Shown one piece after another: positions 1 through 64,000 of a DNA stretch of 64,000 nt. The notes beneath the pieces are model-generated. The model did no database searches and was not told the DNA's origin. It worked only from the letters and a program-made list of their open reading frames with translations. The stretch comes from Sulfurovum sp. TSL6. GTDB lineage: Bacteria; Campylobacterota; Campylobacteria; Campylobacterales; Sulfurovaceae. A program made the position numbers and the translations under genes. The stretch is taken from assembly GCF_019972115.1 (NCBI RefSeq), contig NZ_BPFJ01000001.1:124001-188000 (forward strand), read 5' to 3'. The stretch's first letter is position 1. Every line of letters begins with the position of its first letter.

Positions 1-1044
1 TGCTTTTTTGAATGTTTTGTTGACTGTAGAAGCTTTACCCGGGCTGACACGTTTTTTAAGTCTGTAGATCTTGTCCAGTCTTTTTTTGGAAGTGAGCAGA
101 TCTTCTTCATTGAAATTAAAATCATTTCTATAATGGACAGAGTTGAGGTAGTAGCGCAGGACTTCTCCGTCATAAACTTTGAGTGCATCTTTGAGAAAGA
201 AACTGTTTCCTAAAGATTTACTCATTTTTTCACCATCTATTTGTACAAAACCATTATGCATCCAGTATTTTGCGAGTTCATGTCCTGTAGCACAGCGGCT
301 TTGGGCTGCTTCATTTTCATGGTGAGGGAAAAGCAGGTCAGCACCGCCTGCGTGGATGTCTATACTGTACTCCTGCGTACCATGCTCATGCGCAAAGTGT
401 TTTTCTATCATCGCAGAACATTCGATGTGCCAACCTGGACGACCTGAAGAGAAGGGTGTTTCAAAACAGATATCCTCATTTCCTTTACACGCTTTCCAGA
501 GTGCAAAGTCTTTAGGATTTCTTTTTTCTGAAGTGTGTGCTACACGGCTTTGGTTGTCCTCATCTTCACCCACCTGGTGTGATATCTCTCCATAATGGGT
601 ATCTTTACTGGTATCAAAGTAGACATCACCTGTGGAAATGACATACGCTATGTCCTTGTCGATGAGTGTCTGTATCATGTTTTCTATCGCCTGTAGGGAC
701 TCTGTGGCTTTGGGTTCGATGTCAGGACGATGTATGCCAAGTTCTGCCATCTCTTCAAGGTAGCGGTCAATGTAAAAAGAGGTGAGCTCTTCCATGCTTT
801 TGCCTGTCTCTTCTACTTTTTTGATGATCTTGTCATCAATGTCGGTAAAGTTCTTGCCCAGTGTGACTTTGTAGTTAAGGGCTTTGAGCGTACGCGAAAG
901 AAGGTCAAAAGAGAGGCTGCTGCGTGCATGGCCTAAATGCGCATCATCATACACTGTAGGCCCGCAGACATAGATGCTTGCTTCTCCTTTACGGATGGGT
1001 TCAAAAGGAAGTTTTGTTTTTTGTACGCTGTCATAGATGTGCAT
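1..1044 (-). CDS. cysS: Cysteinyl-tRNA synthetase, 3' end cut by window edge
   Basis: Charges tRNA-Cys with cysteine in the cytoplasm. The first 348 codons are present and the frame stays open at base 1; the family is about 460 residues, so roughly the last quarter lies outside. Class I signatures are visible: a [15 protein letters not shown] block containing the HIGH-type motif (HLGH) near the N-terminus, the zinc/cysteine-site block [13 protein letters not shown], and KMSKS in [11 protein letters not shown]. The start is the ATG at 1044-1042, giving [12 protein letters not shown]. In Helicobacter cysS lies next to murJ; here they are on the same strand but separated by a divergent two-gene insert. 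Confidence 0.95.
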
Positions 1045-1227
1045 AATAATCGATAGCCCTTAAAATATGTAGTGTTGTGATTATAGCTAAAAGTTAATTA
1101 GAAGAGATACGCACAATATTTATAGATTAAACTGTCTATTTTATATTTTTTGGTTTTAGAGTAAAGGTTAACACATAATTAACACAAGGCCTATAAACTT
1201 TCATCACTAAATATAACAAGGGAAGAT

Positions 1228-3360
1228 ATGAAAATCAAATATTCATTAATAACGCTACTGGCTTTATCATCAATGAACGCAGAAGAGGTTAGTCTTGAGG
1301 CTGTGAGTGTTACAGCAACAAAGATCGCAACACCAACAAAGGATGTGTCGCAGTCAATTGTTGTGGTAGATGAGCAAACGATAGAAGATAAAAATATCTT
1401 GAATATCCAGGAAGCTATCGAAAATATACCAGGGGTAAATGCAGAGTCATCAACCAATTCACCAAGTCCTAGACTAATTATCAGGGGAGCAGGACTCAAA
1501 GCTAGATATGGTGTAAGAGAGATCATGGTGATGAAAGATGGGGTTCCTATGACGGATCCGGATTCATTTACAAGATTTGATTTTATAGATATGCAAGATG
1601 TGTCTAGTATAGAGGTTCAAAAAGGTCCAGGTTCTATCAATGCTGCAAATGCAACTGGTGGTGTAATCCAGCTTGTAACAAAATCTGTCTTTCAAGAGGG
1701 AGATGACAGAATCAAAATTGGTGTGGGTGATGATGGACAAAAAAATGTCAATCTAAAAGTTCGTGGTCAACTTGGAGAGAATGATTTTGCTTCTTTGACT
1801 TTTTCTCAACGTGAACTTGACAATGACTGGAGAGATAACAATGATTTTGATTCGACGCAAGTGAGTTTAAAACATGGTCATATCTTTGAAGATGAGGCTA
1901 CATTGGAGACAGAAGTTTCTTATACAGAATCAAATATGAACATTCCAACATCCATGACAGAAGAGGAATTTGAAATCTTTAAAGAAACGGGAGAACAACA
2001 TGATACAGATGCCCAATGGCAGCATAGTGCAAGAGATTCTAAAATCCTTTCTTTCAATACCAAATATGAAAAAGAGATCGGTGATCTACTCTTGAAACCA
2101 AGATTTTACTTTAACACGTGGGAACATTTTCACCCTGTAACAGGTTTGATCAATGACAGTGATGACAACAGTGTGTATGGAACTGATTTGGAACTTAACT
2201 ATAATCATAAAGTATTTGATAAGGAAGCAATCCTTGTGGCAGGTGTAACATATAAAACGGATATAACTAATGATGCCAAAAAGTATGAGTATGCAGATTT
2301 AAATTATGTTGATGAAACATATTATACTTCCAGTGGTCCAAGGACTAGAACTGTAATCGGAAATACTGAATCAAATAATAAAGGTGATCTGGCACAAATA
2401 GAAGATAGTACGACAACACTTTATGGTCTGTATTTGATGGAAACATTTTCTCTAACTGAAGATATCACTATAGATATGAGTACAAGAGTTGATAAATTAA
2501 AGATAGATATCAGTGGAAATGAGATAACGGCTTATGATTATGGAGCAAAAGATTATGTCACTGGTGCTGGACTTTACAGTATAGATAAAACATATAATCT
2601 CTTTTCTGCAAAACTTGGGGCGATATACAAACTAACAGACACAACCAATATGTATGCATCTGTTGCTACAGCGAACCAAGCGCCTACGGGAAGTGAGATT
2701 GAATCGGCGCAAGATCAAGGGATTTCACTTGATAAAAGTACAAATGTAAATTATGAAATTGGTCTTAAAACGAGAACAAACAATCTTTCATTAGATTTGG
2801 CAATCTATCAAAATGATGTAGATGATGAGATCATACAGATCCAAGATGCAGATGGTAATGTCATTTATGATAATGCTGGTAAAACAAGAAAAAGAGGTTT
2901 AGAACTTAATAGTGTTTATAGAGTTTCAAATGAATTGGACTTAGGTGGTTCTTATGCCTATAGTGATTTTGAATTTGTTACATTTGAGGAGCAGGTAGGC
3001 TATGGTGGTGGTGCAGAATGGGTATCAAGAGATGGTAACACCTTGCCTTATATCCCTAAAAACCAATACTCTCTGTTTGCAGCATATAGAATGGAAAACG
3101 GATTTAAAGCAAGAGTGACGACAAAAAGCTGGGGAAGTTACTATATGGATAATGCAAATACCCAAAAGTATGAAGGGTATGACTTTGTCACTGACCTGAT
3201 GATAGGGTATGAATATCAAGCGCATAATATACAGTTAAATGTAAGAAACTTGACAAACGAGTATTATGCAATGCAGGCTTCAAAAGATGCGAATGGAAAT
3301 GTGTCATATAAAGCAGCAGCACCTCAAAGTTTCATGGTGACTTACAGTTATGATTTTTAA
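1228..3360 (+). CDS. TonB-dependent outer-membrane receptor
   Basis: A 710-residue outer-membrane receptor. It has a short signal peptide (ending near MNAEE), an N-terminal plug (about residues 25-160, with IENIPGVNAESS, an IRGAG block, and GPGSINAANATGGVI) and a beta-barrel ending in an aromatic terminal strand (YSYDF). A good ribosome site (AAGGGAAG) precedes the ATG. The gene is followed after 10 bp by a membrane iron-sulfur protein, so the two are probably one operon. The ligand cannot be read from the sequence. A metal is plausible because the partner has a Cys/Met-rich tail, but siderophore or haem uptake is not excluded. Confidence 0.9.
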   Translation: MKIKYSLITLLALSSMNAEEVSLEAVSVTATKIATPTKDVSQSIVVVDEQTIEDKNILNIQEAIENIPGVNAESSTNSPSPRLIIRGAGLKARYGVREIMVMKDGVPMTDPDSFTRFDFIDMQDVSSIEVQKGPGSINAANATGGVIQLVTKSVFQEGDDRIKIGVGDDGQKNVNLKVRGQLGENDFASLTFSQRELDNDWRDNNDFDSTQVSLKHGHIFEDEATLETEVSYTESNMNIPTSMTEEEFEIFKETGEQHDTDAQWQHSARDSKILSFNTKYEKEIGDLLLKPRFYFNTWEHFHPVTGLINDSDDNSVYGTDLELNYNHKVFDKEAILVAGVTYKTDITNDAKKYEYADLNYVDETYYTSSGPRTRTVIGNTESNNKGDLAQIEDSTTTLYGLYLMETFSLTEDITIDMSTRVDKLKIDISGNEITAYDYGAKDYVTGAGLYSIDKTYNLFSAKLGAIYKLTDTTNMYASVATANQAPTGSEIESAQDQGISLDKSTNVNYEIGLKTRTNNLSLDLAIYQNDVDDEIIQIQDADGNVIYDNAGKTRKRGLELNSVYRVSNELDLGGSYAYSDFEFVTFEEQVGYGGGAEWVSRDGNTLPYIPKNQYSLFAAYRMENGFKARVTTKSWGSYYMDNANTQKYEGYDFVTDLMIGYEYQAHNIQLNVRNLTNEYYAMQASKDANGNVSYKAAAPQSFMVTYSYDF

Positions 3361-3370
3361 AGGAGAATAG

Positions 3371-4861
3371 ATGGTGGAGTTCAAAGAAACTAGAGATAGA
3401 AATGATATATACGGCATGCTCGTACTAGGATTTTTATTTAAAAACCAAACATTCTTGATGGCATTGAAACTCTGTGTTCTTGCTCTCTTCATTTACGGTG
3501 TATATATGGGATTTTCTGATCCTGGTGAGGAAAATATCTTTACTCAGCATCTCTTCTGGGGGCTTTTTTGGTCCCTTTTTATAGTGGTGACACTTACTAC
3601 CTTTGGTAGAATTTTTTGCGGTATCTGTCCTCATGGATTTTTAGGGAAATATATCACTAAATTCGGTCTTAAAAAAGAGATGCCACACTTTTTGAAAAAT
3701 AGATTTATCGGTATTTTCATTCTTTTTTTTGGATGGTGGGCCATCTACTATACGGTACCTGGATTCTGGAAAGTACCACTTGCCACAGCTTGGCTTTTTA
3801 CTGGTATTACATTGGTTGCTTTTGTGATGTATTATCTTTATAAAGATATGAGCTATTGTAAATATATCTGTCCTATTGGAACTTTGACAAAAGCCTATGC
3901 AAAAGTGTCATTTACGGAGTTGGGTACGTATAAAGAAGATTGCAACAGTTGTAAAACATTGGATTGTGCAGTTGCTTGTTCTTACAACCTCAATCCATTT
4001 TCTTTTGATAATAAAAACTCCATGGATGACTGTACACTTTGTATGGATTGTAGCAGTGCCTGTGATTCTGTTGCTTTTAGGTTTACGAAACCTTCACGGT
4101 CATTGTTTGAAAAATTCAAGTTCAATAAAGTAGAAGTGTGGGCATTTATACTCATTACTGCGGCCATTTCCATTACGATGAGCTTTCACCATGGTCTTAA
4201 TCGTTCAGCTATTGCAGATGAATTTATCTGGTCGAAAACTGCAGTGTTTGTACAACAGTATATAGACTTTGGTACACTCGATGCAGTCGGACTGTTTGCA
4301 TTTATCTATGCTACATTATTTGCGACAGGTATTGTCTATATCGGAATGTTTGTGGCTTCAAAGGTGTTAAAAGCACCTTTTGACAAGACGTTTTATACAT
4401 TAGGTTATGCCTTTGCCCCTTTGTTCCTTATTGGTGGATTGGCGCACTTGATACATAGTTTCTTTACACACAATTATGCAGATATAGCCAATGGTTTCAT
4501 TTATGGATTTGGTTTAGAAGTGGCTCCGGTTGAAAACCTGGCTTCAAGAAGAGATGCCTGGTTACATATCTTTGATGTGATTCCTTATATCGCTGTACTA
4601 TGGGGGTATCTGATCCTGGCAAAAAGAATGAAGTCTTTCAACGCAACAAAGCTGAAGAAGAGCATAGCTTTTGTCTTTGCTTCTTCACTTATCACACTTT
4701 ATTTGTCAACAAATCTCTATAGTGCTTATGTGTTTAAAACATATGGTATGGCAAAAAGAGGTCATCATGAAAATCATAGTGCAGCTAAACCTGTAAAAAA
4801 AGAAACAGCAGTGATGAAATGTACAGCCGGTAAATGTGGTGGAGGAATGAAAAAAACGTAA
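3371..4861 (+). CDS. Polyferredoxin-like membrane 4Fe-4S protein (NapH/CcoG-like)
   Basis: A 496-residue integral membrane protein. Visible are transmembrane segments near residues 28-46 and 62-78, a GRIFCGICPHG loop (C83, C86), a second CKYICPIG loop, and two ferredoxin-type clusters: CNSCKTLDCAVAC (spacing CX2CX4CX3C) and CTLCMDCSSAC (canonical CX2CX2CX3C). A further set of membrane helices occupies the C-terminal half. The N-terminal half matches the NapH/NosR/CcoG electron-transfer superfamily. The last residues, MKCTAGKCGGGM, form a Cys/Met motif that could bind a soft metal. It is translated 10 bp after the TonB receptor, suggesting reduction of the imported ligand at the inner membrane (inference). 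Confidence 0.85.
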   Translation: MVEFKETRDRNDIYGMLVLGFLFKNQTFLMALKLCVLALFIYGVYMGFSDPGEENIFTQHLFWGLFWSLFIVVTLTTFGRIFCGICPHGFLGKYITKFGLKKEMPHFLKNRFIGIFILFFGWWAIYYTVPGFWKVPLATAWLFTGITLVAFVMYYLYKDMSYCKYICPIGTLTKAYAKVSFTELGTYKEDCNSCKTLDCAVACSYNLNPFSFDNKNSMDDCTLCMDCSSACDSVAFRFTKPSRSLFEKFKFNKVEVWAFILITAAISITMSFHHGLNRSAIADEFIWSKTAVFVQQYIDFGTLDAVGLFAFIYATLFATGIVYIGMFVASKVLKAPFDKTFYTLGYAFAPLFLIGGLAHLIHSFFTHNYADIANGFIYGFGLEVAPVENLASRRDAWLHIFDVIPYIAVLWGYLILAKRMKSFNATKLKKSIAFVFASSLITLYLSTNLYSAYVFKTYGMAKRGHHENHSAAKPVKKETAVMKCTAGKCGGGMKKT

Positions 4862-4893
4862 CACCTGTCTTACGGTAGAAGAACAAAATCAAA

Positions 4894-4919
4894 AAGCTAA
4901 AGTCTCTTTTCTTTAGCTT
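4894..4919 (-). terminator. Hairpin terminator for murJ
   Basis: Stem AAGCTAAAG, 8-nt loop, and complementary stem CTTTAGCTT lie between the convergent iron-sulfur gene and murJ. Read on the minus strand the stem is followed by a T-rich run (TTTGATTTTG), as expected of a Rho-independent terminator for murJ. The plus-strand side lacks a T run. Confidence 0.6.
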
Positions 4920-4927
4920 GGAAACAT

Positions 4928-6334
4928 TTATCGTATATACCCCAATAACATTTGATTTATTGCATAGAGTAATAAAGAAAACAGTATCATTCCTATAAGT
5001 AAATAAAGAGATCTTTTTGATCTTATGATTTCCATAAATTTATCTGTACCAACCTCTTTCACGGTGAGGATAAAAAGCACCCATCCACCTATACTTCCAG
5101 CCAATGCTAGACCAGAAGCACCAAGAGGGTGCATGAGTATCAGTGAAAATGTTACAGAGGTAACCAAGGAGTAAACGGCAATTTTAGCGGCTTTGAGGTG
5201 TCTATGTGAGGCATAGAGAAAAAGAGAAAAAAGTTTTGCAAGTCCAAAAGGAAGCAAGCCTACCATATACATTTGAAGTACGCTTACCGTTTCGAGTGTT
5301 TGCACGCTTGTAAATTTTCCTCTCTCAAAGAGCAACCATACGATAGGTTCGGCCAGTAAGATACCGCCAACCATTGCAGCGCCTAGCAAAAATGAAAGTA
5401 ACCAAAAAGCTTGGTTCAAGTTTTTATACGCCTCTGTTTCATTTTTGTTTTTAAGGGCTTTTGAGACAGAAGGGAAAAGTACAGTAGCTGTAGCGATAGC
5501 AATGATGGCAAGAGGAAGCTGGAAGACACGGTTGGCATAAAAGAGATAAGAGACAGAACCTGTCATGAGGAAGGTTGCCAAAAGCGTGTCTATAAACGCA
5601 GAGATCTGAGGGGTGGAATTCCCCAGAATTCCGGGCAAAAATAGAGACTGGAAATGCTTCTTCTCTTCCTCAACATCTTTGCTTTTCCTGTATTTCCATC
5701 CCCCTACAAGGATCCTATGGAGGTTCAGCTTGTTGAGTGTGAGAAGATGGGCTGCTACCTGTAGGCCTCCACCGATGAGTACTGCAAAACTGAGTGCATA
5801 CGCGACGGTTTTTGGGTCCTCTTTCATATAAATGTAGAGTGCGGCTATCATGGAGATATTGAGCAGGGCTGTTGACATGGCTGTCGTAGCGAAATGGTTC
5901 TTGTACTGTAAAAGCGTGGCTAAGAAAGTGACGATAAAGATGAGGTCCAGGTACCAAAAGTTTATCGCGGTCAGTGGAGATGTTTTGGCTATCAGTTCTC
6001 TTCCCCAACCCAAAGCCAAAAGTTTCGTGATCGGTTCAGGAAAAAAGGTGATGAGCAGGGAAAAAGCCATCAAAAAGAGAAGAAATCGTAAAAAGATCGC
6101 TGTGGCAAAGACACCCTTGTGCTTGGAAGCGACAAATGAGGGCATAAATGCCTGTGTAAATGCACCCTCTGCAAAGATACGACGAAAAAGGTTAGGCAGT
6201 TTGAAGGCAACGAAAAACATATCACTCCACATGGAAGCACCGAGGGCTGAAGCCATAAGTACATCACGTCCTAGACCTGTAACACGTGAAAATAAGATAC
6301 CAAAACTGTTGGTGAAGATGGATTTAAGTCGCAT
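4928..6334 (-). CDS. murJ: Lipid II flippase MurJ (MviN)
   Basis: A 468-residue polytopic membrane protein of the MVF subfamily, which flips lipid II across the inner membrane for peptidoglycan synthesis. The N-terminus is characteristic (SIFTNSFGILFSRVTGLGRD), as is the FKLPNLFRRIFAEGAFTQAF block that follows. About a dozen hydrophobic helices run through to the C-terminus. Length fits the Campylobacterota family. It reads away from ruvA and in the same direction as cysS. The ATG at 6334 is the only start that keeps the conserved N-terminus. Confidence 0.93.
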   Translation of the reverse strand: MRLKSIFTNSFGILFSRVTGLGRDVLMASALGASMWSDMFFVAFKLPNLFRRIFAEGAFTQAFMPSFVASKHKGVFATAIFLRFLLFLMAFSLLITFFPEPITKLLALGWGRELIAKTSPLTAINFWYLDLIFIVTFLATLLQYKNHFATTAMSTALLNISMIAALYIYMKEDPKTVAYALSFAVLIGGGLQVAAHLLTLNKLNLHRILVGGWKYRKSKDVEEEKKHFQSLFLPGILGNSTPQISAFIDTLLATFLMTGSVSYLFYANRVFQLPLAIIAIATATVLFPSVSKALKNKNETEAYKNLNQAFWLLSFLLGAAMVGGILLAEPIVWLLFERGKFTSVQTLETVSVLQMYMVGLLPFGLAKLFSLFLYASHRHLKAAKIAVYSLVTSVTFSLILMHPLGASGLALAGSIGGWVLFILTVKEVGTDKFMEIIRSKRSLYLLIGMILFSLLLYAINQMLLGYIR

Positions 6335-6470
6335 AGTTTTCTTTAATTTTAAATTAAATGTATTTTAGCGTAATGTTGATATGAATTAAAAACATGTCAA
6401 TTTGACATATTTATCCATTTGAACTTAAACACTTGATATACTTTGAACACTTAAATAAATGAGGGTAGAT

Positions 6471-7028
6471 ATGATAGTAGGTATAGAAGGTACAGTAGAA
6501 AGAAAAGAGCCCACTTTTGTTCATCTGAATGTGAACGGATTGATCTATGAAGTGATGGTTTCTCTTCATACATCAAATGCTATAACAGACAAAAAAACCA
6601 AACTGTTTGTGACACAGGTCATACGTGAAGATGCCAATCTTCTTTTTGGATTTATGGATAGAAATGAACAAAAGATGTTTGACACTGTCTTGAAGATAAA
6701 CGGGGTAGGGCCTAAAGTAGGACTGGCTATCTGTTCCACTTTTACGCCTACCACTTTTGCAAAAGTAGTTGCTTCCAAAGATGTCAGTATGCTCAAGCGT
6801 GTACCTGGCATTGGGCCTAAGGCAGCGGGCCGTATCTTGGTTGAATTGGCTGACTTTATAGTAGATGGTCACGAGGAGAATGAGAACAGTGGCGCGTTAA
6901 ATGAAGCAACGATGGCTCTTGAGAGTTTAGGATTTAAAAAAGATGCCATTCAAAAAGCATTGCACGGGTGCAGTGGTGATACGAGTACATTGGTTAAAGA
7001 GGGATTGAAAAAGTTACAGAGACTATAG
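6471..7028 (+). CDS. ruvA: Holliday junction branch-migration protein RuvA
   Basis: A 185-residue junction-binding subunit of the RuvAB resolvasome. Domain I begins [14 protein letters not shown]. The two helix-hairpin-helix motifs are seen as [13 protein letters not shown] and [12 protein letters not shown], and the C-terminal RuvB-binding domain runs from about residue 140. An upstream in-frame ATG at 6459 exists, but the ATG at 6471 matches the family N-terminus and has GAGGGT at the right distance, so I chose it. In Helicobacter the order ruvA / mviN / cysS is also seen. Confidence 0.95.
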
Positions 7029-7038
7029 GCGTATCGGT

Positions 7039-7866
7039 TTATACTCTTGTAAATACCAGTTCTTTGACATTGTGTCCTATTTCTTCTGCTACGACAGAAC
7101 ACTTGACAACAAAAAGAAAATAGATGGGACGTTTGGCGACATTATAGAGACTTTCAAAGTTACCCATCCCTTTGGAAAGTACGATATCTGCACGATCAAA
7201 GATCTTTTTTGAGATACTGCTGGCTTCTTCAAGATCAAAACCTGGTGTTCTCACACCTGTATCGACAATGTGGGCACAATCTTTGAGTAGTTGTCCCTCT
7301 TTGAGAGTGACATCATTGATGATGGGTTTGCCTCTGACAAAGTAGTGGACAGTGATATCATAATGCTTTTTAATGGTCTCTATCAGCAGTTTGTCGAAAA
7401 TATGTTCTCCAACATTATCAGCGAGGAGTACCATCTCTTTAGCATGCTGTAATTCTCTGATGAAGTTTTCAGTATCATCGATGGCAAATTTTTTATGTAA
7501 ATGATATTGGATCATTTCGTCCAGATCTAACTGCTCTTGCGCTCCAAAATCAATGACATTCCCGATAACGGCCATTTTAAGTGCATCGGGAATGGTGTAT
7601 ATGCAAGAGGTATCTATGTTTAATGCTTGTTCGGTAGCATATGCTTTTGCAAGGGCTACGGGATCTTTCTCTCCAGTGACATCAGATATGGCCTGATAAA
7701 TATCCCTTGCGATCTGTGGAGGAGTACTAGACATAGTATGGTCCATTAGAACCTGTGCAGTTTTATTGAACACTTTTTTACTTGTGTCATCATCAAGTTT
7801 CAAAAGTTTAGTCACCCTGAGGGCTTGATCAAATAAACAGGATAAACAGTCAGGTTTGATATTCAT
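7039..7866 (-). CDS. DUF89 / ARMT1-like metal-dependent phosphatase family protein
   Basis: A 275-residue protein with an N-terminal CxxC (C7, C10 in PDCLSCLFDQ) typical of subgroup I prokaryotic DUF89 proteins. It also has the family motifs LLADNVGEHIFDKLL, RGKPIINDVT and DIVLSKGMGNFESL, which form the metal and phosphate site. Characterised DUF89 members are damage-control phosphatases that remove aberrant phosphometabolites; the substrate here is unknown. It converges on ruvA with 10 bp between the stops and is probably transcribed alone. Confidence 0.85.
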   Translation of the reverse strand: MNIKPDCLSCLFDQALRVTKLLKLDDDTSKKVFNKTAQVLMDHTMSSTPPQIARDIYQAISDVTGEKDPVALAKAYATEQALNIDTSCIYTIPDALKMAVIGNVIDFGAQEQLDLDEMIQYHLHKKFAIDDTENFIRELQHAKEMVLLADNVGEHIFDKLLIETIKKHYDITVHYFVRGKPIINDVTLKEGQLLKDCAHIVDTGVRTPGFDLEEASSISKKIFDRADIVLSKGMGNFESLYNVAKRPIYFLFVVKCSVVAEEIGHNVKELVFTRV

Positions 7867-7899
7867 GTCACATATCCTTCAAATGATGCTCACAAAGAT

Positions 7900-8070
7900 T
7901 TAGTTAGAAAGAATGTAAATGAATGCAAGGTAGCTTAGAAATCCACCTAAGATCCAAGCAACTATATGTATAATCCTAATTTTACATTTTTCTTCATCTT
8001 TCTCAGTCAATTCATTTATTATTTTATGAGCATTTTCTAGCTCTTTTTCCAGTTCTTCAATTGTTTTCAT
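7900..8070 (-). CDS. Small membrane protein with N-terminal coiled coil
   Basis: A 56-codon ORF beginning MKTIEELEKELENAHKIINE. The first 30 residues are a charged heptad-like helix. They are followed by a hydrophobic segment of about 20 residues (IVAWILGGFLSYLAFIYIL) that would span the membrane. An AAAGGC sequence lies just upstream of the ATG. The amphipathic-plus-TM layout and good start make translation likely. I do not recognise a family, and no function can be assigned. Confidence 0.55.
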   Translation of the reverse strand: MKTIEELEKELENAHKIINELTEKDEEKCKIRIIHIVAWILGGFLSYLAFIYILSN

Positions 8071-8291
8071 ATTTAGCCTTTGTTATGTAACTAATTATAA
8101 AGTTTCAAGCTTTAAATATCTTGTTTTTATTACTTATATTCTCTATCAATATTGATACAGTAAAACAGCAGTAGTTTGACCAAATATTATATCCAAGTTT
8201 GATATTCACTGAATTCTTGACTCATCTTCTTTTTGATTACTGTATGAGTGTGTGGTAAAGGATGTCTTATTAAAATGGCAACTAAGATATG

Positions 8292-8570
8292 TTATGTTTT
8301 TTGTATGATCCGTCTAGCGGAGACAAATGTTTTGGCATAGCTTCTATGGGTTAGAGGTGATATAATGATGCCTTGCTTTTTAGAGGCAGCATGGATAAAC
8401 TTTCCATTGCCTATGTAGATACCCACGTGAGTGATAGGAATCCCTCTTTTTTTATCAGTGAGAAAGAAGAGTAGATCTCCTTTTTGCAGTTCATCTCTCT
8501 CAATGGCTTGACCTTGTTTGGTTTGATAATATCCGGAGCATAGACAATCAGAGGAATTTTGTATCTCCAA
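8292..8570 (-). pseudogene. NlpC/P60 peptidase remnant lacking the catalytic start
   Basis: About 92 residues match the C-terminal half of an NlpC/P60 cell-wall peptidase: ELQKGDLLFF, the histidine block ITHVGIYIGNGKFIHAAS, and a closing ARRII. The expected N-terminal part with the nucleophile block (DCSG followed by about 20 residues before the QG..I segment) is missing. Upstream, pieces such as RFRFGDTKF appear in another frame and are interrupted by a stop, and SSDCLCSGYY is followed immediately by the QG segment. This looks like an internal deletion plus frameshift. Confidence 0.65.
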
Positions 8571-8722
8571 AACGGAAGCGCATTTTTTCCTGCACTTCTT
8601 CCATTAAAGATTAAGAAAAAATAAGAGATGATTTTTTGCTTGTGCACTATATTTTGATCTATGTCTGGAAATTTCATTCATATTTTCTGATACTAGAGTA
8701 CAAAAATATGAATGAATATTTG

Positions 8723-9076
8723 CTAGTGAACCGTACCGCAGAAGTTCGCATCACATCCATGTACCGAACCGGAAAATTTTGAATTGTCTATAAAGAATTT
8801 TAAGAGACGTTTTTTACGATCTTGGAAAAGCGAACTTTTTAGGTTTGTAAGCGCTTCAGGTTTATCTTTGTGTATTTTTTCAAGTTTACCCGAAGTTTCG
8901 AAATAGAATTCCCAGTCGTCCTCATCTACCTGTTTGGCCATATAGAATGGCGTACCGTGACAGGAGGTACACAGTTTTTGTACGGTTCGAAATGCTTTTG
9001 TATCATACTTTTCTGCGCAAAAAGAGAGAGAAGTGAGAGAAACAATGAGGAGTGGTAGAACGACGATTTTTTTCAT
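8723..9076 (-). CDS. Small periplasmic c-type cytochrome-like protein
   Basis: A 117-residue exported protein: signal peptide (residues 1-20), then a single haem c site CTSCH (C36, C39, H40) in LCTSCHGTPFYMAK, with M47 a possible sixth ligand. The C-terminus has an unusual Cys pair, HGCDANFCG, close to the stop. Haem attachment would take place in the periplasm. Its redox partner is not evident; neighbours are the NlpC remnant and a divergent flavoprotein gene. Confidence 0.8.
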   Translation of the reverse strand: MKKIVVLPLLIVSLTSLSFCAEKYDTKAFRTVQKLCTSCHGTPFYMAKQVDEDDWEFYFETSGKLEKIHKDKPEALTNLKSSLFQDRKKRLLKFFIDNSKFSGSVHGCDANFCGTVH

Positions 9077-9170
9077 TAAAATACCTTTTTTGCACCTATT
9101 GTAATATCTGTATGTGTACTTTATGTGTAGCCGTATTTAGTTAGGGGTCTAATAGGATATAATACGTTCC

Positions 9171-10316
9171 ATGGATCATAATATCATCATTATAGGTGGA
9201 GGAGCAAGTGCACTGATGCTTGCATCTCTATTGCCTAAAAACACAGCTACTATCATAGAGTCCAACCCCAAGCCGGGTGCGAAGATACTTGTCTCAGGCG
9301 GAGGTAAATGTAATATTACCAACAGTCGCATGGGCACACAGTACTTTCTGGGTGATACAAACTTTGTACAAGAGCCCTTAAAAAAATTTAATGAACAGGC
9401 ACTTTTACGATGGCTGGAGAGACAAAATCTGCATCCTGTACTGAGAAAAGAGACACAGTATTTTTGTAGAGACTCTGCTAAAGAGTTGTTGGATATTTTT
9501 CTAAAAGAGAGTAAAAAACAGACACTCTGTACCTCTGAAGAGGTTTTGGAAGTCACAAAGCGTGATGAGGTATTTTATGTCAAGACAAATAAAAAAACAC
9601 ATACGGCAAAAGCAGTAGTGGTCGCTTCGGGCGGGTTGAGTTATCCTAAGATAGGTGCAAGCAGCATAGGGTATGAGATCGCAGAGGCATTTGGACATAC
9701 GGTGGTGAAGACTGCTCCAGCCCTGGTAGGTTTTACGGTACAAAAGGAGCAATTTTTTTTTAAAGAACTCTCCGGAGTTTCAACGGATGTGAAAATACAC
9801 GTAGGAGATAACGTGTGTGAAGGTGCTTTACTTTTTGCACACAAGGGGATGAGTGGCCCTGCTGTACTGGATGCTTCTCTTTACTGGGAAAAAGGGAAGA
9901 TAGAGATTGATTTTTTGCCAAATTTTTCTTGGAAAAGTGTACAGGGAAGCAAAAAACAGATATCTTCACTTTTGCCTATGCCAAAGCGTGTTAGCAAGGC
10001 ATTTTTATTACAATTCCGGCTCGAAGACAAACCTTTTTACCAGCTTACAGCACAGGAACTGGAGAAGCTTCAAATCTTAAGTCACTACAGCTTTGCACCT
10101 GCAGGAACTTTTGGTTATGCTAAAGCGGAAGTGACAAAGGGCGGAGTGGAGACATCTGAAGTAGAAAGCAGTACAATGATGAGTAAGAAAGAGGATGGCC
10201 TTTACTTCATAGGTGAAGTTCTGGATGTAACAGGGAGACTTGGAGGTTACAATTTTCAGTGGGCATTTTCAAGTGCTTACAGTTGTGCAAAACATATATC
10301 TACTAAGGAAAAATAG
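9171..10316 (+). CDS. HI0933/YhiN-family FAD-dependent oxidoreductase
   Basis: A 381-residue flavoprotein. It has an N-terminal dinucleotide-binding motif (IIIGGGASALMLA, residues 5-17), the family hallmark VSGGGKCNITNS, and a C-terminal FAD-binding block (YFIGEVLDVTGRLGGYNFQW). This is the HI0933-like family of putative NAD(P)/FAD dehydrogenases; the physiological substrate is not established. The upstream gap to the divergent cytochrome gene (about 95 bp) must hold both promoters. Confidence 0.88.
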   Translation: MDHNIIIIGGGASALMLASLLPKNTATIIESNPKPGAKILVSGGGKCNITNSRMGTQYFLGDTNFVQEPLKKFNEQALLRWLERQNLHPVLRKETQYFCRDSAKELLDIFLKESKKQTLCTSEEVLEVTKRDEVFYVKTNKKTHTAKAVVVASGGLSYPKIGASSIGYEIAEAFGHTVVKTAPALVGFTVQKEQFFFKELSGVSTDVKIHVGDNVCEGALLFAHKGMSGPAVLDASLYWEKGKIEIDFLPNFSWKSVQGSKKQISSLLPMPKRVSKAFLLQFRLEDKPFYQLTAQELEKLQILSHYSFAPAGTFGYAKAEVTKGGVETSEVESSTMMSKKEDGLYFIGEVLDVTGRLGGYNFQWAFSSAYSCAKHISTKEK

Positions 10317-10397
10317 TGTAAGTTAGCATTATTTTGACACGAATATGATACGATTATTATATATTATTTTTTTGAGTTTAAATGGAGGGGATTTAGA

Positions 10398-11657
10398 ATG
10401 AAAAAAATGTTGATGTTGATACTCTGGGGAGTATCAGCTATGGTATTGACGGGATGTGGTGTGGGAACACCTGATGCAGAAGGTTGGAGATCAACTCAAA
10501 AAGAGGAATTCTTAGCGATATTGAAAACAGATAAATATGCTTCTATCTGTAATCAGCAGGCGCTTTATGAGAAGGTAAAAGAGAGTGAAAACTCCAAACT
10601 CATGTCCAAATTACTTGTATCCTATGCCAAGAACCTTGCCAATGGTTGTATAGATCTGGAAAGTTTCAATGCATCACAAGAGAAAAGGGTAGAGGAGAAG
10701 ATCGCAACCTATTATGAAACATACATGCAAGAGGTTAAAGCATCCGATATCATGAGAAAGCTTAAAGCGGGACAGAGTATAGAAGAGATATTAAAACCTT
10801 ATGTGCCTGAGTATACGCAATTTTTTGATCTTCAGAAAAGATATAAGCTTTTAGGAGGTGATAAAAACACTTCAAAAAAAACACTTCGTAAAATTCGTCT
10901 TAACCTAGAAAGATTGAAACTGATGAAGCCAGGTCTCGGAGACAATTATGCTTTGGTCAATATCCCTGAGTATACTGTCCGGGTGATCGATACCAATGGT
11001 ACAGCTGTAGCAATGGCAGTTGTAGTAGGTCAAAGAAAAATGCAAACACCTATCTTTTCTGCAGATCTCTCTTATGTGACCCTCAACCCTCAGTGGGGTG
11101 TTCCGGACAGTATCGCCAGAAATGAAGTGATCCCAAAACTTTTAAAAGATCCAAACTATTTGGTAGACCATAATATGGTGATACGTAAATCTTATGATCT
11201 TAATACGACAGCAGTAAGTCAGGATTCTGTAGATTGGGAAGCTTATCTAGTCGAAGAACAAAATCTAACAGAGATGACGTATAAGTTCATAGAAGTACCC
11301 TCAAAGAAAAATGGTTTAGGACGCGTCAAGTTCATCTTCCCGAACAAACATTCTGTCTATATGCATGATACACAGGCAAAACATCTCTTTAAACGTAAAG
11401 TACGTACCTACAGTCATGGATGTGTGAGACTTGAAAAGCCGGTGGTGATGCTAGACCATATCTCAAAGCATTATACTGAGAATACTCCAGAAGAAGTCAA
11501 AGAGTGGTATGACTCTTTAGAGACACACCATATGGGGCTGACTAAAAAGTTACCTGTACATACTTCATACTTGACAACCTATGTAGATGAGTGTGGAGAT
11601 CTGTTAGTATTTAATGATATTTATGGCTTTGACAAGTCACAAAAACTTAACTTCTAA
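10398..11657 (+). CDS. L,D-transpeptidase lipoprotein (YcbB-like YkuD domain)
   Basis: A 419-residue peptidoglycan cross-linking enzyme. The lipobox LTGC (Cys at about residue 20) marks it as a lipoprotein. A helical N-terminal region precedes the YkuD domain (about residues 190-370). The catalytic signature HDTQAKHLF...YSHGCVRLEKP has H340 and nucleophile C342, and the closing DIYGFD segment resembles LdtD/YcbB. It would form 3-3 cross-links in the periplasm. An AT-rich promoter region and GGAGGGGA ribosome site precede the ATG. Confidence 0.9.
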   Translation: MKKMLMLILWGVSAMVLTGCGVGTPDAEGWRSTQKEEFLAILKTDKYASICNQQALYEKVKESENSKLMSKLLVSYAKNLANGCIDLESFNASQEKRVEEKIATYYETYMQEVKASDIMRKLKAGQSIEEILKPYVPEYTQFFDLQKRYKLLGGDKNTSKKTLRKIRLNLERLKLMKPGLGDNYALVNIPEYTVRVIDTNGTAVAMAVVVGQRKMQTPIFSADLSYVTLNPQWGVPDSIARNEVIPKLLKDPNYLVDHNMVIRKSYDLNTTAVSQDSVDWEAYLVEEQNLTEMTYKFIEVPSKKNGLGRVKFIFPNKHSVYMHDTQAKHLFKRKVRTYSHGCVRLEKPVVMLDHISKHYTENTPEEVKEWYDSLETHHMGLTKKLPVHTSYLTTYVDECGDLLVFNDIYGFDKSQKLNF

Positions 11658-11666
11658 GACAAAGAG

Positions 11667-11798
11667 ATGATGCTAAGGGCATGGTATGATTTTTGGGTAA
11701 ACCTTAAAGAAGGGTTTGTGCACTTCGAAACAGAGCATTTACCACCGTATATCAAAGTGGAGAATGGACTTTACTCGATCTATGAAGCAAATGAATAG
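11667..11798 (+). CDS. Small protein downstream of L,D-transpeptidase
   Basis: A 43-codon ORF starting 9 bp after the transpeptidase stop, beginning MMLRAWYDFWVNLKEGFVHF and rich in aromatic residues. An AAAGAG stretch lies just before the two tandem ATGs; either could be the start. The close spacing suggests cotranscription with the transpeptidase. No family recognised. Confidence 0.45.
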   Translation: MMLRAWYDFWVNLKEGFVHFETEHLPPYIKVENGLYSIYEANE

Positions 11799-12103
11799 TA
11801 ATATCATTGTGAGGCTTGGTCAATGATTGAATTCTCATTTCATTATAAAATTGATCTTAACGAAATACTACACTTCCTTATTTTAGATACTTTGTGTAAT
11901 AATAATACTTAAATATAATTTTAACAAATAGTATTATATTTATCATTTAAAACTTTTTATTTCAATAATTTAAGTTTTTTTGATACAATGAAGAATGAGC
12001 TGGAGGTGTGATAGAGATATGAAACTATTTAGTATCTCTATCATAGTAATATTTTATGCTGATCATTGAAATGATGAGCGATATAATTCTAGGAGAAATA
12101 ATC
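11799..12103. other. AT-rich intergenic region
   Basis: About 305 bp without a convincing ORF, very AT-rich from 11890 to 11990. It probably holds the promoter of the gene at 12104. No repeat or RNA gene was recognised. Confidence 0.5.
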
Positions 12104-12553
12104 ATGGAAAAAATATATCAAGAAAAACTGGAAGAAATTGTATTACTTCTGAATGATCCAGATGAAACTGTACTGATAAAAGAAGTAAAAGAGAAATTGG
12201 AAAACCTTTTAGCACTTGTGAAGAATCCAGAAAAAATTGAAAAAGAAAAACAAGAAAATAACAAGAAACTGGAAAAAGTTGTAGAATTCGTGTATAACGC
12301 AATGGCCAACCCGGACATTGAGCTTGAATATTGTATACCTGAAGAAGCAACAACACCAGATCCTTACAGTGTCGCTAACGATCCTTATATACAAGTGAAG
12401 TATGCGTCTGGCGGGACACATATGATGAACCAAAATGTACGTATTGGACCTCAGTATCTATCAAAGACACCAGAAGATATAGCAAACCTTGTTACCTTTC
12501 ATATCAAACAGTTTATTGAAGAGATTGATGCCACTGAGTACGGTGTACAGTAA
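12104..12553 (+). CDS. Hypothetical protein with N-terminal coiled coil
   Basis: A 149-residue soluble protein. Residues 1-70 are strongly charged and helical (repeated Glu/Lys). The C-terminal part is a compact domain with PDPYSVANDPYIQVKYASGG and an ending EEIDATEYG. I chose the ATG at 12104 because AGGAGA lies 6 bp upstream, rather than a longer in-frame start at 12056. No signal peptide. Family not recognised. Confidence 0.65.
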   Translation: MEKIYQEKLEEIVLLLNDPDETVLIKEVKEKLENLLALVKNPEKIEKEKQENNKKLEKVVEFVYNAMANPDIELEYCIPEEATTPDPYSVANDPYIQVKYASGGTHMMNQNVRIGPQYLSKTPEDIANLVTFHIKQFIEEIDATEYGVQ

Positions 12554-12571
12554 GACTATATTATAGAGTAC

Positions 12572-12593
12572 AGACTATAGATATCTATAGTCT
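12572..12593. terminator. Perfect 22-bp palindrome, possible terminator
   Basis: AGACTATAGAT followed immediately by its exact reverse complement, 18 bp after the stop of the gene at 12104, with a T-rich tail (CTCTTTAAT). It may act as a weak terminator; a protein-binding site is the alternative. Confidence 0.35.
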
Positions 12594-12765
12594 ATCTCTT
12601 TAATACAGTATTCGTTTCAATTAGAAGACTCCTCAAGACAAATTCTTTCATTTAAATTCTTTGTTGAAACACCATAGTCTATTTATTTTGAAGTTTATTA
12701 CATGTCAGGGAACGAAGCGAATGGATAGTGCCTCATATATTAAAATACTTTCATACAAAATAAAT

Positions 12766-12809
12766 GGTGAAATATGGTATCTAAAGAGATACGCTACAAA
12801 GAACAGACT
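12766..12809 (+). repeat. 44-bp direct repeat, left copy
   Basis: Identical at 42 of 44 positions to 14491-14534, which spans the start codon and first 12 codons of the alpha/beta-hydrolase gene. The two copies bracket a 1.7-kb segment with the PA2779/PA2778-type pair. Confidence 0.85.
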
Positions 12810-12854
12810 CTCATACGGTACGCTTCAGAATGGAAGATATTAAGGTACATTTAA
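12774..12854 (+). pseudogene. Duplicated 5' fragment of the alpha/beta-hydrolase gene
   Basis: Begins MVSKEIRYKEQT, matching MASKEIRYKEQT of the hydrolase at 14499, then diverges and stops after 26 codons. The ribosome-site region is also copied. It is a remnant from the event that placed the PA2779/PA2778-type pair in front of the hydrolase. Confidence 0.75.
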
Positions 12855-12907
12855 CCTTAATATAATTAGAATCTTAAAGATTAAAAATTAATATAACGGG
12901 GGTTATC

Positions 12908-13297
12908 ATGCGCATTTCAAAACTTTTTTTATCTGTCATCTTAAGTATCTCAATGCTCACTCAAACTTCATGGGCACAGATGGCTTCTACTGAGGCACTT
13001 TTTGAACACTCGGTAACAGTATCTCCAAAAGAGAAAGTCATTCAATTTGCTGCTCGTGAAGATGTAGCCAAAATATTGGAACAGATGGATGTTGATCCGC
13101 AAATGATCGAAGAGAGAGTTGCCTCAATGACGGATGAAGAGGCATCACAAATCGCTCATAAGATCGACACAATGCCAGCTGGAAGCAGTGCAGTGGGTTC
13201 ATTGATAGGTGCGGTTGTTTTTGTTTTTGTACTTTTGGTGATCACTGATATTCTAGGAGTTACAAAAGTATTTGGCTTTACCCGTTCACTTCGTTAA
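12908..13297 (+). CDS. PA2779-family exported membrane protein
   Basis: A 129-residue protein with a signal peptide (residues 1-23, ending SWA), a conserved soluble stretch (VIQFAAREDVAKILEQMDVD and DEEASQIAHKIDTMPAG) and a C-terminal transmembrane helix (VGSLIGAVVFVFVLLVITDIL). This is the PA2779 (DUF6627) pattern. It is always worth reading with its neighbour, a PA2778-family peptidase, which starts 2 bp after its stop. Function is unknown in the family; the pairing suggests the small protein is substrate or partner of the peptidase. Confidence 0.8.
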   Translation: MRISKLFLSVILSISMLTQTSWAQMASTEALFEHSVTVSPKEKVIQFAAREDVAKILEQMDVDPQMIEERVASMTDEEASQIAHKIDTMPAGSSAVGSLIGAVVFVFVLLVITDILGVTKVFGFTRSLR

Positions 13298-13298
13298 T

Positions 13299-14264
13299 GT
13301 GCGATTGAACAACTACCTTTCCTTACTATTGGTACTCTCCGCTTGGCTACTGCTGAGCGGTTGTACGCCCAAAGAGCTTTCGCCTTTAGGTAAGTACCAT
13401 GCTTCTTCAACTATAAAAGTCCCTTTTGTACCTCCGCGTTCTGATCTATGCGGTTCGACATCTATTGAGATGGTCTCCTCATATTGGCAGTCAACAACAT
13501 CTTATGTCCCCCGTTTATCACGGAATGAATTGGATAAACGGACATTGATTCCTGCAAAAGGCGGTACGCTGCAGGTAGAACTCGTCTCCACTGCACGGGC
13601 TAATGGTCAACTTGTCTATCCTTTGGAACCAACGTTTGATGCACTTCTTGCAGAATTGGGAGAACAACATCCTGTCATTGTACTTGTTAATCGTGGTTAC
13701 TCATGGTATCCGCTCTGGCATTATGCACCTGTAACAGGGTATGATAGAGATAAGCAAACTGTTTTGATGCATTTTTCAGATCGGCCAAATGAGGCAATGT
13801 CGATCTCTACATTTATGGCACTTTGGAAACGGAGCGGTAACTGGGGAGTTGTACTTCTTCCGCCTGACCAGCTGCCTGCATCAGCTTCACCGAAACTGTT
13901 TTTACGTGCTGCATATGATCTTGAAAAAACAGGAATGAGGGATGATGCCATCATCGCTTATAAATCTGCGCTGCTGCGTTGGCCGAAAGATATTGATACA
14001 CATTTTGCATTAGCCAATGCCTATTATCATTCTCATCGGTTCACTGAAGCGGAACAAAGCTACCATAAACTCTTGTCTCTTGAACCGGCACATACCATGG
14101 CACTCAATAATTTAGCTGATCTTCTATGCCGGACGGGTAGAAAAAAAGATGCGATGAGAGTCATTAGAAAGGCTGTGACTGAAGATTCCGGGATGCAAGC
14201 CATGCTAAAATCTACACGAAAAGAGATCATTCAAGGGTGCACTCCTCTTCCAAAAAAGGAGTAG
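13299..14264 (+). CDS. PA2778-family C39-like cysteine peptidase lipoprotein with TPR
   Basis: A 321-residue lipoprotein from a GTG start right behind the PA2779-type gene (lipobox LLSGC, C22). The C39-like domain has the probable nucleophile C51 in RSDLCGSTS and a histidine in LWHYAPVTGYDRD. C-terminal tetratricopeptide repeats run from about residue 205 to 300 (ALANAYYHSHRFTEAEQSYH). The C39 fold normally cleaves peptides at Gly-Gly leaders. A longer TTG start at 13272 would overlap the upstream gene and hide the signal peptide, so I rejected it. Confidence 0.83.
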   Translation: MRLNNYLSLLLVLSAWLLLSGCTPKELSPLGKYHASSTIKVPFVPPRSDLCGSTSIEMVSSYWQSTTSYVPRLSRNELDKRTLIPAKGGTLQVELVSTARANGQLVYPLEPTFDALLAELGEQHPVIVLVNRGYSWYPLWHYAPVTGYDRDKQTVLMHFSDRPNEAMSISTFMALWKRSGNWGVVLLPPDQLPASASPKLFLRAAYDLEKTGMRDDAIIAYKSALLRWPKDIDTHFALANAYYHSHRFTEAEQSYHKLLSLEPAHTMALNNLADLLCRTGRKKDAMRVIRKAVTEDSGMQAMLKSTRKEIIQGCTPLPKKE

Positions 14265-14490
14265 TACTGATATATGATTAGATCATTTAGTAAACTTTTC
14301 CTCCTTATTTGACTAAAAACAACTTTTTAATCTGATAACCAATTTTTATGTGCAGGGTCTAGCTATACTCTAGTCGTAATGAAAGTATTTACAACAATTT
14401 TACACTACTCTAAAATTAAAATATCTACATGATATATCTGAAGCCAATGAATAGTAGCTTTATGTTAGAATAATTCAATTTTTTATGAAC

Positions 14491-14534
14491 GGTGAAACAT
14501 GGCATCTAAAGAGATACGCTACAAAGAACAGACT
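14491..14534 (+). repeat. 44-bp direct repeat, right copy
   Basis: Covers the ribosome-site region, start codon and first codons of the alpha/beta-hydrolase. The partner copy is at 12766-12809 (42/44 identical). Confidence 0.85.
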
Positions 14535-15230
14535 TTTAAACTCGCTTATGAATTGGTCAACCCAACAAAAGATAAGCTACTGCTCATACTTCACGGATGG
14601 GGAAGCAGTAAAGAGATCATGAAACAGGCATTTGGAAATGCATTGCCGGATTTCAAACACGTTTACTTAGATATGCCCGGGTTTGGTAAGAGCAGTAATG
14701 AGATGATCCTGACTACAAAAGATTATGCCAATATCGTACAACTTTTTTTGGATGCATTGGATGTCAAGGCCACTATCGCTATGGGGCACTCTTTTGGCGG
14801 TAAAGTTGCTACACTATTGAACACTCCTTGCCTGGTCCTTCTTTCTTCTGCAGGTATTGTGACGGTGAAACCTTGGTCTGTAAAAGTGAAGATCGCTACC
14901 TTTAAACTCCTTAAGCCTCTGGGTATGAAGAAGATACGTGAACTTTTTGTAGCACCTGATGCACAGGGCATGAGTCATGAGATGTACGAAACATTTAAAA
15001 ATGTAGTGGATGAAGACTTTGAAGCAGAGTTTGCCAAAAGTAAAAGCAAAGCACTCTGTTTTTGGGGGAAAGAAGATACGGCTACACCACTTTATACAGG
15101 TGAGAAGATAGCAGGGCTCATTGAAAATAGTGTTTTCTATCCGTTGGATGGAGACCATTATTTCTTTTTGACACATAAAGACTTTATCGCTAAAGCGATC
15201 ACTGAACACTGTAAGGAAATGACAAAATGA
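14499..15230 (+). CDS. Alpha/beta-hydrolase encoded with murF
   Basis: A 243-residue cytoplasmic hydrolase. It has the oxyanion block LILHGWGSS, the nucleophile elbow AMGHSFGGK (Ser about residue 96), and a late GDHYFF segment carrying the probable catalytic His. It overlaps murF by 4 bp (ATGA-type), so the two are translationally coupled. In Helicobacter a hydrolase of this type also precedes murF, with ddl upstream; ddl is not seen here. The substrate is unknown. Confidence 0.85.
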   Translation: MASKEIRYKEQTFKLAYELVNPTKDKLLLILHGWGSSKEIMKQAFGNALPDFKHVYLDMPGFGKSSNEMILTTKDYANIVQLFLDALDVKATIAMGHSFGGKVATLLNTPCLVLLSSAGIVTVKPWSVKVKIATFKLLKPLGMKKIRELFVAPDAQGMSHEMYETFKNVVDEDFEAEFAKSKSKALCFWGKEDTATPLYTGEKIAGLIENSVFYPLDGDHYFFLTHKDFIAKAITEHCKEMTK

Positions 15231-16681
15231 TACTATTAAATTCTATTTTTTACACACTTTTTATTTTAGCTATAGGCTATTATTTTATCACCAACTTGCA
15301 GTGGTACAGCTATAAGCTGAACCGTGTACTTTTTCATCATACCAAGACATGGTGGCACTTTGTATACTTCTTGGTACCGTTTGCACTCTATGCCTTTGTA
15401 GATGGTATGAGTGAGTATGGTTTTGTTGTGGTTGTCGCTTATTTAGCTTTATTGTTCCAGTGGTATAGAGGCCTTGACAAACCTTTGGTGTTTACAGGAA
15501 GAGTGAAACGTTTTTATGCGGCTCTTATCCTTTTTGCACTTTTCATCGCTGTGGTATTTAAGCATTTTGCTGTAGTTTTACCACTCTTTTTAGCCTACTT
15601 TGTTTCTATGTTCATTGAAAAGATGCTTTTTAACGGCTTTAAAGTAAAAGCGCAACAAAAGATAGAAGCGATGGAAGACCTTATAGTAGTGGGTATCACA
15701 GCCAGTTACGGAAAGACAAGCATCAAAAACTACATAGAGCATTTGCTTAAAGCCAAATATAAAACTTATGCTACACCACGTTCTGTCAATACACTTGGGG
15801 GCGTAATGAAAGATGTCAATGATGATCTTCCTGAGGACACAGAAGTGTATGTCGTTGAGATGGGGGCAAGAGGTGAGGGTGACATCGCCGAGATCAGTAC
15901 CTTTGTGAACCCTCATTATGTAGTAGTGGGTAAGATAGGTCCTGCACATATAGAGTACTTTAAAACGATTGAAAACATCCGTAACACAAAGATGGAGATA
16001 CTCAAAACAGAGAGACTTAAAGAAGCGTGGATACATGAAAGTGCCAGAGTCAAACCAGAGTCTAATGTACATACTTTCGGTACTAAAGAGAACTTGGATA
16101 TACGTACCAAAGAGGCTGCTCCGGAGTATGTCATAGAAAATGTCCAGGCAACACTGGAAAGTACAAGCTTTACACTTGATGGTGTACAGTACTCGGCAAG
16201 TATTCTGGGGGCATTTAATGCGATGAACTTAGCAGCGGCAGTACTTGTAGCTAAAGAGCTTGGACTCAGTGATAAGCAGATACAAGAAGGCCTTTCTACA
16301 CTCAAAGCAGTGGATCATAGATTGCAACGTATCGATGCTGGTGGGAAAGTGATTCTCGATGACAGTTTCAACGGAAATATCGATGGTATGATGGCTTCCT
16401 TTGACCTAGCAAGTACATATGAAGGACGTAAGGTCGTGATCACTCCAGGCCTTGTTGAAGTGGATGATGCACTGAATGTTCAAGTTGCACAAAGAGCCAA
16501 TGAAGTGTTTGATATCGTAGTAGTGACAGGAGACTTGAACTATGCGATCTTTAAAGAGTATGTAGAGGCTGATAAATTAGTGAAACTTGCCACCAAAGGC
16601 GAGATGGAAGCGATGCTTGTGGAACAAACACGTCCAGGAGACCTGATACTCTTTGCGAATGATGCTCCGAGTTTCGTCTAA
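15227..16681 (+). CDS. murF: MurF-type Mur ligase with N-terminal membrane segments
   Basis: A 484-residue ligase expected to add D-Ala-D-Ala to the UDP-MurNAc-tripeptide. About 120 N-terminal residues form several hydrophobic helices, seen in Campylobacterota MurF but not in the E. coli enzyme. The ATP loop is ITASYGKTSIKN, followed by the Mur-ligase blocks TPRSVNTLGG, EMGARGEGDIAEI and GPAHIEYF, a central domain, and DDSFNGNIDGMMAS in the C-terminal domain. It is coupled to the upstream hydrolase by a 4-bp overlap. Confidence 0.88.
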   Translation: MILLNSIFYTLFILAIGYYFITNLQWYSYKLNRVLFHHTKTWWHFVYFLVPFALYAFVDGMSEYGFVVVVAYLALLFQWYRGLDKPLVFTGRVKRFYAALILFALFIAVVFKHFAVVLPLFLAYFVSMFIEKMLFNGFKVKAQQKIEAMEDLIVVGITASYGKTSIKNYIEHLLKAKYKTYATPRSVNTLGGVMKDVNDDLPEDTEVYVVEMGARGEGDIAEISTFVNPHYVVVGKIGPAHIEYFKTIENIRNTKMEILKTERLKEAWIHESARVKPESNVHTFGTKENLDIRTKEAAPEYVIENVQATLESTSFTLDGVQYSASILGAFNAMNLAAAVLVAKELGLSDKQIQEGLSTLKAVDHRLQRIDAGGKVILDDSFNGNIDGMMASFDLASTYEGRKVVITPGLVEVDDALNVQVAQRANEVFDIVVVTGDLNYAIFKEYVEADKLVKLATKGEMEAMLVEQTRPGDLILFANDAPSFV

Positions 16682-16685
16682 GTGA

Positions 16686-17117
16686 CTAGGAACTCATCCA
16701 TTTAAAAAAGAGTTCATGCTTGGCACTTTTGATAAGAATGCCATCTACACCATTCTGTTTAGCCTTAATGACAGTAAATCCTTCTTTTACTGTTTTGTGC
16801 AGTCTTGTTCTTACGTACCTGTGTATAGATTGTCTACAACCATTTTTTTTGGTTGAAAGTTTTGTAGATTTAATGATCGTATTGTCTGCTTTTAATTCAC
16901 TTGACATAGGATTGCATCCATCAAATCCGTTTAATTTCATATGTTTTGCATCAAAGTCTAAAATGGCTCTGGCTTTTCGTACATCTTTCCCATCCACGCT
17001 ACGCAAATGCCAGTTTCCATCAAGATCATCAAGGTCGATGCTTTTTGGTTGAGCTGACAGATAACTGGTACATAAAGATGCCAATAGCGTAAGCAAAAGT
17101 GTTTTTTTGTAAAGCAT
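16686..17117 (-). CDS. META (HslJ-like) domain protein
   Basis: A 143-residue exported protein: signal peptide (about residues 1-22), then a single META domain beginning LDGNWHLRSVDGKDV. The conserved FDGCNPMSSEL core is present, along with a second Cys in KKNGCRQS that may form a disulfide with it. META proteins such as HslJ are periplasmic or envelope-stress associated. It converges on murF with 4 bp between the stops. Confidence 0.82.
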   Translation of the reverse strand: MLYKKTLLLTLLASLCTSYLSAQPKSIDLDDLDGNWHLRSVDGKDVRKARAILDFDAKHMKLNGFDGCNPMSSELKADNTIIKSTKLSTKKNGCRQSIHRYVRTRLHKTVKEGFTVIKAKQNGVDGILIKSAKHELFFKWMSS

Positions 17118-17181
17118 TGAAAACTCCCCAGTTTTATATTGTATAATGAAATTCTACATTGAAATGATTAACGGAGTATGT

Positions 17182-17988
17182 ATGAGAACGATTTTCTACT
17201 TGATTTTATTACTATCACTATCGCAGTCGATACTTTTTGCTACAGATATCAGGCTCACAGATAAGCAAGCCAAATTCATCGCCCAAAAAGTATGGCAGAA
17301 TGAAGGTGCAGGGCTTGACAAGTATCTGGTACATTGGAATGAAGGTGAAGACTTTGCCTCTGTAGGTATAGGACACTTTATCTGGTTCTCTAAAGGGCAT
17401 ACAGAACGTTTCAGAGAGGTTTTTCCTATGGTACTGACCTTTATGGAAGAAAGGGGTGTAGCGATGCCAGATTGGCTGAATTCCAAAACACCTCTCCCAT
17501 GGGATACCAAAGAAGCATTTTTCGAGGCAAAGAGGTCACAGAGTAAAAAGTATGTAGAGTTGTTCACGTTTCTGAAAACGACAATGCCGGAACAGGCAGC
17601 TTTTATGGCACAGCGTTTAAGTACTGCCCTGCCTCAAATGCTGGAGACTATAGAAGAAACTGAAAAACAGGAACGCATCAAGAAACGTTTTTATGAAGTC
17701 ATGCATAACAAAAATGGCTCAGTCAACGAAAAAGGACTTTATGTCCTTTTGGACTATACCAACTTTAAAGGTGAAGGCACACTCAAAAGTGAACGTTACA
17801 AAGGTCAGGGATGGGGACTTCTGCAGGTACTCGAGCATATGGATCCACAGGAACCAAACAGATTGAAAGCTTTTGCCGAGTCTGCCAAAGCGATGTTAAG
17901 CAGGCGTATCAAGAACTCTCCTCCTGCACGTGGCGAAGAACGTTGGCGAAAAGGGTGGAATGTTCGGCTAGATACCTATTGGAAGTAG
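17182..17988 (+). CDS. Exported protein with a phage-lysozyme-like N-terminus
   Basis: A 268-residue exported protein, starting at the ATG at 17182 (ACGGAG upstream, signal peptide to about residue 20). Residues 40-64 read NEGAGL...WNEGEDFASVGIGH. This lines up with the T4 lysozyme active-site strand: E41 at the catalytic Glu, E54 where T4 has Asp20, S60 where T4 has Thr26, and the shared GIGH. The rest is unlike GH24 enzymes and longer. Peptidoglycan hydrolysis is plausible given neighbouring wall genes, but unproven. Confidence 0.6.
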   Translation: MRTIFYLILLLSLSQSILFATDIRLTDKQAKFIAQKVWQNEGAGLDKYLVHWNEGEDFASVGIGHFIWFSKGHTERFREVFPMVLTFMEERGVAMPDWLNSKTPLPWDTKEAFFEAKRSQSKKYVELFTFLKTTMPEQAAFMAQRLSTALPQMLETIEETEKQERIKKRFYEVMHNKNGSVNEKGLYVLLDYTNFKGEGTLKSERYKGQGWGLLQVLEHMDPQEPNRLKAFAESAKAMLSRRIKNSPPARGEERWRKGWNVRLDTYWK

Positions 17989-17989
17989 C

Positions 17990-19396
17990 TTAGAATGCGA
18001 TGGTATGCTTTTTAAACTTGTGCAGCTTTTTTTGGGCTTTACGCAGTAACTTCTTTTGCTTCTTTGATGTTTTTCCCAGTAGTCTCTCTTCAAGTTCCTG
18101 ACAGTGTGATATACTTTTTTTCTTAGATTTAAAATAGTCATGTAGAAGTTTGTTCTGATTCACCGTATCATTGAAATCTCCAAGTAAGGTTTGCAATTTT
18201 TTACCTTTTTCAATCATCTTTTTGATCTTTTTTTCGCCAAAGATATGTTGGAACTCTTCAAGGAGATAACGAAGTTTTTTCAGTGAAATCCTGATCTTAT
18301 GGAGCTTTTTATCACTAAACTCTTTTTCTAAGGTATTTATCTTTTTTACGATCTTAAGTTGGAGTGCTTTGATGACCTTTTGGGCTGTATGTTCTATGGT
18401 ATCTTGATTGTTATCAGAAGTAAGAAGTGTATCTTGTTTTAATGCATTTTGATAAGCTAGAAAGAAATCTTCAAATATTTTTCCTTTTAACATCTCTTCT
18501 ATTACGTGCTGTTCGCGCACTTGTTGTTCTTTAATGTCTTCTTGAATGGTATCATGATATGTATCTACTTCTTTTAAACGTTCTTTGATGACATCAAGAT
18601 CTCTTTTTTGGTTCGTTTGCGTTGCAAAACTGTCTAAGTTTTCATTGAAGTAGTTATAATGCTCTTTTGGAAAAAGAAACTTAAACTCTTTTAAAAAAGC
18701 TCTGGATTTTCTGATGTTGACTCTGAACTGATGCAGGTCTTCTGTATCATCATTCATAAGGATACGTTCTTTATGCGCGAGTATAGACCGTGAAAACTTG
18801 TATAAGATGACCCGCAGGGCATCCATAGATGAGAGATTAGGTATGAAATAGGCATCAAGCTCATCGATATCTTTTTTGTCCAGTTCTGTGAATATGGCAT
18901 CCACATCATAGGCCGTTTGGGGTTTGCCGTGTAAAACCATATTTTTATTCTTAAAAGACTCATCAAAGCTTACATCCTTGATGACATGCATTTCAAGTAC
19001 AGGAGGCAATTCGAACCGTTCAAAATCCTCCATACTTTGAAACTCAATTTCAAGTATATTGAGACCTTTGAAGGCTTCCTTAAACACATCTATGGAGTAC
19101 TCTTCCCCTTCGAAGTGGAATATATATCGATTTTTTCGTATAGGTTCTTTGATGCGGTCTTGAAATTTTTTTTGAAATTTTTTTTCAGATATCTCTACTT
19201 CTTCTTCATCTCTTGAAGCTCCTATTCCATATTTGACAGTTTTAAAGTAGCTATCATCCATCTGCCTATACCGTACGCCTTTATCTGCTGTGATAGTTGT
19301 ATAAAACTGAGTGATCTTGTGTTTTTTTAGTCCATATTCATCTATCAGGGAGCGTATGGAATCTTTAAGCAGATACTTTCTTTCTATTTCTTTCAT
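17990..19396 (-). CDS. CYTH-CHAD domain protein
   Basis: A 468-residue two-domain protein. CYTH (residues 1-165) carries the N-terminal EIERKYL signature and alternating charged strands of a triphosphate tunnel fold. CHAD (about 205-465) is a helical, His/Lys/Arg-rich domain with LHQFRVNIRKSRAFLKEF and LHKIRISLKKLRYLLEEF repeats, which binds polyphosphate in characterised members. Polyphosphate or triphosphate metabolism is the expected role. It converges on the lysozyme-like gene with a 1-bp gap. Confidence 0.9.
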   Translation of the reverse strand: MKEIERKYLLKDSIRSLIDEYGLKKHKITQFYTTITADKGVRYRQMDDSYFKTVKYGIGASRDEEEVEISEKKFQKKFQDRIKEPIRKNRYIFHFEGEEYSIDVFKEAFKGLNILEIEFQSMEDFERFELPPVLEMHVIKDVSFDESFKNKNMVLHGKPQTAYDVDAIFTELDKKDIDELDAYFIPNLSSMDALRVILYKFSRSILAHKERILMNDDTEDLHQFRVNIRKSRAFLKEFKFLFPKEHYNYFNENLDSFATQTNQKRDLDVIKERLKEVDTYHDTIQEDIKEQQVREQHVIEEMLKGKIFEDFFLAYQNALKQDTLLTSDNNQDTIEHTAQKVIKALQLKIVKKINTLEKEFSDKKLHKIRISLKKLRYLLEEFQHIFGEKKIKKMIEKGKKLQTLLGDFNDTVNQNKLLHDYFKSKKKSISHCQELEERLLGKTSKKQKKLLRKAQKKLHKFKKHTIAF

Positions 19397-19423
19397 TTAT
19401 TACCCTGAATAAGACATTAGATA

Positions 19424-19687
19424 TTAATTTTTTAGTTTAAAAACAGAAGGATCTTCTACCCCTATAAATATATTATAACAAGGTCCATGCTCTCCAGAGA
19501 TTTCATATTCATGTTTACAATCCAAGTCCAGGTTTTTTGCATATGATTCTATAAGATCTACTACCTCTTTTTTTTTAGTAATGAATTCAATAACTTTATC
19601 ACCTTCATATCCTAAGAAACTCTCAATATAGTCGATGTCGAGTTCGATCGCGTACTTAATCATACTTTTTATACTCTCTTGTAACAT
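19424..19687 (-). CDS. Hypothetical 87-residue protein
   Basis: A small acidic soluble protein beginning MLQESIKSMIKYAIELDIDY. It has a mixed helix/strand pattern, two Cys (in DLDCKHEYE and HGPCYNIF), and no signal peptide. AAAGGA sits upstream of the start. It lies upstream of the CYTH-CHAD gene on the same strand with a 27-bp gap, so cotranscription is likely. No family recognised. Confidence 0.6.
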   Translation of the reverse strand: MLQESIKSMIKYAIELDIDYIESFLGYEGDKVIEFITKKKEVVDLIESYAKNLDLDCKHEYEISGEHGPCYNIFIGVEDPSVFKLKN

Positions 19688-19833
19688 AGAAATCCTTTTT
19701 AATAAATTGTATCATAATTTATGAGAAATCCTTTTTACTTTAGAGAGTGAAGAAGAGGTCTATACTAAGGCAAGCAACTCCTCATCACAAAAAAGATAAA
19801 ATTTAAAAAAATTTTAAAAAGAGACACATTATT

Positions 19834-21711
19834 ATGTACGTAAAATCTTCCTACTATCTGGATAGTATCTCTAAATATGCAGGAACTATAGCAGCATTTC
19901 TAGTGCTTTTGCTTTCTTTGTTGGTAGCTTATGATGCAATAATGCGTTATCTTTTTTCAGCAGGTTCGATAGCGCTTCAGGAAGTAGAATGGCACCTCTT
20001 TGATGTGATATTTTTACTGGGATTAACCTATGCCCTTAAACATGACAAACATGTAAGAGTAGATATCTTTTTTGAGCTTTACAGCAAAGAGAACAAGGGT
20101 ATTGTACAGATACTCTCAATGCTATTTCTGGTGATTCCTTTTTCTCTGGTTTTTTTATCTGATTCTATAGACATGCTGATACAGAGTTATCTACAGCATG
20201 AGATATCAAGTGATCCTGGTGGATTAACACATCGTTATATCATTAAGGGTGTCTTGGTACTCTCTTTTATACTGCTTATCATACAGGCGCTGAGTGAAGT
20301 ACTCAAAGCATTTGGAAGATTGGAAAGTAAAAAAACATTTCTTTGTATTTTAGGTATCGTAACCATACTTGGCGTGCTTATCTATACGGCAGATCATTAT
20401 GATATGGCTTATTGGCTCGATCCTATACTGCTCATGTTTGCTTTGACACTGTTCTTGCTGATGGCCGGTTTTCAAGTTGCCTTTGTATTTGCAGGAGTGG
20501 CACTGCTTTTTGCTACTATTTCAAATGAAGTAGGGTTGAGCGTACTTGAGATGCTGCCTTACAGAACCTATGGTATCATGGGTAATGCTACATTGATGGC
20601 TGTTCCACTCTTCATCTTTATGGGATTGATACTGGAAAAATCCAAGATGGCAGAAGGTTTGTTACTCTCTATGGGTAAACTTTTTGGTTCGATCAGAGGT
20701 GGTTTGGCTATCTCTGTGGTGTTAGTGGGAGCTATACTCGCAGCAAGTACAGGTATCGTCGGTGCATCTGTGGTGATGATGAGTCTCATCGCGCTTCCGT
20801 TGATGCTTAAACATCACTATTCACCAGCATTGGCTTCTGGGTCTATCGCTGCGAGCGGTACACTTGGGCAGCTTATTCCTCCTTCTATCATTCTCATTAT
20901 TTTGGGCGATCAAATGCATTTGTCTGTGGGTGACTTGTTCCGTGCAGCTGTAGTACCGGGACTTTTACTCATTGGTCTGTATATCATTTACATCCTACTC
21001 ATTTCATACTTGAACAAAGAGATTGCACCTGCTATTGTATCAGAAGAAGCATATGCAAAGGTGTTGAAAGAAGCGTTCAAAGAGATCATACCTCCTTTAC
21101 TGCTTATAGGAGTAGTGCTGGGTTCCATCTTTGCGGGTATTGCATCGCCTTCAGAATCAGCGGCTATAGGTGTTTTGGGTGCTATGCTATTGGCATGGGG
21201 TAAAAGAAACTTCTCTTATGACATGGTACGCTATGCAGCTATAGAAACAGTTAAACTCACTGCAATGATCTTTATGATACTCATCGGTGCGACAGCCTTT
21301 TCACTGGTCTTTAACGAGCTGGGTGGCGGAGATATGGCGATGGAATTCTTTGCAGGAGATATGGGTGACAAATGGATGTTTATTCTCATTGCAATGCTGG
21401 CCATTTTCCTACTGGGCTTTTTTATCGATTTCATTGAGATAGCTTTTGTGGTCGTACCTATTTTGGTGCCTATCGTGGCATCTTTTGGTATAGACCCTGT
21501 ATGGTTTGCCATACTCATAGCCATGAACCTGCAGGCATCATTTCTGACACCTCCCTTTGGTTTTGCACTTTTTTACCTCAAGGGTGCTGCAGGTGACAAA
21601 GTGAGTACGGGAGCCATATACAAGGGTGTCATACCGTTTATAGGATTACAGCTCTTAGCACTGCTGATCATACTTTTTTATCCCGATCTGATCTATCTGT
21701 TTGGGAAATAG
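19834..21711 (+). CDS. TRAP transporter permease, fused DctQ-DctM
   Basis: A 625-residue inner-membrane protein. Residues 1-165 are a four-helix DctQ-type small permease (LVAYDAIMRYLFSAGSIALQ then EVEWHLFDVIFLLG). Residues 190-620 are the DctM large permease with about twelve helices, including VGASVVMMSLIALPLMLKH, ASGTLGQLIPPSIILIILG and ASFLTPPFGFALFYLKG. TRAP systems take up carboxylates and related solutes with sodium. No DctP solute-binding protein lies beside it, so the substrate cannot be guessed. Confidence 0.92.
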   Translation: MYVKSSYYLDSISKYAGTIAAFLVLLLSLLVAYDAIMRYLFSAGSIALQEVEWHLFDVIFLLGLTYALKHDKHVRVDIFFELYSKENKGIVQILSMLFLVIPFSLVFLSDSIDMLIQSYLQHEISSDPGGLTHRYIIKGVLVLSFILLIIQALSEVLKAFGRLESKKTFLCILGIVTILGVLIYTADHYDMAYWLDPILLMFALTLFLLMAGFQVAFVFAGVALLFATISNEVGLSVLEMLPYRTYGIMGNATLMAVPLFIFMGLILEKSKMAEGLLLSMGKLFGSIRGGLAISVVLVGAILAASTGIVGASVVMMSLIALPLMLKHHYSPALASGSIAASGTLGQLIPPSIILIILGDQMHLSVGDLFRAAVVPGLLLIGLYIIYILLISYLNKEIAPAIVSEEAYAKVLKEAFKEIIPPLLLIGVVLGSIFAGIASPSESAAIGVLGAMLLAWGKRNFSYDMVRYAAIETVKLTAMIFMILIGATAFSLVFNELGGGDMAMEFFAGDMGDKWMFILIAMLAIFLLGFFIDFIEIAFVVVPILVPIVASFGIDPVWFAILIAMNLQASFLTPPFGFALFYLKGAAGDKVSTGAIYKGVIPFIGLQLLALLIILFYPDLIYLFGK

Positions 21712-21779
21712 TATCATAGATTGATGATATAATAGATGTATGGGTATGATAGGATGAATACTGAGAGATAAGGATCAAA

Positions 21780-22748
21780 ATGACGGCCAGAGAAGCCATT
21801 AAAATACTGGAAGATAGAATGAATGCAGCTGTTTTAGGACAGGAGCATATTGTTTCAAGATTGATTATGGGATTGCTTGCCGATGGTAATATACTGGTGG
21901 AAGGATTGCCGGGACTGGCAAAGACCAGAGCTGTACGTGCCATGGCAGATGCGATCGAAGGTAAATTTTCACGTATACAGTTTACGCCTGATCTGCTTCC
22001 CTTGGATGTGATAGGAACGCAGCTGTTGCACGATGAGAAGGGGAAACAAACCTTCCATTTTCATCCGGGCCCTATCTTTGGAAATATTATCTTGGCTGAT
22101 GAGATCAATCGTGCCCCAGCCAAAATACAATCAGCCATGCTTGAAGCGATGGAAGAACGACAGGTGACGGTAGCAGGGAAAACACATAAACTTCCTCAAC
22201 TCTTCATCGTGATGGCCACACAAAACCCTTTGGAACAAGAGGGAACTTTCCCTTTGTCAGAAGCACAAAAAGACCGTTTTTTCATGCATGTGAAGATTGA
22301 TTATGCGAAGATGGATGCAGAATTTCAAATGATCAAAATGATACAAGAAGAGAGATTTAATGCGCCTGCACCTCAGGCAAAGATCTCGCAGGAGATGATC
22401 TTTGCCGCACGCCGTGAGGTTGCGCAAGTGAAATTCAGTGATGCACTGGGGCATTATATGGTAGAGCTTGTATTTGCCACACGTTATCCGCTTAGATACA
22501 GCAAACAACTTGAAGTGATGATAGACGTTGGGGTAAGTCCACGTGCAACCCTGGCACTTACCCAATGTGCTCAAGCCAATGCATGGATGCATGGCAGAGA
22601 TGAAATGACAGTGCAAGATGTACAGGCCGTGATACACGATGTCTTTCATCATCGGTTGGTTATCAGTGAACATGCCCTTCAAAATAAAAGAACTGCAGAA
22701 GGGATCATAGATATTATTTTAGAACAGGTACCATTTCCAAAGGCTTAG
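21780..22748 (+). CDS. MoxR-family AAA+ ATPase
   Basis: A 322-residue AAA+ chaperone-like ATPase. Walker A is GLPGLAKTR (about residues 43-51), Walker B is ILADEINRAPAKIQSA, followed by sensor motifs (ATQNPLEQEGTFPLSEAQ) and a lid domain. MoxR proteins usually act with DUF58 and VWA proteins encoded just downstream. None follow here; the gene instead converges (4-bp overlap of ends) on the broken thioredoxin. It begins 68 bp after the TRAP gene. Confidence 0.9.
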   Translation: MTAREAIKILEDRMNAAVLGQEHIVSRLIMGLLADGNILVEGLPGLAKTRAVRAMADAIEGKFSRIQFTPDLLPLDVIGTQLLHDEKGKQTFHFHPGPIFGNIILADEINRAPAKIQSAMLEAMEERQVTVAGKTHKLPQLFIVMATQNPLEQEGTFPLSEAQKDRFFMHVKIDYAKMDAEFQMIKMIQEERFNAPAPQAKISQEMIFAARREVAQVKFSDALGHYMVELVFATRYPLRYSKQLEVMIDVGVSPRATLALTQCAQANAWMHGRDEMTVQDVQAVIHDVFHHRLVISEHALQNKRTAEGIIDIILEQVPFPKA

Positions 22749-22947
22749 GTAAAGAGTCGACTGAAGAATGATCCTTTGCCTGCCAGTTTGTCTATGAGCT
22801 CGAAGTAGTATGATTCGTGTTTGAGTCCTATTTCAGGATAGTTGAGCTTGAGTACGGCGATGGTAAATGGTACAGAACGTACTTTGAATGTAGATGCGAG
22901 TTTAGGGTTACTCGAGACGTCACATTTCATCACTTTTACCCCATTCT
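22745..22947 (-). pseudogene. Thioredoxin gene, 3' half, split by the 3.3-kb element
   Basis: Encodes the C-terminal 65 residues of a thioredoxin: GVKVMKCDVSSNPKLA, then the cis-proline loop KVRSVPFT. The N-terminal half with the CGPC active site lies at 26276-26422. Joining the two at one copy of ATTCT gives an uninterrupted 114-codon frame. A longer apparent ORF reaching 23083 merely runs through the terminal repeat of the inserted element and is not a gene. Confidence 0.9.
22943..22947. repeat. Target-site duplication, left copy (ATTCT)
   Basis: The five bases ATTCT directly outside the left terminal repeat recur directly outside the right one at 26276-26280. Confidence 0.85.
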
Positions 22948-22983
22948 TGTCAGTTCCAACAAAAAACTCTAAAATCCAATGAA
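22948..22983 (+). repeat. Left terminal inverted repeat of the element
   Basis: 36 bp beginning TGTCAGTTCCAACAAAAAAC. It matches the reverse complement of 26240-26275 at 31 of 36 positions, and weaker similarity (CTACAA) continues inward. Confidence 0.88.
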
Positions 22984-23007
22984 AAATACTACAAGCTTTT
23001 AGAAGCA

Positions 23008-23052
23008 AAAACCTTATAAAATATACCATAGTATCATGTTTTATAAGGTTTT
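23008..23052. repeat. Palindromic repeat, copy 1 (long loop)
   Basis: Perfect 13-bp arms (AAAACCTTATAAA and complement) around a 19-nt loop; other copies have about 9 nt. It lies 24 bp inside the left terminal repeat. Confidence 0.85.
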
Positions 23053-23099
23053 CTATTGGAAGGGGAGATTTTATGGACTGCAAACGTCGCTACAGCGAT

Positions 23100-23133
23100 A
23101 AACCTTATAAAATATGTTAGATTATAAGGTTTT
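23100..23133. repeat. Palindromic repeat, copy 2
   Basis: Slightly shortened arms (AAACCTTATAA / TTATAAGGTTT). Only 47 bp separate it from copy 1, as if the space between were an empty unit. It lies just downstream of the leftward gene at 23165. Confidence 0.85.
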
Positions 23134-23164
23134 GGTTTTATTCAGTATTTGATATTCTATAAAA

Positions 23165-23734
23165 CTATTCTGATAAGACAAAATGATTTACTATTGGTGT
23201 AGTATGTTCCCAATGTAAAAGTTTTATTTTATACTTGCTAAACAAGTCCTTAGCACTAATTACTTCATAAATAACCCTACTATCTTCTTGAGTGAGAATA
23301 CCTGCATCTGGAAACATATGATTGTATGTTTCTTGAGAGTAGAGATCTCCCATATAATATCGAGCATAGCCAGGTGAATAATAAATTTCCAATGAGTCGT
23401 TGATTTTCAAAAGAGTTATTCTGTCATTCTTGCTTGCTAGATGACTTTTCCATTTTCTGTGTTTACCAACTGCTTCATTTATACCTATTCCATCATATTC
23501 ACAAATTAAAGTATCACTTACTGTAAACTTCTTTCCATCTATTGAATATTCTAATTTGAAAGGAAATTCACCATAAGTTACTTTCGGTAGAGGAGGATCT
23601 GGGCTTAATTGATAGGAAATATATATAGCGAGTAAAGGTAATATAAATATCAAAAAGAAAACTGTAATGACTGACAATAACAAACTTTTTATCATAGCAG
23701 GAAAATTTTCTACTATCATATTTTTAATATTCAT
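23165..23734 (-). CDS. Membrane-anchored hypothetical protein (element cargo)
   Basis: A 189-residue protein with one N-terminal transmembrane helix (about residues 17-40, LLLSVITVFFLIFILPLLAI) and a soluble domain outside the membrane: YGEFPFKLEYSIDGKKF, KHRKWKSHL, EIYYSPGYARYYMGD. I recall similar hypothetical proteins in Firmicutes; function is unknown. The ATG at 23734 is preferred to a TTG 33 bp upstream. A 30-bp block in its 5' flank (23770-23799) recurs upstream of the methyltransferase-like gene at 51.6 kb. It occupies one interval between palindromes. Confidence 0.75.
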   Translation of the reverse strand: MNIKNMIVENFPAMIKSLLLSVITVFFLIFILPLLAIYISYQLSPDPPLPKVTYGEFPFKLEYSIDGKKFTVSDTLICEYDGIGINEAVGKHRKWKSHLASKNDRITLLKINDSLEIYYSPGYARYYMGDLYSQETYNHMFPDAGILTQEDSRVIYEVISAKDLFSKYKIKLLHWEHTTPIVNHFVLSE

Positions 23735-23769
23735 CGTGATTGTTTTCCTCTTCCTTTGATTGTGCAATT

Positions 23770-23799
23770 TCAGTATTAAGAGTATATCAGAAATGTCTT
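23770..23799. repeat. 30-bp block shared with 52381-52410
   Basis: Contains ATTAAGAGTATATCA and ends TGTCTT; 27 of 30 bases match the block at 52381. At both sites it lies between a leftward gene and a palindromic repeat. It may hold the leftward promoter or belong to the mobile unit. Confidence 0.75.
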
Positions 23800-23805
23800 C
23801 TTTTC

Positions 23806-23840
23806 AAAACCTTATAAAATATATAACTTTATGAGGTTTT
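23806..23840. repeat. Palindromic repeat, copy 3
   Basis: Arm AAAACCTTATAAA, 9-nt loop ATATATAAC, and a right arm with one change (TTTATGAGGTTTT). It lies between the divergent genes at 23734 and 23898. Confidence 0.88.
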
Positions 23841-23897
23841 CACTTTCAGAGAATTAAGATAGCATATAGTTAATAGTATTGAAAACAAAGGCTATAT

Positions 23898-24422
23898 ATG
23901 AAAAAATTTGGATTTACTCTATTGTTACTCTTAACTTCAAACATTTATTCCGAAACCATAAATGGACACACTCTACCACCTGAACCAGATCCTAAAATAA
24001 ACAACTCGACACTTCTTGGAATAGACTCAAACAATAATGGTGTAAGGGATGATGTGGAACGGTGGATATACAAGACGTATAAAGATAAACATCCTATACA
24101 TATAGATATTGCGATGCAGGCGGGAAGAGCTTATAAGAAAGTATTGGAGACTCCTAAGAGGGCTAAAGAGATTCATAATATAGTCAGTGCTCCAGTTTAT
24201 TGTGAAGGATATTTTCGTGTATTTGCTGACATGTTTGGAGACACTAAATATATTCAGCAAAAAATTTTAGGTACATCGTTTGATAATATTTATTTTAATA
24301 TTTCTGAACGAAATAATGCTTACTTGCAATATCAACAACATTTATCAGGAGATATTTATCTTGTGCCTAGACCAAGCAAGGGTAAAAACTTTTGTGACTT
24401 TAACACAAGTAAATATGAGTAG
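23898..24422 (+). CDS. Secreted hypothetical protein with a DxNxNGxRDDxE motif (element cargo)
   Basis: A 174-residue protein with a signal peptide (MKKFGFTLLLLLTSNIYS), then LPPEPDPKINNSTLLGIDSN followed by NNGVRDDVERW, a calcium-loop-like signature. Two Cys late in the chain (VYCEGYF and KNFCDFN) could form a disulfide. The protein is likely periplasmic or secreted. I recognise the LPPEPDP...GVRDDVE pattern from hypothetical proteins in marine proteobacteria, but know no function. It fills the interval between palindrome copies 3 and 4; copy 4 starts 4 bp past the stop. Confidence 0.75.
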   Translation: MKKFGFTLLLLLTSNIYSETINGHTLPPEPDPKINNSTLLGIDSNNNGVRDDVERWIYKTYKDKHPIHIDIAMQAGRAYKKVLETPKRAKEIHNIVSAPVYCEGYFRVFADMFGDTKYIQQKILGTSFDNIYFNISERNNAYLQYQQHLSGDIYLVPRPSKGKNFCDFNTSKYE

Positions 24423-24425
24423 TAA

Positions 24426-24460
24426 AAAACCTTATAAAATATATAAATTTATTAGGTTTT
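24426..24460. repeat. Palindromic repeat, copy 4
   Basis: Arms AAAACCTTATAAA and TTTATTAGGTTTT around ATATATAAA. It begins 4 bp after the stop of the gene at 23898. Confidence 0.88.
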
Positions 24461-24526
24461 ATTAGCTGCTAATTGTTAAAGATAAGTATGAAGTTGAGTA
24501 TGAATGTTTTCTAAGAGAAAAGAAAA

Positions 24527-24556
24527 AAGGCGTACCCTAGCTTTAGGATACGCCTT
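24527..24556 (-). terminator. Rho-independent terminator (bidirectional)
   Basis: Stem AAGGCGTA..CCTA with complementary TAGG..TACGCCTT, a short loop, and T runs on both strands (GCTTTTTTTT to the right, TTTTTTC on the minus strand). It sits 21 bp beyond the stop of the 48-aa secreted peptide gene. It is GC-richer than the palindromic repeats, so those are not needed as terminators here. Confidence 0.85.
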
Positions 24557-24577
24557 GCTTTTTTTATTCACAATATA

Positions 24578-24724
24578 TTAAAATGAACCACCAAGATATG
24601 CATCCCAGTGTCCAGAATTATCTGGTATTCCTGAGCCAGCTTGATCTACTGGTGCAGGATGATGTGCCATAGCGCTTGAAGCTAAACCGATTGTTAGAAG
24701 TAAGATTGCTGTAAATTTTTTCAT
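24578..24724 (-). CDS. 48-residue secreted peptide precursor (element cargo)
   Basis: Short ORF: MKKFTAILLLTIGLASSAMA is a clear signal peptide with an A-M-A cleavage site. It leaves a 28-residue mature peptide that starts HHPAPVDQ, contains GSGIPDNSGHWDAY and ends GGSF. A strong ribosome site (AAAGGA) precedes the ATG and a strong terminator follows the stop, so it is a complete transcription unit between palindrome copies 4 and 5. No Cys. The His/Pro/Gly-rich mature part could be metal-binding, structural or a signalling or antagonistic peptide; none can be shown. Confidence 0.72.
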   Translation of the reverse strand: MKKFTAILLLTIGLASSAMAHHPAPVDQAGSGIPDNSGHWDAYLGGSF

Positions 24725-24830
24725 ATTAAATCCTTTTTATTTAAATATCCATCTGATACTCAAGATCAGAACCGTGTTATTGAATTACAGAATGAAGTAT
24801 AAACAAGAAGTGTGAAACTAGTGTGAAGAG

Positions 24831-24865
24831 AAAACCTTATAAAATATATAACTTTATAAGGTTTC
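24831..24865. repeat. Palindromic repeat, copy 5
   Basis: AAAACCTTATAAA, loop ATATATAAC, right arm TTTATAAGGTTT with the last position changed. The downstream CATCTTGTTTTC also follows copy 6 (as TATCTTGTTTTT), so homology extends beyond the hairpin. Confidence 0.88.
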
Positions 24866-25027
24866 CATCTTGTTTTCCCTTTTAAATTAGTATACGTATT
24901 TGACAGACTTTGCTATAAATCTTCTATCAGTATTCCTGTATTGGATATTATGAGATTATTTTTATATGACATAAATATTACATTTAATAAGTAGAATATA
25001 ATCTATAATTAATATAAAAGGGAAACA

Positions 25028-25582
25028 ATGAAAAAATTAACCATATTAGCGAGTGCTCTATTGCTTACAACTATCTTTAGTGGATGTGCAAGTTCATCAT
25101 CACCAACTACTCCTCAAGAGGTTCGTGAATCAGTTGGTAGTGGTATGTTTAGCACTAAAAAAGACAGCTTTGTTGTAAATCGTCCATACTACAAGGTAGC
25201 GAGTTTACTTCAGAGGAATTCGAAGAAATGCCTAAATAAATCATTTAAACATACAAGTACAACACATAACGGATACTACATGCAAACAAGTACGGATCAA
25301 ATGTACTATAAGACAAAGTTTAAAAGAGGCCGCACATTATCAACTTTAGAGGTAAAAGGCGATTCAGATAGTCTACAATCAGGCATGACCTCTGCTATTT
25401 ACGGTGAGGCTTTCAAAGATGGTTATTTTATTGCAATTGTAGATTTACATAAAAAAGGTAATAAAACACAAGTTGATATTTATCGTGGTTCAATGTTAAT
25501 GGGTGTTCAAGAGGATATTGTTAACGCTATAAAGAATTGGGCAAAAACTGGATCTAGATCATGCCCAAATATTGCACCATAA
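25028..25582 (+). CDS. Lipoprotein, element cargo, first of a pair
   Basis: A 184-residue protein with a lipobox (IFSGC, Cys about residue 20). A soluble domain has conserved-looking segments FVVNRPYYKVASLLQ and MYYKTKF, and the final Cys sits in SRSCPNIAP. GGGAAA precedes the ATG. It is followed 2 bp later by a second lipoprotein gene, forming a two-gene operon in one palindrome-bounded interval. No family recognised. Confidence 0.72.
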   Translation: MKKLTILASALLLTTIFSGCASSSSPTTPQEVRESVGSGMFSTKKDSFVVNRPYYKVASLLQRNSKKCLNKSFKHTSTTHNGYYMQTSTDQMYYKTKFKRGRTLSTLEVKGDSDSLQSGMTSAIYGEAFKDGYFIAIVDLHKKGNKTQVDIYRGSMLMGVQEDIVNAIKNWAKTGSRSCPNIAP

Positions 25583-25584
25583 AT

Positions 25585-26109
25585 ATGATACGTAAATTAT
25601 TATTTTATACCCTCACTGGTATATTGCTCCTGTTGAATGGTTGTTCTTCTTCACCAGGAGCTTATCAGCAGCAGGGTACAAAAAATCTTGTAGTAAATGT
25701 CAAGGCTGATAGCAGTACATATTTAGAAGTGTATGAACTCGATGATAGAAGATGCGCTCCGAAGATGAAAGGAGAAGTGAAACTCCATAATGGAATAAAC
25801 AAGTTTGCACTTACGAATAATAAACACTATTATCTTCGTATTAATTTCAAGACATTGTCATTACTTTCTGGATCACAAAATATAACATTAGGCGGGTATA
25901 TTACACCAAAGAGTAACTACATGTATTTAATGAATGCTAGTTATGAAAATGATATGTATGATGTTGAGATTAGTAAAAAAAATTTACGGGATCATAAAGT
26001 CACAAATATGACTTTAAAACCTTTAGAAACATGTAAAGAAAACGATTCTCCACCTTTTATTGAAGTAAATTGGTTTCCTGCATTAAATAAAAGTGTTGAA
26101 GTTCTATAA
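25585..26109 (+). CDS. Lipoprotein, element cargo, second of a pair
   Basis: A 174-residue lipoprotein with signal and lipobox LLLNGC (Cys about residue 20), followed by a beta-rich domain (NLVVNVKADSSTYLEVYELD). I start it at the ATG at 25585, two bases after the upstream stop, since this gives a normal signal peptide; a longer ORF from 25561 would overlap the first gene. Translation is probably coupled to that gene. Family not recognised. Confidence 0.7.
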   Translation: MIRKLLFYTLTGILLLLNGCSSSPGAYQQQGTKNLVVNVKADSSTYLEVYELDDRRCAPKMKGEVKLHNGINKFALTNNKHYYLRINFKTLSLLSGSQNITLGGYITPKSNYMYLMNASYENDMYDVEISKKNLRDHKVTNMTLKPLETCKENDSPPFIEVNWFPALNKSVEVL

Positions 26110-26166
26110 ATCGTTTTACTTTTCATGTAAAAATGCTATTAAAAGATAATTAATATTGTCTTTTCC

Positions 26167-26201
26167 AAAACCTTATAAAATATATAAATTTATAAGGTTT
26201 T
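26167..26201. repeat. Palindromic repeat, copy 6
   Basis: Perfect 13-bp arms around ATATATAAA, 38 bp inside the right terminal repeat, mirroring copy 1 at the left end. Confidence 0.88.
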
Positions 26202-26239
26202 CTATCTTGTTTTTTTAGCCCTTAAAATTTGTAGCGTAT

Positions 26240-26275
26240 TTCAATGAATTTTAGTATTTTTTATTGGAACTGACA
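26240..26275 (-). repeat. Right terminal inverted repeat of the element
   Basis: The reverse complement begins TGTCAGTTCCAATAAAAAAT and matches the left end at 31 of 36 positions. Just outside it is the second ATTCT. Confidence 0.88.
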
Positions 26276-26280
26276 ATTCT
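26276..26280. repeat. Target-site duplication, right copy (ATTCT)
   Basis: Matches 22943-22947 directly outside the other end of the element. Confidence 0.85.
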
Positions 26281-26422
26281 CTTCTCCATACTTTTCAAGT
26301 CTCTCATCTATGAGTTTAGTGAGCATTTGACAAGGCCCGCAGGTAGGTGAGTAAAAGTCTATAAAGACCGGTTCATCATTGTTTTTTAGTATGTTTTCAT
26401 AATTTTTATCTGTGAGTTTCAT
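26276..26422 (-). pseudogene. Thioredoxin gene, 5' half, split by the 3.3-kb element
   Basis: 49 codons from the ATG at 26422: MKLTDKNYENILKNN, then FIDFYSPTCGPCQM with the CGPC active site (residues 28-31). The frame leads into the element and would stop after four more codons. The C-terminal half is at 22745-22947. The codon boundary at the insertion (AAT, from the ATTCT duplication) joins in frame to GGG GTA AAA of the other half. Function as it stands is unlikely; intact thioredoxin-like genes are at 28017 and 62250. Confidence 0.9.
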
Positions 26423-26464
26423 ATGGTATTGTACCTATGCTTTCTTTGTTTAGAAACAAATAAC

Positions 26465-26854
26465 TTATCCTAACCTTGGTTCCCAACGGTTAGGTAACAG
26501 TTCATTTAAAGTCATATATTTCTCTTCAGACAGATAGACTTTGGTACTGATGTTCTTCGTATCGACTTGAAATAACAATTCTCTGCATCGTCCACATGGC
26601 GGTCTGATGGAGTCTGAACTTACAGCAACAATCATTTCGATCTCTGTCTCTCTGTGCTTTAGCATTTCTGCAATGGCCGAGTGTTCTGCACAAAACCCAA
26701 TACCACAGGCTATATCAATGTTAATACCTGTGTAGATATTGCCCTGGCTTGTCAAAAGTGCAGCAGCAACGGATCCTGCAGAATAATGATCGCTACTTAG
26801 CGTATATTCTCCGAGTATTCTGTGTGCTTCTTCAATCAATTTTCTTGCGTTCAC
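26465..26854 (-). CDS. Cytidine-deaminase-like protein
   Basis: A 129-residue zinc hydrolase of the cytidine deaminase superfamily. The catalytic block is GIGFCAEHSA (zinc Cys55, proton-shuttle Glu57) and the second zinc block is PPCGRCRELL (Cys87, Cys90). Its size and single-domain form fit tetrameric Cdd or blasticidin-S-deaminase relatives; these cannot be separated by eye. It is probably the original neighbour of the disrupted thioredoxin gene, both on the minus strand, 42 bp apart. Confidence 0.88.
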   Translation of the reverse strand: MNARKLIEEAHRILGEYTLSSDHYSAGSVAAALLTSQGNIYTGINIDIACGIGFCAEHSAIAEMLKHRETEIEMIVAVSSDSIRPPCGRCRELLFQVDTKNISTKVYLSEEKYMTLNELLPNRWEPRLG

Positions 26855-26955
26855 ACCATCCCTTTGTATTTGTAGTTCTACTCTTGGCAGTATATCAAAA
26901 TATTCGTATACTTTGAAAAAAGAAGAAAACAGACTTGTTACAGTAAAATATCAGT

Positions 26956-27174
26956 ATGGAACAACATATAAAATTAGAACTTAAAGAAACGACGGTAGAA
27001 AATCTTAAAAGTTTTTCAGAGATTCTCAACAAAGACATCAACACCATGCTTGAAGAAGCATTGGAAGAGTACTTCGAGTCTCAGCAGCAGAAGCTTATGG
27101 AGAAAAATCTCTTCGACGAGAATGCTATGACGAACCTGGACTTCGATGAATTTTGGGATGATCTGGACATTTAA
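26956..27174 (+). CDS. Small acidic protein, possible ribbon-helix-helix fold
   Basis: A 72-residue protein: a short strand-like start (HIKLELKETTVENLKSFSEI) followed by helices and a very acidic tail (DFDEFWDDLDI). The strand-then-two-helices order recalls MetJ/Arc-type proteins, but this is weak. It ends directly against the GTG of the kinase-like gene, so the two are cotranscribed and probably coupled. Confidence 0.6.
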   Translation: MEQHIKLELKETTVENLKSFSEILNKDINTMLEEALEEYFESQQQKLMEKNLFDENAMTNLDFDEFWDDLDI

Positions 27175-28020
27175 GTGCAAGAGGAACTCAGTGAAGCTTT
27201 AGGCCAGCATGTAAAGCGTTTAGAGTTGCTACAGCAAGGTCAGATAGGCGATATCTACCTAGCCAGTGTAGAAGATCAAAGGTATGTAGTAAAGACTTCT
27301 GAACAGACAGAAAAATTGGCCATAGAAGCTCATATGTTGGAGGATCTGTATGAGGCTAAGATACGTGTGCCTCATGTGATTCTGTCAAAAGGGTCTTTTT
27401 TAGTACTTGAATATATTGAAACTATGAGTCAAGCTAAAACCACACAAGAGATAGAAGCTGCAAAGCTTTTATGCAGATTGCACTCTGTAACCAATGAGAG
27501 TCGTATGTATGGCTATTATTACGACACGACCATCGGTCCGTTCCCCCAAAAAAATGAGCAAACTCAATACAATTGGACACTTTTCCTGGGTCAGATGCGT
27601 ATCATGCCCATGGCAAGACACTGCTATGATTCAGGAAAGATACCAAAACAGATGGTAGAACGCTTAGAAGGATTATGCAGAGACTTGTATAAACGGATAG
27701 ATATGCGTACCATTTATCCTTCCTTGCTTCATGGTGATGTGTGGAGCGGGAATGTGCTTTTTGAGAGAGAGGGGGCTTGTCTCATAGATCCTGCCATCTA
27801 CTATGGGGACAAAGAGATGGAATTGGCTTTCATACTGCTCTTTGGCACTTTTGGAGAGACGTTTTTTAATGTTTATCAGGAAAACCATCCTCTAAGTGAT
27901 GATTTTTATGAAAACAAAGTACCGCTCTATCAGATATACCCACTTTTGGTGCATGTTGCGCTTTATGGCGGTAGTTATGTAGGCGACCTTGAACGTATAC
28001 TTAAAAGGTTAAAAGTATGA
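27175..28020 (+). CDS. Fructosamine/ketosamine-3-kinase family protein
   Basis: A 281-residue APH-fold kinase that would phosphorylate sugar-derived amines on glycated proteins. Motifs: ATP-lysine strand RYVVKTSEQ, catalytic loop SLLHGDVWSGNVLF, metal-binding ACLIDPAIYYGDKEMELAF and LFGTFG. Translation appears to start at the GTG immediately after the upstream stop; no better ATG lies before the kinase core. It overlaps the next gene by 4 bp. Confidence 0.87.
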   Translation: MQEELSEALGQHVKRLELLQQGQIGDIYLASVEDQRYVVKTSEQTEKLAIEAHMLEDLYEAKIRVPHVILSKGSFLVLEYIETMSQAKTTQEIEAAKLLCRLHSVTNESRMYGYYYDTTIGPFPQKNEQTQYNWTLFLGQMRIMPMARHCYDSGKIPKQMVERLEGLCRDLYKRIDMRTIYPSLLHGDVWSGNVLFEREGACLIDPAIYYGDKEMELAFILLFGTFGETFFNVYQENHPLSDDFYENKVPLYQIYPLLVHVALYGGSYVGDLERILKRLKV

Positions 28021-28514
28021 AACAATGGAAGATAAAATCTATCATCAAAGAGATCACTATTATTTTGGTACTTCTGTTTATAGTGAGCAATATCATCAGT
28101 TATATTCGTGCACCTGATCTTGGATCAAGCCAGCTGCCTCAGATAGAAGCAAGGCTTGTAGATGGAAGTACCTTTAGTATTGAGAAGGGAAAACCATTAG
28201 TTATCCACTTTTGGGCTATTTCCTGTCCGGCATGCAAACTTGAAGCACCCAATATAGAAACAGTGTCAAAAGCGTATGATGTGTTAACTGTTGCAGTTAA
28301 TTCGGGAAGTGATGAAGAAGTAAAAACCTATATACAAGAGAATGGACTGAGTTTTAAAGTCTTAAATGATGTCAATGGAGCCTGGACAACAGAATTTAAC
28401 ATAAAGGTTTATCCTACTACATTCATTTATGATGCCAAAGGCAAGTTGAGGTTTACTGAAGTAGGTTATACGACAACTGCAGGATTGCTAGCAAGATTGG
28501 AATGGATAGACTAA
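28017..28514 (+). CDS. Membrane-anchored TlpA/ScsD-type thiol-disulfide protein
   Basis: A 165-residue protein with an N-terminal helix (about residues 12-30, ITIILVLLFIVSNIISYI) and a periplasmic thioredoxin fold. The active site is CPAC in HFWAISCPACKLEAP, and the cis-proline loop is KVYPTTFIYD. It resembles ScsD and TlpA proteins that handle disulfides outside the cytoplasm. It overlaps the kinase gene by 4 bp, ending a three-gene operon. Confidence 0.85.
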   Translation: MKQWKIKSIIKEITIILVLLFIVSNIISYIRAPDLGSSQLPQIEARLVDGSTFSIEKGKPLVIHFWAISCPACKLEAPNIETVSKAYDVLTVAVNSGSDEEVKTYIQENGLSFKVLNDVNGAWTTEFNIKVYPTTFIYDAKGKLRFTEVGYTTTAGLLARLEWID

Positions 28515-28613
28515 CAGATGTCATTGCATAAAGAAATATATCTCCACTCATTCTCAAAGTACCAAAAATAAATTCCTCATTTATAGGTAGTTGCTACTCT
28601 TTATATATTTAAG

Positions 28614-28641
28614 TATATAACGATATAATTTTCGTTATATA
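28614..28641. promoter_or_regulatory. Inverted repeat upstream of modE, probable ModE operator
   Basis: Perfect 10-bp arms TATATAACGA and TCGTTATATA with an 8-bp spacer, 21 bp before modE. E. coli ModE binds ATCGnTATATA-N6-TATATAACGAT; the same half-sites are here but turned outward. Position at the head of modEABC suggests molybdate-responsive autoregulation. The arms overlap likely -10 elements, fitting repression. Confidence 0.7.
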
Positions 28642-28662
28642 GTTTGGTATATAAGGAAAGAG

Positions 28663-29442
28663 ATGGAACTTTCATCAAAGCTTACTTTGGAAATGTTAGG
28701 TAAACCTTTTTTGCTTGAAAAGCGTATAGAACTGCTTCATGCCATTGAAGCACATGGATCCATCTCTAAAGCAGCAAAAGCGGTACCTATGAGTTACAAA
28801 AGTGCCTGGGAAGCGGTAGATACTATGAATGCACTTTCTCCTGAACCGATCGTATGTAGAGAGACAGGGGGTAAAGACGGTGGCGGTACGACGATTACAG
28901 CGTATGGTCAAAAACTCTTAAAAAACTATGCAGTGCTCAAAGAGGAGCATAACCGTTTTTTGGAAAAGTTGTCAGAGCTGACCGATATCGAGAGTGGTGC
29001 ATTTAAGACCATTGGAAGATTGGCCATGCAAATTTCTGCAAGAAATCAGATACAAGCAGAAGTCGTTTCCGTAGACTCTCAAAATGTCAATGCAAACATA
29101 CTTTTAAGGCTGAAAAGTGGGAAAGAACTTCTTTCTACGATCACCAAAGAGGCGGTAGAAAATTTGCATATTGAGGAAGATCAAACTGTGATTGCGATAT
29201 TTAAATCCAGTACAGTACTGTTGTCTATGAAAGTAGACGAAAAAAATCAGGATAATAGACTCGAAGGCATTGTGAGCAAGGTAGACAAAGATGTGGAGAA
29301 TACTAAAGTAGTGGTGGATATAGGAGAGCATGACACCATTGTATCTGTCATGCCTACAGCTGTTTTAGAGAAGATGGAACTTAGTGAAGGAAGTTCTGTG
29401 ACCGCTATGATCAAAGCCAATGACATTATGATAGGGAAGTAA
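28663..29442 (+). CDS. modE: Molybdate-responsive regulator ModE
   Basis: A 259-residue regulator. The N-terminal winged HTH has the ModE/LysR-type helices HGSISKAAKAVPMSYKSAWE and the wing GGKDGGGTTITAYGQ. Two tandem TOBE/MopI molybdate-binding domains follow at about 120-185 (SARNQIQAEVVSV) and 190-257 (NRLEGIVSKV). On binding molybdate it normally represses the uptake operon. GGAAAG precedes the ATG, and the gene heads a modE-A-B-C operon. Confidence 0.93.
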   Translation: MELSSKLTLEMLGKPFLLEKRIELLHAIEAHGSISKAAKAVPMSYKSAWEAVDTMNALSPEPIVCRETGGKDGGGTTITAYGQKLLKNYAVLKEEHNRFLEKLSELTDIESGAFKTIGRLAMQISARNQIQAEVVSVDSQNVNANILLRLKSGKELLSTITKEAVENLHIEEDQTVIAIFKSSTVLLSMKVDEKNQDNRLEGIVSKVDKDVENTKVVVDIGEHDTIVSVMPTAVLEKMELSEGSSVTAMIKANDIMIGK

Positions 29443-29460
29443 AGAGTGAGACAGGTAAAT

Positions 29461-30207
29461 ATGAAGAAGATCGTATTAGGTTTGGTACTAAGCTTCGCTC
29501 TATTAAGTGCAGGCGAGATAAAGATCGCTGTCGCGGCAAATGTAAGTTACGCCATAGAACCACTCAAAACAGCGTTTTATACATTGTCCCCGAAGACAAA
29601 CATAGAAGTGATCCTGGGGAGTTCTGGAAAACTTACAGCACAGATAAAGAACGGCGCACCGTATGACCTCTTTATGTCAGCAAACATGAAATACCCGGAA
29701 GTACTTTATAAAGAGGGGATAGCTGTAACAAAACCTATCGTATATGCACAGGGTGCATTGGCTTATTTGTCTGTAAAGCCACAGGATTTTAGGCAAGGGT
29801 TGAGGCTTTTAACAGAGGATAAGATTCAAAAAATAGCCTTAGCAAACCCTAAAACGGCACCTTATGGTGTAGCAGCGGTAGAGGCTTTGAAAAATGCTAA
29901 GGTGTATGATGCCGTCAAAGAGAAGTTTGTCTATGGAGAATCAATTTCACAGACCGTTACCTATGCAATGACGGCAGCAGATATAGGATTTATAGCGAAA
30001 TCTTCACTTTTTAGTCCACAAATGGCATATCTTAAAGAAGGGATACACTGGAGTGATGTAGATGAAACCTTTTATACCCCTATAGAACAGGGAATGGTGA
30101 TTCTGAAAAAAGCAGAAGGTAACCCTGCAGTGAAAGATTTTTATGACTTTATGTTAAGTGAAAAAGCCCAGGAGATATTGAAAAATTTCGGATATAAGGT
30201 AGAGTAA
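29461..30207 (+). CDS. modA: Molybdate ABC transporter, binding protein ModA
   Basis: A 248-residue periplasmic binding protein with signal peptide (MKKIVLGLVLSFALLSAG), then IKIAVAANVSYAIEPLK and LGSSGKLTAQIKNGAPYDLF, the oxyanion-binding segments of the ModA family. I start at the ATG at 29461 rather than a GTG 15 bp earlier because it gives a clean signal peptide. It lies 18 bp after modE and abuts modB. Confidence 0.93.
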   Translation: MKKIVLGLVLSFALLSAGEIKIAVAANVSYAIEPLKTAFYTLSPKTNIEVILGSSGKLTAQIKNGAPYDLFMSANMKYPEVLYKEGIAVTKPIVYAQGALAYLSVKPQDFRQGLRLLTEDKIQKIALANPKTAPYGVAAVEALKNAKVYDAVKEKFVYGESISQTVTYAMTAADIGFIAKSSLFSPQMAYLKEGIHWSDVDETFYTPIEQGMVILKKAEGNPAVKDFYDFMLSEKAQEILKNFGYKVE

Positions 30208-30906
30208 ATGCAGGAAATTTTTAATGTAACATCCTTAGATCTAGCACCTTTTATCCTTTCATTTAAACTCGCTAGTGTGACAACAGTGATATTGTTTTTG
30301 TTTTCTCTTCCTTTAGCGTGGTATCTCTCTCAAAGCAGATCAAAGACAAAACCTTTTTTAGAAGCCGTTACGGCATTACCGATCGTACTTCCCCCTTCTG
30401 TGTTAGGGTTTTATATTTTAGTCGTACTCTCCCCGAACTCTGCAGTGGGAGCTTTTTTTGAAGATCTTTTGGGTGTGAAGTTGGTCTTCTCTTTTAGCGG
30501 TTTGGTCGTGGCAAGTTGTTTTTACTCACTTCCTTTTATGGTACAGCCTTTACAAAGTGGATTTGAGTCTTTGAACAAACATATGTTGGAGGCATCCTAC
30601 CTTGCAGGGAAGAGTAAGTTACAGACTGTGTTTAAGGTTGCATTGCCAAATATCAAACCTTCACTTATCACGGCACTGATCATTACTTTTGCACATACTA
30701 TCGGTGAGTTTGGTGTAGTGCTCATGGTAGGGGGGAGTATCCCAGGTGAAACGAAAGTAGCTTCGGTGGCTATTTATGAGATGGTTGAGGTGATGGAGTA
30801 TGGTACAGCACATATCTACAGTGCGTTCATGGTTTTGATGAGTTTTATAGTGCTTTTATCCGTGTATATCTTTAACCACAGTCAGCGTAAAATAGGTGTC
30901 GTTTAA
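30208..30906 (+). CDS. modB: Molybdate ABC transporter permease ModB
   Basis: A 232-residue inner-membrane permease with about five helices. The cytoplasmic EAA loop reads [20 protein letters not shown], followed by [20 protein letters not shown], typical of ModB/CysT permeases. It starts directly after the modA stop and overlaps modC by one base. It would form the membrane channel with ModC. Confidence 0.93.
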
Positions 30907-31592
30907 TGATAGAGATAGACATACATAAAAGACTGCATGGTGCGCATGGTGATATGGATCTTGATGTCAGTTTAGAGATACAAAAGGGTGAGTTTATTGC
31001 ACTGATGGGTGAAAGCGGTTCTGGTAAAACAACGCTGCTTAGAGTCTTAGCAGGCTTAGAAAATGCAGAAGGTAATATTAATGTGGAAGATGTACTTTGG
31101 TTAGCTGATCAAAAAATGCTTCCACCGCAACAAAGAGAGATAGGGTTTATCTTTCAGGATTATGCACTGTTTGAAAATATGAACGTAGAAGAGAATTTAC
31201 TCTTTGTCAATAATGACAAGGTTCTGGCGCAAAGACTTCTTGAGATGACAGAACTTAGCAGATTGTCACACCGTAATGTAAAAGGCCTCAGCGGTGGCCA
31301 AAAACAAAGAGTGAGTCTTTGTCGTGCCATGATGAAAGAGCCAAAGCTTTTACTGATGGATGAACCTCTATCGGCTCTTGATCCTGCAATGCGCACAAAA
31401 TTACAAGATGAGATACTCAAATTGCACGAAACTTTTGGTACCACAACCATTATGGTAAGTCATGATGCCGATGCTTCTTATCATCTCGCTGATCGTATAT
31501 GGGTTCTTGATCAAGGAAAGATCATAGCAGATGGGCATCCTGAAGAGATACTTCTCAAAACTTCTACCGTGACTTATACACTTTCAGTATAA
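30906..31592 (+). CDS. modC: Molybdate ABC transporter ATPase ModC, short form
   Basis: A 228-residue ATPase with Walker A GESGSGKTTLL (about residue 36), signature LSGGQKQRVSLCRAM, Walker B LLLMDEPLSALD and the switch His in MVSHDADA. E. coli ModC is about 350 residues and has a C-terminal TOBE domain; this one ends right after the ATPase core, so molybdate sensing is left to ModE. Last gene of the operon; a hairpin follows. Confidence 0.92.
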   Translation: MIEIDIHKRLHGAHGDMDLDVSLEIQKGEFIALMGESGSGKTTLLRVLAGLENAEGNINVEDVLWLADQKMLPPQQREIGFIFQDYALFENMNVEENLLFVNNDKVLAQRLLEMTELSRLSHRNVKGLSGGQKQRVSLCRAMMKEPKLLLMDEPLSALDPAMRTKLQDEILKLHETFGTTTIMVSHDADASYHLADRIWVLDQGKIIADGHPEEILLKTSTVTYTLSV

Positions 31593-31616
31593 GTTGTTCA
31601 TCGGGGATGAACAACT
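31592..31616. terminator. Hairpin between convergent modC and kinase genes
   Basis: An 11-bp perfect stem (AGTTGTTCATC and complement) with loop GGG begins at the modC stop. T-richness is modest on either side, but its position between two convergent genes fits a bidirectional terminator. Confidence 0.65.
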
Positions 31617-31621
31617 ATACT

Positions 31622-34276
31622 CTATGTGGTTTCATGGATGATCCTATCTTCAAAATAGGTTTCAAAGAGATGATTCAATGCCTCTAAATCTATAGGTTTT
31701 GAAAGGTAGCTATCCATACCTGCACTCATATATTTTTCTCTATCTCCTGCAAGTGCATTTGCAGTGAGTGCGACGATCGGTATATGTGGTTTATGGTTTT
31801 TCCTTTCATAACTTATAATCTGTCCCGTCGCTTCCATACCACCCATCACAGGCATTTCAATATCCATGAATATCATGTCATACTCATTTCTCATACGGTG
31901 TTCAAGCGCTTCTTGTCCATTATTTGCGATAGTGACACTGATCCCGAGTCGATTGAGTACATTGAGGATCAACTTTTGGTTAATTTTATTATCCTCTGCG
32001 ACCAGCACATGTACATTTGTAAAGGTAAGATTCTCTTTCGTCTCTAAAGTATCCTCTTTGTCATTCATCATTCTAAGTGTTTTAGAAAAATTCACAGGCT
32101 TATAGAGTACCTTATCTATCTGTGATTTGTATCGCTTTAGATTTTTTTTCTGGTCTCCTGTTGAGATTACAACGATCTTGGTATCAAGGTCTAGGAACGG
32201 TTTTAGTTCATCATCTCTCTGACGGAATTTATGGTCAATAAAAAGAATATCAGGGAGCTGTGAAGTGCCTTTTAACGCTAAGAGTGATTCATCTGTATAA
32301 CGCTTGATATTTGCGCCTGTGTAAGCGATATAGGTTTCAAGATTTTTGTTAATGTAATAGTCTGTATCTATATGTGAATTAAGAATACCGACAGTGTAAG
32401 AACTCATATCATTGACTTCTCTTTGTGTAGCGCTCTTAGGTTTCTTAAGTGCCAAGGTAAAATAGAAGGTCGAACCTTCATCTTTGACACTTCTAATGCT
32501 CAGTTTCCCTCCCATATGGTCTATGAACTTACCTGATATGGATAGTCCCAGACCGGTACCACCATACTTTCTACTTGTACTGACATCTGCTTGAGAAAAA
32601 GCTTCAAATATTTTTCCTTGTTGCTCCTTGGTGAGGCCGATACCTGTATCTGAAACTTCAAAGTTGACGTTTACTTTATCCTCATTCTCAAAGAGTTTCT
32701 TGATCGATACACTCACTTCACCGTTGGTGGAAGTAAATTTAATGGCATTACTCACAAGGTTCACGATTACTTGAGAGATCTTCGTCGGGTCACCTATCAG
32801 TAAGGTAGGCAGCGTTGGGTCCAAAAAGATGTTAAAGTCAATATGGTTTTCTGCCGCTTTAGCTGCATAAGATTCAACAGCGGATTCAAAGACATCTACA
32901 GGATCAAACTCTATAGCTTCAAGTTCTATCTTCTGTGCTTTGATCTTAGAGAGGTCAAGAATATCATTGACGATGGTCAAAAGATTTTCTCCACTCTTCT
33001 CTATGACTGCAATAAATTCAGCCCGTTCCTCTGGATCATCAGTCTCTTTGAGTAATTGTGTAAATCCAAGAATACCATTCAGAGGTGTACGTATTTCATG
33101 GGACATACTGGCAAGAAAGAGGTCTTTGGTCTGATTGCCGTCTTGAATGGTTTTGAGCAAAAATTTATAGATATAGTCAAATTTACCATTGCGGATCAAC
33201 TTTTGAAGCTCTCTTTGTTGGTTTTCATTCAATACCAGTTTTATATCCTTTAATGTCTCTTCGGAAATTTCTGTATTATTTTGTATCTTGGATTGTATTT
33301 TGGAATATAAGCTAAAAAGTTTAAGCAATACAAGTAATAGTATGAATGTTGATCCTCCATACCATGCAAGGATCTTTTCATGTTGTGTGACCGTTTCCTT
33401 GTTTATTTTTTGGATCTGGGTACGTAGTAGTGATTGTACTTTGTTAAAGTAGTCCATTTTTATATCTATCTGGTTTGACCACCCAAGGTGAGAAACAGAG
33501 TATTTTCCTGATCTTGCTTCATAGGAGATCATGTCGCGTTCTTCAGCAATGATAGTGTTGAACTTCTCTACTGAAAGTAGTTCACCCAGTTTTAACGCTA
33601 TGGTACTGTCTGCTACTGTATGAAACTGGGGTAAGGTATCTTTGCTTATAAACCGATCCCAAAGTTCTCTCTCTACATAACTCATTTTTCTTGATTCCAG
33701 TAAGATGGAAGAGATCAGTAGATTCTCCTGTACGGTGTTCTCTTTCAGGGCAGTATACTTTTGATACATCATCAGATAACTTTGCTTCACCTCAGACTTT
33801 TCATCAGCAGCAACCTTTTGTAGTACCTCTGACAATGGGCCAAAAATTTGCTCATGATAGGCATGCAAAAAAATGTCATTATAATTATCATTTAAACTAT
33901 CCACATCTCTTCTAACAAGTTCCAGTGCTTTAGTAGCGTGTCGAATAAATTTACTATAGTGTGTAAAATGATCGTTCTGTTTGATAAATGTATCTAATTT
34001 CAATAGATTTTGATCTGTGTTATTCCTTAGTTCTTTCAGTTTCCTAAAATCATTTTTTTTATGTGTGACGAAGTACGTAGCGCTCTGTATTCTTTCATTG
34101 ATGATATTGTCTAAAACAGATTCGAAATACTCTACAAAAAAAGAAACCTTCGTATTGTTTTGTGCACTCATATATTTTTGATAAGAGAGATAGGTATGAT
34201 AAGAGGTCATACCTGTGATACCTATAATCATAATTATGAGTAGGCTAAGTATAAATTTATTTTTCAATATCTTCAC
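31622..34276 (-). CDS. Hybrid sensor histidine kinase, BarA-like, with two receiver domains
   Basis: An 884-residue inner-membrane kinase. Transmembrane helices lie near residues 8-28 and 310-330 around a long all-helical sensor region, possibly DAHL-like. HisKA has SMSHEIRTPLNGILGF (phospho-His about residue 390). HATPase_c follows (NLVSNAIKF, DTGIGL, GGTGLGLSI). Then comes a degenerate receiver (PDILFID but no clear phospho-site setting) and an intact receiver (VLVAEDNKINQKL, MDIEMPVMGG, Asp about 803, SKPI). No response regulator lies alongside. The stimulus is unknown; proximity to mod genes is probably incidental. Confidence 0.88.
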   Translation of the reverse strand: MKILKNKFILSLLIIMIIGITGMTSYHTYLSYQKYMSAQNNTKVSFFVEYFESVLDNIINERIQSATYFVTHKKNDFRKLKELRNNTDQNLLKLDTFIKQNDHFTHYSKFIRHATKALELVRRDVDSLNDNYNDIFLHAYHEQIFGPLSEVLQKVAADEKSEVKQSYLMMYQKYTALKENTVQENLLISSILLESRKMSYVERELWDRFISKDTLPQFHTVADSTIALKLGELLSVEKFNTIIAEERDMISYEARSGKYSVSHLGWSNQIDIKMDYFNKVQSLLRTQIQKINKETVTQHEKILAWYGGSTFILLLVLLKLFSLYSKIQSKIQNNTEISEETLKDIKLVLNENQQRELQKLIRNGKFDYIYKFLLKTIQDGNQTKDLFLASMSHEIRTPLNGILGFTQLLKETDDPEERAEFIAVIEKSGENLLTIVNDILDLSKIKAQKIELEAIEFDPVDVFESAVESYAAKAAENHIDFNIFLDPTLPTLLIGDPTKISQVIVNLVSNAIKFTSTNGEVSVSIKKLFENEDKVNVNFEVSDTGIGLTKEQQGKIFEAFSQADVSTSRKYGGTGLGLSISGKFIDHMGGKLSIRSVKDEGSTFYFTLALKKPKSATQREVNDMSSYTVGILNSHIDTDYYINKNLETYIAYTGANIKRYTDESLLALKGTSQLPDILFIDHKFRQRDDELKPFLDLDTKIVVISTGDQKKNLKRYKSQIDKVLYKPVNFSKTLRMMNDKEDTLETKENLTFTNVHVLVAEDNKINQKLILNVLNRLGISVTIANNGQEALEHRMRNEYDMIFMDIEMPVMGGMEATGQIISYERKNHKPHIPIVALTANALAGDREKYMSAGMDSYLSKPIDLEALNHLFETYFEDRIIHETT

Positions 34277-34792
34277 GTCGATCCTTTTAATAGCTTTTAC
34301 TAGTGTAAAGTGTTAGGAGTATATCTCTATCAATAAAGAGAATTTAAGTATATGCTTGATTGTGTTTTTTATAATTTCAACCATATTGAATTCCTTTATT
34401 TTTAAAATAATTGAAGCCATGTAAATGAAGATAGAATATGTAGGACAGTCCAAGGGTGTATTCCATTGTGCAGTCTGGCGATCTTTTTTTGGAAAGACCC
34501 ATGACTTTCTGTCCTTGTTTCACAACAAGTTTAGCTTTTCAACATTTTTACCTTCAAAAATTATACTAAGATAAGATTTAAAAAGCGTTATATAGAAGTA
34601 TTTAAGTTTATAATTTAAGTCATGATAATACAAATGGTGGCAAGTAAGCTTTTATAACTGATATGAAGATATCCAATATTCGTGATGAAAATGTTTTAGA
34701 TGTTACAATATATATCATCCGTCGAGCCTTTTTGGGCTATATTAAAACTAATAGAGTAAAATATCGATCATTATAGAGAGCAAAGGAAAAAA
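34277..34792. other. Intergenic region of about 515 bp
   Basis: Between the divergent kinase and phnA genes, presumably with both promoters. A 49-codon ORF starting at 34425 has no convincing ribosome site or recognisable product. A small stem (AGCC-TTTTT-GGGCT) is at about 34719-34732. No repeat copies or RNA genes seen. Confidence 0.4.
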
Positions 34793-35332
34793 ATGAGTAT
34801 AGATAAAGCATTAATGGATAGAAGCGGTGGGAAATGTGAGTTGTGCAGTTCTGAAGAGGGACTGAGTGCTTACACGGTTGCACCCAAAGATGAGGCTATT
34901 GTGATTTGTAGTACTTGTGCAGACTCTATAGATGATCCGACAAAGAATGAAAAACATTGGAACTGTCTTCATGACAGTATGTGGAGTACGGAGCCTGCAG
35001 TACAAGTCATGGCTTTTAGACTTCTTACGCAACTTGGTGCACAAGACCAACTAGACATGATGTATCTTGAAGATGAAGTAAAAACATGGGCAGAGGAAGG
35101 GTTGATCACTGAAGAACAAGAGCCTACACGTGATGCGAATGGTACTATCTTGCAAGAGGGTGATTCTGTGAGCATCATCAAAGACTTACCGGTAAAGGGT
35201 GCAGGTTTTACAGCCAAGCAGGGAACTACCGTGAAAAATATCCGTATGGTGCCAGGTGACCCTACCCATATACAAGGCCGTGTAAACGGGACAATGATTT
35301 TTATTATTTCGGCATTTTTAAAGAAGCTGTAG
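34793..35332 (+). CDS. PhnA/YjdM-family zinc-ribbon protein
   Basis: A 179-residue cytoplasmic protein. The N-terminal zinc ribbon has C15/C18 in GKCELCSSEE and a second CxxC in VICSTCAD; a C-terminal domain has DANGTILQEGDSVSIIKDL and VNGTMIFI. This is the PhnA (YjdM) family, which despite its name is not part of C-P lyase; its role is unclear. AAAGGA lies before the ATG. Confidence 0.88.
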   Translation: MSIDKALMDRSGGKCELCSSEEGLSAYTVAPKDEAIVICSTCADSIDDPTKNEKHWNCLHDSMWSTEPAVQVMAFRLLTQLGAQDQLDMMYLEDEVKTWAEEGLITEEQEPTRDANGTILQEGDSVSIIKDLPVKGAGFTAKQGTTVKNIRMVPGDPTHIQGRVNGTMIFIISAFLKKL

Positions 35333-35402
35333 TATTTAGATAACAGGGGTTATGATTTAAATCATACGTAGATAATTCAAAAATTTTTAACAAGGATACA
35401 TC

Positions 35403-38400
35403 ATGATGAGGATCATTAACTATTTTATAGAGAATAGAAGTCTTAATTATGTGCTCCTTGTCTTTATCCTATTTCTAGGTATCAACTCCTATTATAATAT
35501 TCCCAAAGAACTTTTCCCCGAAATCGCTTTAGACAAGATTTCTATCAGGGGTAGTTATGCAGGTGCCAGTGCGGACAATCTTGATAAAATGGCAGTGCGT
35601 GACATCGAAGATGAACTGGGCAATATACAAGGTATAGATAAGATTGAAACAGTGATCAAGTCAGGCACTTTTTCTATCGTTCTCGATCTTAACGACGGCG
35701 CAGACAAAATAGATGCTCTCAATAAAGCCAAAGATGCTATCGCACGCAGTAGACAATATCTTCCTGCAGATATGATAGAACCTACTGCAGAGCTACTGTT
35801 GCACAATCGACCGCTTATCAGACTTTCGCTCTCTTCTGAACATCTGAGCAAAGGCCAGTTGATAGAAACGGCCAAAGAAGTGAAGTCTAAAATTGCCAGA
35901 AACCCTTATGTCAGTGAAGTAAAGATCTATGGTGATGCAGATCAGGAAGTATCTGTGCAGATCAATGAAGAGGCTGTAAGAGCGTATGGATTGGATCCTT
36001 TTACGCTTATCGATGCCATCTCAAAAACCTCTTATATCTATCCCATAGGGGATATCAAGCAAAGTGGAAATTATATTTTTCTCTCTACCGTCAATGGTAA
36101 AGAAAATAAAGAAGAATGGGAATCAGCACTCATAAAAATAGGAGATCAGCAAGTGAGGCTTGGTGATGTTGCGAAAGTCGATATCACTTACCCTCAAGAT
36201 ACAACACTTTCGACTTTTAATGGACGGAATAATATTACATTGGTGATCTCAAAAGGACCTGAGGGAAATTCTATGCATATTTCCAGAGATCTGCAAACAT
36301 ATGCAAAAGAAAAACTCTCTAAAGAGTTTCCTGAAGTTTATTTTGATTTTTACCAGGACAGTTCCAAACCGGTTAAGGACAGGCTCAATACCGTCATTTC
36401 AAACCTGATGTTTGGACTGCTGCTGGTATTCCTCTCTATGACGTTACTGATAAATATACGTATCGCATCTATTGTAGCGATGGGTATCCCTATCTCTTTT
36501 GCCATAGGGATCATGTTCCTTTACTTTACGGGGTATTCTATCAATATCGTCTCATTACTGGGAGGACTGATCGTCATAGGTATCGTTGTGGATGATGCGA
36601 TTGTTGTTTCTGAGAATATCCAGCGACATATTAATGAAGGTTTAGCGAAAAATGAGGCAGTGTATCAAGGGTTAAAAGAGATGGTTTTACCTGTCACTTT
36701 GGCAACACTTACAACCATTGCGGCATTTCTTCCTCTGTTCATGCTCACCGGAGAGATCAAAAACTTTATTATCCTTATTCCTATTACTGTGATCATGATC
36801 CTTTTGGGATCTCTTCTTGAAAGTTTTTTCTTTCTACCCTTGCATGCGGATGAGGTGCTCAAAAAGCAGAAGAATTTTATCAATTGGGAACCACTGCAGA
36901 ACAAATATGAAGCGTTGCTGCATCTTGTGATCCGGTTTAAATATATCTTTTTATTCACGTTTGTCATAGTGATACCACTTTTAACCATCCTCACGATCAA
37001 AATGCTCAATTTTCAGTTTTTCCCTGGTTTTGATGGCAACTATCTGTATATTACAGGGAAAAGTAATATGGATACGACCATTGAAGAGACAGACAAAATA
37101 GCCAAAGAGTTGGAAAAGTATGTGCTTTCAAAAAAAGAGACCTATGCACTTAAATCCACATCTACCGTTGTAGGGTACCGAAGATCACTCGCCGGCGCAG
37201 ATGAAAATGGGGACAATATGCTCTACATTACCATGGAATTGTATGATATGGAACCCCAGAGTTTTATCGATGCCTATATCAATCCTATATTGAATTTTTC
37301 TTTTATGTTCAATGATCCTGAAAAGATCAGAAAGAAACATACCTATGACCTTGCACAAGATCTGAGAAAAGAGATCGCACCCATGAAGAAGAAGTATCAG
37401 CTTGAAGAGCTTGGTGTGCGTGAAGACAAGCCCGGTTTGATCAAAAATGATATACAGATCAATCTTTCGGGAAAAGATGGTCAAAAGATAGCAGATGCAA
37501 TGAACAGAATTGAAGAAAATCTGTCTGTCATTCCGTATGTGAAAGATGTAGGTAACAATGCACAGCTTGGAAAGATGGAGTACAAGATACGTATCAATGC
37601 GTATGGTGAACAACTCGGGTTGAGTGAAGTAGGCATAGCACAGACCCTTTCGGGTTATTTCCTTGACAGTCGTAAAGCAATGACCTTTAGTCCAAACGGT
37701 GTGATGGAGATCAGAACAAAATCCATAGGTAAAGACTCTGAAACGACTTTAATGAATTTTATGATCCCTACGCCTTCGGGAAGCGTGGTGAAATTGACCG
37801 ATGTTGTGGATATAGAAAAACTAAGAGCATATGAAAAGATTGAAAAAAGAGATGGCAATACAGTCAAATCGGTCTTTGCAAATATAGATAAGAAAAAAAC
37901 GACTGCTGTGGCTGTGCTGAAGAAGATCAAGCCTTTGCTGGATGCGATCGAGGATGAGGGCATCGACGTCAGTCTTTTAGGAGAACAGGAAAAAAACCAG
38001 CAATTTAAAAATGACATGATACGTTCTTTGATCATCGCAGTCTTTTTAATTTTGATCACACTCCTTTTTATCTTCCCGAAAATCCGTTATGCATTGATGG
38101 TCATGTCTGTCATTCCTTTTAGTTTATTAGGTGCATTGCTGGGGCACATGCTGATAGGGATCAACCTCTCCATGCCTTCGGTTATAGGTATGTTGGGGCT
38201 CGCGGGGGTTGTGATCAATGATGGTATCATCATGCTGGATTTTCTTCATGGTACGCATAACGCAGAAACATTCTATGAAAGGGCGAAGTTAAGACTCCGT
38301 CCTATTTTAATCACTTCGATCACTACATTCCTCGGACTTTTTACCCTGATCTTTTATGCCACAGGACAGGCAGTGATCCTTCAGCCTATTGCTATCTCGA

Positions 38401-38498
38401 TAGGATTTGGCCTTATTTGGGGTACGGTACTGAACCTTGTTTACCTACCGTCATTGTATGCGGTGGTAAATAAGATACAACCGGGTAGAGAGACTTAG
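35403..38498 (+). CDS. RND efflux transporter inner-membrane permease
   Basis: A 1,031-residue proton-driven pump of the AcrB/MdtBC-like superfamily. It has a first helix near residue 15, a large periplasmic loop (about 40-335) and a helix bundle with the proton-relay pair in VIGIVVDDAIVVSENIQRH (Asp about 396-397). A second periplasmic loop and final helices follow (GLAGVVINDGIIMLDFLHG). No membrane-fusion or TolC partner gene is adjacent, so its partners lie elsewhere or it works alone. Its end overlaps the convergent MscS gene by 4 bp. Confidence 0.9.
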   Translation: MMRIINYFIENRSLNYVLLVFILFLGINSYYNIPKELFPEIALDKISIRGSYAGASADNLDKMAVRDIEDELGNIQGIDKIETVIKSGTFSIVLDLNDGADKIDALNKAKDAIARSRQYLPADMIEPTAELLLHNRPLIRLSLSSEHLSKGQLIETAKEVKSKIARNPYVSEVKIYGDADQEVSVQINEEAVRAYGLDPFTLIDAISKTSYIYPIGDIKQSGNYIFLSTVNGKENKEEWESALIKIGDQQVRLGDVAKVDITYPQDTTLSTFNGRNNITLVISKGPEGNSMHISRDLQTYAKEKLSKEFPEVYFDFYQDSSKPVKDRLNTVISNLMFGLLLVFLSMTLLINIRIASIVAMGIPISFAIGIMFLYFTGYSINIVSLLGGLIVIGIVVDDAIVVSENIQRHINEGLAKNEAVYQGLKEMVLPVTLATLTTIAAFLPLFMLTGEIKNFIILIPITVIMILLGSLLESFFFLPLHADEVLKKQKNFINWEPLQNKYEALLHLVIRFKYIFLFTFVIVIPLLTILTIKMLNFQFFPGFDGNYLYITGKSNMDTTIEETDKIAKELEKYVLSKKETYALKSTSTVVGYRRSLAGADENGDNMLYITMELYDMEPQSFIDAYINPILNFSFMFNDPEKIRKKHTYDLAQDLRKEIAPMKKKYQLEELGVREDKPGLIKNDIQINLSGKDGQKIADAMNRIEENLSVIPYVKDVGNNAQLGKMEYKIRINAYGEQLGLSEVGIAQTLSGYFLDSRKAMTFSPNGVMEIRTKSIGKDSETTLMNFMIPTPSGSVVKLTDVVDIEKLRAYEKIEKRDGNTVKSVFANIDKKKTTAVAVLKKIKPLLDAIEDEGIDVSLLGEQEKNQQFKNDMIRSLIIAVFLILITLLFIFPKIRYALMVMSVIPFSLLGALLGHMLIGINLSMPSVIGMLGLAGVVINDGIIMLDFLHGTHNAETFYERAKLRLRPILITSITTFLGLFTLIFYATGQAVILQPIAISIGFGLIWGTVLNLVYLPSLYAVVNKIQPGRET

Positions 38499-40354
38499 TC
38501 TGTTCCTGGCTCCGTCTCTTCTTTTTTGGATTCGTTTTGTTTGACATGCAGATCCAATTGAGGGAAAGGTATCTCAATATGGTGTTTGTAGAGCGTAGCA
38601 TAAATGAATTTTAAAAAATCTGATTTGGTCCCCGAAGGTCTCAGGGTTGATAGTCCTCTAATCCAGACAACGAGTTCATAATCTACCGAACTTGATCCCA
38701 TAGCAGTCATCCAGATTACCGTAGGATATTTGGCATTTTTTTTCACATAATTGATATCACTGTTTCTCAGCTCTTCCAGGATCACTTTTTCCACTTTATC
38801 ATTGCTTGTTCCATACGCAACAGAGAAAGGGATATGTATGCGTCTGATATCATTCTCCAATGTCCAGTTGATGACATTGTTTTGGATAAAAGAAGAGTTT
38901 GGAATAACTACATCAATGTTGTCATTGGTTGTAACGGTGGTTGAACGCATTCTCATATCACTGACCGTACCTCGGATGGTATCTGATATCTCTATATAAT
39001 CTCCCAAACGGATAGTGCGTTCAAACATTAAGATGATACCTGCTGCAAAATTGGAAACAAGTGTTTGGAGACCAAAACCGATACCTATAGAAAGTGCACC
39101 TGCAACGAGTCCCAGATTGGAAAGATCCAATCCGATACTTTTAAGTGCAAAAAGCAAAGTGATAAATACAAGAATATAGTAGCCGGCATTGGAGATAGCC
39201 TTGGCTGCAGAGAGTGAAATTTTTTCCCGTTGAGTAGCGAGATTAATGATCTTTCGTTTGTAAAATGCAGCAATGATAAATCCAAGAATAATGATCAAAA
39301 TGACTTTGAGGATATCAAGGGTTGAAATACCCCTTTCATTAAAGACAAAAAGGGCTTCTGTGAGCTTGCCATAGGTGAAATCATAAATACTTTCAGCACT
39401 CTCTTCTACATTTGAGAGTGCCAGTGCCACATTACCTGCCACCTCTTTGAACACAGTCTTGAGAATAGTCCGCTTGTAGGTATAGTGATCAATGAGATCT
39501 GGGATGAGCCTCTGCAAGGCTTCTGAATCGGCATTAAAAAGATCAAGGGCTTTCTGGGTCTCATTTTTTTGTAGATAAGCCAGAGAAAGCATAAGGGTTA
39601 GATCGATCTTTGTGGTGAGGAGACTCATCATATTCATATCGTTGGAAAGAAATTTTTTACTTAAAGTATCTGAAATAGTTTCATGCACTATCAGTTCACG
39701 TTCTTTAGCTAGCTTGAGGGCAACGGCTTCTTGTTCTATAGGAGAAAATTTTGTATTTATCTCAGCAAGTTTTTTTTCGAGAGCCGGAATATTAAAGGTG
39801 ACTTGTTTCAGTTTTTGTTTGAAGCGCTCTTCTCCTTTGTTTAGTAAAGTCTCATAGGCTTTGATAGTTTGTGCTTGATTGTCTCCTTTGAGTTTATAAA
39901 ATGCGTATTGCAATTGGTAGAGCAGCAGGTTTTTTTTATCTTCAACGGTAATGTCATTGATACTTTGTTTCAAATAATGCCGTTTAGATTGCATAGCAGA
40001 TTGTTCTTTTTTTAAGGTATCGATCTTTGCGTAAGTATCTGTAAGTGCATTGAGATACGAAAAATAGTTTTCAGTGCTTATATTTTTGTCATCAGGCAAG
40101 AGTGAATCAGGCATAGGATCCACCTGCAATGTAAAGGAGAGCATCTTTTCAAGTTTTCCTAAGATCATACGCTCTGTTGCGATACGTTCTGTATCTTCTT
40201 GTGTTTGGTTCTGATCTGATTTTTGTTCGGTCTTAATACGCTTTGCGATTTCTTCATGATAGCTTATGGTATTGTTGCCATCATAGAGTTTTGTATCTAT
40301 TTCAGCAGACCACAAAGAGAGTGATAGAAACAATAGGAGTAAAAATGCTTTCAT
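38495..40354 (-). CDS. Large MscS-family mechanosensitive channel
   Basis: A 619-residue membrane protein with a signal peptide (residues 1-16) and a long Glu/Lys-rich coiled-coil periplasmic region to about residue 310. Membrane helices follow (ILKVILIIILGFIIAAFY). The MscS core reads LGLVAGALSIGIGFGLQTLV, SNFAAGIILMFERTIRLGDY and VTTNDNIDVVIPNSSFIQNNV, ending in a cytoplasmic domain. It would release solutes on osmotic downshock. Longer than E. coli MscS (286) and nearer to MscK-type channels. Confidence 0.9.
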   Translation of the reverse strand: MKAFLLLLFLSLSLWSAEIDTKLYDGNNTISYHEEIAKRIKTEQKSDQNQTQEDTERIATERMILGKLEKMLSFTLQVDPMPDSLLPDDKNISTENYFSYLNALTDTYAKIDTLKKEQSAMQSKRHYLKQSINDITVEDKKNLLLYQLQYAFYKLKGDNQAQTIKAYETLLNKGEERFKQKLKQVTFNIPALEKKLAEINTKFSPIEQEAVALKLAKERELIVHETISDTLSKKFLSNDMNMMSLLTTKIDLTLMLSLAYLQKNETQKALDLFNADSEALQRLIPDLIDHYTYKRTILKTVFKEVAGNVALALSNVEESAESIYDFTYGKLTEALFVFNERGISTLDILKVILIIILGFIIAAFYKRKIINLATQREKISLSAAKAISNAGYYILVFITLLFALKSIGLDLSNLGLVAGALSIGIGFGLQTLVSNFAAGIILMFERTIRLGDYIEISDTIRGTVSDMRMRSTTVTTNDNIDVVIPNSSFIQNNVINWTLENDIRRIHIPFSVAYGTSNDKVEKVILEELRNSDINYVKKNAKYPTVIWMTAMGSSSVDYELVVWIRGLSTLRPSGTKSDFLKFIYATLYKHHIEIPFPQLDLHVKQNESKKEETEPGTD

Positions 40355-40468
40355 GAAGGTATACCCTTTTTGTAAATTATAGCATAGATGTTAACTCCAA
40401 AAGGCAGAGACGTCTATAATAACTTTGAGAGTATAATCATAAAAGAATATCATTTTTGAGGAGTTTGA

Positions 40469-41788
40469 ATGTACGACATCATCTATATCGGAGGTGGTCT
40501 TAATTATGCCGGTGCGGTCGTTGCTGCAAAATATGGCCTTAAGGTAGCACTGATTGAAACATCACTGGATCAATTAGGAGGTGTGTGTCTCCATAAAGGT
40601 TGTATCCCTTCTAAAATGTTTTTATATTATGCCGACACCCTACGTCAAAGTAAAGCGGATGTCTTTGATGGAAATATCATGCTGGATATGCAGGTACTCT
40701 CGGAAAAGAAATCAAAACTTATCGAAAATGCAGGTAGAAGTATAAGGGCACAATGTAAAGATGTTGAGCTGATCGAAGGCAAGGGACGGATCATTGCACC
40801 GCATGAAGTTGAGGTAGAGGGAAAGATATATAAGGCTGAGCATATCGTCATAGGAACAGGTTCTTCTGCTTTTATCCCCGATGGTATAGTGTATGACGCA
40901 AAGGCGATCATCACAAGCAGCGAGGTACTTGAACTTAAAAAACTGCCTAAAGAGATAGCCATTTATGGTAATGGTGCCATAGCTTTAGAAATGGCAAGTT
41001 TTTTTGCTTCTTCTGGTGTAAAGGTCACACTTATTTCCCGTGGTGAAACACTTTTAAACAAGTCACATCCTTTTATCCAAAGTGCAATGCTGAAAGAGAT
41101 GGAGAAACTAGGTGTCATATATCTTAAAAAACACGTTATTGTCTCTGCTAAAAATACGAAAAAAGGGGTCTATATCACTTTTGAAGATGGTACTTCTGCT
41201 TATTACGAACAGATGCTTGTAGCGACGGGACGGAAGCCCACTACCGATGTGATCGCTATAGATGAGATTGTTGTAAACAGGGGCATAGAGACGGATGCAT
41301 TTTTTGAAACGACACTAGCCAAACATTATGCCATAGGTGATTGTAACGGTAAGGTGCAATTGGCACATGCAGCAAGAGCTCAGGTACTGAATGTCACGAT
41401 GCAGATAGTGGGCAAAGATCCTAAAAAACTTGATCTTGATCATGTGGTAAAGTTTATCCATACTTTGCCGATGAGTTATGCTACAGTAGGACAAAGCAAA
41501 GATATGCTTGAAAAAAACTCGACTGTTTTCAAAGAGAGTGTTGTTACGCTTGATAACTTTGCCAGCTATGGCTTCCGTCACTCTATAAATGGTGCAATGA
41601 TGGTTTATGCAGATGAAGAAGGGTTGATCTTGGGTGCTGAGATATTGGCATCTGATGCAGAAGAACACATTGCACCTATCGCAATGGCTCTTGCAGGTGA
41701 AATGAACGCTCTTTCAGCCAGTCAGACCATTATGGCACATCCTACTTTTTCTGAAGCATTGGAAAGGGCTTATTCCCGATTGGGATGA
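40469..41788 (+). CDS. Dihydrolipoyl dehydrogenase-like flavoprotein
   Basis: A 439-residue class I pyridine nucleotide-disulfide oxidoreductase. FAD motif IIYIGGGLNYAGAV, redox-active disulfide C40/C45 in GGVCLHKGCIPSK, NAD(P) site EIAIYGNGAIALEMASF, second FAD site YAIGDCNGKVQLAHAA, and the dimer-interface HPTFSEAL. No 2-oxoacid dehydrogenase subunits are nearby, so the partner may be another lipoyl or disulfide system. GAGGAG lies before the ATG. Confidence 0.88.
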   Translation: MYDIIYIGGGLNYAGAVVAAKYGLKVALIETSLDQLGGVCLHKGCIPSKMFLYYADTLRQSKADVFDGNIMLDMQVLSEKKSKLIENAGRSIRAQCKDVELIEGKGRIIAPHEVEVEGKIYKAEHIVIGTGSSAFIPDGIVYDAKAIITSSEVLELKKLPKEIAIYGNGAIALEMASFFASSGVKVTLISRGETLLNKSHPFIQSAMLKEMEKLGVIYLKKHVIVSAKNTKKGVYITFEDGTSAYYEQMLVATGRKPTTDVIAIDEIVVNRGIETDAFFETTLAKHYAIGDCNGKVQLAHAARAQVLNVTMQIVGKDPKKLDLDHVVKFIHTLPMSYATVGQSKDMLEKNSTVFKESVVTLDNFASYGFRHSINGAMMVYADEEGLILGAEILASDAEEHIAPIAMALAGEMNALSASQTIMAHPTFSEALERAYSRLG

Positions 41789-41801
41789 AAAGGGTAAGAC
41801 A

Positions 41802-42431
41802 TTACAAGCCTTTCATTACAATTTCAAAGAGATAATCCACTTCATGGTCTTCTAAAAATACCGTCTTTTTAGTTTGAAAAAAGTCTAGTACTTTTTTGGT
41901 AGGGAGAGCAGAAGTGTAGAGGCATGCCGGGTGTGCCGGAATGAACGATTGCATGAGGGCGATCTCTTCTTCTATACGATTTTCACAGATATAGCAGTGT
42001 TCATCATGATGCAGTCTGCCTTCATATTCGAGTAGAGTGATGTAAGACTCACAGACAATGCGCTTAGGGTTTTGTTTATCCCATTTTTTGGCTGCAGAGA
42101 GAAGCAGATCGAAGTAAAAAGAGTCTATCTCTTCTGCATCTTTGAGATGAGGTTCAAAGCGTTTGATGAAATTGTGCCATAGCAGGAGTTTATTTTTGTC
42201 AAAGAGCCATGGAAAACCCATGTGAGAGAGTGAACGCAGCCTGGGAAGAAAGCTGCTCCCTTCACCTTCTACTTCAAAATCTATAAGATTTCCGAGCTGT
42301 AAAATGGAGTGTCTTGCACCAAAAAAACGGTAATAAGTTCTGACTTCTGTTGGACTGAGTACCAGTGCGATAGAGTCTTCATTTTTGGCTTTTCTGACAG
42401 AAAGTATAAAACCTTTGATAATACACCCCAA
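41802..42431 (-). CDS. recO: Recombination mediator RecO, epsilon type
   Basis: A 209-residue protein shorter than E. coli RecO (242). An OB-fold-like N-terminus (MGCIIKGFILSVRKAKNEDS) is followed by a helical domain and a Cys pair in EHCYICENRI that is half of a possible zinc site. It fits the divergent RecO found in Campylobacterota, which loads RecA with RecR. It converges on the flavoprotein gene. Assignment rests on overall pattern rather than one diagnostic motif. Confidence 0.75.
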   Translation of the reverse strand: MGCIIKGFILSVRKAKNEDSIALVLSPTEVRTYYRFFGARHSILQLGNLIDFEVEGEGSSFLPRLRSLSHMGFPWLFDKNKLLLWHNFIKRFEPHLKDAEEIDSFYFDLLLSAAKKWDKQNPKRIVCESYITLLEYEGRLHHDEHCYICENRIEEEIALMQSFIPAHPACLYTSALPTKKVLDFFQTKKTVFLEDHEVDYLFEIVMKGL

Positions 42432-42602
42432 TTATTTTTTTTAATTATAGTCAAAATGATGTTAAAAATAGAGCAGACTACATGTACGAGAATATGGGCT
42501 TAACGGAGCCTTAAAGAGCTTTTAACGTACATTTAAGTATAATCCACACCATTCTAGGGACACTATATGATGTTCTGGTTATATTATTTTTAAGGTTGGG
42601 AT

Positions 42603-45600
42603 ATGAGAGATTTATTTACTTCGTTTAAGGATAACTGTGGATTTGGGCTTTTAGCGTCTATCGACAATACTCCGTCACACAAAAACTTGGAAGATGCGAT
42701 TACTTCATTGTCACGTATGATGCATAGAGGGGCTATCGCAGCAGATGGTAAGACAGGAGACGGTTCAGGTCTTTTGCTCTCTCTTCCTAAATCATTTTTC
42801 AACAAAGAAGCAGCAGCTGATGGTGTAGTATTACCTGAGACGTATGCAGTAGCGATGGTTTTTTCAAACAATAAGACAGATTTTGATGTGATAAACAGAG
42901 TATGTGAGAACAATGACCTTAAAGTGCTTTACACACGTACAGTACCTGTCGACACCAATGCTCTGGGTGAACAGGCATTGGCATCACTGCCTATGATGAA
43001 ACAAGTATTTGTAGCACCTGAATCTGCCGTGGCTGCAAACAGATTTGAAGCATTGGTCTACCTTTCTCGTAAAGAGATAGAGGCTGAGCTCATGGAAGAC
43101 CCAACCTTCTACATTCCCTCATTTTCAACATCGGTGATCTCTTACAAGGGATTGGTGATGCCTACGCACATTAAAGAGTTTTATAAAGATCTTGACAATA
43201 AAGATTTTGAAATTTCATTTTGTCTTTTCCACCAACGTTTCTCGACCAATACACTTCCTGAGTGGAAGCTCGCACAGCCTTTCAGAATGATAGCCCACAA
43301 CGGTGAGATCAACTCTGTCACTGCAAACAGATTTAACGTGGCAGCAAAAATGGCTGCAGTCAAATCAGAAGTATTTACAGATGAAGAGATGACAAGACTT
43401 ACCAATGTCATACAAAATGATATGTCTGACTCGGCAAGTTTAGATAACTTTATGGAGTTTTTACGTGTCAATGGTGTAGACTTCTTTAAAGCAGCACGTT
43501 CTTTGATCCCTGCACCTTGGCATAATGCACCACATATGGATTCTGATCTTAGAGCATTTTATGAGTATGCAAGTACCTGTTTTGAACCGTGGGACGGACC
43601 TGCGGCTGTCAGTATGACAGATGGCCGTTATATTGGTTGTGTGTTAGACAGAAACGGATTGAGACCTTCAAAATATATCAGAACCAAAGACAACAGACTG
43701 CTTATCTCTTCTGAGTATGGAGTACTGCAGATCCCTGAAGAGGATATTGTCGAAAGAGGAAGACTGCAGTCAGGTGAAATGATGGGGATCGATCTTAAGC
43801 ACGGGAAAGTCCTTAAAACCGGTGACATAGATGACTATATCAAAGCGACTTATCCGTATGACAAATGGCTGAATCAAAATATGAGTTATCTTCAGGAGCA
43901 TGTACCCAATACTGAAGTACCGAAATCTTCGATCGAGTATGGAAACATGGAAGAGAGACAGCGTTACTTCAATTATACGCTTGAAGTACTCAGAGAAGTG
44001 ATCAAACCTATGATCGCTGAAGGTAAAGAGACAACAGGTGCTATGGGTGATGACACTCCTATCGCAGCCTTCTCAACAGAACAGAGAAACTTTACGGATT
44101 TTTTCAAACAAAAATTTGCACAGGTTACCAATCCTCCTATTGACCCGATTCGTGAAAAAACGGTCATGAGCCTCAATACAGGTTTTGGTGAAGTCAGAAA
44201 CGTGCTTGCAGATGATGCAGAACATGCAAAGAGATTGAAAACAGTACTTCCAATGATGTCTGCGGAAAAATTTCATATTCTTCAGGAGTTTGGAGATGAG
44301 GACAATGAGAAGTACGATCCTGCTTACAAAGTAGGTAAATATGATACAACCTATACGACAGACCTTAAAGCAAGTCTGGATGCTCTTGTTCAAAAGGTGA
44401 TCACAGATGTAAGAGACAATGGTGTAAGAACGGTTATCCTGGATGACAGAAATCTGAATGAAAACACCAAAGTCATTCCTATGCTTATGGTGATAGGACG
44501 TTTGAGTCAAGCACTGTTAAATGCAAAACTCAGACACTTGACCAGTATGGTGGCTGCCACAGGTGAAGTATTTGACCCACACTCTGCAGCAACCATGATC
44601 GCCTATGGTGCAGCGGCTATCTTCCCTTATCTGCTTTACTATACAGTTGCGGAGCTTCATGAAGGTGATGAAGATCTTCAAGTCGTACTTAAAAGATTCA
44701 GAAGAGCGATGGGTGCAGGACTGATGAAGATCATGTCAAAGATGGGGATATCAACACTCTCTTCTTACCGAAACTCAAGACTCTTTGATGTGATCGGGTT
44801 GAGTCAAGAAATTGTACAAGATTGTTTTAGCGGTACAAGAGGACTACTGCCTGGTCTTGGCTATGAAGATATCGATGCACGTCTTACGGCTAATCATCAA
44901 CGTGCTTTTACTTCTGATTTTGAGGGTCAGAAAAATGTACTCTACAAAGGTGGATATTATAAATATAAAAAAGGTGAAGAGTTCCATGATTTCTCTCGTC
45001 CTACGATTTCAGCTATTCAAAAATGTGCAGAGAGTGGGAGTAAAGAGGATTATGCCGAAGTACAAAGACTTGTAAACCATAGAGATAAAAAATTTATTCG
45101 TGACTTCTATACGCTTAAAAGTGATAGAGACTCTATCAGTATTGATGAAGTAGAACCACTCAGTGAGATCTTCAAGCGTTTCTCAACCGCGGCAATGTCT
45201 ATGGGGTCTATTTCCCAAGAGGCACATGAGACACTTGCCGTTGCTATGAATACGATCGGTGGTAAATCCAACTCAGGTGAGGGAGGAGAGTCTCCTTCCC
45301 GTTATGGTACAGAGAAGAACTCGGCCATTAAACAGGTAGCATCAGGACGTTTTGGTGTAACACCAGAGTATCTACGTTCAGCAACAGAGTTACAGATCAA
45401 AGTGGCTCAAGGGGCAAAACCAGGTGAAGGCGGACAGCTTCCGGGTAGCAAAGTATCTCCACTTATCGCGGAGCTTAGATTTACAAAACCGGGTGTGACA
45501 CTTATTTCACCTCCGCCACACCATGATATCTATTCTATTGAAGATCTGGCACAGCTTATTTTTGACTTGAAACAGGTCAATCCTCATGCTAAAGTGGCAG

Positions 45601-47018
45601 TAAAACTTGTTTCTACTGCTGGTGTAGGGACTATTGCAGCAGGTGTTGCAAAAGCATATGCTGATAAGATTATTATTTCTGGTAGTGATGGCGGTACGGG
45701 TGCTGCACCTATTGGGTCTATCAGGTTTGCAGGTAACCCTTGGGAGCTTGGACTGATAGAAGCGCATAATGCACTCAAAGCTAACAACCTGAGAGGTCAG
45801 GTCACTGTTGAGACAGACGGTGGGCTCAAAACCGGACTGGATGTTGTAAAGGCAGCGATACTCGGTGCAGAGCAGTATGCATTTGGTACAGGCGCCCTGG
45901 TTCTTGTCGGGTGTATTATGCTAAGAGTATGTCACCTCAATACCTGTGGTGTAGGGGTAGCGACGCAGGATGAACACTTACGTAAACGATTTACCGGTAA
46001 TGTGCAAAAGGTGATTAATTACTTTACGCTTATGGCAGAAGAAGTGAGAGAGATCCTTGCAGAACTTGGATATCGTTCTCTTGAAGAGATTATTGGACAA
46101 AATCACTTACTTGATGTGATAGACGATGCGTTTGCCAAGAAGTTTAACTTTGAAGAGTTACTTTATAAACTTGATGGGGTCAATACATGTCAAGTACCGT
46201 TTAACGAACCATATGATCAAAATGAATTTGAAAAAGAGATCATTGAAGAACTTAGAGCGACGATTGAAGATCCATCTACGCCTATCGTGATCAATAGAAA
46301 GATAACAAACCTGAACAGAAGTTTTGCTACAAGAATTTCTGGTGAGATCGCTGCAATTCATGGAAATGCAGGATTGCCTGATGGTACGATCACGCTGAAT
46401 ATGAAAGGAACAACAGGACAATCTCTTGGTGCATTCATGAGTAAGGGTATCAACATTAATGTTGAAGGTGCCGGTAACGATTATATTGGTAAAGGTATGA
46501 ACGGCGGTCAAATTGTGATCACTTCTGATAACGCGGGTAGCGAATTTGCACTTGGTGGTAACACTTGTCTGTACGGTGCGACGGGTGGAACACTGTATGT
46601 GCATGGTAAAGTAGGTGAGCGTTTCGGTGTTCGTAACTCTGGAGCTACAACGGTGGTAGAAGGTACAGGAGATCATCCTTGTGAATATATGACAGGTGGT
46701 ACAGCGGTCATCCTTGGAACAACAGGTGTGAACTTTGGTGCAGGTATGACAGGCGGTAAAGCATTTGTCTATGATACCGAAGGTGGATTTTATGAAAAAG
46801 TGAATCTGGAGCTTGTTGAACCACTTCGTATCGATACAGATGAATGGGATACTGAAATGTTTGAGCTTAAAGCGCTTCTTAAAGATTATGCAGAAAAAAC
46901 AGGATCCAAAAGAGCAGCCTATATTTTAGAACATTTCAGAACTGAGATCAGAAAGTTCTGGATGGTTGCACCAAGAGGGGTAAAACCAACGATAGCAGCT
47001 GAAAAAAGAGGCGAGTAA
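42603..47018 (+). CDS. gltB: Glutamate synthase large subunit GltB
   Basis: A 1,471-residue enzyme making two glutamates from glutamine and 2-oxoglutarate. An 11-residue propeptide precedes the N-terminal nucleophile (C12 in DNCGFGLLA). Then follow the class II amidotransferase domain (MHRGAIAADGKTGDGSG), a central domain, the FMN/synthase domain (GGKSNSGEGGESPSRYG, KPGEGGQLPGSK), 3Fe-4S cysteines in CIMLRVCHLNTCGVG (about residues 1103-1114), and the C-terminal GXGXG beta-helix domain. The small subunit gltD is not adjacent. Confidence 0.96.
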   Translation: MRDLFTSFKDNCGFGLLASIDNTPSHKNLEDAITSLSRMMHRGAIAADGKTGDGSGLLLSLPKSFFNKEAAADGVVLPETYAVAMVFSNNKTDFDVINRVCENNDLKVLYTRTVPVDTNALGEQALASLPMMKQVFVAPESAVAANRFEALVYLSRKEIEAELMEDPTFYIPSFSTSVISYKGLVMPTHIKEFYKDLDNKDFEISFCLFHQRFSTNTLPEWKLAQPFRMIAHNGEINSVTANRFNVAAKMAAVKSEVFTDEEMTRLTNVIQNDMSDSASLDNFMEFLRVNGVDFFKAARSLIPAPWHNAPHMDSDLRAFYEYASTCFEPWDGPAAVSMTDGRYIGCVLDRNGLRPSKYIRTKDNRLLISSEYGVLQIPEEDIVERGRLQSGEMMGIDLKHGKVLKTGDIDDYIKATYPYDKWLNQNMSYLQEHVPNTEVPKSSIEYGNMEERQRYFNYTLEVLREVIKPMIAEGKETTGAMGDDTPIAAFSTEQRNFTDFFKQKFAQVTNPPIDPIREKTVMSLNTGFGEVRNVLADDAEHAKRLKTVLPMMSAEKFHILQEFGDEDNEKYDPAYKVGKYDTTYTTDLKASLDALVQKVITDVRDNGVRTVILDDRNLNENTKVIPMLMVIGRLSQALLNAKLRHLTSMVAATGEVFDPHSAATMIAYGAAAIFPYLLYYTVAELHEGDEDLQVVLKRFRRAMGAGLMKIMSKMGISTLSSYRNSRLFDVIGLSQEIVQDCFSGTRGLLPGLGYEDIDARLTANHQRAFTSDFEGQKNVLYKGGYYKYKKGEEFHDFSRPTISAIQKCAESGSKEDYAEVQRLVNHRDKKFIRDFYTLKSDRDSISIDEVEPLSEIFKRFSTAAMSMGSISQEAHETLAVAMNTIGGKSNSGEGGESPSRYGTEKNSAIKQVASGRFGVTPEYLRSATELQIKVAQGAKPGEGGQLPGSKVSPLIAELRFTKPGVTLISPPPHHDIYSIEDLAQLIFDLKQVNPHAKVAVKLVSTAGVGTIAAGVAKAYADKIIISGSDGGTGAAPIGSIRFAGNPWELGLIEAHNALKANNLRGQVTVETDGGLKTGLDVVKAAILGAEQYAFGTGALVLVGCIMLRVCHLNTCGVGVATQDEHLRKRFTGNVQKVINYFTLMAEEVREILAELGYRSLEEIIGQNHLLDVIDDAFAKKFNFEELLYKLDGVNTCQVPFNEPYDQNEFEKEIIEELRATIEDPSTPIVINRKITNLNRSFATRISGEIAAIHGNAGLPDGTITLNMKGTTGQSLGAFMSKGININVEGAGNDYIGKGMNGGQIVITSDNAGSEFALGGNTCLYGATGGTLYVHGKVGERFGVRNSGATTVVEGTGDHPCEYMTGGTAVILGTTGVNFGAGMTGGKAFVYDTEGGFYEKVNLELVEPLRIDTDEWDTEMFELKALLKDYAEKTGSKRAAYILEHFRTEIRKFWMVAPRGVKPTIAAEKRGE

Positions 47019-47027
47019 ACTAAAAGT

Positions 47028-47753
47028 ATGACAGATTTCATCAAAGCCTGTATACAAGCCAATGAAGAAATAGCAGAGGCAATGAAAGACGGCTTTGATA
47101 CTTCCTGGTTTGAAAAGACCGAAGTCGGTGCTGGTGGTGACGTCAGTTCCAAACTTGATCTTTTTGCCGAAAAGATATTTGTAAAATACTTAGGTGACTT
47201 TGGACAGATAGAGTCTGAAGAGAGCGGTATTATAGGTGAGGGTGAAGAAAAGATCATCATTGATCCCATAGACGGTTCAGCCAATGCCCTTTCACTTTTC
47301 CCTTTTTACGGTACATCTGTTGCAAAAGTGAATGCTGAAGGTATTTTAGATGCTGCAGTGGTATGTAATCTTGCCAATAGAGATATTTTTTTTAAATCTT
47401 CTACCAGTGAAGTACAACAGGGCAAACTTTTTTCAAAAACATTTCATGACCCACACAGCAGTGAAAAGGCTGAAATCGGACTTTTTGAAAAAGCCTATGC
47501 AAACCCTGAACTGGTTGCAGCATTGGACAAAGAAAAGCTGAAGTTTAGATCACCTGGTGCTATAGCACTTTCATTGGCTTATGCCCATACAGTAAATTAT
47601 GTACTTTTTATGGGAGAGTTTCGCATTTACGACTTTGCTGCAGGTTTGGCACTTTGTGAGGGTTTAGAAGTAATTGTTGAGGCGGATTATGTTATAGTAT
47701 CGAAAGAAAAAAGCATAGCAAAGAAAATAGAAATATTAATAGATAAATTATAG
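47028..47753 (+). CDS. Inositol-monophosphatase family protein
   Basis: A 241-residue Mg-dependent phosphatase-fold protein. Metal sites: ESEESG, then IIIDPIDGSANALS (the DPxDGS motif), and a C-terminal IYDFAAGLALCEG block replacing the usual WDxAAG. It could act on inositol phosphate, fructose bisphosphate or PAP; motifs alone do not decide. It starts 9 bp after gltB and precedes accD by 16 bp, so gltB, this gene, accD and thiE probably form one transcript. Confidence 0.85.
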   Translation: MTDFIKACIQANEEIAEAMKDGFDTSWFEKTEVGAGGDVSSKLDLFAEKIFVKYLGDFGQIESEESGIIGEGEEKIIIDPIDGSANALSLFPFYGTSVAKVNAEGILDAAVVCNLANRDIFFKSSTSEVQQGKLFSKTFHDPHSSEKAEIGLFEKAYANPELVAALDKEKLKFRSPGAIALSLAYAHTVNYVLFMGEFRIYDFAAGLALCEGLEVIVEADYVIVSKEKSIAKKIEILIDKL

Positions 47754-47769
47754 GTATGCAGGAGTAAGA

Positions 47770-48612
47770 ATGTTTGGAAATATTTTTAAAAAAGCCACAA
47801 CAGCATCAACAACACAAGAGACACCTAATCAGTGGATAAAATGTCCAAAATGTACCTCTTTGATGTATTATAAAGAAGTAGAGGCCAAGCAAAATGTATG
47901 TCCTAAATGTAACCATCATTTTAGAATTTCTGCTGAAAAGCGTATAGCATCTATTGTAGATGAAGGATCTTTTGTAGAATGTGACAGTACTTTGGCACCT
48001 GTAGATCCATTGAAGTTTTCAGATAAAAAGACGTATAAAAAGCGTATAGAAGAAGCCAAAGATAAAACAGGTAAAAGTTCTTCTGTTATGAGCGGTTCTT
48101 GCACTATCGGTGGTCAACCCGTTGAAATAGCAGTATTTGATTTCTCATTCATGGGTGGTAGTTTGGGTTCAGTTGAAGGTGAAAAAATCGTTCGTGGTAT
48201 CAACAGGGCTATAGAAAATGAGTGTGGATTTATCATCGTTTCTGCTTCTGGTGGTGCACGTATGCAAGAGAGTACTTACTCATTGCTACAAATGAGTAAA
48301 ACATCTGCTGCACTCAATAGACTGCACCAAAAAGGTTTACCTTTTATCTCTATTTTGACAGATCCTACTATGGGAGGTGTCTCTGCATCATTTGCTATGT
48401 TGGGTGATATCATCATGGCTGAACCGGGAGCACTGATTGGATTTGCAGGTCAAAGGGTTATCAAGCAGACCGTGGGTGTTGATCTTCCAGAAGGTTTCCA
48501 ACGTTCAGAATTCTTACTGGAGCATGGACTTATAGACATGATCGTAGATCGTCCTGATATGCATCAAACACTTTCTGACTTGTTTAAACTTTTTAACAAG
48601 AAGGCAAGTTAA
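47770..48612 (+). CDS. accD: Acetyl-CoA carboxylase carboxyltransferase beta subunit
   Basis: A 280-residue subunit of the biotin-dependent carboxylase that makes malonyl-CoA for fatty acid synthesis. Four Cys of the N-terminal zinc ribbon are in KCPKCTSLMYY and NVCPKCNHHF. The crotonase-type core has GGSLGSVEGEKIVRGI, SASGGARMQES, ILTDPTMGGVSASFAMLGD and GFAGQRVIKQT. A ribosome site AGGAG precedes the ATG. Full length. Confidence 0.95.
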   Translation: MFGNIFKKATTASTTQETPNQWIKCPKCTSLMYYKEVEAKQNVCPKCNHHFRISAEKRIASIVDEGSFVECDSTLAPVDPLKFSDKKTYKKRIEEAKDKTGKSSSVMSGSCTIGGQPVEIAVFDFSFMGGSLGSVEGEKIVRGINRAIENECGFIIVSASGGARMQESTYSLLQMSKTSAALNRLHQKGLPFISILTDPTMGGVSASFAMLGDIIMAEPGALIGFAGQRVIKQTVGVDLPEGFQRSEFLLEHGLIDMIVDRPDMHQTLSDLFKLFNKKAS

Positions 48613-48621
48613 AATATACGT

Positions 48622-49191
48622 ATGATCTATGCACTTGTTGACAAAGAGACACTGAAGCAAAAAGGTGTCTCATTAAAAATACTTCTTCAACATATTTCCA
48701 CTTTCCCCAATATACCTATACTCCAATACCGGAATAAACTGGCTTCACTGGAAGAAAAAAAAGAAGATTTAGAGATCATCCGGGCACATTATGATGGAAA
48801 ACTCATCATCAATGACAATGTTGAACTTATTGCCTATGCGGACGGCCTGCATCTCGGCCAAGAAGACCTTCGTGAATACAGTCATGACCTGAAAGAAGCA
48901 GTGAAACTGGTACGTGAAAAGATAGGAACCAAGCTTCTTGGGCTCTCAACACATGATAAAGAAGAGATACTTGAGGCAAATATCTTAGACCTTGACTATA
49001 TAGGTTTAGGGGCTTACAGAGCCACTGACACAAAAAGTGAAGCCAATGTCGGAGGTGAAACACTCCTTGATGCTGCCAAATACTCTAAACACCCGGTGGG
49101 TATTATAGGTGGTGTTCGTATGGATGATAGCTTTGAAGCGCCTATTGTGTATAAAGTGATAGGCAGTGGACTCTACAACGGGTTAAAGTAA
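48622..49191 (+). CDS. thiE: Thiamine phosphate synthase-like protein
   Basis: A 189-residue TIM-barrel protein. Family features: ILQYRNK near the start (substrate strand), LIINDNVELIAYADGLHLGQ, the LLGLSTHDKEE segment, DYIGLGAYRATDTK and the C-terminal phosphate loop IIGGV. It joins the thiazole and pyrimidine halves of thiamine. A little shorter than typical ThiE (about 210) but with the core intact. It starts 9 bp after accD. Confidence 0.85.
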   Translation: MIYALVDKETLKQKGVSLKILLQHISTFPNIPILQYRNKLASLEEKKEDLEIIRAHYDGKLIINDNVELIAYADGLHLGQEDLREYSHDLKEAVKLVREKIGTKLLGLSTHDKEEILEANILDLDYIGLGAYRATDTKSEANVGGETLLDAAKYSKHPVGIIGGVRMDDSFEAPIVYKVIGSGLYNGLK

Positions 49192-49303
49192 GCTCTGAGG
49201 ATTTTTTCAAATAGATACTTTTGAATTCTCTTAAAGAAAAGAAGAGAGCCTCCTAATCTAGTTAGTGATATAATGCAGCAAAAAAATAAGTGAGAAGTAC
49301 AGT

Positions 49304-50098
49304 ATGGCAGATAAAGATGAGAATTATGCATTTCCATGGGGATTTCATATAGGAGATTTACACAAAGGTGATGACAGTATCCCTTTATATACGGTCACTG
49401 ATGATGGTGGATTTTGCCTCTTGTATGATAATGCCTCTGAAGCAAAGGCTGACAAGTTACTGGAGAGTCTTTGTTTGGAATTGCTCTCTACCATGCCCCA
49501 TGAGAGTTTAAAAGTTGATCTTTTTGATTTTGGTAGAAAGAAATTCTATAATCTTTCGCCTTTACAGTATATTCAGCTCTATAAAACGGCTTTCAATCCT
49601 AAGATGATGTCAGCACTTTTTGAGGAGCTTGAAGAGACGATTATCTCCCGTCATAAAGAGTTGCTGTGTTGCAACAGGCCTACGATAAATGAACATAATC
49701 AAAAATCCAAACTTAAAAAGATGTATCATCTGGTACTGATGAATTTAGAAAACTTTCCCACAGAAGAATTTGATTTAAGAAGAATCAAAAATTTTGTAGA
49801 ATCAGCTGCCCAGGCGGGTGTCTATGTTATTGCATTTGGCAATCAGGAAATAGAAAAAAGTGAAAATCAAACAACACAAACCATTTTAGAGCATTTTAAG
49901 AAGATAAGAGTAACCGAAGGTGAGTTTGCCATTACAAAAGAGATTTTTGAATTTGTTGAACTTTTAGAAGATCACACTTTTAAGTCACTGGATCTTGACA
50001 AAGGTTCTTTAATGCAGAAAACACTGACCAATGCGGATATTGAAAGTCTCATCAACCCTGAAAATATAAAACTGGAAGAGAATACAAAAGTCAAATAA
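49304..50098 (+). CDS. Unknown protein resembling the non-catalytic FtsK-like domain of Ter-linked ATPases
   Basis: A 264-residue soluble protein without a Walker A motif. Segments FCLLYDNASEAKADKLLESL, SLKVDLFDFGRKKFYNL, EELEETIISRHKELL and YHLVLMNLENFPTEEFDLRR (then AGVYVIAFGN) follow the order seen in the degenerate N-terminal domain of large FtsK/HerA-like proteins of tellurite-resistance-type clusters. That likeness is from memory and is only suggestive. It is followed 83 bp later by a hydrolase-like gene, the two perhaps acting together. Confidence 0.55.
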   Translation: MADKDENYAFPWGFHIGDLHKGDDSIPLYTVTDDGGFCLLYDNASEAKADKLLESLCLELLSTMPHESLKVDLFDFGRKKFYNLSPLQYIQLYKTAFNPKMMSALFEELEETIISRHKELLCCNRPTINEHNQKSKLKKMYHLVLMNLENFPTEEFDLRRIKNFVESAAQAGVYVIAFGNQEIEKSENQTTQTILEHFKKIRVTEGEFAITKEIFEFVELLEDHTFKSLDLDKGSLMQKTLTNADIESLINPENIKLEENTKVK

Positions 50099-50181
50099 TA
50101 CGTATCTCCGTGTCGGTGAATCCATGGTGATACAAAGAAATGCGATTGATAAATGCGCTTTAAAACAGGAGTAGAGTAACG

Positions 50182-50838
50182 ATGGGTAATGAAGACCTTT
50201 TAACTATTGAAGATGACAATAAGCGAAAACTATTTTATCGTTTTACCCCTGCAGCTTTAGTTTCGAATTTTGTGCCCTTGATCGTTATCTTAGATGAGAA
50301 AGCAACACACTTCGAACACAAAATGTGGAATGTACTCACACCCCTGGATTATTTTAAAGATGAGAATAAAGCGTACTGTTGGTTAGGTGAACAAGGAGAC
50401 TTTTTTGTCAAAGATCTTCTACAGAAACTGATAGAGCAGATCGCCGAAGAGTATGAATGTGAAGATCATATCTATCTTTACGGAAGCGGTATGGGTGGTT
50501 ATGGGGCTATTTTGCACGGTATTTTATGTAGGGCCAATGCAGTCTATGCAGATACACCCTGTATAAGATTACAAAAAACAAGTGATGGCGATACATCTAT
50601 TAAGGAAAATGATCTGACGCATTTTTTAAATGCAACCGATACTTTTCCTGTTTTTTACCTGTGTGAGAATGAAAATGTGGATGAAGTTCCTCAGAAAAAT
50701 GAAACGGCATATTTTGCAGAGGCCTGTAAACAACATGATATCAAAGTGCATCTGGACTTTTGTCCAAAGTCAGAAGATGAAATCCAGGTTATCAAAGAGG
50801 TTTTAGGTTTCTTTGAACGAATGGCTTCTGAAGGATAA
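50182..50838 (+). CDS. Alpha/beta-hydrolase-like protein (XcbB/CpsF or Asp2-like)
   Basis: A 218-residue protein. The nucleophile-elbow block HIYLYGSGMGGYGAILHGIL fits the XcbB/CpsF and Asp2-like branch of alpha/beta-hydrolase folds, met in capsule and surface-glycan clusters. A late DFCPKSEDE segment could contribute the acid. No signal peptide. GAGTAG precedes the ATG. No glycan genes are nearby, so its job is open. Confidence 0.6.
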   Translation: MGNEDLLTIEDDNKRKLFYRFTPAALVSNFVPLIVILDEKATHFEHKMWNVLTPLDYFKDENKAYCWLGEQGDFFVKDLLQKLIEQIAEEYECEDHIYLYGSGMGGYGAILHGILCRANAVYADTPCIRLQKTSDGDTSIKENDLTHFLNATDTFPVFYLCENENVDEVPQKNETAYFAEACKQHDIKVHLDFCPKSEDEIQVIKEVLGFFERMASEG

Positions 50839-50888
50839 AGAGGACTCTTAATGAATAATGATGTAGACTTCTACAAAAAAGGATATGT

Positions 50889-51098
50889 ATGGATATGAGT
50901 ATGCACATGGAACCGATCAATCTCGTCAAGTCATTGAGAGGTACGTACAAAAAAGAAGATAGAGAAATGGTCCTGGAAGTTGTTAATGCATATAAGGAAA
51001 AGTATAACTGTAGCTATAAACACGCATATGACATGATGGTTGATGGAAATCCATCATACTCAACATATACCGCATGGAGACGTAAATCAAAACTATAA
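50889..51098 (+). CDS. Small basic protein of unknown function
   Basis: A 69-residue Lys/Tyr-rich helical protein: MDMSMHMEPINLVKSLRGTY, a YNCSYKHAYDMM stretch, and YSTYTAWRRKSKL at the end. Basic C-terminus could bind nucleic acid. AAAGGA lies six bases before the chosen ATG. No family recognised. Confidence 0.5.
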   Translation: MDMSMHMEPINLVKSLRGTYKKEDREMVLEVVNAYKEKYNCSYKHAYDMMVDGNPSYSTYTAWRRKSKL

Positions 51099-51125
51099 AT
51101 AAGAATTCACCTTCTGGCACAACCC

Positions 51126-51428
51126 CTATAAACAGGTCTTAACTATCTCATCACCCAGTTTATTAGCCGCTTGGTGCATCTCCCACCAGTAAGCAAGCTC
51201 ACGTGCCTCGTGTGACTCTTTGTTATTTACTATCTTATCGAAAGTATCACTGTCTAAGTTTTCAATCTCCGCTGACAACTGTGCCACGCAGTCAACAAGA
51301 AAGTCATAATCATACGAGTTTGCACACTCCTGTATCTCTTCTGGAATTCCTTTACCTTGTGATACCAGTAGATACACATATAGCTGACAGTTCCTACGTA
51401 GTCGTAGCTCTTTGTTAGAGGGATTCAT
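51126..51428 (-). CDS. Hypothetical 100-residue protein
   Basis: A soluble, mostly helical protein beginning MNPSNKELRLRRNCQLYVYL and containing ARELAYWWEMHQAANKLG. It has three Cys besides no obvious motif and no signal peptide. AAAGGA lies upstream of the ATG. It converges on the small gene at 50889. Family not recognised. Confidence 0.55.
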   Translation of the reverse strand: MNPSNKELRLRRNCQLYVYLLVSQGKGIPEEIQECANSYDYDFLVDCVAQLSAEIENLDSDTFDKIVNNKESHEARELAYWWEMHQAANKLGDEIVKTCL

Positions 51429-51585
51429 GATCTGCTATCCTTTTTAAAAGTTCATAATGATCTATTTGTTGTTACTTTACCCTAGTAATGTTAAATTTGC
51501 TTGAAGATATTTTAAAACAGGTATTTTTTAATTAAAGATTGAGTTAACGTTTAATATATCCCTCTCAATTTTGGATTAGATACTC
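51429..51585. other. Short AT-rich spacer
   Basis: Separates the hypothetical gene at 51428 from the methyltransferase-like gene, whose base composition is clearly different. No inverted repeat or target duplication was recognised here that would mark a left end of the accessory region. Confidence 0.4.
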
Positions 51586-52305
51586 TCAGTAGATTCCAGG
51601 AAATAAGCGATAGCGTACACGCCTTGCATAATCTCGATACCCCGGCAGCTCCTCATGAAGGGTTTTGTCTTCCAGTGCGGTTCTCATCACTGCTATAAAC
51701 AACGCCGCTACTGCAGGGATAAGGGTCCACATGGAGTTTAAGGCCAACACCATGCCCGGAAGCGCCAGAAGGTTCCCGGCATAGCCTGGGTGCCGTACGA
51801 TCCGGTAAGGGCCACTATCGCAGACCGAATGTCCCCGATCCGTTTGAATACGCACCGTACTGGAGAAAAAGCGGTTCTCTACTAAAGCCCATGCGGCAAA
51901 TGCATACCCAAGTGCGATAATAACGAGACCGAGAATGTTAAGCCATGTCGAAAACAGAGGTGTCCACCCATAGCGGTGATCAAGTCCTGCGACAATAACA
52001 AGGGGGAATGTGAGACTTATAGCCATCAGTGGGGAAAGCACTTTATCCCATGGTTTCGCATTCAGTGTCTTTTCCGAGGTAGCCCGTTCTACCAGAATTC
52101 CCGGATGCCGCTTTTCTGCCAAGATTCGTCCGCCTATACCGGCTAGAAATATCAGTACTAAAAAGACCCAGGCCTGCCACCAGCTAACATCTCCTCCGCA
52201 GACCAGGAGGATCAGTGGGATGAACAGATACGTAAAGATCAAAGCAAACCACAAGCGAGGGCTTGGAGCTTGATTTATGTTTGGATCAACGGTTTTCGAT
52301 GTCAT
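51586..52305 (-). CDS. Isoprenylcysteine-methyltransferase-like membrane protein
   Basis: A 239-residue membrane protein with about five helices and the C-terminal ICMT/PEMT signature: SGPYRIVRHPGYAGNL, ALEDKTLHEELPGYRDYARR. Such proteins methylate small or lipid substrates with SAM. Start at the ATG at 52305, which has GGAG at proper spacing; an ATG 18 bp upstream is possible. Its GC content and codon choice (many GCG, CCG, CGC) stand out from neighbours, indicating horizontal acquisition. A block upstream (52381-52410) is shared with the mobile element at 23 kb. Confidence 0.8.
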   Translation of the reverse strand: MTSKTVDPNINQAPSPRLWFALIFTYLFIPLILLVCGGDVSWWQAWVFLVLIFLAGIGGRILAEKRHPGILVERATSEKTLNAKPWDKVLSPLMAISLTFPLVIVAGLDHRYGWTPLFSTWLNILGLVIIALGYAFAAWALVENRFFSSTVRIQTDRGHSVCDSGPYRIVRHPGYAGNLLALPGMVLALNSMWTLIPAVAALFIAVMRTALEDKTLHEELPGYRDYARRVRYRLFPGIY

Positions 52306-52380
52306 TTTTTTACTCCGAAACAAGCCGAAATTTCAATGAGTGGCTTATCATAAACATGTGCTGCCCATCGATTGTATATA

Positions 52381-52410
52381 TCAATATTAAGAGTATATCA
52401 AAAGTGTCTT
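52381..52410. repeat. 30-bp block shared with 23770-23799
   Basis: 27 of 30 bases match the block next to palindrome copy 3 in the 22.9-26.3-kb element. Here 26 extra bases, themselves containing GATATA and TATATC around an A run, separate it from the palindrome. Confidence 0.75.
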
Positions 52411-52436
52411 GATATAAAAAAATATATCTTCGATTG

Positions 52437-52472
52437 AAAACCTCATAAAGTTATATAATTTTATAAGGTTTT
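52437..52472. repeat. Palindromic repeat, copy 7
   Basis: Variant of the element repeat: arms AAAACCTCATAAA and TTTATAAGGTTTT-like around an AT-rich loop. It lies between the methyltransferase-like and SPFH genes. Confidence 0.8.
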
Positions 52473-52587
52473 CAAACTATATGTGATCTTCAGCCTATTT
52501 CTTATACACATTGATATAATTATTTGATTAGAACACACAAATTAAACTTTTTAGCAAAAATAAAAAAATAGAGAAACAGGAGTAAGA

Positions 52588-53583
52588 ATGCCATTTTTTG
52601 ATCCACTAGAAAGACAGCTACGCTCAGTGATACAATGGGATACTGACAATGAAGATGCATTGTTTTACAGATGGAGCAGTAACGGAGATGAGATAAAGAA
52701 TGCATCGAAACTTATCATAGGCCCTACACAAGGTTGTATTCTTGTCTATGAAGGGAAGATCAGAGCAGTGTTTGACAAAGAAGGGCTCTTCAATATCAAA
52801 ACAGACAACATACCTTTCATTACAACCCTAAAAAAGGTAATGCAGTTCTTCGAGAGTGAGCATAAAGCGGAATTTTACTTCTATAAAAAAACGATCATCA
52901 CTGATCAGAAATGGGGAACTGTAGCACCCATTAAATACATGGATCCTGTTTATGACTTCCCCGTAGAGCTTATTGCTTTTGGTAATTACAGTATGCAGAT
53001 AAAAGATCCTAAAAGTTTCTTTGTCTCTATAGTAGGAGAGCGTGAATACTTCAGTATAGAGGAACTCAGAAAGATCATTAATGCCAGAATTGTTCACCCA
53101 ATGAGTGATACATTTGCAGAATCAAAAGTATCATATAACCACATAGATGAACAGAGAGAAGAACTGGGTGATGCATTGACAGAAAAACTGGATCAGGTTT
53201 TCGATGTTTTAGGTTTTCATCTCTCCGACTTCAGGATTGAAGGAACTGAATTCGATGCAAACACTAGAGATAGAATCGGAAAGATAGCAGATACACAAGC
53301 AACTCATTTTGCAGCAAAATCAGTGGGCGTAAGTTATCAGGATATGAGAAAACTGGATGCGCTTGAAGCGGCTTCAAATAATGAAGGCGGGGCCGCAGGT
53401 GTATTTCTCGGAGCTGGCGCAGGCGAGGCATTGTCATCAGAACTCAGAAAACCTTTTCAGGAATCTGAAGCAAAACAGTCAGTAACCCAAAGACTCCAGC
53501 AGTTAAAAGAGCTTTTTACTAATGAGCTTATTACAGAAGAGGAGTTTACACAGAAGAAACAGTCTATTTTGGATGAAGTATAG
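52588..53583 (+). CDS. SPFH-domain protein with C-terminal SHOCT motif
   Basis: A 331-residue protein of the virion-core/YdjI-like SPFH group. The N-terminal region begins MPFFDPLERQLRSVIQWDTD. The SPFH core includes IELIAFGNYSMQIKDPKSF-like segments and DVLGFHLSDFRIEGTEFD. A Gly/Ala-rich linker (about 265-285) and a SHOCT motif (QRLQQLKELFTNELITEEEF) close it. SPFH proteins form membrane-associated oligomers. GGAG precedes the ATG. It abuts the zinc-ribbon gene, and palindromes 7 and 8 flank the pair. Confidence 0.82.
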   Translation: MPFFDPLERQLRSVIQWDTDNEDALFYRWSSNGDEIKNASKLIIGPTQGCILVYEGKIRAVFDKEGLFNIKTDNIPFITTLKKVMQFFESEHKAEFYFYKKTIITDQKWGTVAPIKYMDPVYDFPVELIAFGNYSMQIKDPKSFFVSIVGEREYFSIEELRKIINARIVHPMSDTFAESKVSYNHIDEQREELGDALTEKLDQVFDVLGFHLSDFRIEGTEFDANTRDRIGKIADTQATHFAAKSVGVSYQDMRKLDALEAASNNEGGAAGVFLGAGAGEALSSELRKPFQESEAKQSVTQRLQQLKELFTNELITEEEFTQKKQSILDEV

Positions 53584-54210
53584 ATGAAATGTAAGTTTTG
53601 TTCAGCCCCATTACCTAAAAAAGGTCCTATCTGTGATTATTGCGGTCAAAGAAACCCTCTGAACCTAAGAGTACTTTCAAAAGTTGATATTGAAGAGATG
53701 AGTGAAGACCACAACTGTCCAGTGTGTGACATTGCCTTTGATAATATCAATATAGGGAAAAGAGAGAGGATAGTTGTCAAAAGATGTAATGACTGTGATG
53801 GGGTATTCATAACCGAGGATATTTTAGAACACCTTATCAAAAGAGAGGCAAGTCTAAGAGTTGAAGTAGATTACAGGGTGCTTCGTTTTGTCCAGGATAA
53901 TCCCAGACAGAAACAGGAATCGGTCATTAGCTATAGAAGATGCCCAGTCTGTGAAAACATGATGCAACGAATCAACTATAGATCTGTAAGCGGCGTGATA
54001 GTTGACAGATGCCTTAGGCATGGAGTTTGGCTTGATGGAGGAGAACTTAAGCAGCTCTTTGAATGGAAAAAAGCTGGAGGATCCGCAAAAAAAAGTGAAG
54101 TTTCAAGAAATAATCAGTCATCCAATAAGGGATATATGTATGAAGAGTCAAGACTATCTTCATACTTTGACCCAATAGGTGATTTTTTCACCTGGATACA
54201 AGGTGGTTGA
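53584..54210 (+). CDS. Multi-zinc-ribbon protein with zf-TFIIB domains
   Basis: A 208-residue protein starting directly after the SPFH stop. Three Cys-rich modules: MKCKFCSAPL...CDYCGQ (residues 1-22), NCPVCDIAFDN...RCNDCDGVFI, and RCPVCENMMQ...DRCLRHGVWLDGGEL, the last two being zf-TFIIB-type. Tight coupling with SPFH suggests the two work as a pair, with this protein perhaps as adaptor. No enzymatic motif. Confidence 0.82.
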   Translation: MKCKFCSAPLPKKGPICDYCGQRNPLNLRVLSKVDIEEMSEDHNCPVCDIAFDNINIGKRERIVVKRCNDCDGVFITEDILEHLIKREASLRVEVDYRVLRFVQDNPRQKQESVISYRRCPVCENMMQRINYRSVSGVIVDRCLRHGVWLDGGELKQLFEWKKAGGSAKKSEVSRNNQSSNKGYMYEESRLSSYFDPIGDFFTWIQGG

Positions 54211-54253
54211 AGTTCTAAAGCTCTATATTATAATGATAATTATTTGAAAAGTC

Positions 54254-54286
54254 AAAACCTTATAAAATGTGCTATATGAAGGTTTT
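54254..54286. repeat. Palindromic repeat, copy 8
   Basis: AAAACCTTATA arm, diverged loop and TATGAAGGTTTT arm (one-base bulge). It begins 44 bp after the zinc-ribbon stop. Confidence 0.75.
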
Positions 54287-54403
54287 ATAATGAAAACTGT
54301 TCAAATAACTACACTCACTCTATAGTGTTGATAAATCAATAATGTATTTCAAGCTATGGTATGATTCAGAAAGATAATACGTTGACATTGAGGTATAGTG
54401 ACG

Positions 54404-54754
54404 ATGAACTTTGAACAATTAGATACTTATTTACGATCAAAACAGGGTGTGACCTTTGATTATCCTTTTGATGAGAAGGTTCGTGTGTATCGCATCGGTG
54501 AAAAAATGTTTGCTTTGACCTCAGAAGATAGACCTGTATCGGTCAACCTCAAATGTGACCCGATCTATGCTTTGGAACTGCGCTCGCTCTATAAGGGTAT
54601 CATAGGAGGGTACCATATGAATAAAAAGCATTGGAACACAGTGACGGTAGAAGATTCCGATGTGGATGAAGAAACAGTGAAAGAACTGATAGACCACTCC
54701 TATGATCTGGTGTATGAGAAATTGACCAAGAAACAAAAAGCTTTACTGGGGTAA
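54404..54754 (+). CDS. MmcQ/YjbR-family protein
   Basis: A 116-residue double-wing (CyaY-like) protein of the MmcQ/YjbR family: YLRSKQGVTFDYPFDEKVRV, KMFALTSEDRPVSVNLKCDP, GYHMNKKHWNTV and LIDHSYDLVYEKLTKKQK. Proposed DNA-binding role, function uncertain. The ATG at 54404 has GAGG ten bases upstream; a GTG at 54398 is less likely. It precedes ogt by 2 bp, so the two are cotranscribed. Confidence 0.87.
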   Translation: MNFEQLDTYLRSKQGVTFDYPFDEKVRVYRIGEKMFALTSEDRPVSVNLKCDPIYALELRSLYKGIIGGYHMNKKHWNTVTVEDSDVDEETVKELIDHSYDLVYEKLTKKQKALLG

Positions 54755-54756
54755 AG

Positions 54757-55272
54757 ATGAACAAGATCAGCATACAATACTTCCAAACACCTGTCGGAGA
54801 AATGATCTTAGGGGCCTATGACAATAAACTCTGCATAGCTGACTGGCGATACAGAAAGGGCAGAGAAAGTATAGATAGAAGAGTGCAAAAGGGCCTTCAT
54901 GCCGTTTTTGTCGAAGAAGAGAATGAGGTGTTGAATTTGGCAAAAGAAGAACTGGAAGCGTACTTTAAAGGCTTACGTAAAACATTTGATATGCCTCTGC
55001 TTTTGGTTGGCACAGCATTTCAAAAGTCTGTTTGGCAGGGATTGCTTCAAATTCCTTTTGGTACCACTGTTTCTTATAAGGATCTGACTCAAAAAATTGA
55101 TAACAAAACAGCCGTAAGGGCTGTAGCCTCAGCTGTAGGTGCCAATGCTATGTCTATTTTCATCCCTTGTCATCGTGTTATCGGATCTGATGGCTCTTTG
55201 AGAGGTTATGCAGGTGGTTTGGAAGCGAAGAAAAAGCTATTGGCGCTTGAACAAAATATCTTTACGATATAA
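54757..55272 (+). CDS. ogt: Methylated-DNA-protein-cysteine methyltransferase
   Basis: A 171-residue suicide repair enzyme removing alkyl groups from O6-alkylguanine. The C-terminal ATase domain has VWQGLLQIPFGTTVSYKDL, RAVASAVGANAM and the acceptor C138 in FIPCHRVIGSDGSLRGYAGG. The N-terminal domain is of the Ogt type. Coupled to the YjbR-like gene. Confidence 0.92.
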   Translation: MNKISIQYFQTPVGEMILGAYDNKLCIADWRYRKGRESIDRRVQKGLHAVFVEEENEVLNLAKEELEAYFKGLRKTFDMPLLLVGTAFQKSVWQGLLQIPFGTTVSYKDLTQKIDNKTAVRAVASAVGANAMSIFIPCHRVIGSDGSLRGYAGGLEAKKKLLALEQNIFTI

Positions 55273-55299
55273 TTATTTTATATTTTAAAGTAGGTGAAA

Positions 55300-55905
55300 A
55301 TGGAAAAGAAAAACTTTTTTGAGTTAGTCTATGAGAATGCAGAGCATAATGATCTCTCATCTATCCCATGGGCGACACTTGCGCCTAATGTCTATTTGGA
55401 AAAACACTTAAGTCAGCAAGGCCCAGTTACAGGTAAAAAAGCATTGGTTATCGGATGCGGTTTAGGCGATGATGCACTGATCTTGGAAAAGTATGGCTAT
55501 GAGGTAGACGCTTTAGATATCTCTCCTTCCGCGATAGCCCTGGCCAAGAAGAGACACCCTGATAGCAGGGTCGACTTTTATGTAGGAGATATCTATGATA
55601 TGCCTGAATCCTCTGTGGGTCAATATGATTTTGTCTATGAAGGGTTGACTATTCAGTCTTTACCCCCTGCAGACAGAGAAAAACTGGTGGGTATCATCGC
55701 TTCTCTTGTGGCTAAAGAGGGAGAGCTGTTAGTCTATGCGCATACACAGGATGATACAGATAATTATGGTGGACCACCATGGCCATTGTACGCAGATGAA
55801 TTTACACTTTTTGAGAAAGAAGGGCTGGAACAAGTCTATGTCGATAAAGAAAAAGAGAGTAAACCCGTAGCACCCTATAGATGTTGTGCGCTTTATAGAA
55901 AATAG
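55300..55905 (+). CDS. Class I SAM-dependent methyltransferase
   Basis: A 201-residue methyltransferase. Motif I is ALVIGCGLGDDALILEK, followed by the acidic VDALDISPSAIALAK and VDFYVGDIYDMP. The small size and the GPPWPLYADEF segment recall thiopurine-methyltransferase-like enzymes acting on small molecules. ATG at 55300 preferred over a GTG two codons upstream. It follows ogt by 27 bp and precedes a hydrolase by 8 bp. Confidence 0.82.
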   Translation: MEKKNFFELVYENAEHNDLSSIPWATLAPNVYLEKHLSQQGPVTGKKALVIGCGLGDDALILEKYGYEVDALDISPSAIALAKKRHPDSRVDFYVGDIYDMPESSVGQYDFVYEGLTIQSLPPADREKLVGIIASLVAKEGELLVYAHTQDDTDNYGGPPWPLYADEFTLFEKEGLEQVYVDKEKESKPVAPYRCCALYRK

Positions 55906-55913
55906 GATAGCTC

Positions 55914-56843
55914 ATGTCAATCCAAAAGATTATCCTCATTATCTTAATTGCAGTTTTGAGTTTGACGACGGACAGTGCAACAAAACTCTATAGTATGGTA
56001 ATGCAGTATGAACGTTACACGGCAGGGTTAGAGAAAAAATGTATCACTTTGGATTTTGGAAAGATAGTTTACCTTGAAAACAGTGTCAAAAGTGATGAAA
56101 CACTGGTGTTTGTTCACGGATTTGGTGGGAATAAGGATACGTGGAACAGACTCATCGAAGCATTGGATGACAAATATCATGTTATTGTACTTGATCTGCC
56201 AGGACATGGAGAGAGTGTCTCGGAAAAGACATTGAGTTATACGATTTCGGACCAGGCAAAAAGATTACACGCCTTTGTTGAAGCCAAAAAACTGACAGGC
56301 ATTTATCTCTTTGGCCACTCTATGGGAGGAGCTATTGCTTTACGCTATACAGGAAGTCATGAAGAGACGCTAAAAGCGCTCATTCTTATAGATGCAATGG
56401 GCTTGGATAAAACCAAAAGTGACGGCGTCAAACTCGTAGAAAGATCCGATAAAAATCCACTCTATGATGTCTGTACCGAAGCGAGACTGGAAACACTTTT
56501 ACGCTACTCTTTGAACAAGCCTCCCTATATTCCAGATATCATTAAAGAGGCACTTCTTCAAGAAAAGTGTGAAAGACGTGAGTTGGAAAAAATACTTTAT
56601 GAGGATATGTATAAAGATGTCTGTTGTTTAAATGATCTTGCAAAAAAGATCCATATTCCTACACTTATACTATGGGGAGAGAAAGACAGGATGACACACA
56701 TAGACAATGCATCTTTATTTCATGATACCATTAAGAACAGTCAATTAGTAATATTTAAAGAGATAGGACATGTACCGATACTTGAAAACCCTGAACAAAC
56801 AGCTGATGCAGTTGAGAGCTTCATTCGAGAAATGAAGAAATAG
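55914..56843 (+). CDS. Exported or anchored alpha/beta-hydrolase
   Basis: A 309-residue hydrolase. An N-terminal hydrophobic stretch (IILIILIAVLSLTTDSA) is a signal or anchor. Oxyanion block VFVHGFGGNKDTW, DLPGHGES, nucleophile in LFGHSMGGAIALRY, acid in LILWGEKDRMT and His in EIGHVPILENPEQ make a complete triad. Substrate unknown. Last gene of the yjbR-ogt-methyltransferase-hydrolase run. Confidence 0.87.
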   Translation: MSIQKIILIILIAVLSLTTDSATKLYSMVMQYERYTAGLEKKCITLDFGKIVYLENSVKSDETLVFVHGFGGNKDTWNRLIEALDDKYHVIVLDLPGHGESVSEKTLSYTISDQAKRLHAFVEAKKLTGIYLFGHSMGGAIALRYTGSHEETLKALILIDAMGLDKTKSDGVKLVERSDKNPLYDVCTEARLETLLRYSLNKPPYIPDIIKEALLQEKCERRELEKILYEDMYKDVCCLNDLAKKIHIPTLILWGEKDRMTHIDNASLFHDTIKNSQLVIFKEIGHVPILENPEQTADAVESFIREMKK

Positions 56844-56918
56844 TCAAGGTTAAAAGGTGGGATAATTTTATCAAAAAGATAACGTATGAAATACATCTCC
56901 CTCCTAAGAGGTAACTCT

Positions 56919-59408
56919 CTACATATGTTTCTTAGTCTTAGAAGTAGCTATAGCAGTAAGTGGATCGTCAGGCCAGTAGTGCTTTTTGTATTTGCCTCTT
57001 AACTCTTTTTTTACTTCTTCGTAAGTGTTGTTCCAAAAGTTCTCTAAGTCTTGTGTGACTTGCATGGGGCGTGAGGCTGGGGAAAGCAGGTGGATCATCA
57101 GTTTTACTTTTCCATCCAGTATAGTAGGTGTATTTTTTGTTCCAAACATCTCTTGGAGTCGTACCGCTAAGACGGGTTGTTCTATATTAGTATAATCTAT
57201 GGCAATGTTTGAGCCACTGGCTACTTTTAACTTAGTAGGTGCCAGGGTGTCTAAAAGTTGCGTCTGTTCAAAACTCATTTGTCCTAAAAGGATGTTGTAA
57301 AAGTCTAAATTTTGACATGCTCTGAGTGTAGTGATACCTGAGAGGTAAGGGCTTAGCCACTTATCCATATTTTCTAAAAGATGGTCGTCTGAAAAGTCTG
57401 GAAATTCCATTTGGTGTGCATTGAAAAAGTTTACTCTTTGTCTAAGTAAGAGGGCCTCTTTACTCCAGTTTAGAGCATTTAATCCCAACTCTTCCAATGC
57501 TTCAAGAAGTACATCCAGTACTTCTTCATTTTCTGTGTTCATTAGTTGTGTTTCTCGTAATTGTATAGCACCTAAACGTTGAACTCTACGAACTTCAACT
57601 CTTTGCTGCTCTTCGTTCCAATCGACCTCGTCATTTTGTTGTATATGTTCTTGAAGGTGTTCTTCTATTTGTGTTTGTGTGAGTTCTATGGCTTTGTAGA
57701 TGATAGCATCTTTACTGCGGGCATCCAAATCAGATATCACTAAAAAACGTGCATGAAAAAGTTCATCACTTTTATGTAAGGATGCACCTTTTGCATTAGA
57801 GAGTAGGTAGCTGTGGTTTTTTTCATAACGTTGTTTTGCTATGCGATCAGGGTAGGCAAAGGCCATGAGTATGCCAAGCATCTCTAGATTTATGGTTTCT
57901 TTTGGTACTTTTTCTATGCGTTTGGCATTGGCAAGTAGGTACTGGCATTGTTTGAGGTTGATAAACTGTGTATCTACAGCTACTTTCCTGGCAACATCAT
58001 GCAGTACAGAAACACGTTCACGCATATCTGATGAACCAAAAGCATTACGGTAGATGTCTTTTTCTGAAACCAAAACTGCTAACAGGGAAGCCTCATACGC
58101 AAGGCCCAGTGTTTGAGCCTTGAGCATCATGTGTGCCAGTCTTGGATGGAGTCCATAACGACTCATAGCTATACCATGCGTTGTAATGTCTCCTTTTTCA
58201 TCCAGTGCACCTAGCTGTTGCAGAAGCTTTTTGGCATGGTTTATAGCAGAGCTGGGAGGTCTGTCCATCCATGAAAGCGTATCTATCTCATCATTTCCCC
58301 AACGTGCCAGCTCTAAAACCATTTGGCTAAGGTCAGCTAAGAGTATCTCAGGGACATCGTGTTTTAAAAGTATCTTGGACTTGTGCCAAAGATGGTAGGC
58401 TTTTCCTTCAGACAAACGCCCTGCGCGCCCCGCTCTTTGGGTGGCAGAATCTTGAGAGATAAAGTTACTTTCAAGTTTGTTCATCCCCGAAAACGGGTTG
58501 AAGATAGAGACATTTTGAAGCCCAGAATCCACCACTACGGTAATGCCTTCTATGGTCAAAGAGGTTTGAGCAATGTTGGTACTAAGTACCACTTTTCTAA
58601 AGCCTTTAGGTGGTGCATTTATGGCTCTGTCTTGTGCTTCTTTGCTAAGGTTACCATAGAGTGTTGAGACAAAAACATCTTTGGGTTTAGTTGTGTTTAG
58701 AAGCTTTTCCACAGCTTTTATCTCTCTTACACCTGCTAAAAAAACAAGTATATTCCCTTCTTCTTTTTGTAATATACTGTGTAGAAGCGTATGTACGAAA
58801 GAGGGTAGTTCTTTTTTGTTTGGTTGAGGTGTATGGGTCGGTAGATAGATGCTCTCCACAGGGAAAGAACGTCCCTCACTTTGTACAATGGGGGCGTGAT
58901 CCAGTAGCTTTGAAATAGTAGAAGTATTCAGTGTCGCAGACATGATGAGTATCTTCAGATCTTCTCGTAGTATGGACTGAGACTCAAGTGCTAAAGCAAG
59001 AGACAAGTCCGCATGTAAAGAACGTTCATGAAACTCATCGAAGATGATGAGAGCCACATCTTCCAAGCTGGGATCATGTTGTAGTTTACGGGTTAATATA
59101 CCCTCAGTAATGATGAGTATCTGTGTCTCTTGACTCTGTACAGATTCCATCTTTATCTGATAACCGATGCGTTTACCTACTTTTTCACCTAGAAGTTCAG
59201 CCATATGGGCAGCAGAAGATCGCACAGCCAAACGACGAGGCTCCAACATAATGATCTTCTTACCCTCTAACCAAGGTGCATCTAACAGTGCTAAAGGAAG
59301 TGCCGTTGTTTTCCCTGCACCTGGTGGTGCTTGGAGTACTAAACGGTTGTTGTTTAGAAGTTTCTCTTTAACTTCAGGTATGACTTGGGTAATGGGTAGG
59401 GTTTGCAT
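56919..59408 (-). CDS. hrpB: HrpB-type DEAH-box ATP-dependent helicase
   Basis: An 829-residue SF2 helicase. Motif I APPGAGKTTALPLALL (about residue 29), motif II IIFDEFHERSLHADL, motif III MSATLN, motif VI SATQRAGRAGR. A helical HA2-like region and the HrpB-specific C-terminus (GKVKLMIHLLSPASRPMQVT, YKKHYWPDDP) follow. The latter distinguishes it from HrpA. Its RNA or DNA target in bacteria is not settled. Confidence 0.93.
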   Translation of the reverse strand: MQTLPITQVIPEVKEKLLNNNRLVLQAPPGAGKTTALPLALLDAPWLEGKKIIMLEPRRLAVRSSAAHMAELLGEKVGKRIGYQIKMESVQSQETQILIITEGILTRKLQHDPSLEDVALIIFDEFHERSLHADLSLALALESQSILREDLKILIMSATLNTSTISKLLDHAPIVQSEGRSFPVESIYLPTHTPQPNKKELPSFVHTLLHSILQKEEGNILVFLAGVREIKAVEKLLNTTKPKDVFVSTLYGNLSKEAQDRAINAPPKGFRKVVLSTNIAQTSLTIEGITVVVDSGLQNVSIFNPFSGMNKLESNFISQDSATQRAGRAGRLSEGKAYHLWHKSKILLKHDVPEILLADLSQMVLELARWGNDEIDTLSWMDRPPSSAINHAKKLLQQLGALDEKGDITTHGIAMSRYGLHPRLAHMMLKAQTLGLAYEASLLAVLVSEKDIYRNAFGSSDMRERVSVLHDVARKVAVDTQFINLKQCQYLLANAKRIEKVPKETINLEMLGILMAFAYPDRIAKQRYEKNHSYLLSNAKGASLHKSDELFHARFLVISDLDARSKDAIIYKAIELTQTQIEEHLQEHIQQNDEVDWNEEQQRVEVRRVQRLGAIQLRETQLMNTENEEVLDVLLEALEELGLNALNWSKEALLLRQRVNFFNAHQMEFPDFSDDHLLENMDKWLSPYLSGITTLRACQNLDFYNILLGQMSFEQTQLLDTLAPTKLKVASGSNIAIDYTNIEQPVLAVRLQEMFGTKNTPTILDGKVKLMIHLLSPASRPMQVTQDLENFWNNTYEEVKKELRGKYKKHYWPDDPLTAIATSKTKKHM

Positions 59409-59478
59409 GGTCGTATTATAAGAATTTTATATTAATAGACTTCTTGTATAATTCAAAAAATTTAATCTAGGTGATGGT

Positions 59479-59820
59479 ATGACTATATACGGTATAAAAA
59501 CCTGTTCAACAGTAGGTAAAGCAAGAAAATTTATGAAAGATAACGATATAGCGTTTGATTTTGTAGATTATAAGGTAGAGTCTGTAGATGAAACAAAGAT
59601 ACGTGAGTGGCTAAAACAGATAGATATGTCTGTACTTTTTAACACACGTGGTACAAAATACAGAGACTTAAAACTCAAAGAACTTGACCTTGATGATGAG
59701 GGTAAAATAGCATGGATGGCAAAAGAAAACTATTTGCTTAAGCGTCCGGTAATAGAGTATGGTGATGGTAAAGTCCATGTGGCTTATGATGAAGAAGTCT
59801 ACAAGAAGACATTTTTATAA
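59479..59820 (+). CDS. ArsC/Spx-family reductase (YffB-like)
   Basis: A 113-residue thioredoxin-fold protein with a single N-terminal active Cys (C9 in GIKTCSTVGKARKF) and the family tail LLKRPVIEYGDGKVHVAYDE. It belongs to the ArsC/Spx/YffB group. Arsenate reduction is not implied without neighbouring ars genes; YffB-type glutathione-dependent thiol chemistry is an alternative. Precedes a helicase gene by 6 bp. Confidence 0.87.
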   Translation: MTIYGIKTCSTVGKARKFMKDNDIAFDFVDYKVESVDETKIREWLKQIDMSVLFNTRGTKYRDLKLKELDLDDEGKIAWMAKENYLLKRPVIEYGDGKVHVAYDEEVYKKTFL

Positions 59821-59826
59821 AATAAA

Positions 59827-61545
59827 ATGAAGCAAAATACAGCACTAGACATACTAAAATCAGGTAAAAATGTATTTATCACCGGTTCAGCGGGGACAGG
59901 GAAGACCTATCTTCTTAATCTCTATACACAGTACTTAAAAGAACGCAGGGTTTACCCCACCATTGTTGCACCTACCGGTATAGCAGCTTCGCATTTGGGT
60001 GGGCAGACGATACATTCATTTTTTGCTTTGGGTATACGTGACAGTATAGATGAGGGGTATGTAGATTTTTTGTTGGAAAAAAAGTACCTCAAAACACGTT
60101 TTTCTAAACTCAAACTTCTTATCATTGATGAAGTTTCTATGATCTCACCAGAGATATTTTCTTCTATGGATCTGATACTGCGTGGTTTCAAGGGTACAGA
60201 TGCTCCTTTTGGTGGGGTACAAGTAGTGATCTCTGGAGACTTTTTTCAGTTACCCCCTGTCTCAAAAGTACCTAAAGAGAAGCGTTTTGCATGGCAGTCT
60301 CCTGCATGGAAAGCACTAGACTTACATACCTGTTACTTGGAAGAAAAGTTTAGACAAGATGATGACAGACTCATTGGCATACTCGATGACATACGTTCTG
60401 GTGAAATATCAGCCTCATCGGAAGAACTACTGGCAGGCAGACATGAAAAAGAACTGAGCACTGCTACACCTACCAAACTCTACACCCATAATGTAGATGT
60501 AGACCGCATCAATAAAGATGAACTAGATAAGCTGGAGGGTGAGCCTAAACTGTTTGTTTATGAGTCAAAAGGGAGTGAAAAGAATATAGAGAAGATCTTT
60601 AAATCTTCTTTGGTTTTAGAAGAGTTGGCGCTTAAAAAGGGTGCGGTTGTCATCTTCATAAAAAACAATGCAGAAGAAGGCTATGTCAATGGTACCACCG
60701 GAACAGTGCAAAGTTTCAGCCCCATAGATAACATGCCCATTGTACGAACCACAGAGGGGAAGAAAATTAAGTTAGAGCCGGAAGACTGGTCACTTGAGAA
60801 CGATAGTGGCAAAGTTACAGCGACTGTTTCACAAGTACCTTTGCGTTTGGCATGGGCTATCACGATACATAAGTCACAAGGCATGACACTGGATGCTGCG
60901 GAGATAGACTTGAGTAAAACATTTGAGACAGGACAGGGGTATGTGGCACTTTCACGTATTAAGAACATCGAAGGTTTACGGCTGATGGGTTTAAACCCTA
61001 TGGCCTTGCGTGTAGACCCTCTCATCCTGCATATAGATGAGCGCATTAAAATGGCATCGAAGAAGGCCAGTGACAGCATAGAAGCATTGACAAAAGAGAG
61101 CTTGGAAAATCTGTTTGAAAGTCATATCTCAAAGCTTGGCGGCATAGTAAGTAAAGAGAAGATAGACGAAGAGATACAAAACATTAAAGAGGGTAAACCC
61201 TCACACTCAGCCTATGTCACACCTACATATATGAAGACAAAACACCTCATAGAAAAGTCAGATACGCTTGTGAAGCTAGCTATGAACAGAGGCTTAGGAA
61301 AAAGTACCATTGTGCAGCATCTTGCACGTATAAAAGAAGAAACTCCTGAGATAGATTTAGACAAGTACAAACCTAAAGATGGGATCTTTGAACGTGTAGA
61401 TAATGCAGTGTTAAAGCTAAGAACCAAGAACTTAAAAGAGAACTTTTCAGAAGATGGCAAGCTGCGTTTAAAGCCACTATTTGAAGCTCTGGATGGCGAT
61501 GTGAGTTATGATGACCTACGGGTTTGTATGTTGTTCTTGGCATAA
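59827..61545 (+). CDS. PIF1-like SF1 helicase with C-terminal helix-turn-helix
   Basis: A 572-residue DNA helicase. Walker A FITGSAGTGKTYLLNLY (about residue 20), TIVAPTGIAASHLGGQTIHS, Walker B LIIDEVSMISPE, GDFFQLPPV, and the late LAWAITIHKSQGMTLD and GQGYVALSRI blocks of the PIF1/RecD branch. The last 110 residues contain a RecQ-C-terminal-like HTH (LVKLAMNRGLGKSTIVQHLA). It may resolve G-quadruplexes or stalled forks. It abuts the UDG-like gene. Confidence 0.9.
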   Translation: MKQNTALDILKSGKNVFITGSAGTGKTYLLNLYTQYLKERRVYPTIVAPTGIAASHLGGQTIHSFFALGIRDSIDEGYVDFLLEKKYLKTRFSKLKLLIIDEVSMISPEIFSSMDLILRGFKGTDAPFGGVQVVISGDFFQLPPVSKVPKEKRFAWQSPAWKALDLHTCYLEEKFRQDDDRLIGILDDIRSGEISASSEELLAGRHEKELSTATPTKLYTHNVDVDRINKDELDKLEGEPKLFVYESKGSEKNIEKIFKSSLVLEELALKKGAVVIFIKNNAEEGYVNGTTGTVQSFSPIDNMPIVRTTEGKKIKLEPEDWSLENDSGKVTATVSQVPLRLAWAITIHKSQGMTLDAAEIDLSKTFETGQGYVALSRIKNIEGLRLMGLNPMALRVDPLILHIDERIKMASKKASDSIEALTKESLENLFESHISKLGGIVSKEKIDEEIQNIKEGKPSHSAYVTPTYMKTKHLIEKSDTLVKLAMNRGLGKSTIVQHLARIKEETPEIDLDKYKPKDGIFERVDNAVLKLRTKNLKENFSEDGKLRLKPLFEALDGDVSYDDLRVCMLFLA

Positions 61546-62232
61546 ATGATGACTTTTTCCAAACAGATACAGGACTTTTATTTCAATTTACCAAAAGAGT
61601 TACCTCTACCTCATGGCGTAGAGATCATCTACCCTTTTAATAATGTAGAAACAAAAAGAGTGATGGAAACATTTTTTAACAAATACTATGCCGACAATAG
61701 ACCCCGCACCTATCTTGTCGGCATAAACCCCGGCAGACTTGGTGCCGGAATTACAGGCATTGGATTTGCAGATGCGTACCATTTGGATAACTACTGTGAC
61801 ATACCGAACAGCTTTGACAAGCGTGTAGAGATATCGGCAGCATTTATGTTTGAAGTGATCGAAGCATATGGCGGGGTAGAAAAATTTTATAAAGATTTTT
61901 TCTTTACAACGGTCATGCCGTTGGGACTTTTGAAAAATGACAAAAATTATAACTACTATGATGACCCACAAACACAAAAAGCGCTAGAATCTTTTATAGA
62001 AGAGACTTTACTGAAGCAGATGTCATTTCCTCAGGCAAAACCAAATATCATCTGTGTAGGACAAGGGAAAAATCTCAAATACCTCAAAGCCTTTAACGAC
62101 AAGCATCACTGTTTTAACAGCATAGAAGTTGTGCCTCATCCTCGTTGGGTGATGCAGTATAGACGTAAGGAGAAGCAGAAGTATATAGATACTTATTTAG
62201 AGGCTTTCGAGAGCATGATGAAAATGAGTTAA
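61546..62232 (+). CDS. SMUG2-like uracil-DNA glycosylase family protein
   Basis: A 228-residue member of the UDG superfamily (SMUG2/DUF4918 group). The first active-site motif is YLVGINPGRLGAGITGIGFA, where the acidic catalytic residue of classical UDG is replaced by Asn. The second motif is VVPHPRWVMQYRRKEK with the catalytic His. It would excise damaged bases. Starts directly after the helicase stop, so both repair genes share a transcript. Two tandem ATGs leave the start uncertain by one codon. Confidence 0.8.
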   Translation: MMTFSKQIQDFYFNLPKELPLPHGVEIIYPFNNVETKRVMETFFNKYYADNRPRTYLVGINPGRLGAGITGIGFADAYHLDNYCDIPNSFDKRVEISAAFMFEVIEAYGGVEKFYKDFFFTTVMPLGLLKNDKNYNYYDDPQTQKALESFIEETLLKQMSFPQAKPNIICVGQGKNLKYLKAFNDKHHCFNSIEVVPHPRWVMQYRRKEKQKYIDTYLEAFESMMKMS

Positions 62233-62249
62233 TAGTGCCTAATGACCAT

Positions 62250-62681
62250 TTAGATGAGGCTCTCAGCCCATAAACTGAGCTCAACTCTGGAAAGTTGGCT
62301 GCTTATACGGTTGACTTCCTGGCCTTTTTTAAAGGCGATGATGGTAGGAAGCGCACTCACTCCATACTCTTTGGCGACCTTCTGGTATGTATCGGCATTT
62401 ATTTTGAGAAATCTCACTTTTAATCCAAAACCCAGAGCCGCATCTTCATAATCATCATACATTGCCATACAAGGGCCACAAGTGGATGAATAAAAATCAA
62501 CTAGCACTGCTATGTCATTTTCACTGATATGGGTCGCACAACTCTCATCAGTTACTTCAACCGGAAAGGGGTCATCTAGATCTGCTTGACATTGTGAACA
62601 GGGAATTGGCTCATTCCTAACATCACTTTTGATGGTGTTGACACTGTTGCACTCAGGGCATACGATTTTGAGAGTTTCCAT
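62250..62681 (-). CDS. Thioredoxin with N-terminal zinc ribbon (thioredoxin-2 type)
   Basis: A 143-residue cytoplasmic thioredoxin. The N-terminal zinc ribbon uses C8/C11 (VCPECN) and C28/C31 (PCSQCQ), as in TrxC. The catalytic CGPC is at 68-71 in VDFYSSTCGPCMAMYDD, and the cis-proline loop is YGVSALPTII. The residue before CGPC is Thr, not the usual Trp, like the disrupted thioredoxin at 26.4 kb (FYSPTCGPC), so the two may be related in function. Confidence 0.9.
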   Translation of the reverse strand: METLKIVCPECNSVNTIKSDVRNEPIPCSQCQADLDDPFPVEVTDESCATHISENDIAVLVDFYSSTCGPCMAMYDDYEDAALGFGLKVRFLKINADTYQKVAKEYGVSALPTIIAFKKGQEVNRISSQLSRVELSLWAESLI

Positions 62682-62985
62682 GATTGACCTTTGGATAAAA
62701 TATGTAGGAAGTATACACTTTTCTTAGAAAAATCAGGGGTCAGGTAACGAAAACCTACATTTAAATGTGATTATACACCTTGATTAAACCCTGTTGCAGC
62801 TTCTTTTTGCTGTTCTTGCCTAGTATTGATGATAATAAGAAAATGATGTTATCATTCCGTAAGTTAAGGTGCTGCAAAATAGGGAGTCTTCTATATTTAG
62901 TTTTTCCTCTATTTCATGCATACCTTATAACCCTAAAGTATGATTATTTTGTTTAGATAATTTAATGATCAAAAGGAAACACTTT
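62682..62985. other. Intergenic region of about 300 bp
   Basis: No convincing ORF. It contains CAGGGGTCAGGT at about 62734, a string often met near REP/RAYT sequences, but without an accompanying palindrome. Probably carries promoters for the divergent genes. Confidence 0.4.
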
Positions 62986-63321
62986 ATGTATACCGTACAA
63001 ATGGAAAAAGAATGTGAATGTTTTAAAAAAAGTGAATACTCGAATATTAATACGTTTAAAACACAGCAGGATGCATATAATTATGCAAATATCGTCGCTG
63101 AACTTATGAATGAAGAGTTTTGTGGTAAACATACGTTCTCTTCACAAAGAGCTGAAGGTAATAACTTTGTCATTAGAGTGGCAATAAATGCCACTTATGT
63201 CTCTGGCTGCAGTACTGGAGTAAGTTGTGATGTGGGTTGTGGTTCTACTGATGATTGGACTCTTGAGTCTACAGAAAACGCCAATAATGATAGCTGTGGT
63301 ACTGGTTGTGGCTGCGCTTAA
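62986..63321 (+). CDS. Cysteine-rich hypothetical protein
   Basis: A 111-residue protein with nine Cys. ECEC is near the N-terminus and six Cys fall in the last 45 residues (GCSTGVSCDVGCG and DSCGTGCGCA). No signal peptide, so a cytoplasmic metal- or cluster-binding role is possible. I chose the ATG at 62986 because AAAAGGAAA lies upstream; an ATG at 62965 would precede it. Family not recognised. Confidence 0.65.
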   Translation: MYTVQMEKECECFKKSEYSNINTFKTQQDAYNYANIVAELMNEEFCGKHTFSSQRAEGNNFVIRVAINATYVSGCSTGVSCDVGCGSTDDWTLESTENANNDSCGTGCGCA

Positions 63322-63408
63322 AAGAAAGTCAGGTACTCAACCTTCAAGCTAATGTAGTGTTATGACTAAATTGGTTTATAATCAGAGTTAAAATGTATAG
63401 GAGTAAAT

Positions 63409-63771
63409 ATGGCACTCAGTAAAGAAGAAAAAAACAGAGAAGCGATCAATTCTTTTTTAAAGAATAATGACATCGACCACAACACTGCTATGGGTTATGA
63501 TAATAAGCTTGAAACAAGATATTATGTTGGCGATAGTAGAAAGTTTGCAGAAGAAACCAGAATAGGTTTTAACATTATTGGTACAAGCGATATTAATGTA
63601 ATTTTTCATGAGATCAATGATATTGAGTTTGAAACAGCATTTAAGATCACAGAACAGATGTTTAGTTATGACGAAGACAATGAGACCTTAATCATTACTG
63701 GTGATACTTCTAAAAAGCATAATGATGCGTATAAAATTATTATTAGTAGTATCTATCTGGATCTCTCTTAA
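63409..63771 (+). CDS. Hypothetical 120-residue protein
   Basis: A soluble acidic protein beginning MALSKEEKNREAINSFLKNN with a mixed alpha/beta pattern and no motif that I recognise. AGGAG precedes the ATG at good spacing. It follows the Cys-rich gene by 87 bp on the same strand. Confidence 0.6.
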   Translation: MALSKEEKNREAINSFLKNNDIDHNTAMGYDNKLETRYYVGDSRKFAEETRIGFNIIGTSDINVIFHEINDIEFETAFKITEQMFSYDEDNETLIITGDTSKKHNDAYKIIISSIYLDLS

Positions 63772-63806
63772 AAAATAAAAAGAAGATAGGCCGGATTATT
63801 CTACTA

Positions 63807-64000
63807 TCAAAGAAAAGTTAATTCACAAACTACTTGTGCATGATCACTTTTAAGTAAAGAACCATCTTTATTTTCTTGTAGATGCTCATCTAGGACATTA
63901 TAGTCAGTCACCTCGGCAATTCTATTTTCATTCTTTTTATGAAAATCATTTGAGATAAAAATGTAGTCTAATACATTTCCTTTTCCTAGAAAATAACTCG
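63807..64000 (-). CDS. Endonuclease/exonuclease/phosphatase family protein, C-terminal fragment
   Basis: The last 64 codons of a minus-strand gene running off the right edge. LDYIFISNDF and SDHAQVVCEL are the C-terminal strands of the EEP fold, with the catalytic D-H pair in SDHAQV. The rest, including metal ligands, is outside, so the specific enzyme cannot be named. Confidence 0.8.
   Translation of the reverse strand, partial: SYFLGKGNVLDYIFISNDFHKKNENRIAEVTDYNVLDEHLQENKDGSLLKSDHAQVVCELTFL

Follow-up and report, generated by a model that had tools for sequence, protein, structure and literature searches.

The stretch of DNA analysed here, referred to as the window, comprises 64,000 nucleotides of the sulfur-oxidising bacterium Sulfurovum sp. 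TSL6 and contains a thioredoxin gene interrupted by a transposon-like unit of 3,328 bp (22948-26275), which has inverted ends of about 56 bp and a 5-bp target duplication, ATTCT. Excising the unit together with one ATTCT copy in silico yields a single thioredoxin frame of 114 aa. The unit encloses an array of one platform and four cassettes, with the following features:

22745..22942, minus strand: thioredoxin gene, 3' part (profile positions 47-78)
22943..22947: target duplication ATTCT, left copy; ATTCT flanks the unit on both sides
22948..23003, plus strand: left terminal inverted repeat, TGTCAGTTCCAA..., 56 bp, about 80% identical to the right repeat
23008..23052: "B" hairpin, the decayed 5' end (ribosome-binding/start region) of a recombinase gene plus an outer arm, from 36 aligned platforms
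23053..23099: platform spacer, 47 bp, with CTGCAAACGTCGCTACAGCGA, kept in 36 platforms
23100..23133, plus strand: "A" site (attI-like), centre GTTAGA, at the array head, from platform alignment and site comparison
23165..23767, minus strand: cassette 1 gene, 200 aa from the first possible start, the likely start being ATG at 23735
23775..23800: 26-bp motif TATTAAGAGTATATCARAARTGTCTT, common to many C-site flanks, upstream of the gene starting there
23806..23840, plus strand: "C" site 1 (attC-like), from palindrome search and site comparison
23898..24422, plus strand: cassette 2 gene, 174 aa, secreted
24426..24460, plus strand: C site 2, from palindrome search
24578..24724, minus strand: cassette 3 gene, 48 aa, signal-peptide-like, with its own terminator at 24520-24565
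24831..24865, plus strand: C site 3, from palindrome search
25028..25582, plus strand: cassette 4 gene 1, 184 aa, lipoprotein-like
25561..26109, plus strand: cassette 4 gene 2, 182 aa, lipoprotein-like
26167..26201, plus strand: C site 4, the array's final site, from palindrome search
26220..26275, minus strand: right terminal inverted repeat, matching the left repeat
26276..26280: target duplication ATTCT, right copy
26281..26425, minus strand: thioredoxin gene, 5' part (profile positions 3-48)

No family was found for the products of the cassette 1 and cassette 2 genes, and neither product of cassette 4 could be assigned to one.

The six hairpins of the initial annotation lie at the positions it gave, and the contents it described for the intervals between them (a gene-less 47 bp, three single genes, the last with its own terminator, and an operon at 25028-26109) were borne out. 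The half-arm AAAACCTTATAAA, allowing up to two mismatches, occurs 20 times in the window, compared with a mean of 5.7 and a maximum of 11 in shuffled sequences (n=100), and three of the hairpins gave z-scores of -4.2 to -7.1 in single-strand folding. The six are not, however, one kind of site. The hairpin at 23008, which had been counted among the cassette sites, has a longer centre of another sequence and is what remains of a platform's recombinase start region, homologous platforms having AGGAGG...ATGAAAACT at the corresponding position; that at 23100 is indeed a palindrome but belongs to a separate class found at array heads. Two classes can be distinguished: A sites, with the centre GTTAGA, one per array head, and C sites, with the centre ATAACT, closing each cassette. 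The centre GTTAGATT is present in 41 of 45 A sites, the platform is a conserved 125 bp, and all 52 C sites lying inward of the 45 A sites share one orientation, with none opposite. C sites are near-perfect palindromes of 35 bp with GTTATAT as the core on the other strand, so that the reported lack of a GTTRRRY core holds for them but not for the A site, whose GTTAGAT formally fits. Genes do point both ways within cassettes, as had been described, 27 forward and 21 reverse.

The outer unit has TGT...ACA inverted ends (end sequence TGTCNGTTCCAATAAAAAACTC) and a 5-bp target duplication, a combination also present in L025, where the duplication is ATTGT; related ends occur in L023, L074, L086 and L094 as well. 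In its TGTCA ends, inverted repeats of about 50 bp and 5-bp duplications it resembles Tn7/Tn5053 (Tn402)-like transposons, but unlike them it has no transposase inside.

Searching for the palindrome across the TSL6 genome and its relatives, as the initial annotation had advised, revealed a recurrent, genus-wide element. The TSL6 genome holds about 32 sites in about 14 places, with 23 and 25 matches to the two-arm pattern on the two strands and none with a reversed control, and sites are present in about 31 of 73 Sulfurovum genomes. Essentially none were found in 47 other Campylobacterales genomes, from other families, which gave two single, chance-like matches. Relaxed palindromes outside Sulfurovum (Psychrobacter, Bacteroidota) are, among the matches listed, mostly of another length class. 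The proposed cassette arrays were supported with a change of detail: there are many small arrays, located between core genes, whose cassettes hold one to several genes and reach about 8 kb.

Comparing cassette order and content among genomes showed that arrays with differing neighbours have cassettes in common, and that one chromosomal spot may hold differing cassettes in several genomes. Cassette 2 has a homologue in L029 with different neighbours, and relatives of cassette 3 occur in L023, L083 and L084, the copies in L023 and L084 being 82% identical to that in the window. Between these two loci, from two species, the cassette copies are 98.4% identical over 439 bp, the identity ending exactly at the sites. 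L089 (NBC37-1) and L098 are alike over B, spacer and A and again from C, with unrelated cargo in between; the L079/L102 pair shows a similar swap. In five genomes the interval between fdh and yraN is occupied by arrays whose cargo differs, while in many array-free genomes these genes lie 0-141 bp apart with the palindrome absent. L028, considered against L069 as an original "empty" target, was rejected because array-free genomes have no palindrome at this spot; it looks like a decayed remnant. Exchange breakpoints fall at or in the palindromes: C-to-C breaks lie within the palindrome centre, while at A the entire palindrome is kept regardless of the next cargo. A single simple crossover does not explain the apparent cut points, and their exact positions at A and C, like a circular cassette intermediate, are suggested rather than directly seen.

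A co-occurring tyrosine recombinase, which the initial annotation had proposed looking for, is tied to the array head. The gene encodes a short protein of about 188 aa and has a nearly complete copy in Sulfurovum sp. AR (L084) alone, where the A site lies at 8159, the recombinase runs leftwards from about 8073 and the array extends rightwards; its frame begins at B and is directed away from A, placing an attI-like site beside a divergent integrase-type gene (Phage_integrase, E 9e-15). The catalytic motifs of tyrosine recombinases (R, K, HxxR, H, Y) are present as TGARLNE, QKT, HSFR, GHSS and NYV, and four members of the family match Phage_integrase with E-values of 9e-15 to 4e-22, while the N-terminal core-binding domain usual in these enzymes is lacking. 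Single-sequence structure prediction gave a pLDDT of 36. The recombinase start is preserved in other platforms, where the start codon is ATG; AR has ATT at this position, and therefore even the AR copy may be inactive. Only remnants of the gene were found in the TSL6 genome, and no clearly intact copy in array-bearing Sulfurovum. In G054, a distant homologue is accompanied by an A'-like palindrome of its own and by the same spacer motif (CGCTGTAGCG); this palindrome differs from the main type and is restricted to G054 among 120 genomes. Homologues in Arcobacter plasmids and in G097 have no clear palindrome array alongside. Position, together with this second case in G054, suggests that the recombinase and the sites belong together, and hence that the platform recombinase may act on A and C sites.

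A second array lies in the same window at 52437-54325, consisting of a C-type site, two genes and a platform remnant:

52437..52472, minus strand: C-type site, array direction right to left
52588..54210, plus strand: two-gene cassette (genes 52588-53583 and 53584-54210)
54254..54325, plus strand: platform remnant without A site, recombinase start ATGAAAACTGTTCAAATAACT..., stop after 11 codons

At the matching spot in L072, B and A are retained.

Taken together, the palindromes probably serve as recombination sites in a gene-cassette system of integron-like design, in keeping with the initial reading of genes paired with sites as units similar to integron cassettes but built on a different type of site, although recombination itself is deduced from sequence comparison. 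The platform would consist of the A site and the 5' region of the divergent tyrosine recombinase gene, and each cassette of one or several genes, pointing either way and closed by a C site, with cassettes gained, lost and swapped through site-specific recombination at the palindromes. The recombinase gene would have gone from nearly all copies, including that in the window, while A and the 5' region persist; arrays would therefore need the enzyme in trans, or may now be immobile. Certain platforms, the window's included, are carried in a transposon-like unit with TGTCA ends and 5-bp target duplications.

Host XerC/XerD might instead recombine the palindromes, the platform recombinase remnant being incidental. 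This would parallel the pdif modules of Acinetobacter plasmids, where groups of genes lying between short palindromic sites are described (PMC6449649). The likeness extends to the shuffling of one- or two-gene modules, Xer-type recombinases are present in 12 of 12 genomes tested, and in G041, an array-bearing genome, no intact tyrosine recombinase was found besides its two Xer-type ones. Against this, the genus has a single canonical dif, AATAGAATTTATATTATGTTAA (PMC2731167), to which the palindromic sites are unrelated; the gap between the inner ends ATAA and TTAT is 11 bp in the sites and 6 in dif, so that XerC/XerD arms with a spacer of about 6 bp are not found; and all sites of an array point one way, whereas successive pdif sites alternate. 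The Sulfurovum sites are moreover chromosomal and tied to their own recombinase gene, and genomes with Xer but without sites are common. We consider a Xer-driven system unlikely.

It also seems improbable that the palindromes are ordinary MITE-like or terminator-like repeats, with array differences due to RecA-dependent exchange or to whole units transposing. Such a reading fits the location of certain arrays within a transposon-like unit with target duplications, and intergenic hairpins may serve as terminators; it does not sit well with the single orientation of the sites, their division into two classes with fixed positions and a conserved 125-bp platform, nor with cargo swaps ending at palindromes amid matching flanks, 35 bp being short for homologous exchange.

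A true integron lineage of the IntI family, with unusual attC sites, is very improbable, close as the layout is. Shared with class 1, chromosomal and CALIN-type integrons are a tyrosine recombinase gene that points outward from the array, a special attI-like head site between the two, one site per exchangeable cassette in a single orientation, and many arrays without integrase, some transposon-borne with 5-bp duplications as in Tn402; the GTTAGAT of the A site and an Aliarcobacter plasmid with attC-like repeats near a frameshifted recombinase homologue also favour this lineage. However, the integron-integrase model gives the AR recombinase 26.9 bits and its homologues 36.8-50.3, far under the cut-off of 265, while the two Xer-type genes of the TSL6 genome reach 93-106, and the missing N-terminal part counts against IntI. 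The symmetrical C sites have neither the R''/L'' and L'/R' boxes of attC nor its GTTRRRY core, cassette genes are not mostly in one orientation, and multi-gene cassettes and many tiny arrays per chromosome set the system further apart. FimB/FimE-type recombinases share the catalytic-domain-only build (about 190-200 aa), but their sequence similarity is weak and they invert one promoter segment, whereas the Sulfurovum system would exchange cassettes.

Y1 enzymes have hairpins as typical substrates, but a Y1/HUH (IS200/RAYT-type) enzyme, which the initial annotation had offered as a candidate, is very unlikely in view of the absence of Y1_Tnp matches in the array-rich genomes searched (G000, G026, G028 and G041), and a serine recombinase acting on the hairpins is scarcely credible either, the one such gene per array-rich genome adjoining a conserved moaC-like gene with its nucleophile serine not conserved, and none occurring in G041.

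Other candidates were set aside: recombinases of the Tn554/mobile-trio type (G000, G028, G072) and a phage-type integrase near the L021 site have no adjoining platform, and a PF10136 "site-specific recombinase" in L076, a family name we take to be a misnomer, was regarded as cargo. A phage origin was rejected: viral contigs gave no hit for the exact A site and a single weak one for the recombinase, which had none in phages.

Beyond the integron-like reading of the palindromes, we see an even chance that they belong to a separate gene-capture family, with a catalytic-domain-only tyrosine recombinase, its own head site and palindrome, and many small exchangeable arrays, some transposon-borne, spread through Sulfurovum with two or more site specificities (the AAAACCTTATAA and TAAAGGTAAT types). 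A search of an open-access library found no paper on such a palindromic cassette system. Integrons are the textbook dedicated gene-collecting system and one of the main routes by which resistance genes travel. Another system sharing the integron layout, but with a different recombinase and simple palindromes, would mean that cassette capture evolved or was reassembled on more than one occasion, and would serve as a simpler model of cassette formation and movement. Arrays of this type could be sought in metagenomes with the A site, the C site and the start of the recombinase gene as a sequence handle, and the arrays account for part of the gene differences among Sulfurovum genomes, including efflux pumps, transporters and defence-like genes.

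The comparison of Sulfurovum loci established a set of palindromic sites, their orientation, the exchange of units at these sites, a platform at the array head and its gene neighbourhood. The six hairpins that the initial annotation described in the window are borne out by the sequence at their coordinates. A two-arm pattern gave 23 and 25 matches on the two strands of the TSL6 genome and none in the reversed control. Since the site lists were built by pattern, decayed sites are missed and the counts, for which the relatives include many draft genomes, are approximate.

Once the relatives' loci are included, the sites split into two classes with identical left halves. A sites (attI-like), one at the head of each array, have the centre GTTAGA (AAAACCTTATAAAATATGTTAGATTATAAGGTTTT), with GTTAGATT in 41 of 45, while C sites (attC-like), which end each cassette, have the centre ATAA[C/T/A]T. 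Inward of the 45 A sites lie 52 C sites, every one oriented as the A site and none opposite, and cassettes between sites have a median length of 1,016 bp (range 374-8,370). Genes do point both ways, as first remarked, the largest cassette gene reading forward in 27 cassettes and backward in 21. A 26-bp motif, TATTAAGAGTATATCARAARTGTCTT, is common to many otherwise unrelated cassettes, between the C site and the start of a gene reading away from it, and could serve as a shared promoter or belong to the site itself.

Positions of the 26-bp motif
Window: 23775-23800; 52385-52411
L025 (TSL6 locus): 7935-7998; 9183
L029 (locus sharing a window cassette): 7604; 8674
L022 (extracted locus): 9634
L024 (extracted locus): 6365

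Five of the hairpins stand as array sites, but the first (B, 23008) is instead platform, covering the start region of a recombinase gene. Together with the 47-bp spacer, B forms part of a block of about 125 bp present at 36 A sites, which in L084, from Sulfurovum sp. AR, continues into a short tyrosine recombinase frame on the opposite strand. B corresponds to the ribosome-binding and start region of this gene (..TATAGGAGGTTTTATAATGAAAACTATTAAAGAA.. in L347), with similar starts kept in L024, L025, L072 and L087 and a decayed one at window position 54290. The protein, of about 188 aa, has the catalytic motifs and a Phage_integrase match (E 9e-15) and is without the N-terminal core-binding domain. 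The AR gene is flanked by two arrays, with three and six C sites; its copy has ATT in place of the ATG of other platforms, and no claim of activity is therefore made. At the other platforms the gene is truncated just past its start, and TSL6 has only such stubs.

In the window, the hairpins are the visible portion of a unit of 3,328 bp that spans 22948-26275. Its inverted ends, of about 56 bp and starting TGTCAGTTCC, are imperfect, and a 5-bp duplication, ATTCT, flanks it at each side. The unit is inserted in a thioredoxin gene, the flanks matching profile positions 3-48 and 47-78, and in-silico removal of the unit and one duplicate yields a single 114-aa thioredoxin frame. The same genome has a second such unit, of 2,877 bp, at L025, with its own duplication, ATTGT. 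Transposon-like ends, which are missing from most platforms, probably account for the arrival of some platforms at new places. At L094 (2500-4250), an AbiE-like toxin-antitoxin pair is enclosed by two divergently facing platforms or A sites that have TIR-like ends.

Comparison across genomes, proposed at the outset, revealed the same chromosomal spots with different cargo and shared cassettes with other neighbours. Window cassette 2 lies among different neighbours in L029, and cassette 3 recurs in L023 (TSL6) and in L083 and L084 (AR); the L023 and L084 copies are 98.4% identical over 439 bp, ending exactly at the sites, and the window copy is 82% identical. Between fdh and yraN, five genomes (G000, G072, G023, G050, G053) carry arrays of unrelated cassettes; in many array-free genomes these genes lie 0-141 bp apart and the palindrome is absent, so the platform is an insertion there. 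The closest pair, L089 and L098, agrees through the platform and the whole A palindrome, differs wholly in cargo, and agrees again from C. Two genomes share an efflux-operon end (L032 6499-6912, L093 5764-6167) that adjoins A in the one and the distal C in the other, the operon thus being inverted relative to the platform.

Array cargo includes a Na+/H+ antiporter, a GDSL hydrolase, a glyoxalase, RND and ABC efflux operons, an exonuclease and methionine synthase, as well as the defence-related AAA, SIR2-like and AbiEii proteins; profile comparison of the window cassette proteins matched no family. A duplicated rpsR, its two copies 97% alike, adjoins an array in TSL6 (L031 4533-5598).

Sulfurovum G054, a further genome of the Campylobacterales (G097) and Arcobacter plasmids carry homologues of the recombinase with about 43% identity. 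Ahead of a frameshifted homologue on contig C20 of G054 the plan recurs with another palindrome, TAAAGGTAATATTTTACTTATTTTATTACCTTTA; the spacer there contains CGCTGTAGCG, corresponding to CGCTACAGCG of the first type. Among 120 genomes searched, this palindrome occurs only in G054, in two copies that keep one half constant and differ in the centre, as A and C do. This second specificity, though a single case, provides the strongest evidence for pairing the recombinase with the palindrome. A duplicated rpsR also adjoins a type-2 palindrome in G054 (L353 14-883). On Aliarcobacter faecis plasmid pAFAEC (L349 11994-14064), three attC-like repeats (TATCTAACG...GTTTGTTAG), possibly a real integron array, lie among same-strand DUF2971/DUF262 and hypothetical genes, near a frameshifted short-recombinase homologue.

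Among known systems, the integron shares the layout of these arrays, including the order of recombinase (facing away from the array), head site and cassettes. The platform recombinase, however, scores 26.9 bits against the IntI model (cut-off 265) and the sites are not attC; the system is therefore described as acting like an integron without being counted as one. In contrast to pdif modules, the Sulfurovum sites are unrelated to dif and do not alternate in orientation. Of the enzymes initially suggested, a tyrosine recombinase gene was found at the array head, and Y1 is absent from key genomes, by which RAYT/IS200 was rejected; Y1 transposases are abundant in a few Sulfurovum genomes (31 matches in G039, 16 in G023) and absent in others. 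A serine recombinase was likewise rejected as the agent. Six of seven Sulfurovum genomes tested carry, once each, a resolvase-like protein lacking the conserved catalytic serine, adjoining a moaC-like gene.

Resolvase-like gene beside the moaC-like gene
L309 (extracted locus): 1498-2172
L310 (extracted locus): 1495-2181

The open-access literature searched contained no description of a Sulfurovum palindrome cassette system. Apart from about 32 sites in TSL6, the site pattern occurs in roughly 31 of the 73 genomes from the same genus, and 47 genomes of other families gave just two single, chance-like matches. The exact A site had no match in viral contigs; a Sulfurovum mangrovi replicon that is classed as a plasmid, even though trmD and rplS are also on it, carries one platform.

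We infer that the recombinase would cut the palindrome centre and attach a cassette in circular form to either A or C. In C x C exchanges the break falls in the palindrome centre and right halves go with the next cassette; the A site retains its full palindrome regardless of what follows, which is not reconciled with those central breaks. The TATGAGG variant occurs in 20 of 72 C sites, whereas of the 45 A sites only 2, from a single locus, have it, and L108 has a single A-left/C-right hybrid. By analogy with attI x attC, an asymmetric reaction could be the source of this difference. Most arrays, having lost the recombinase gene, would either await an enzyme in trans or be frozen.
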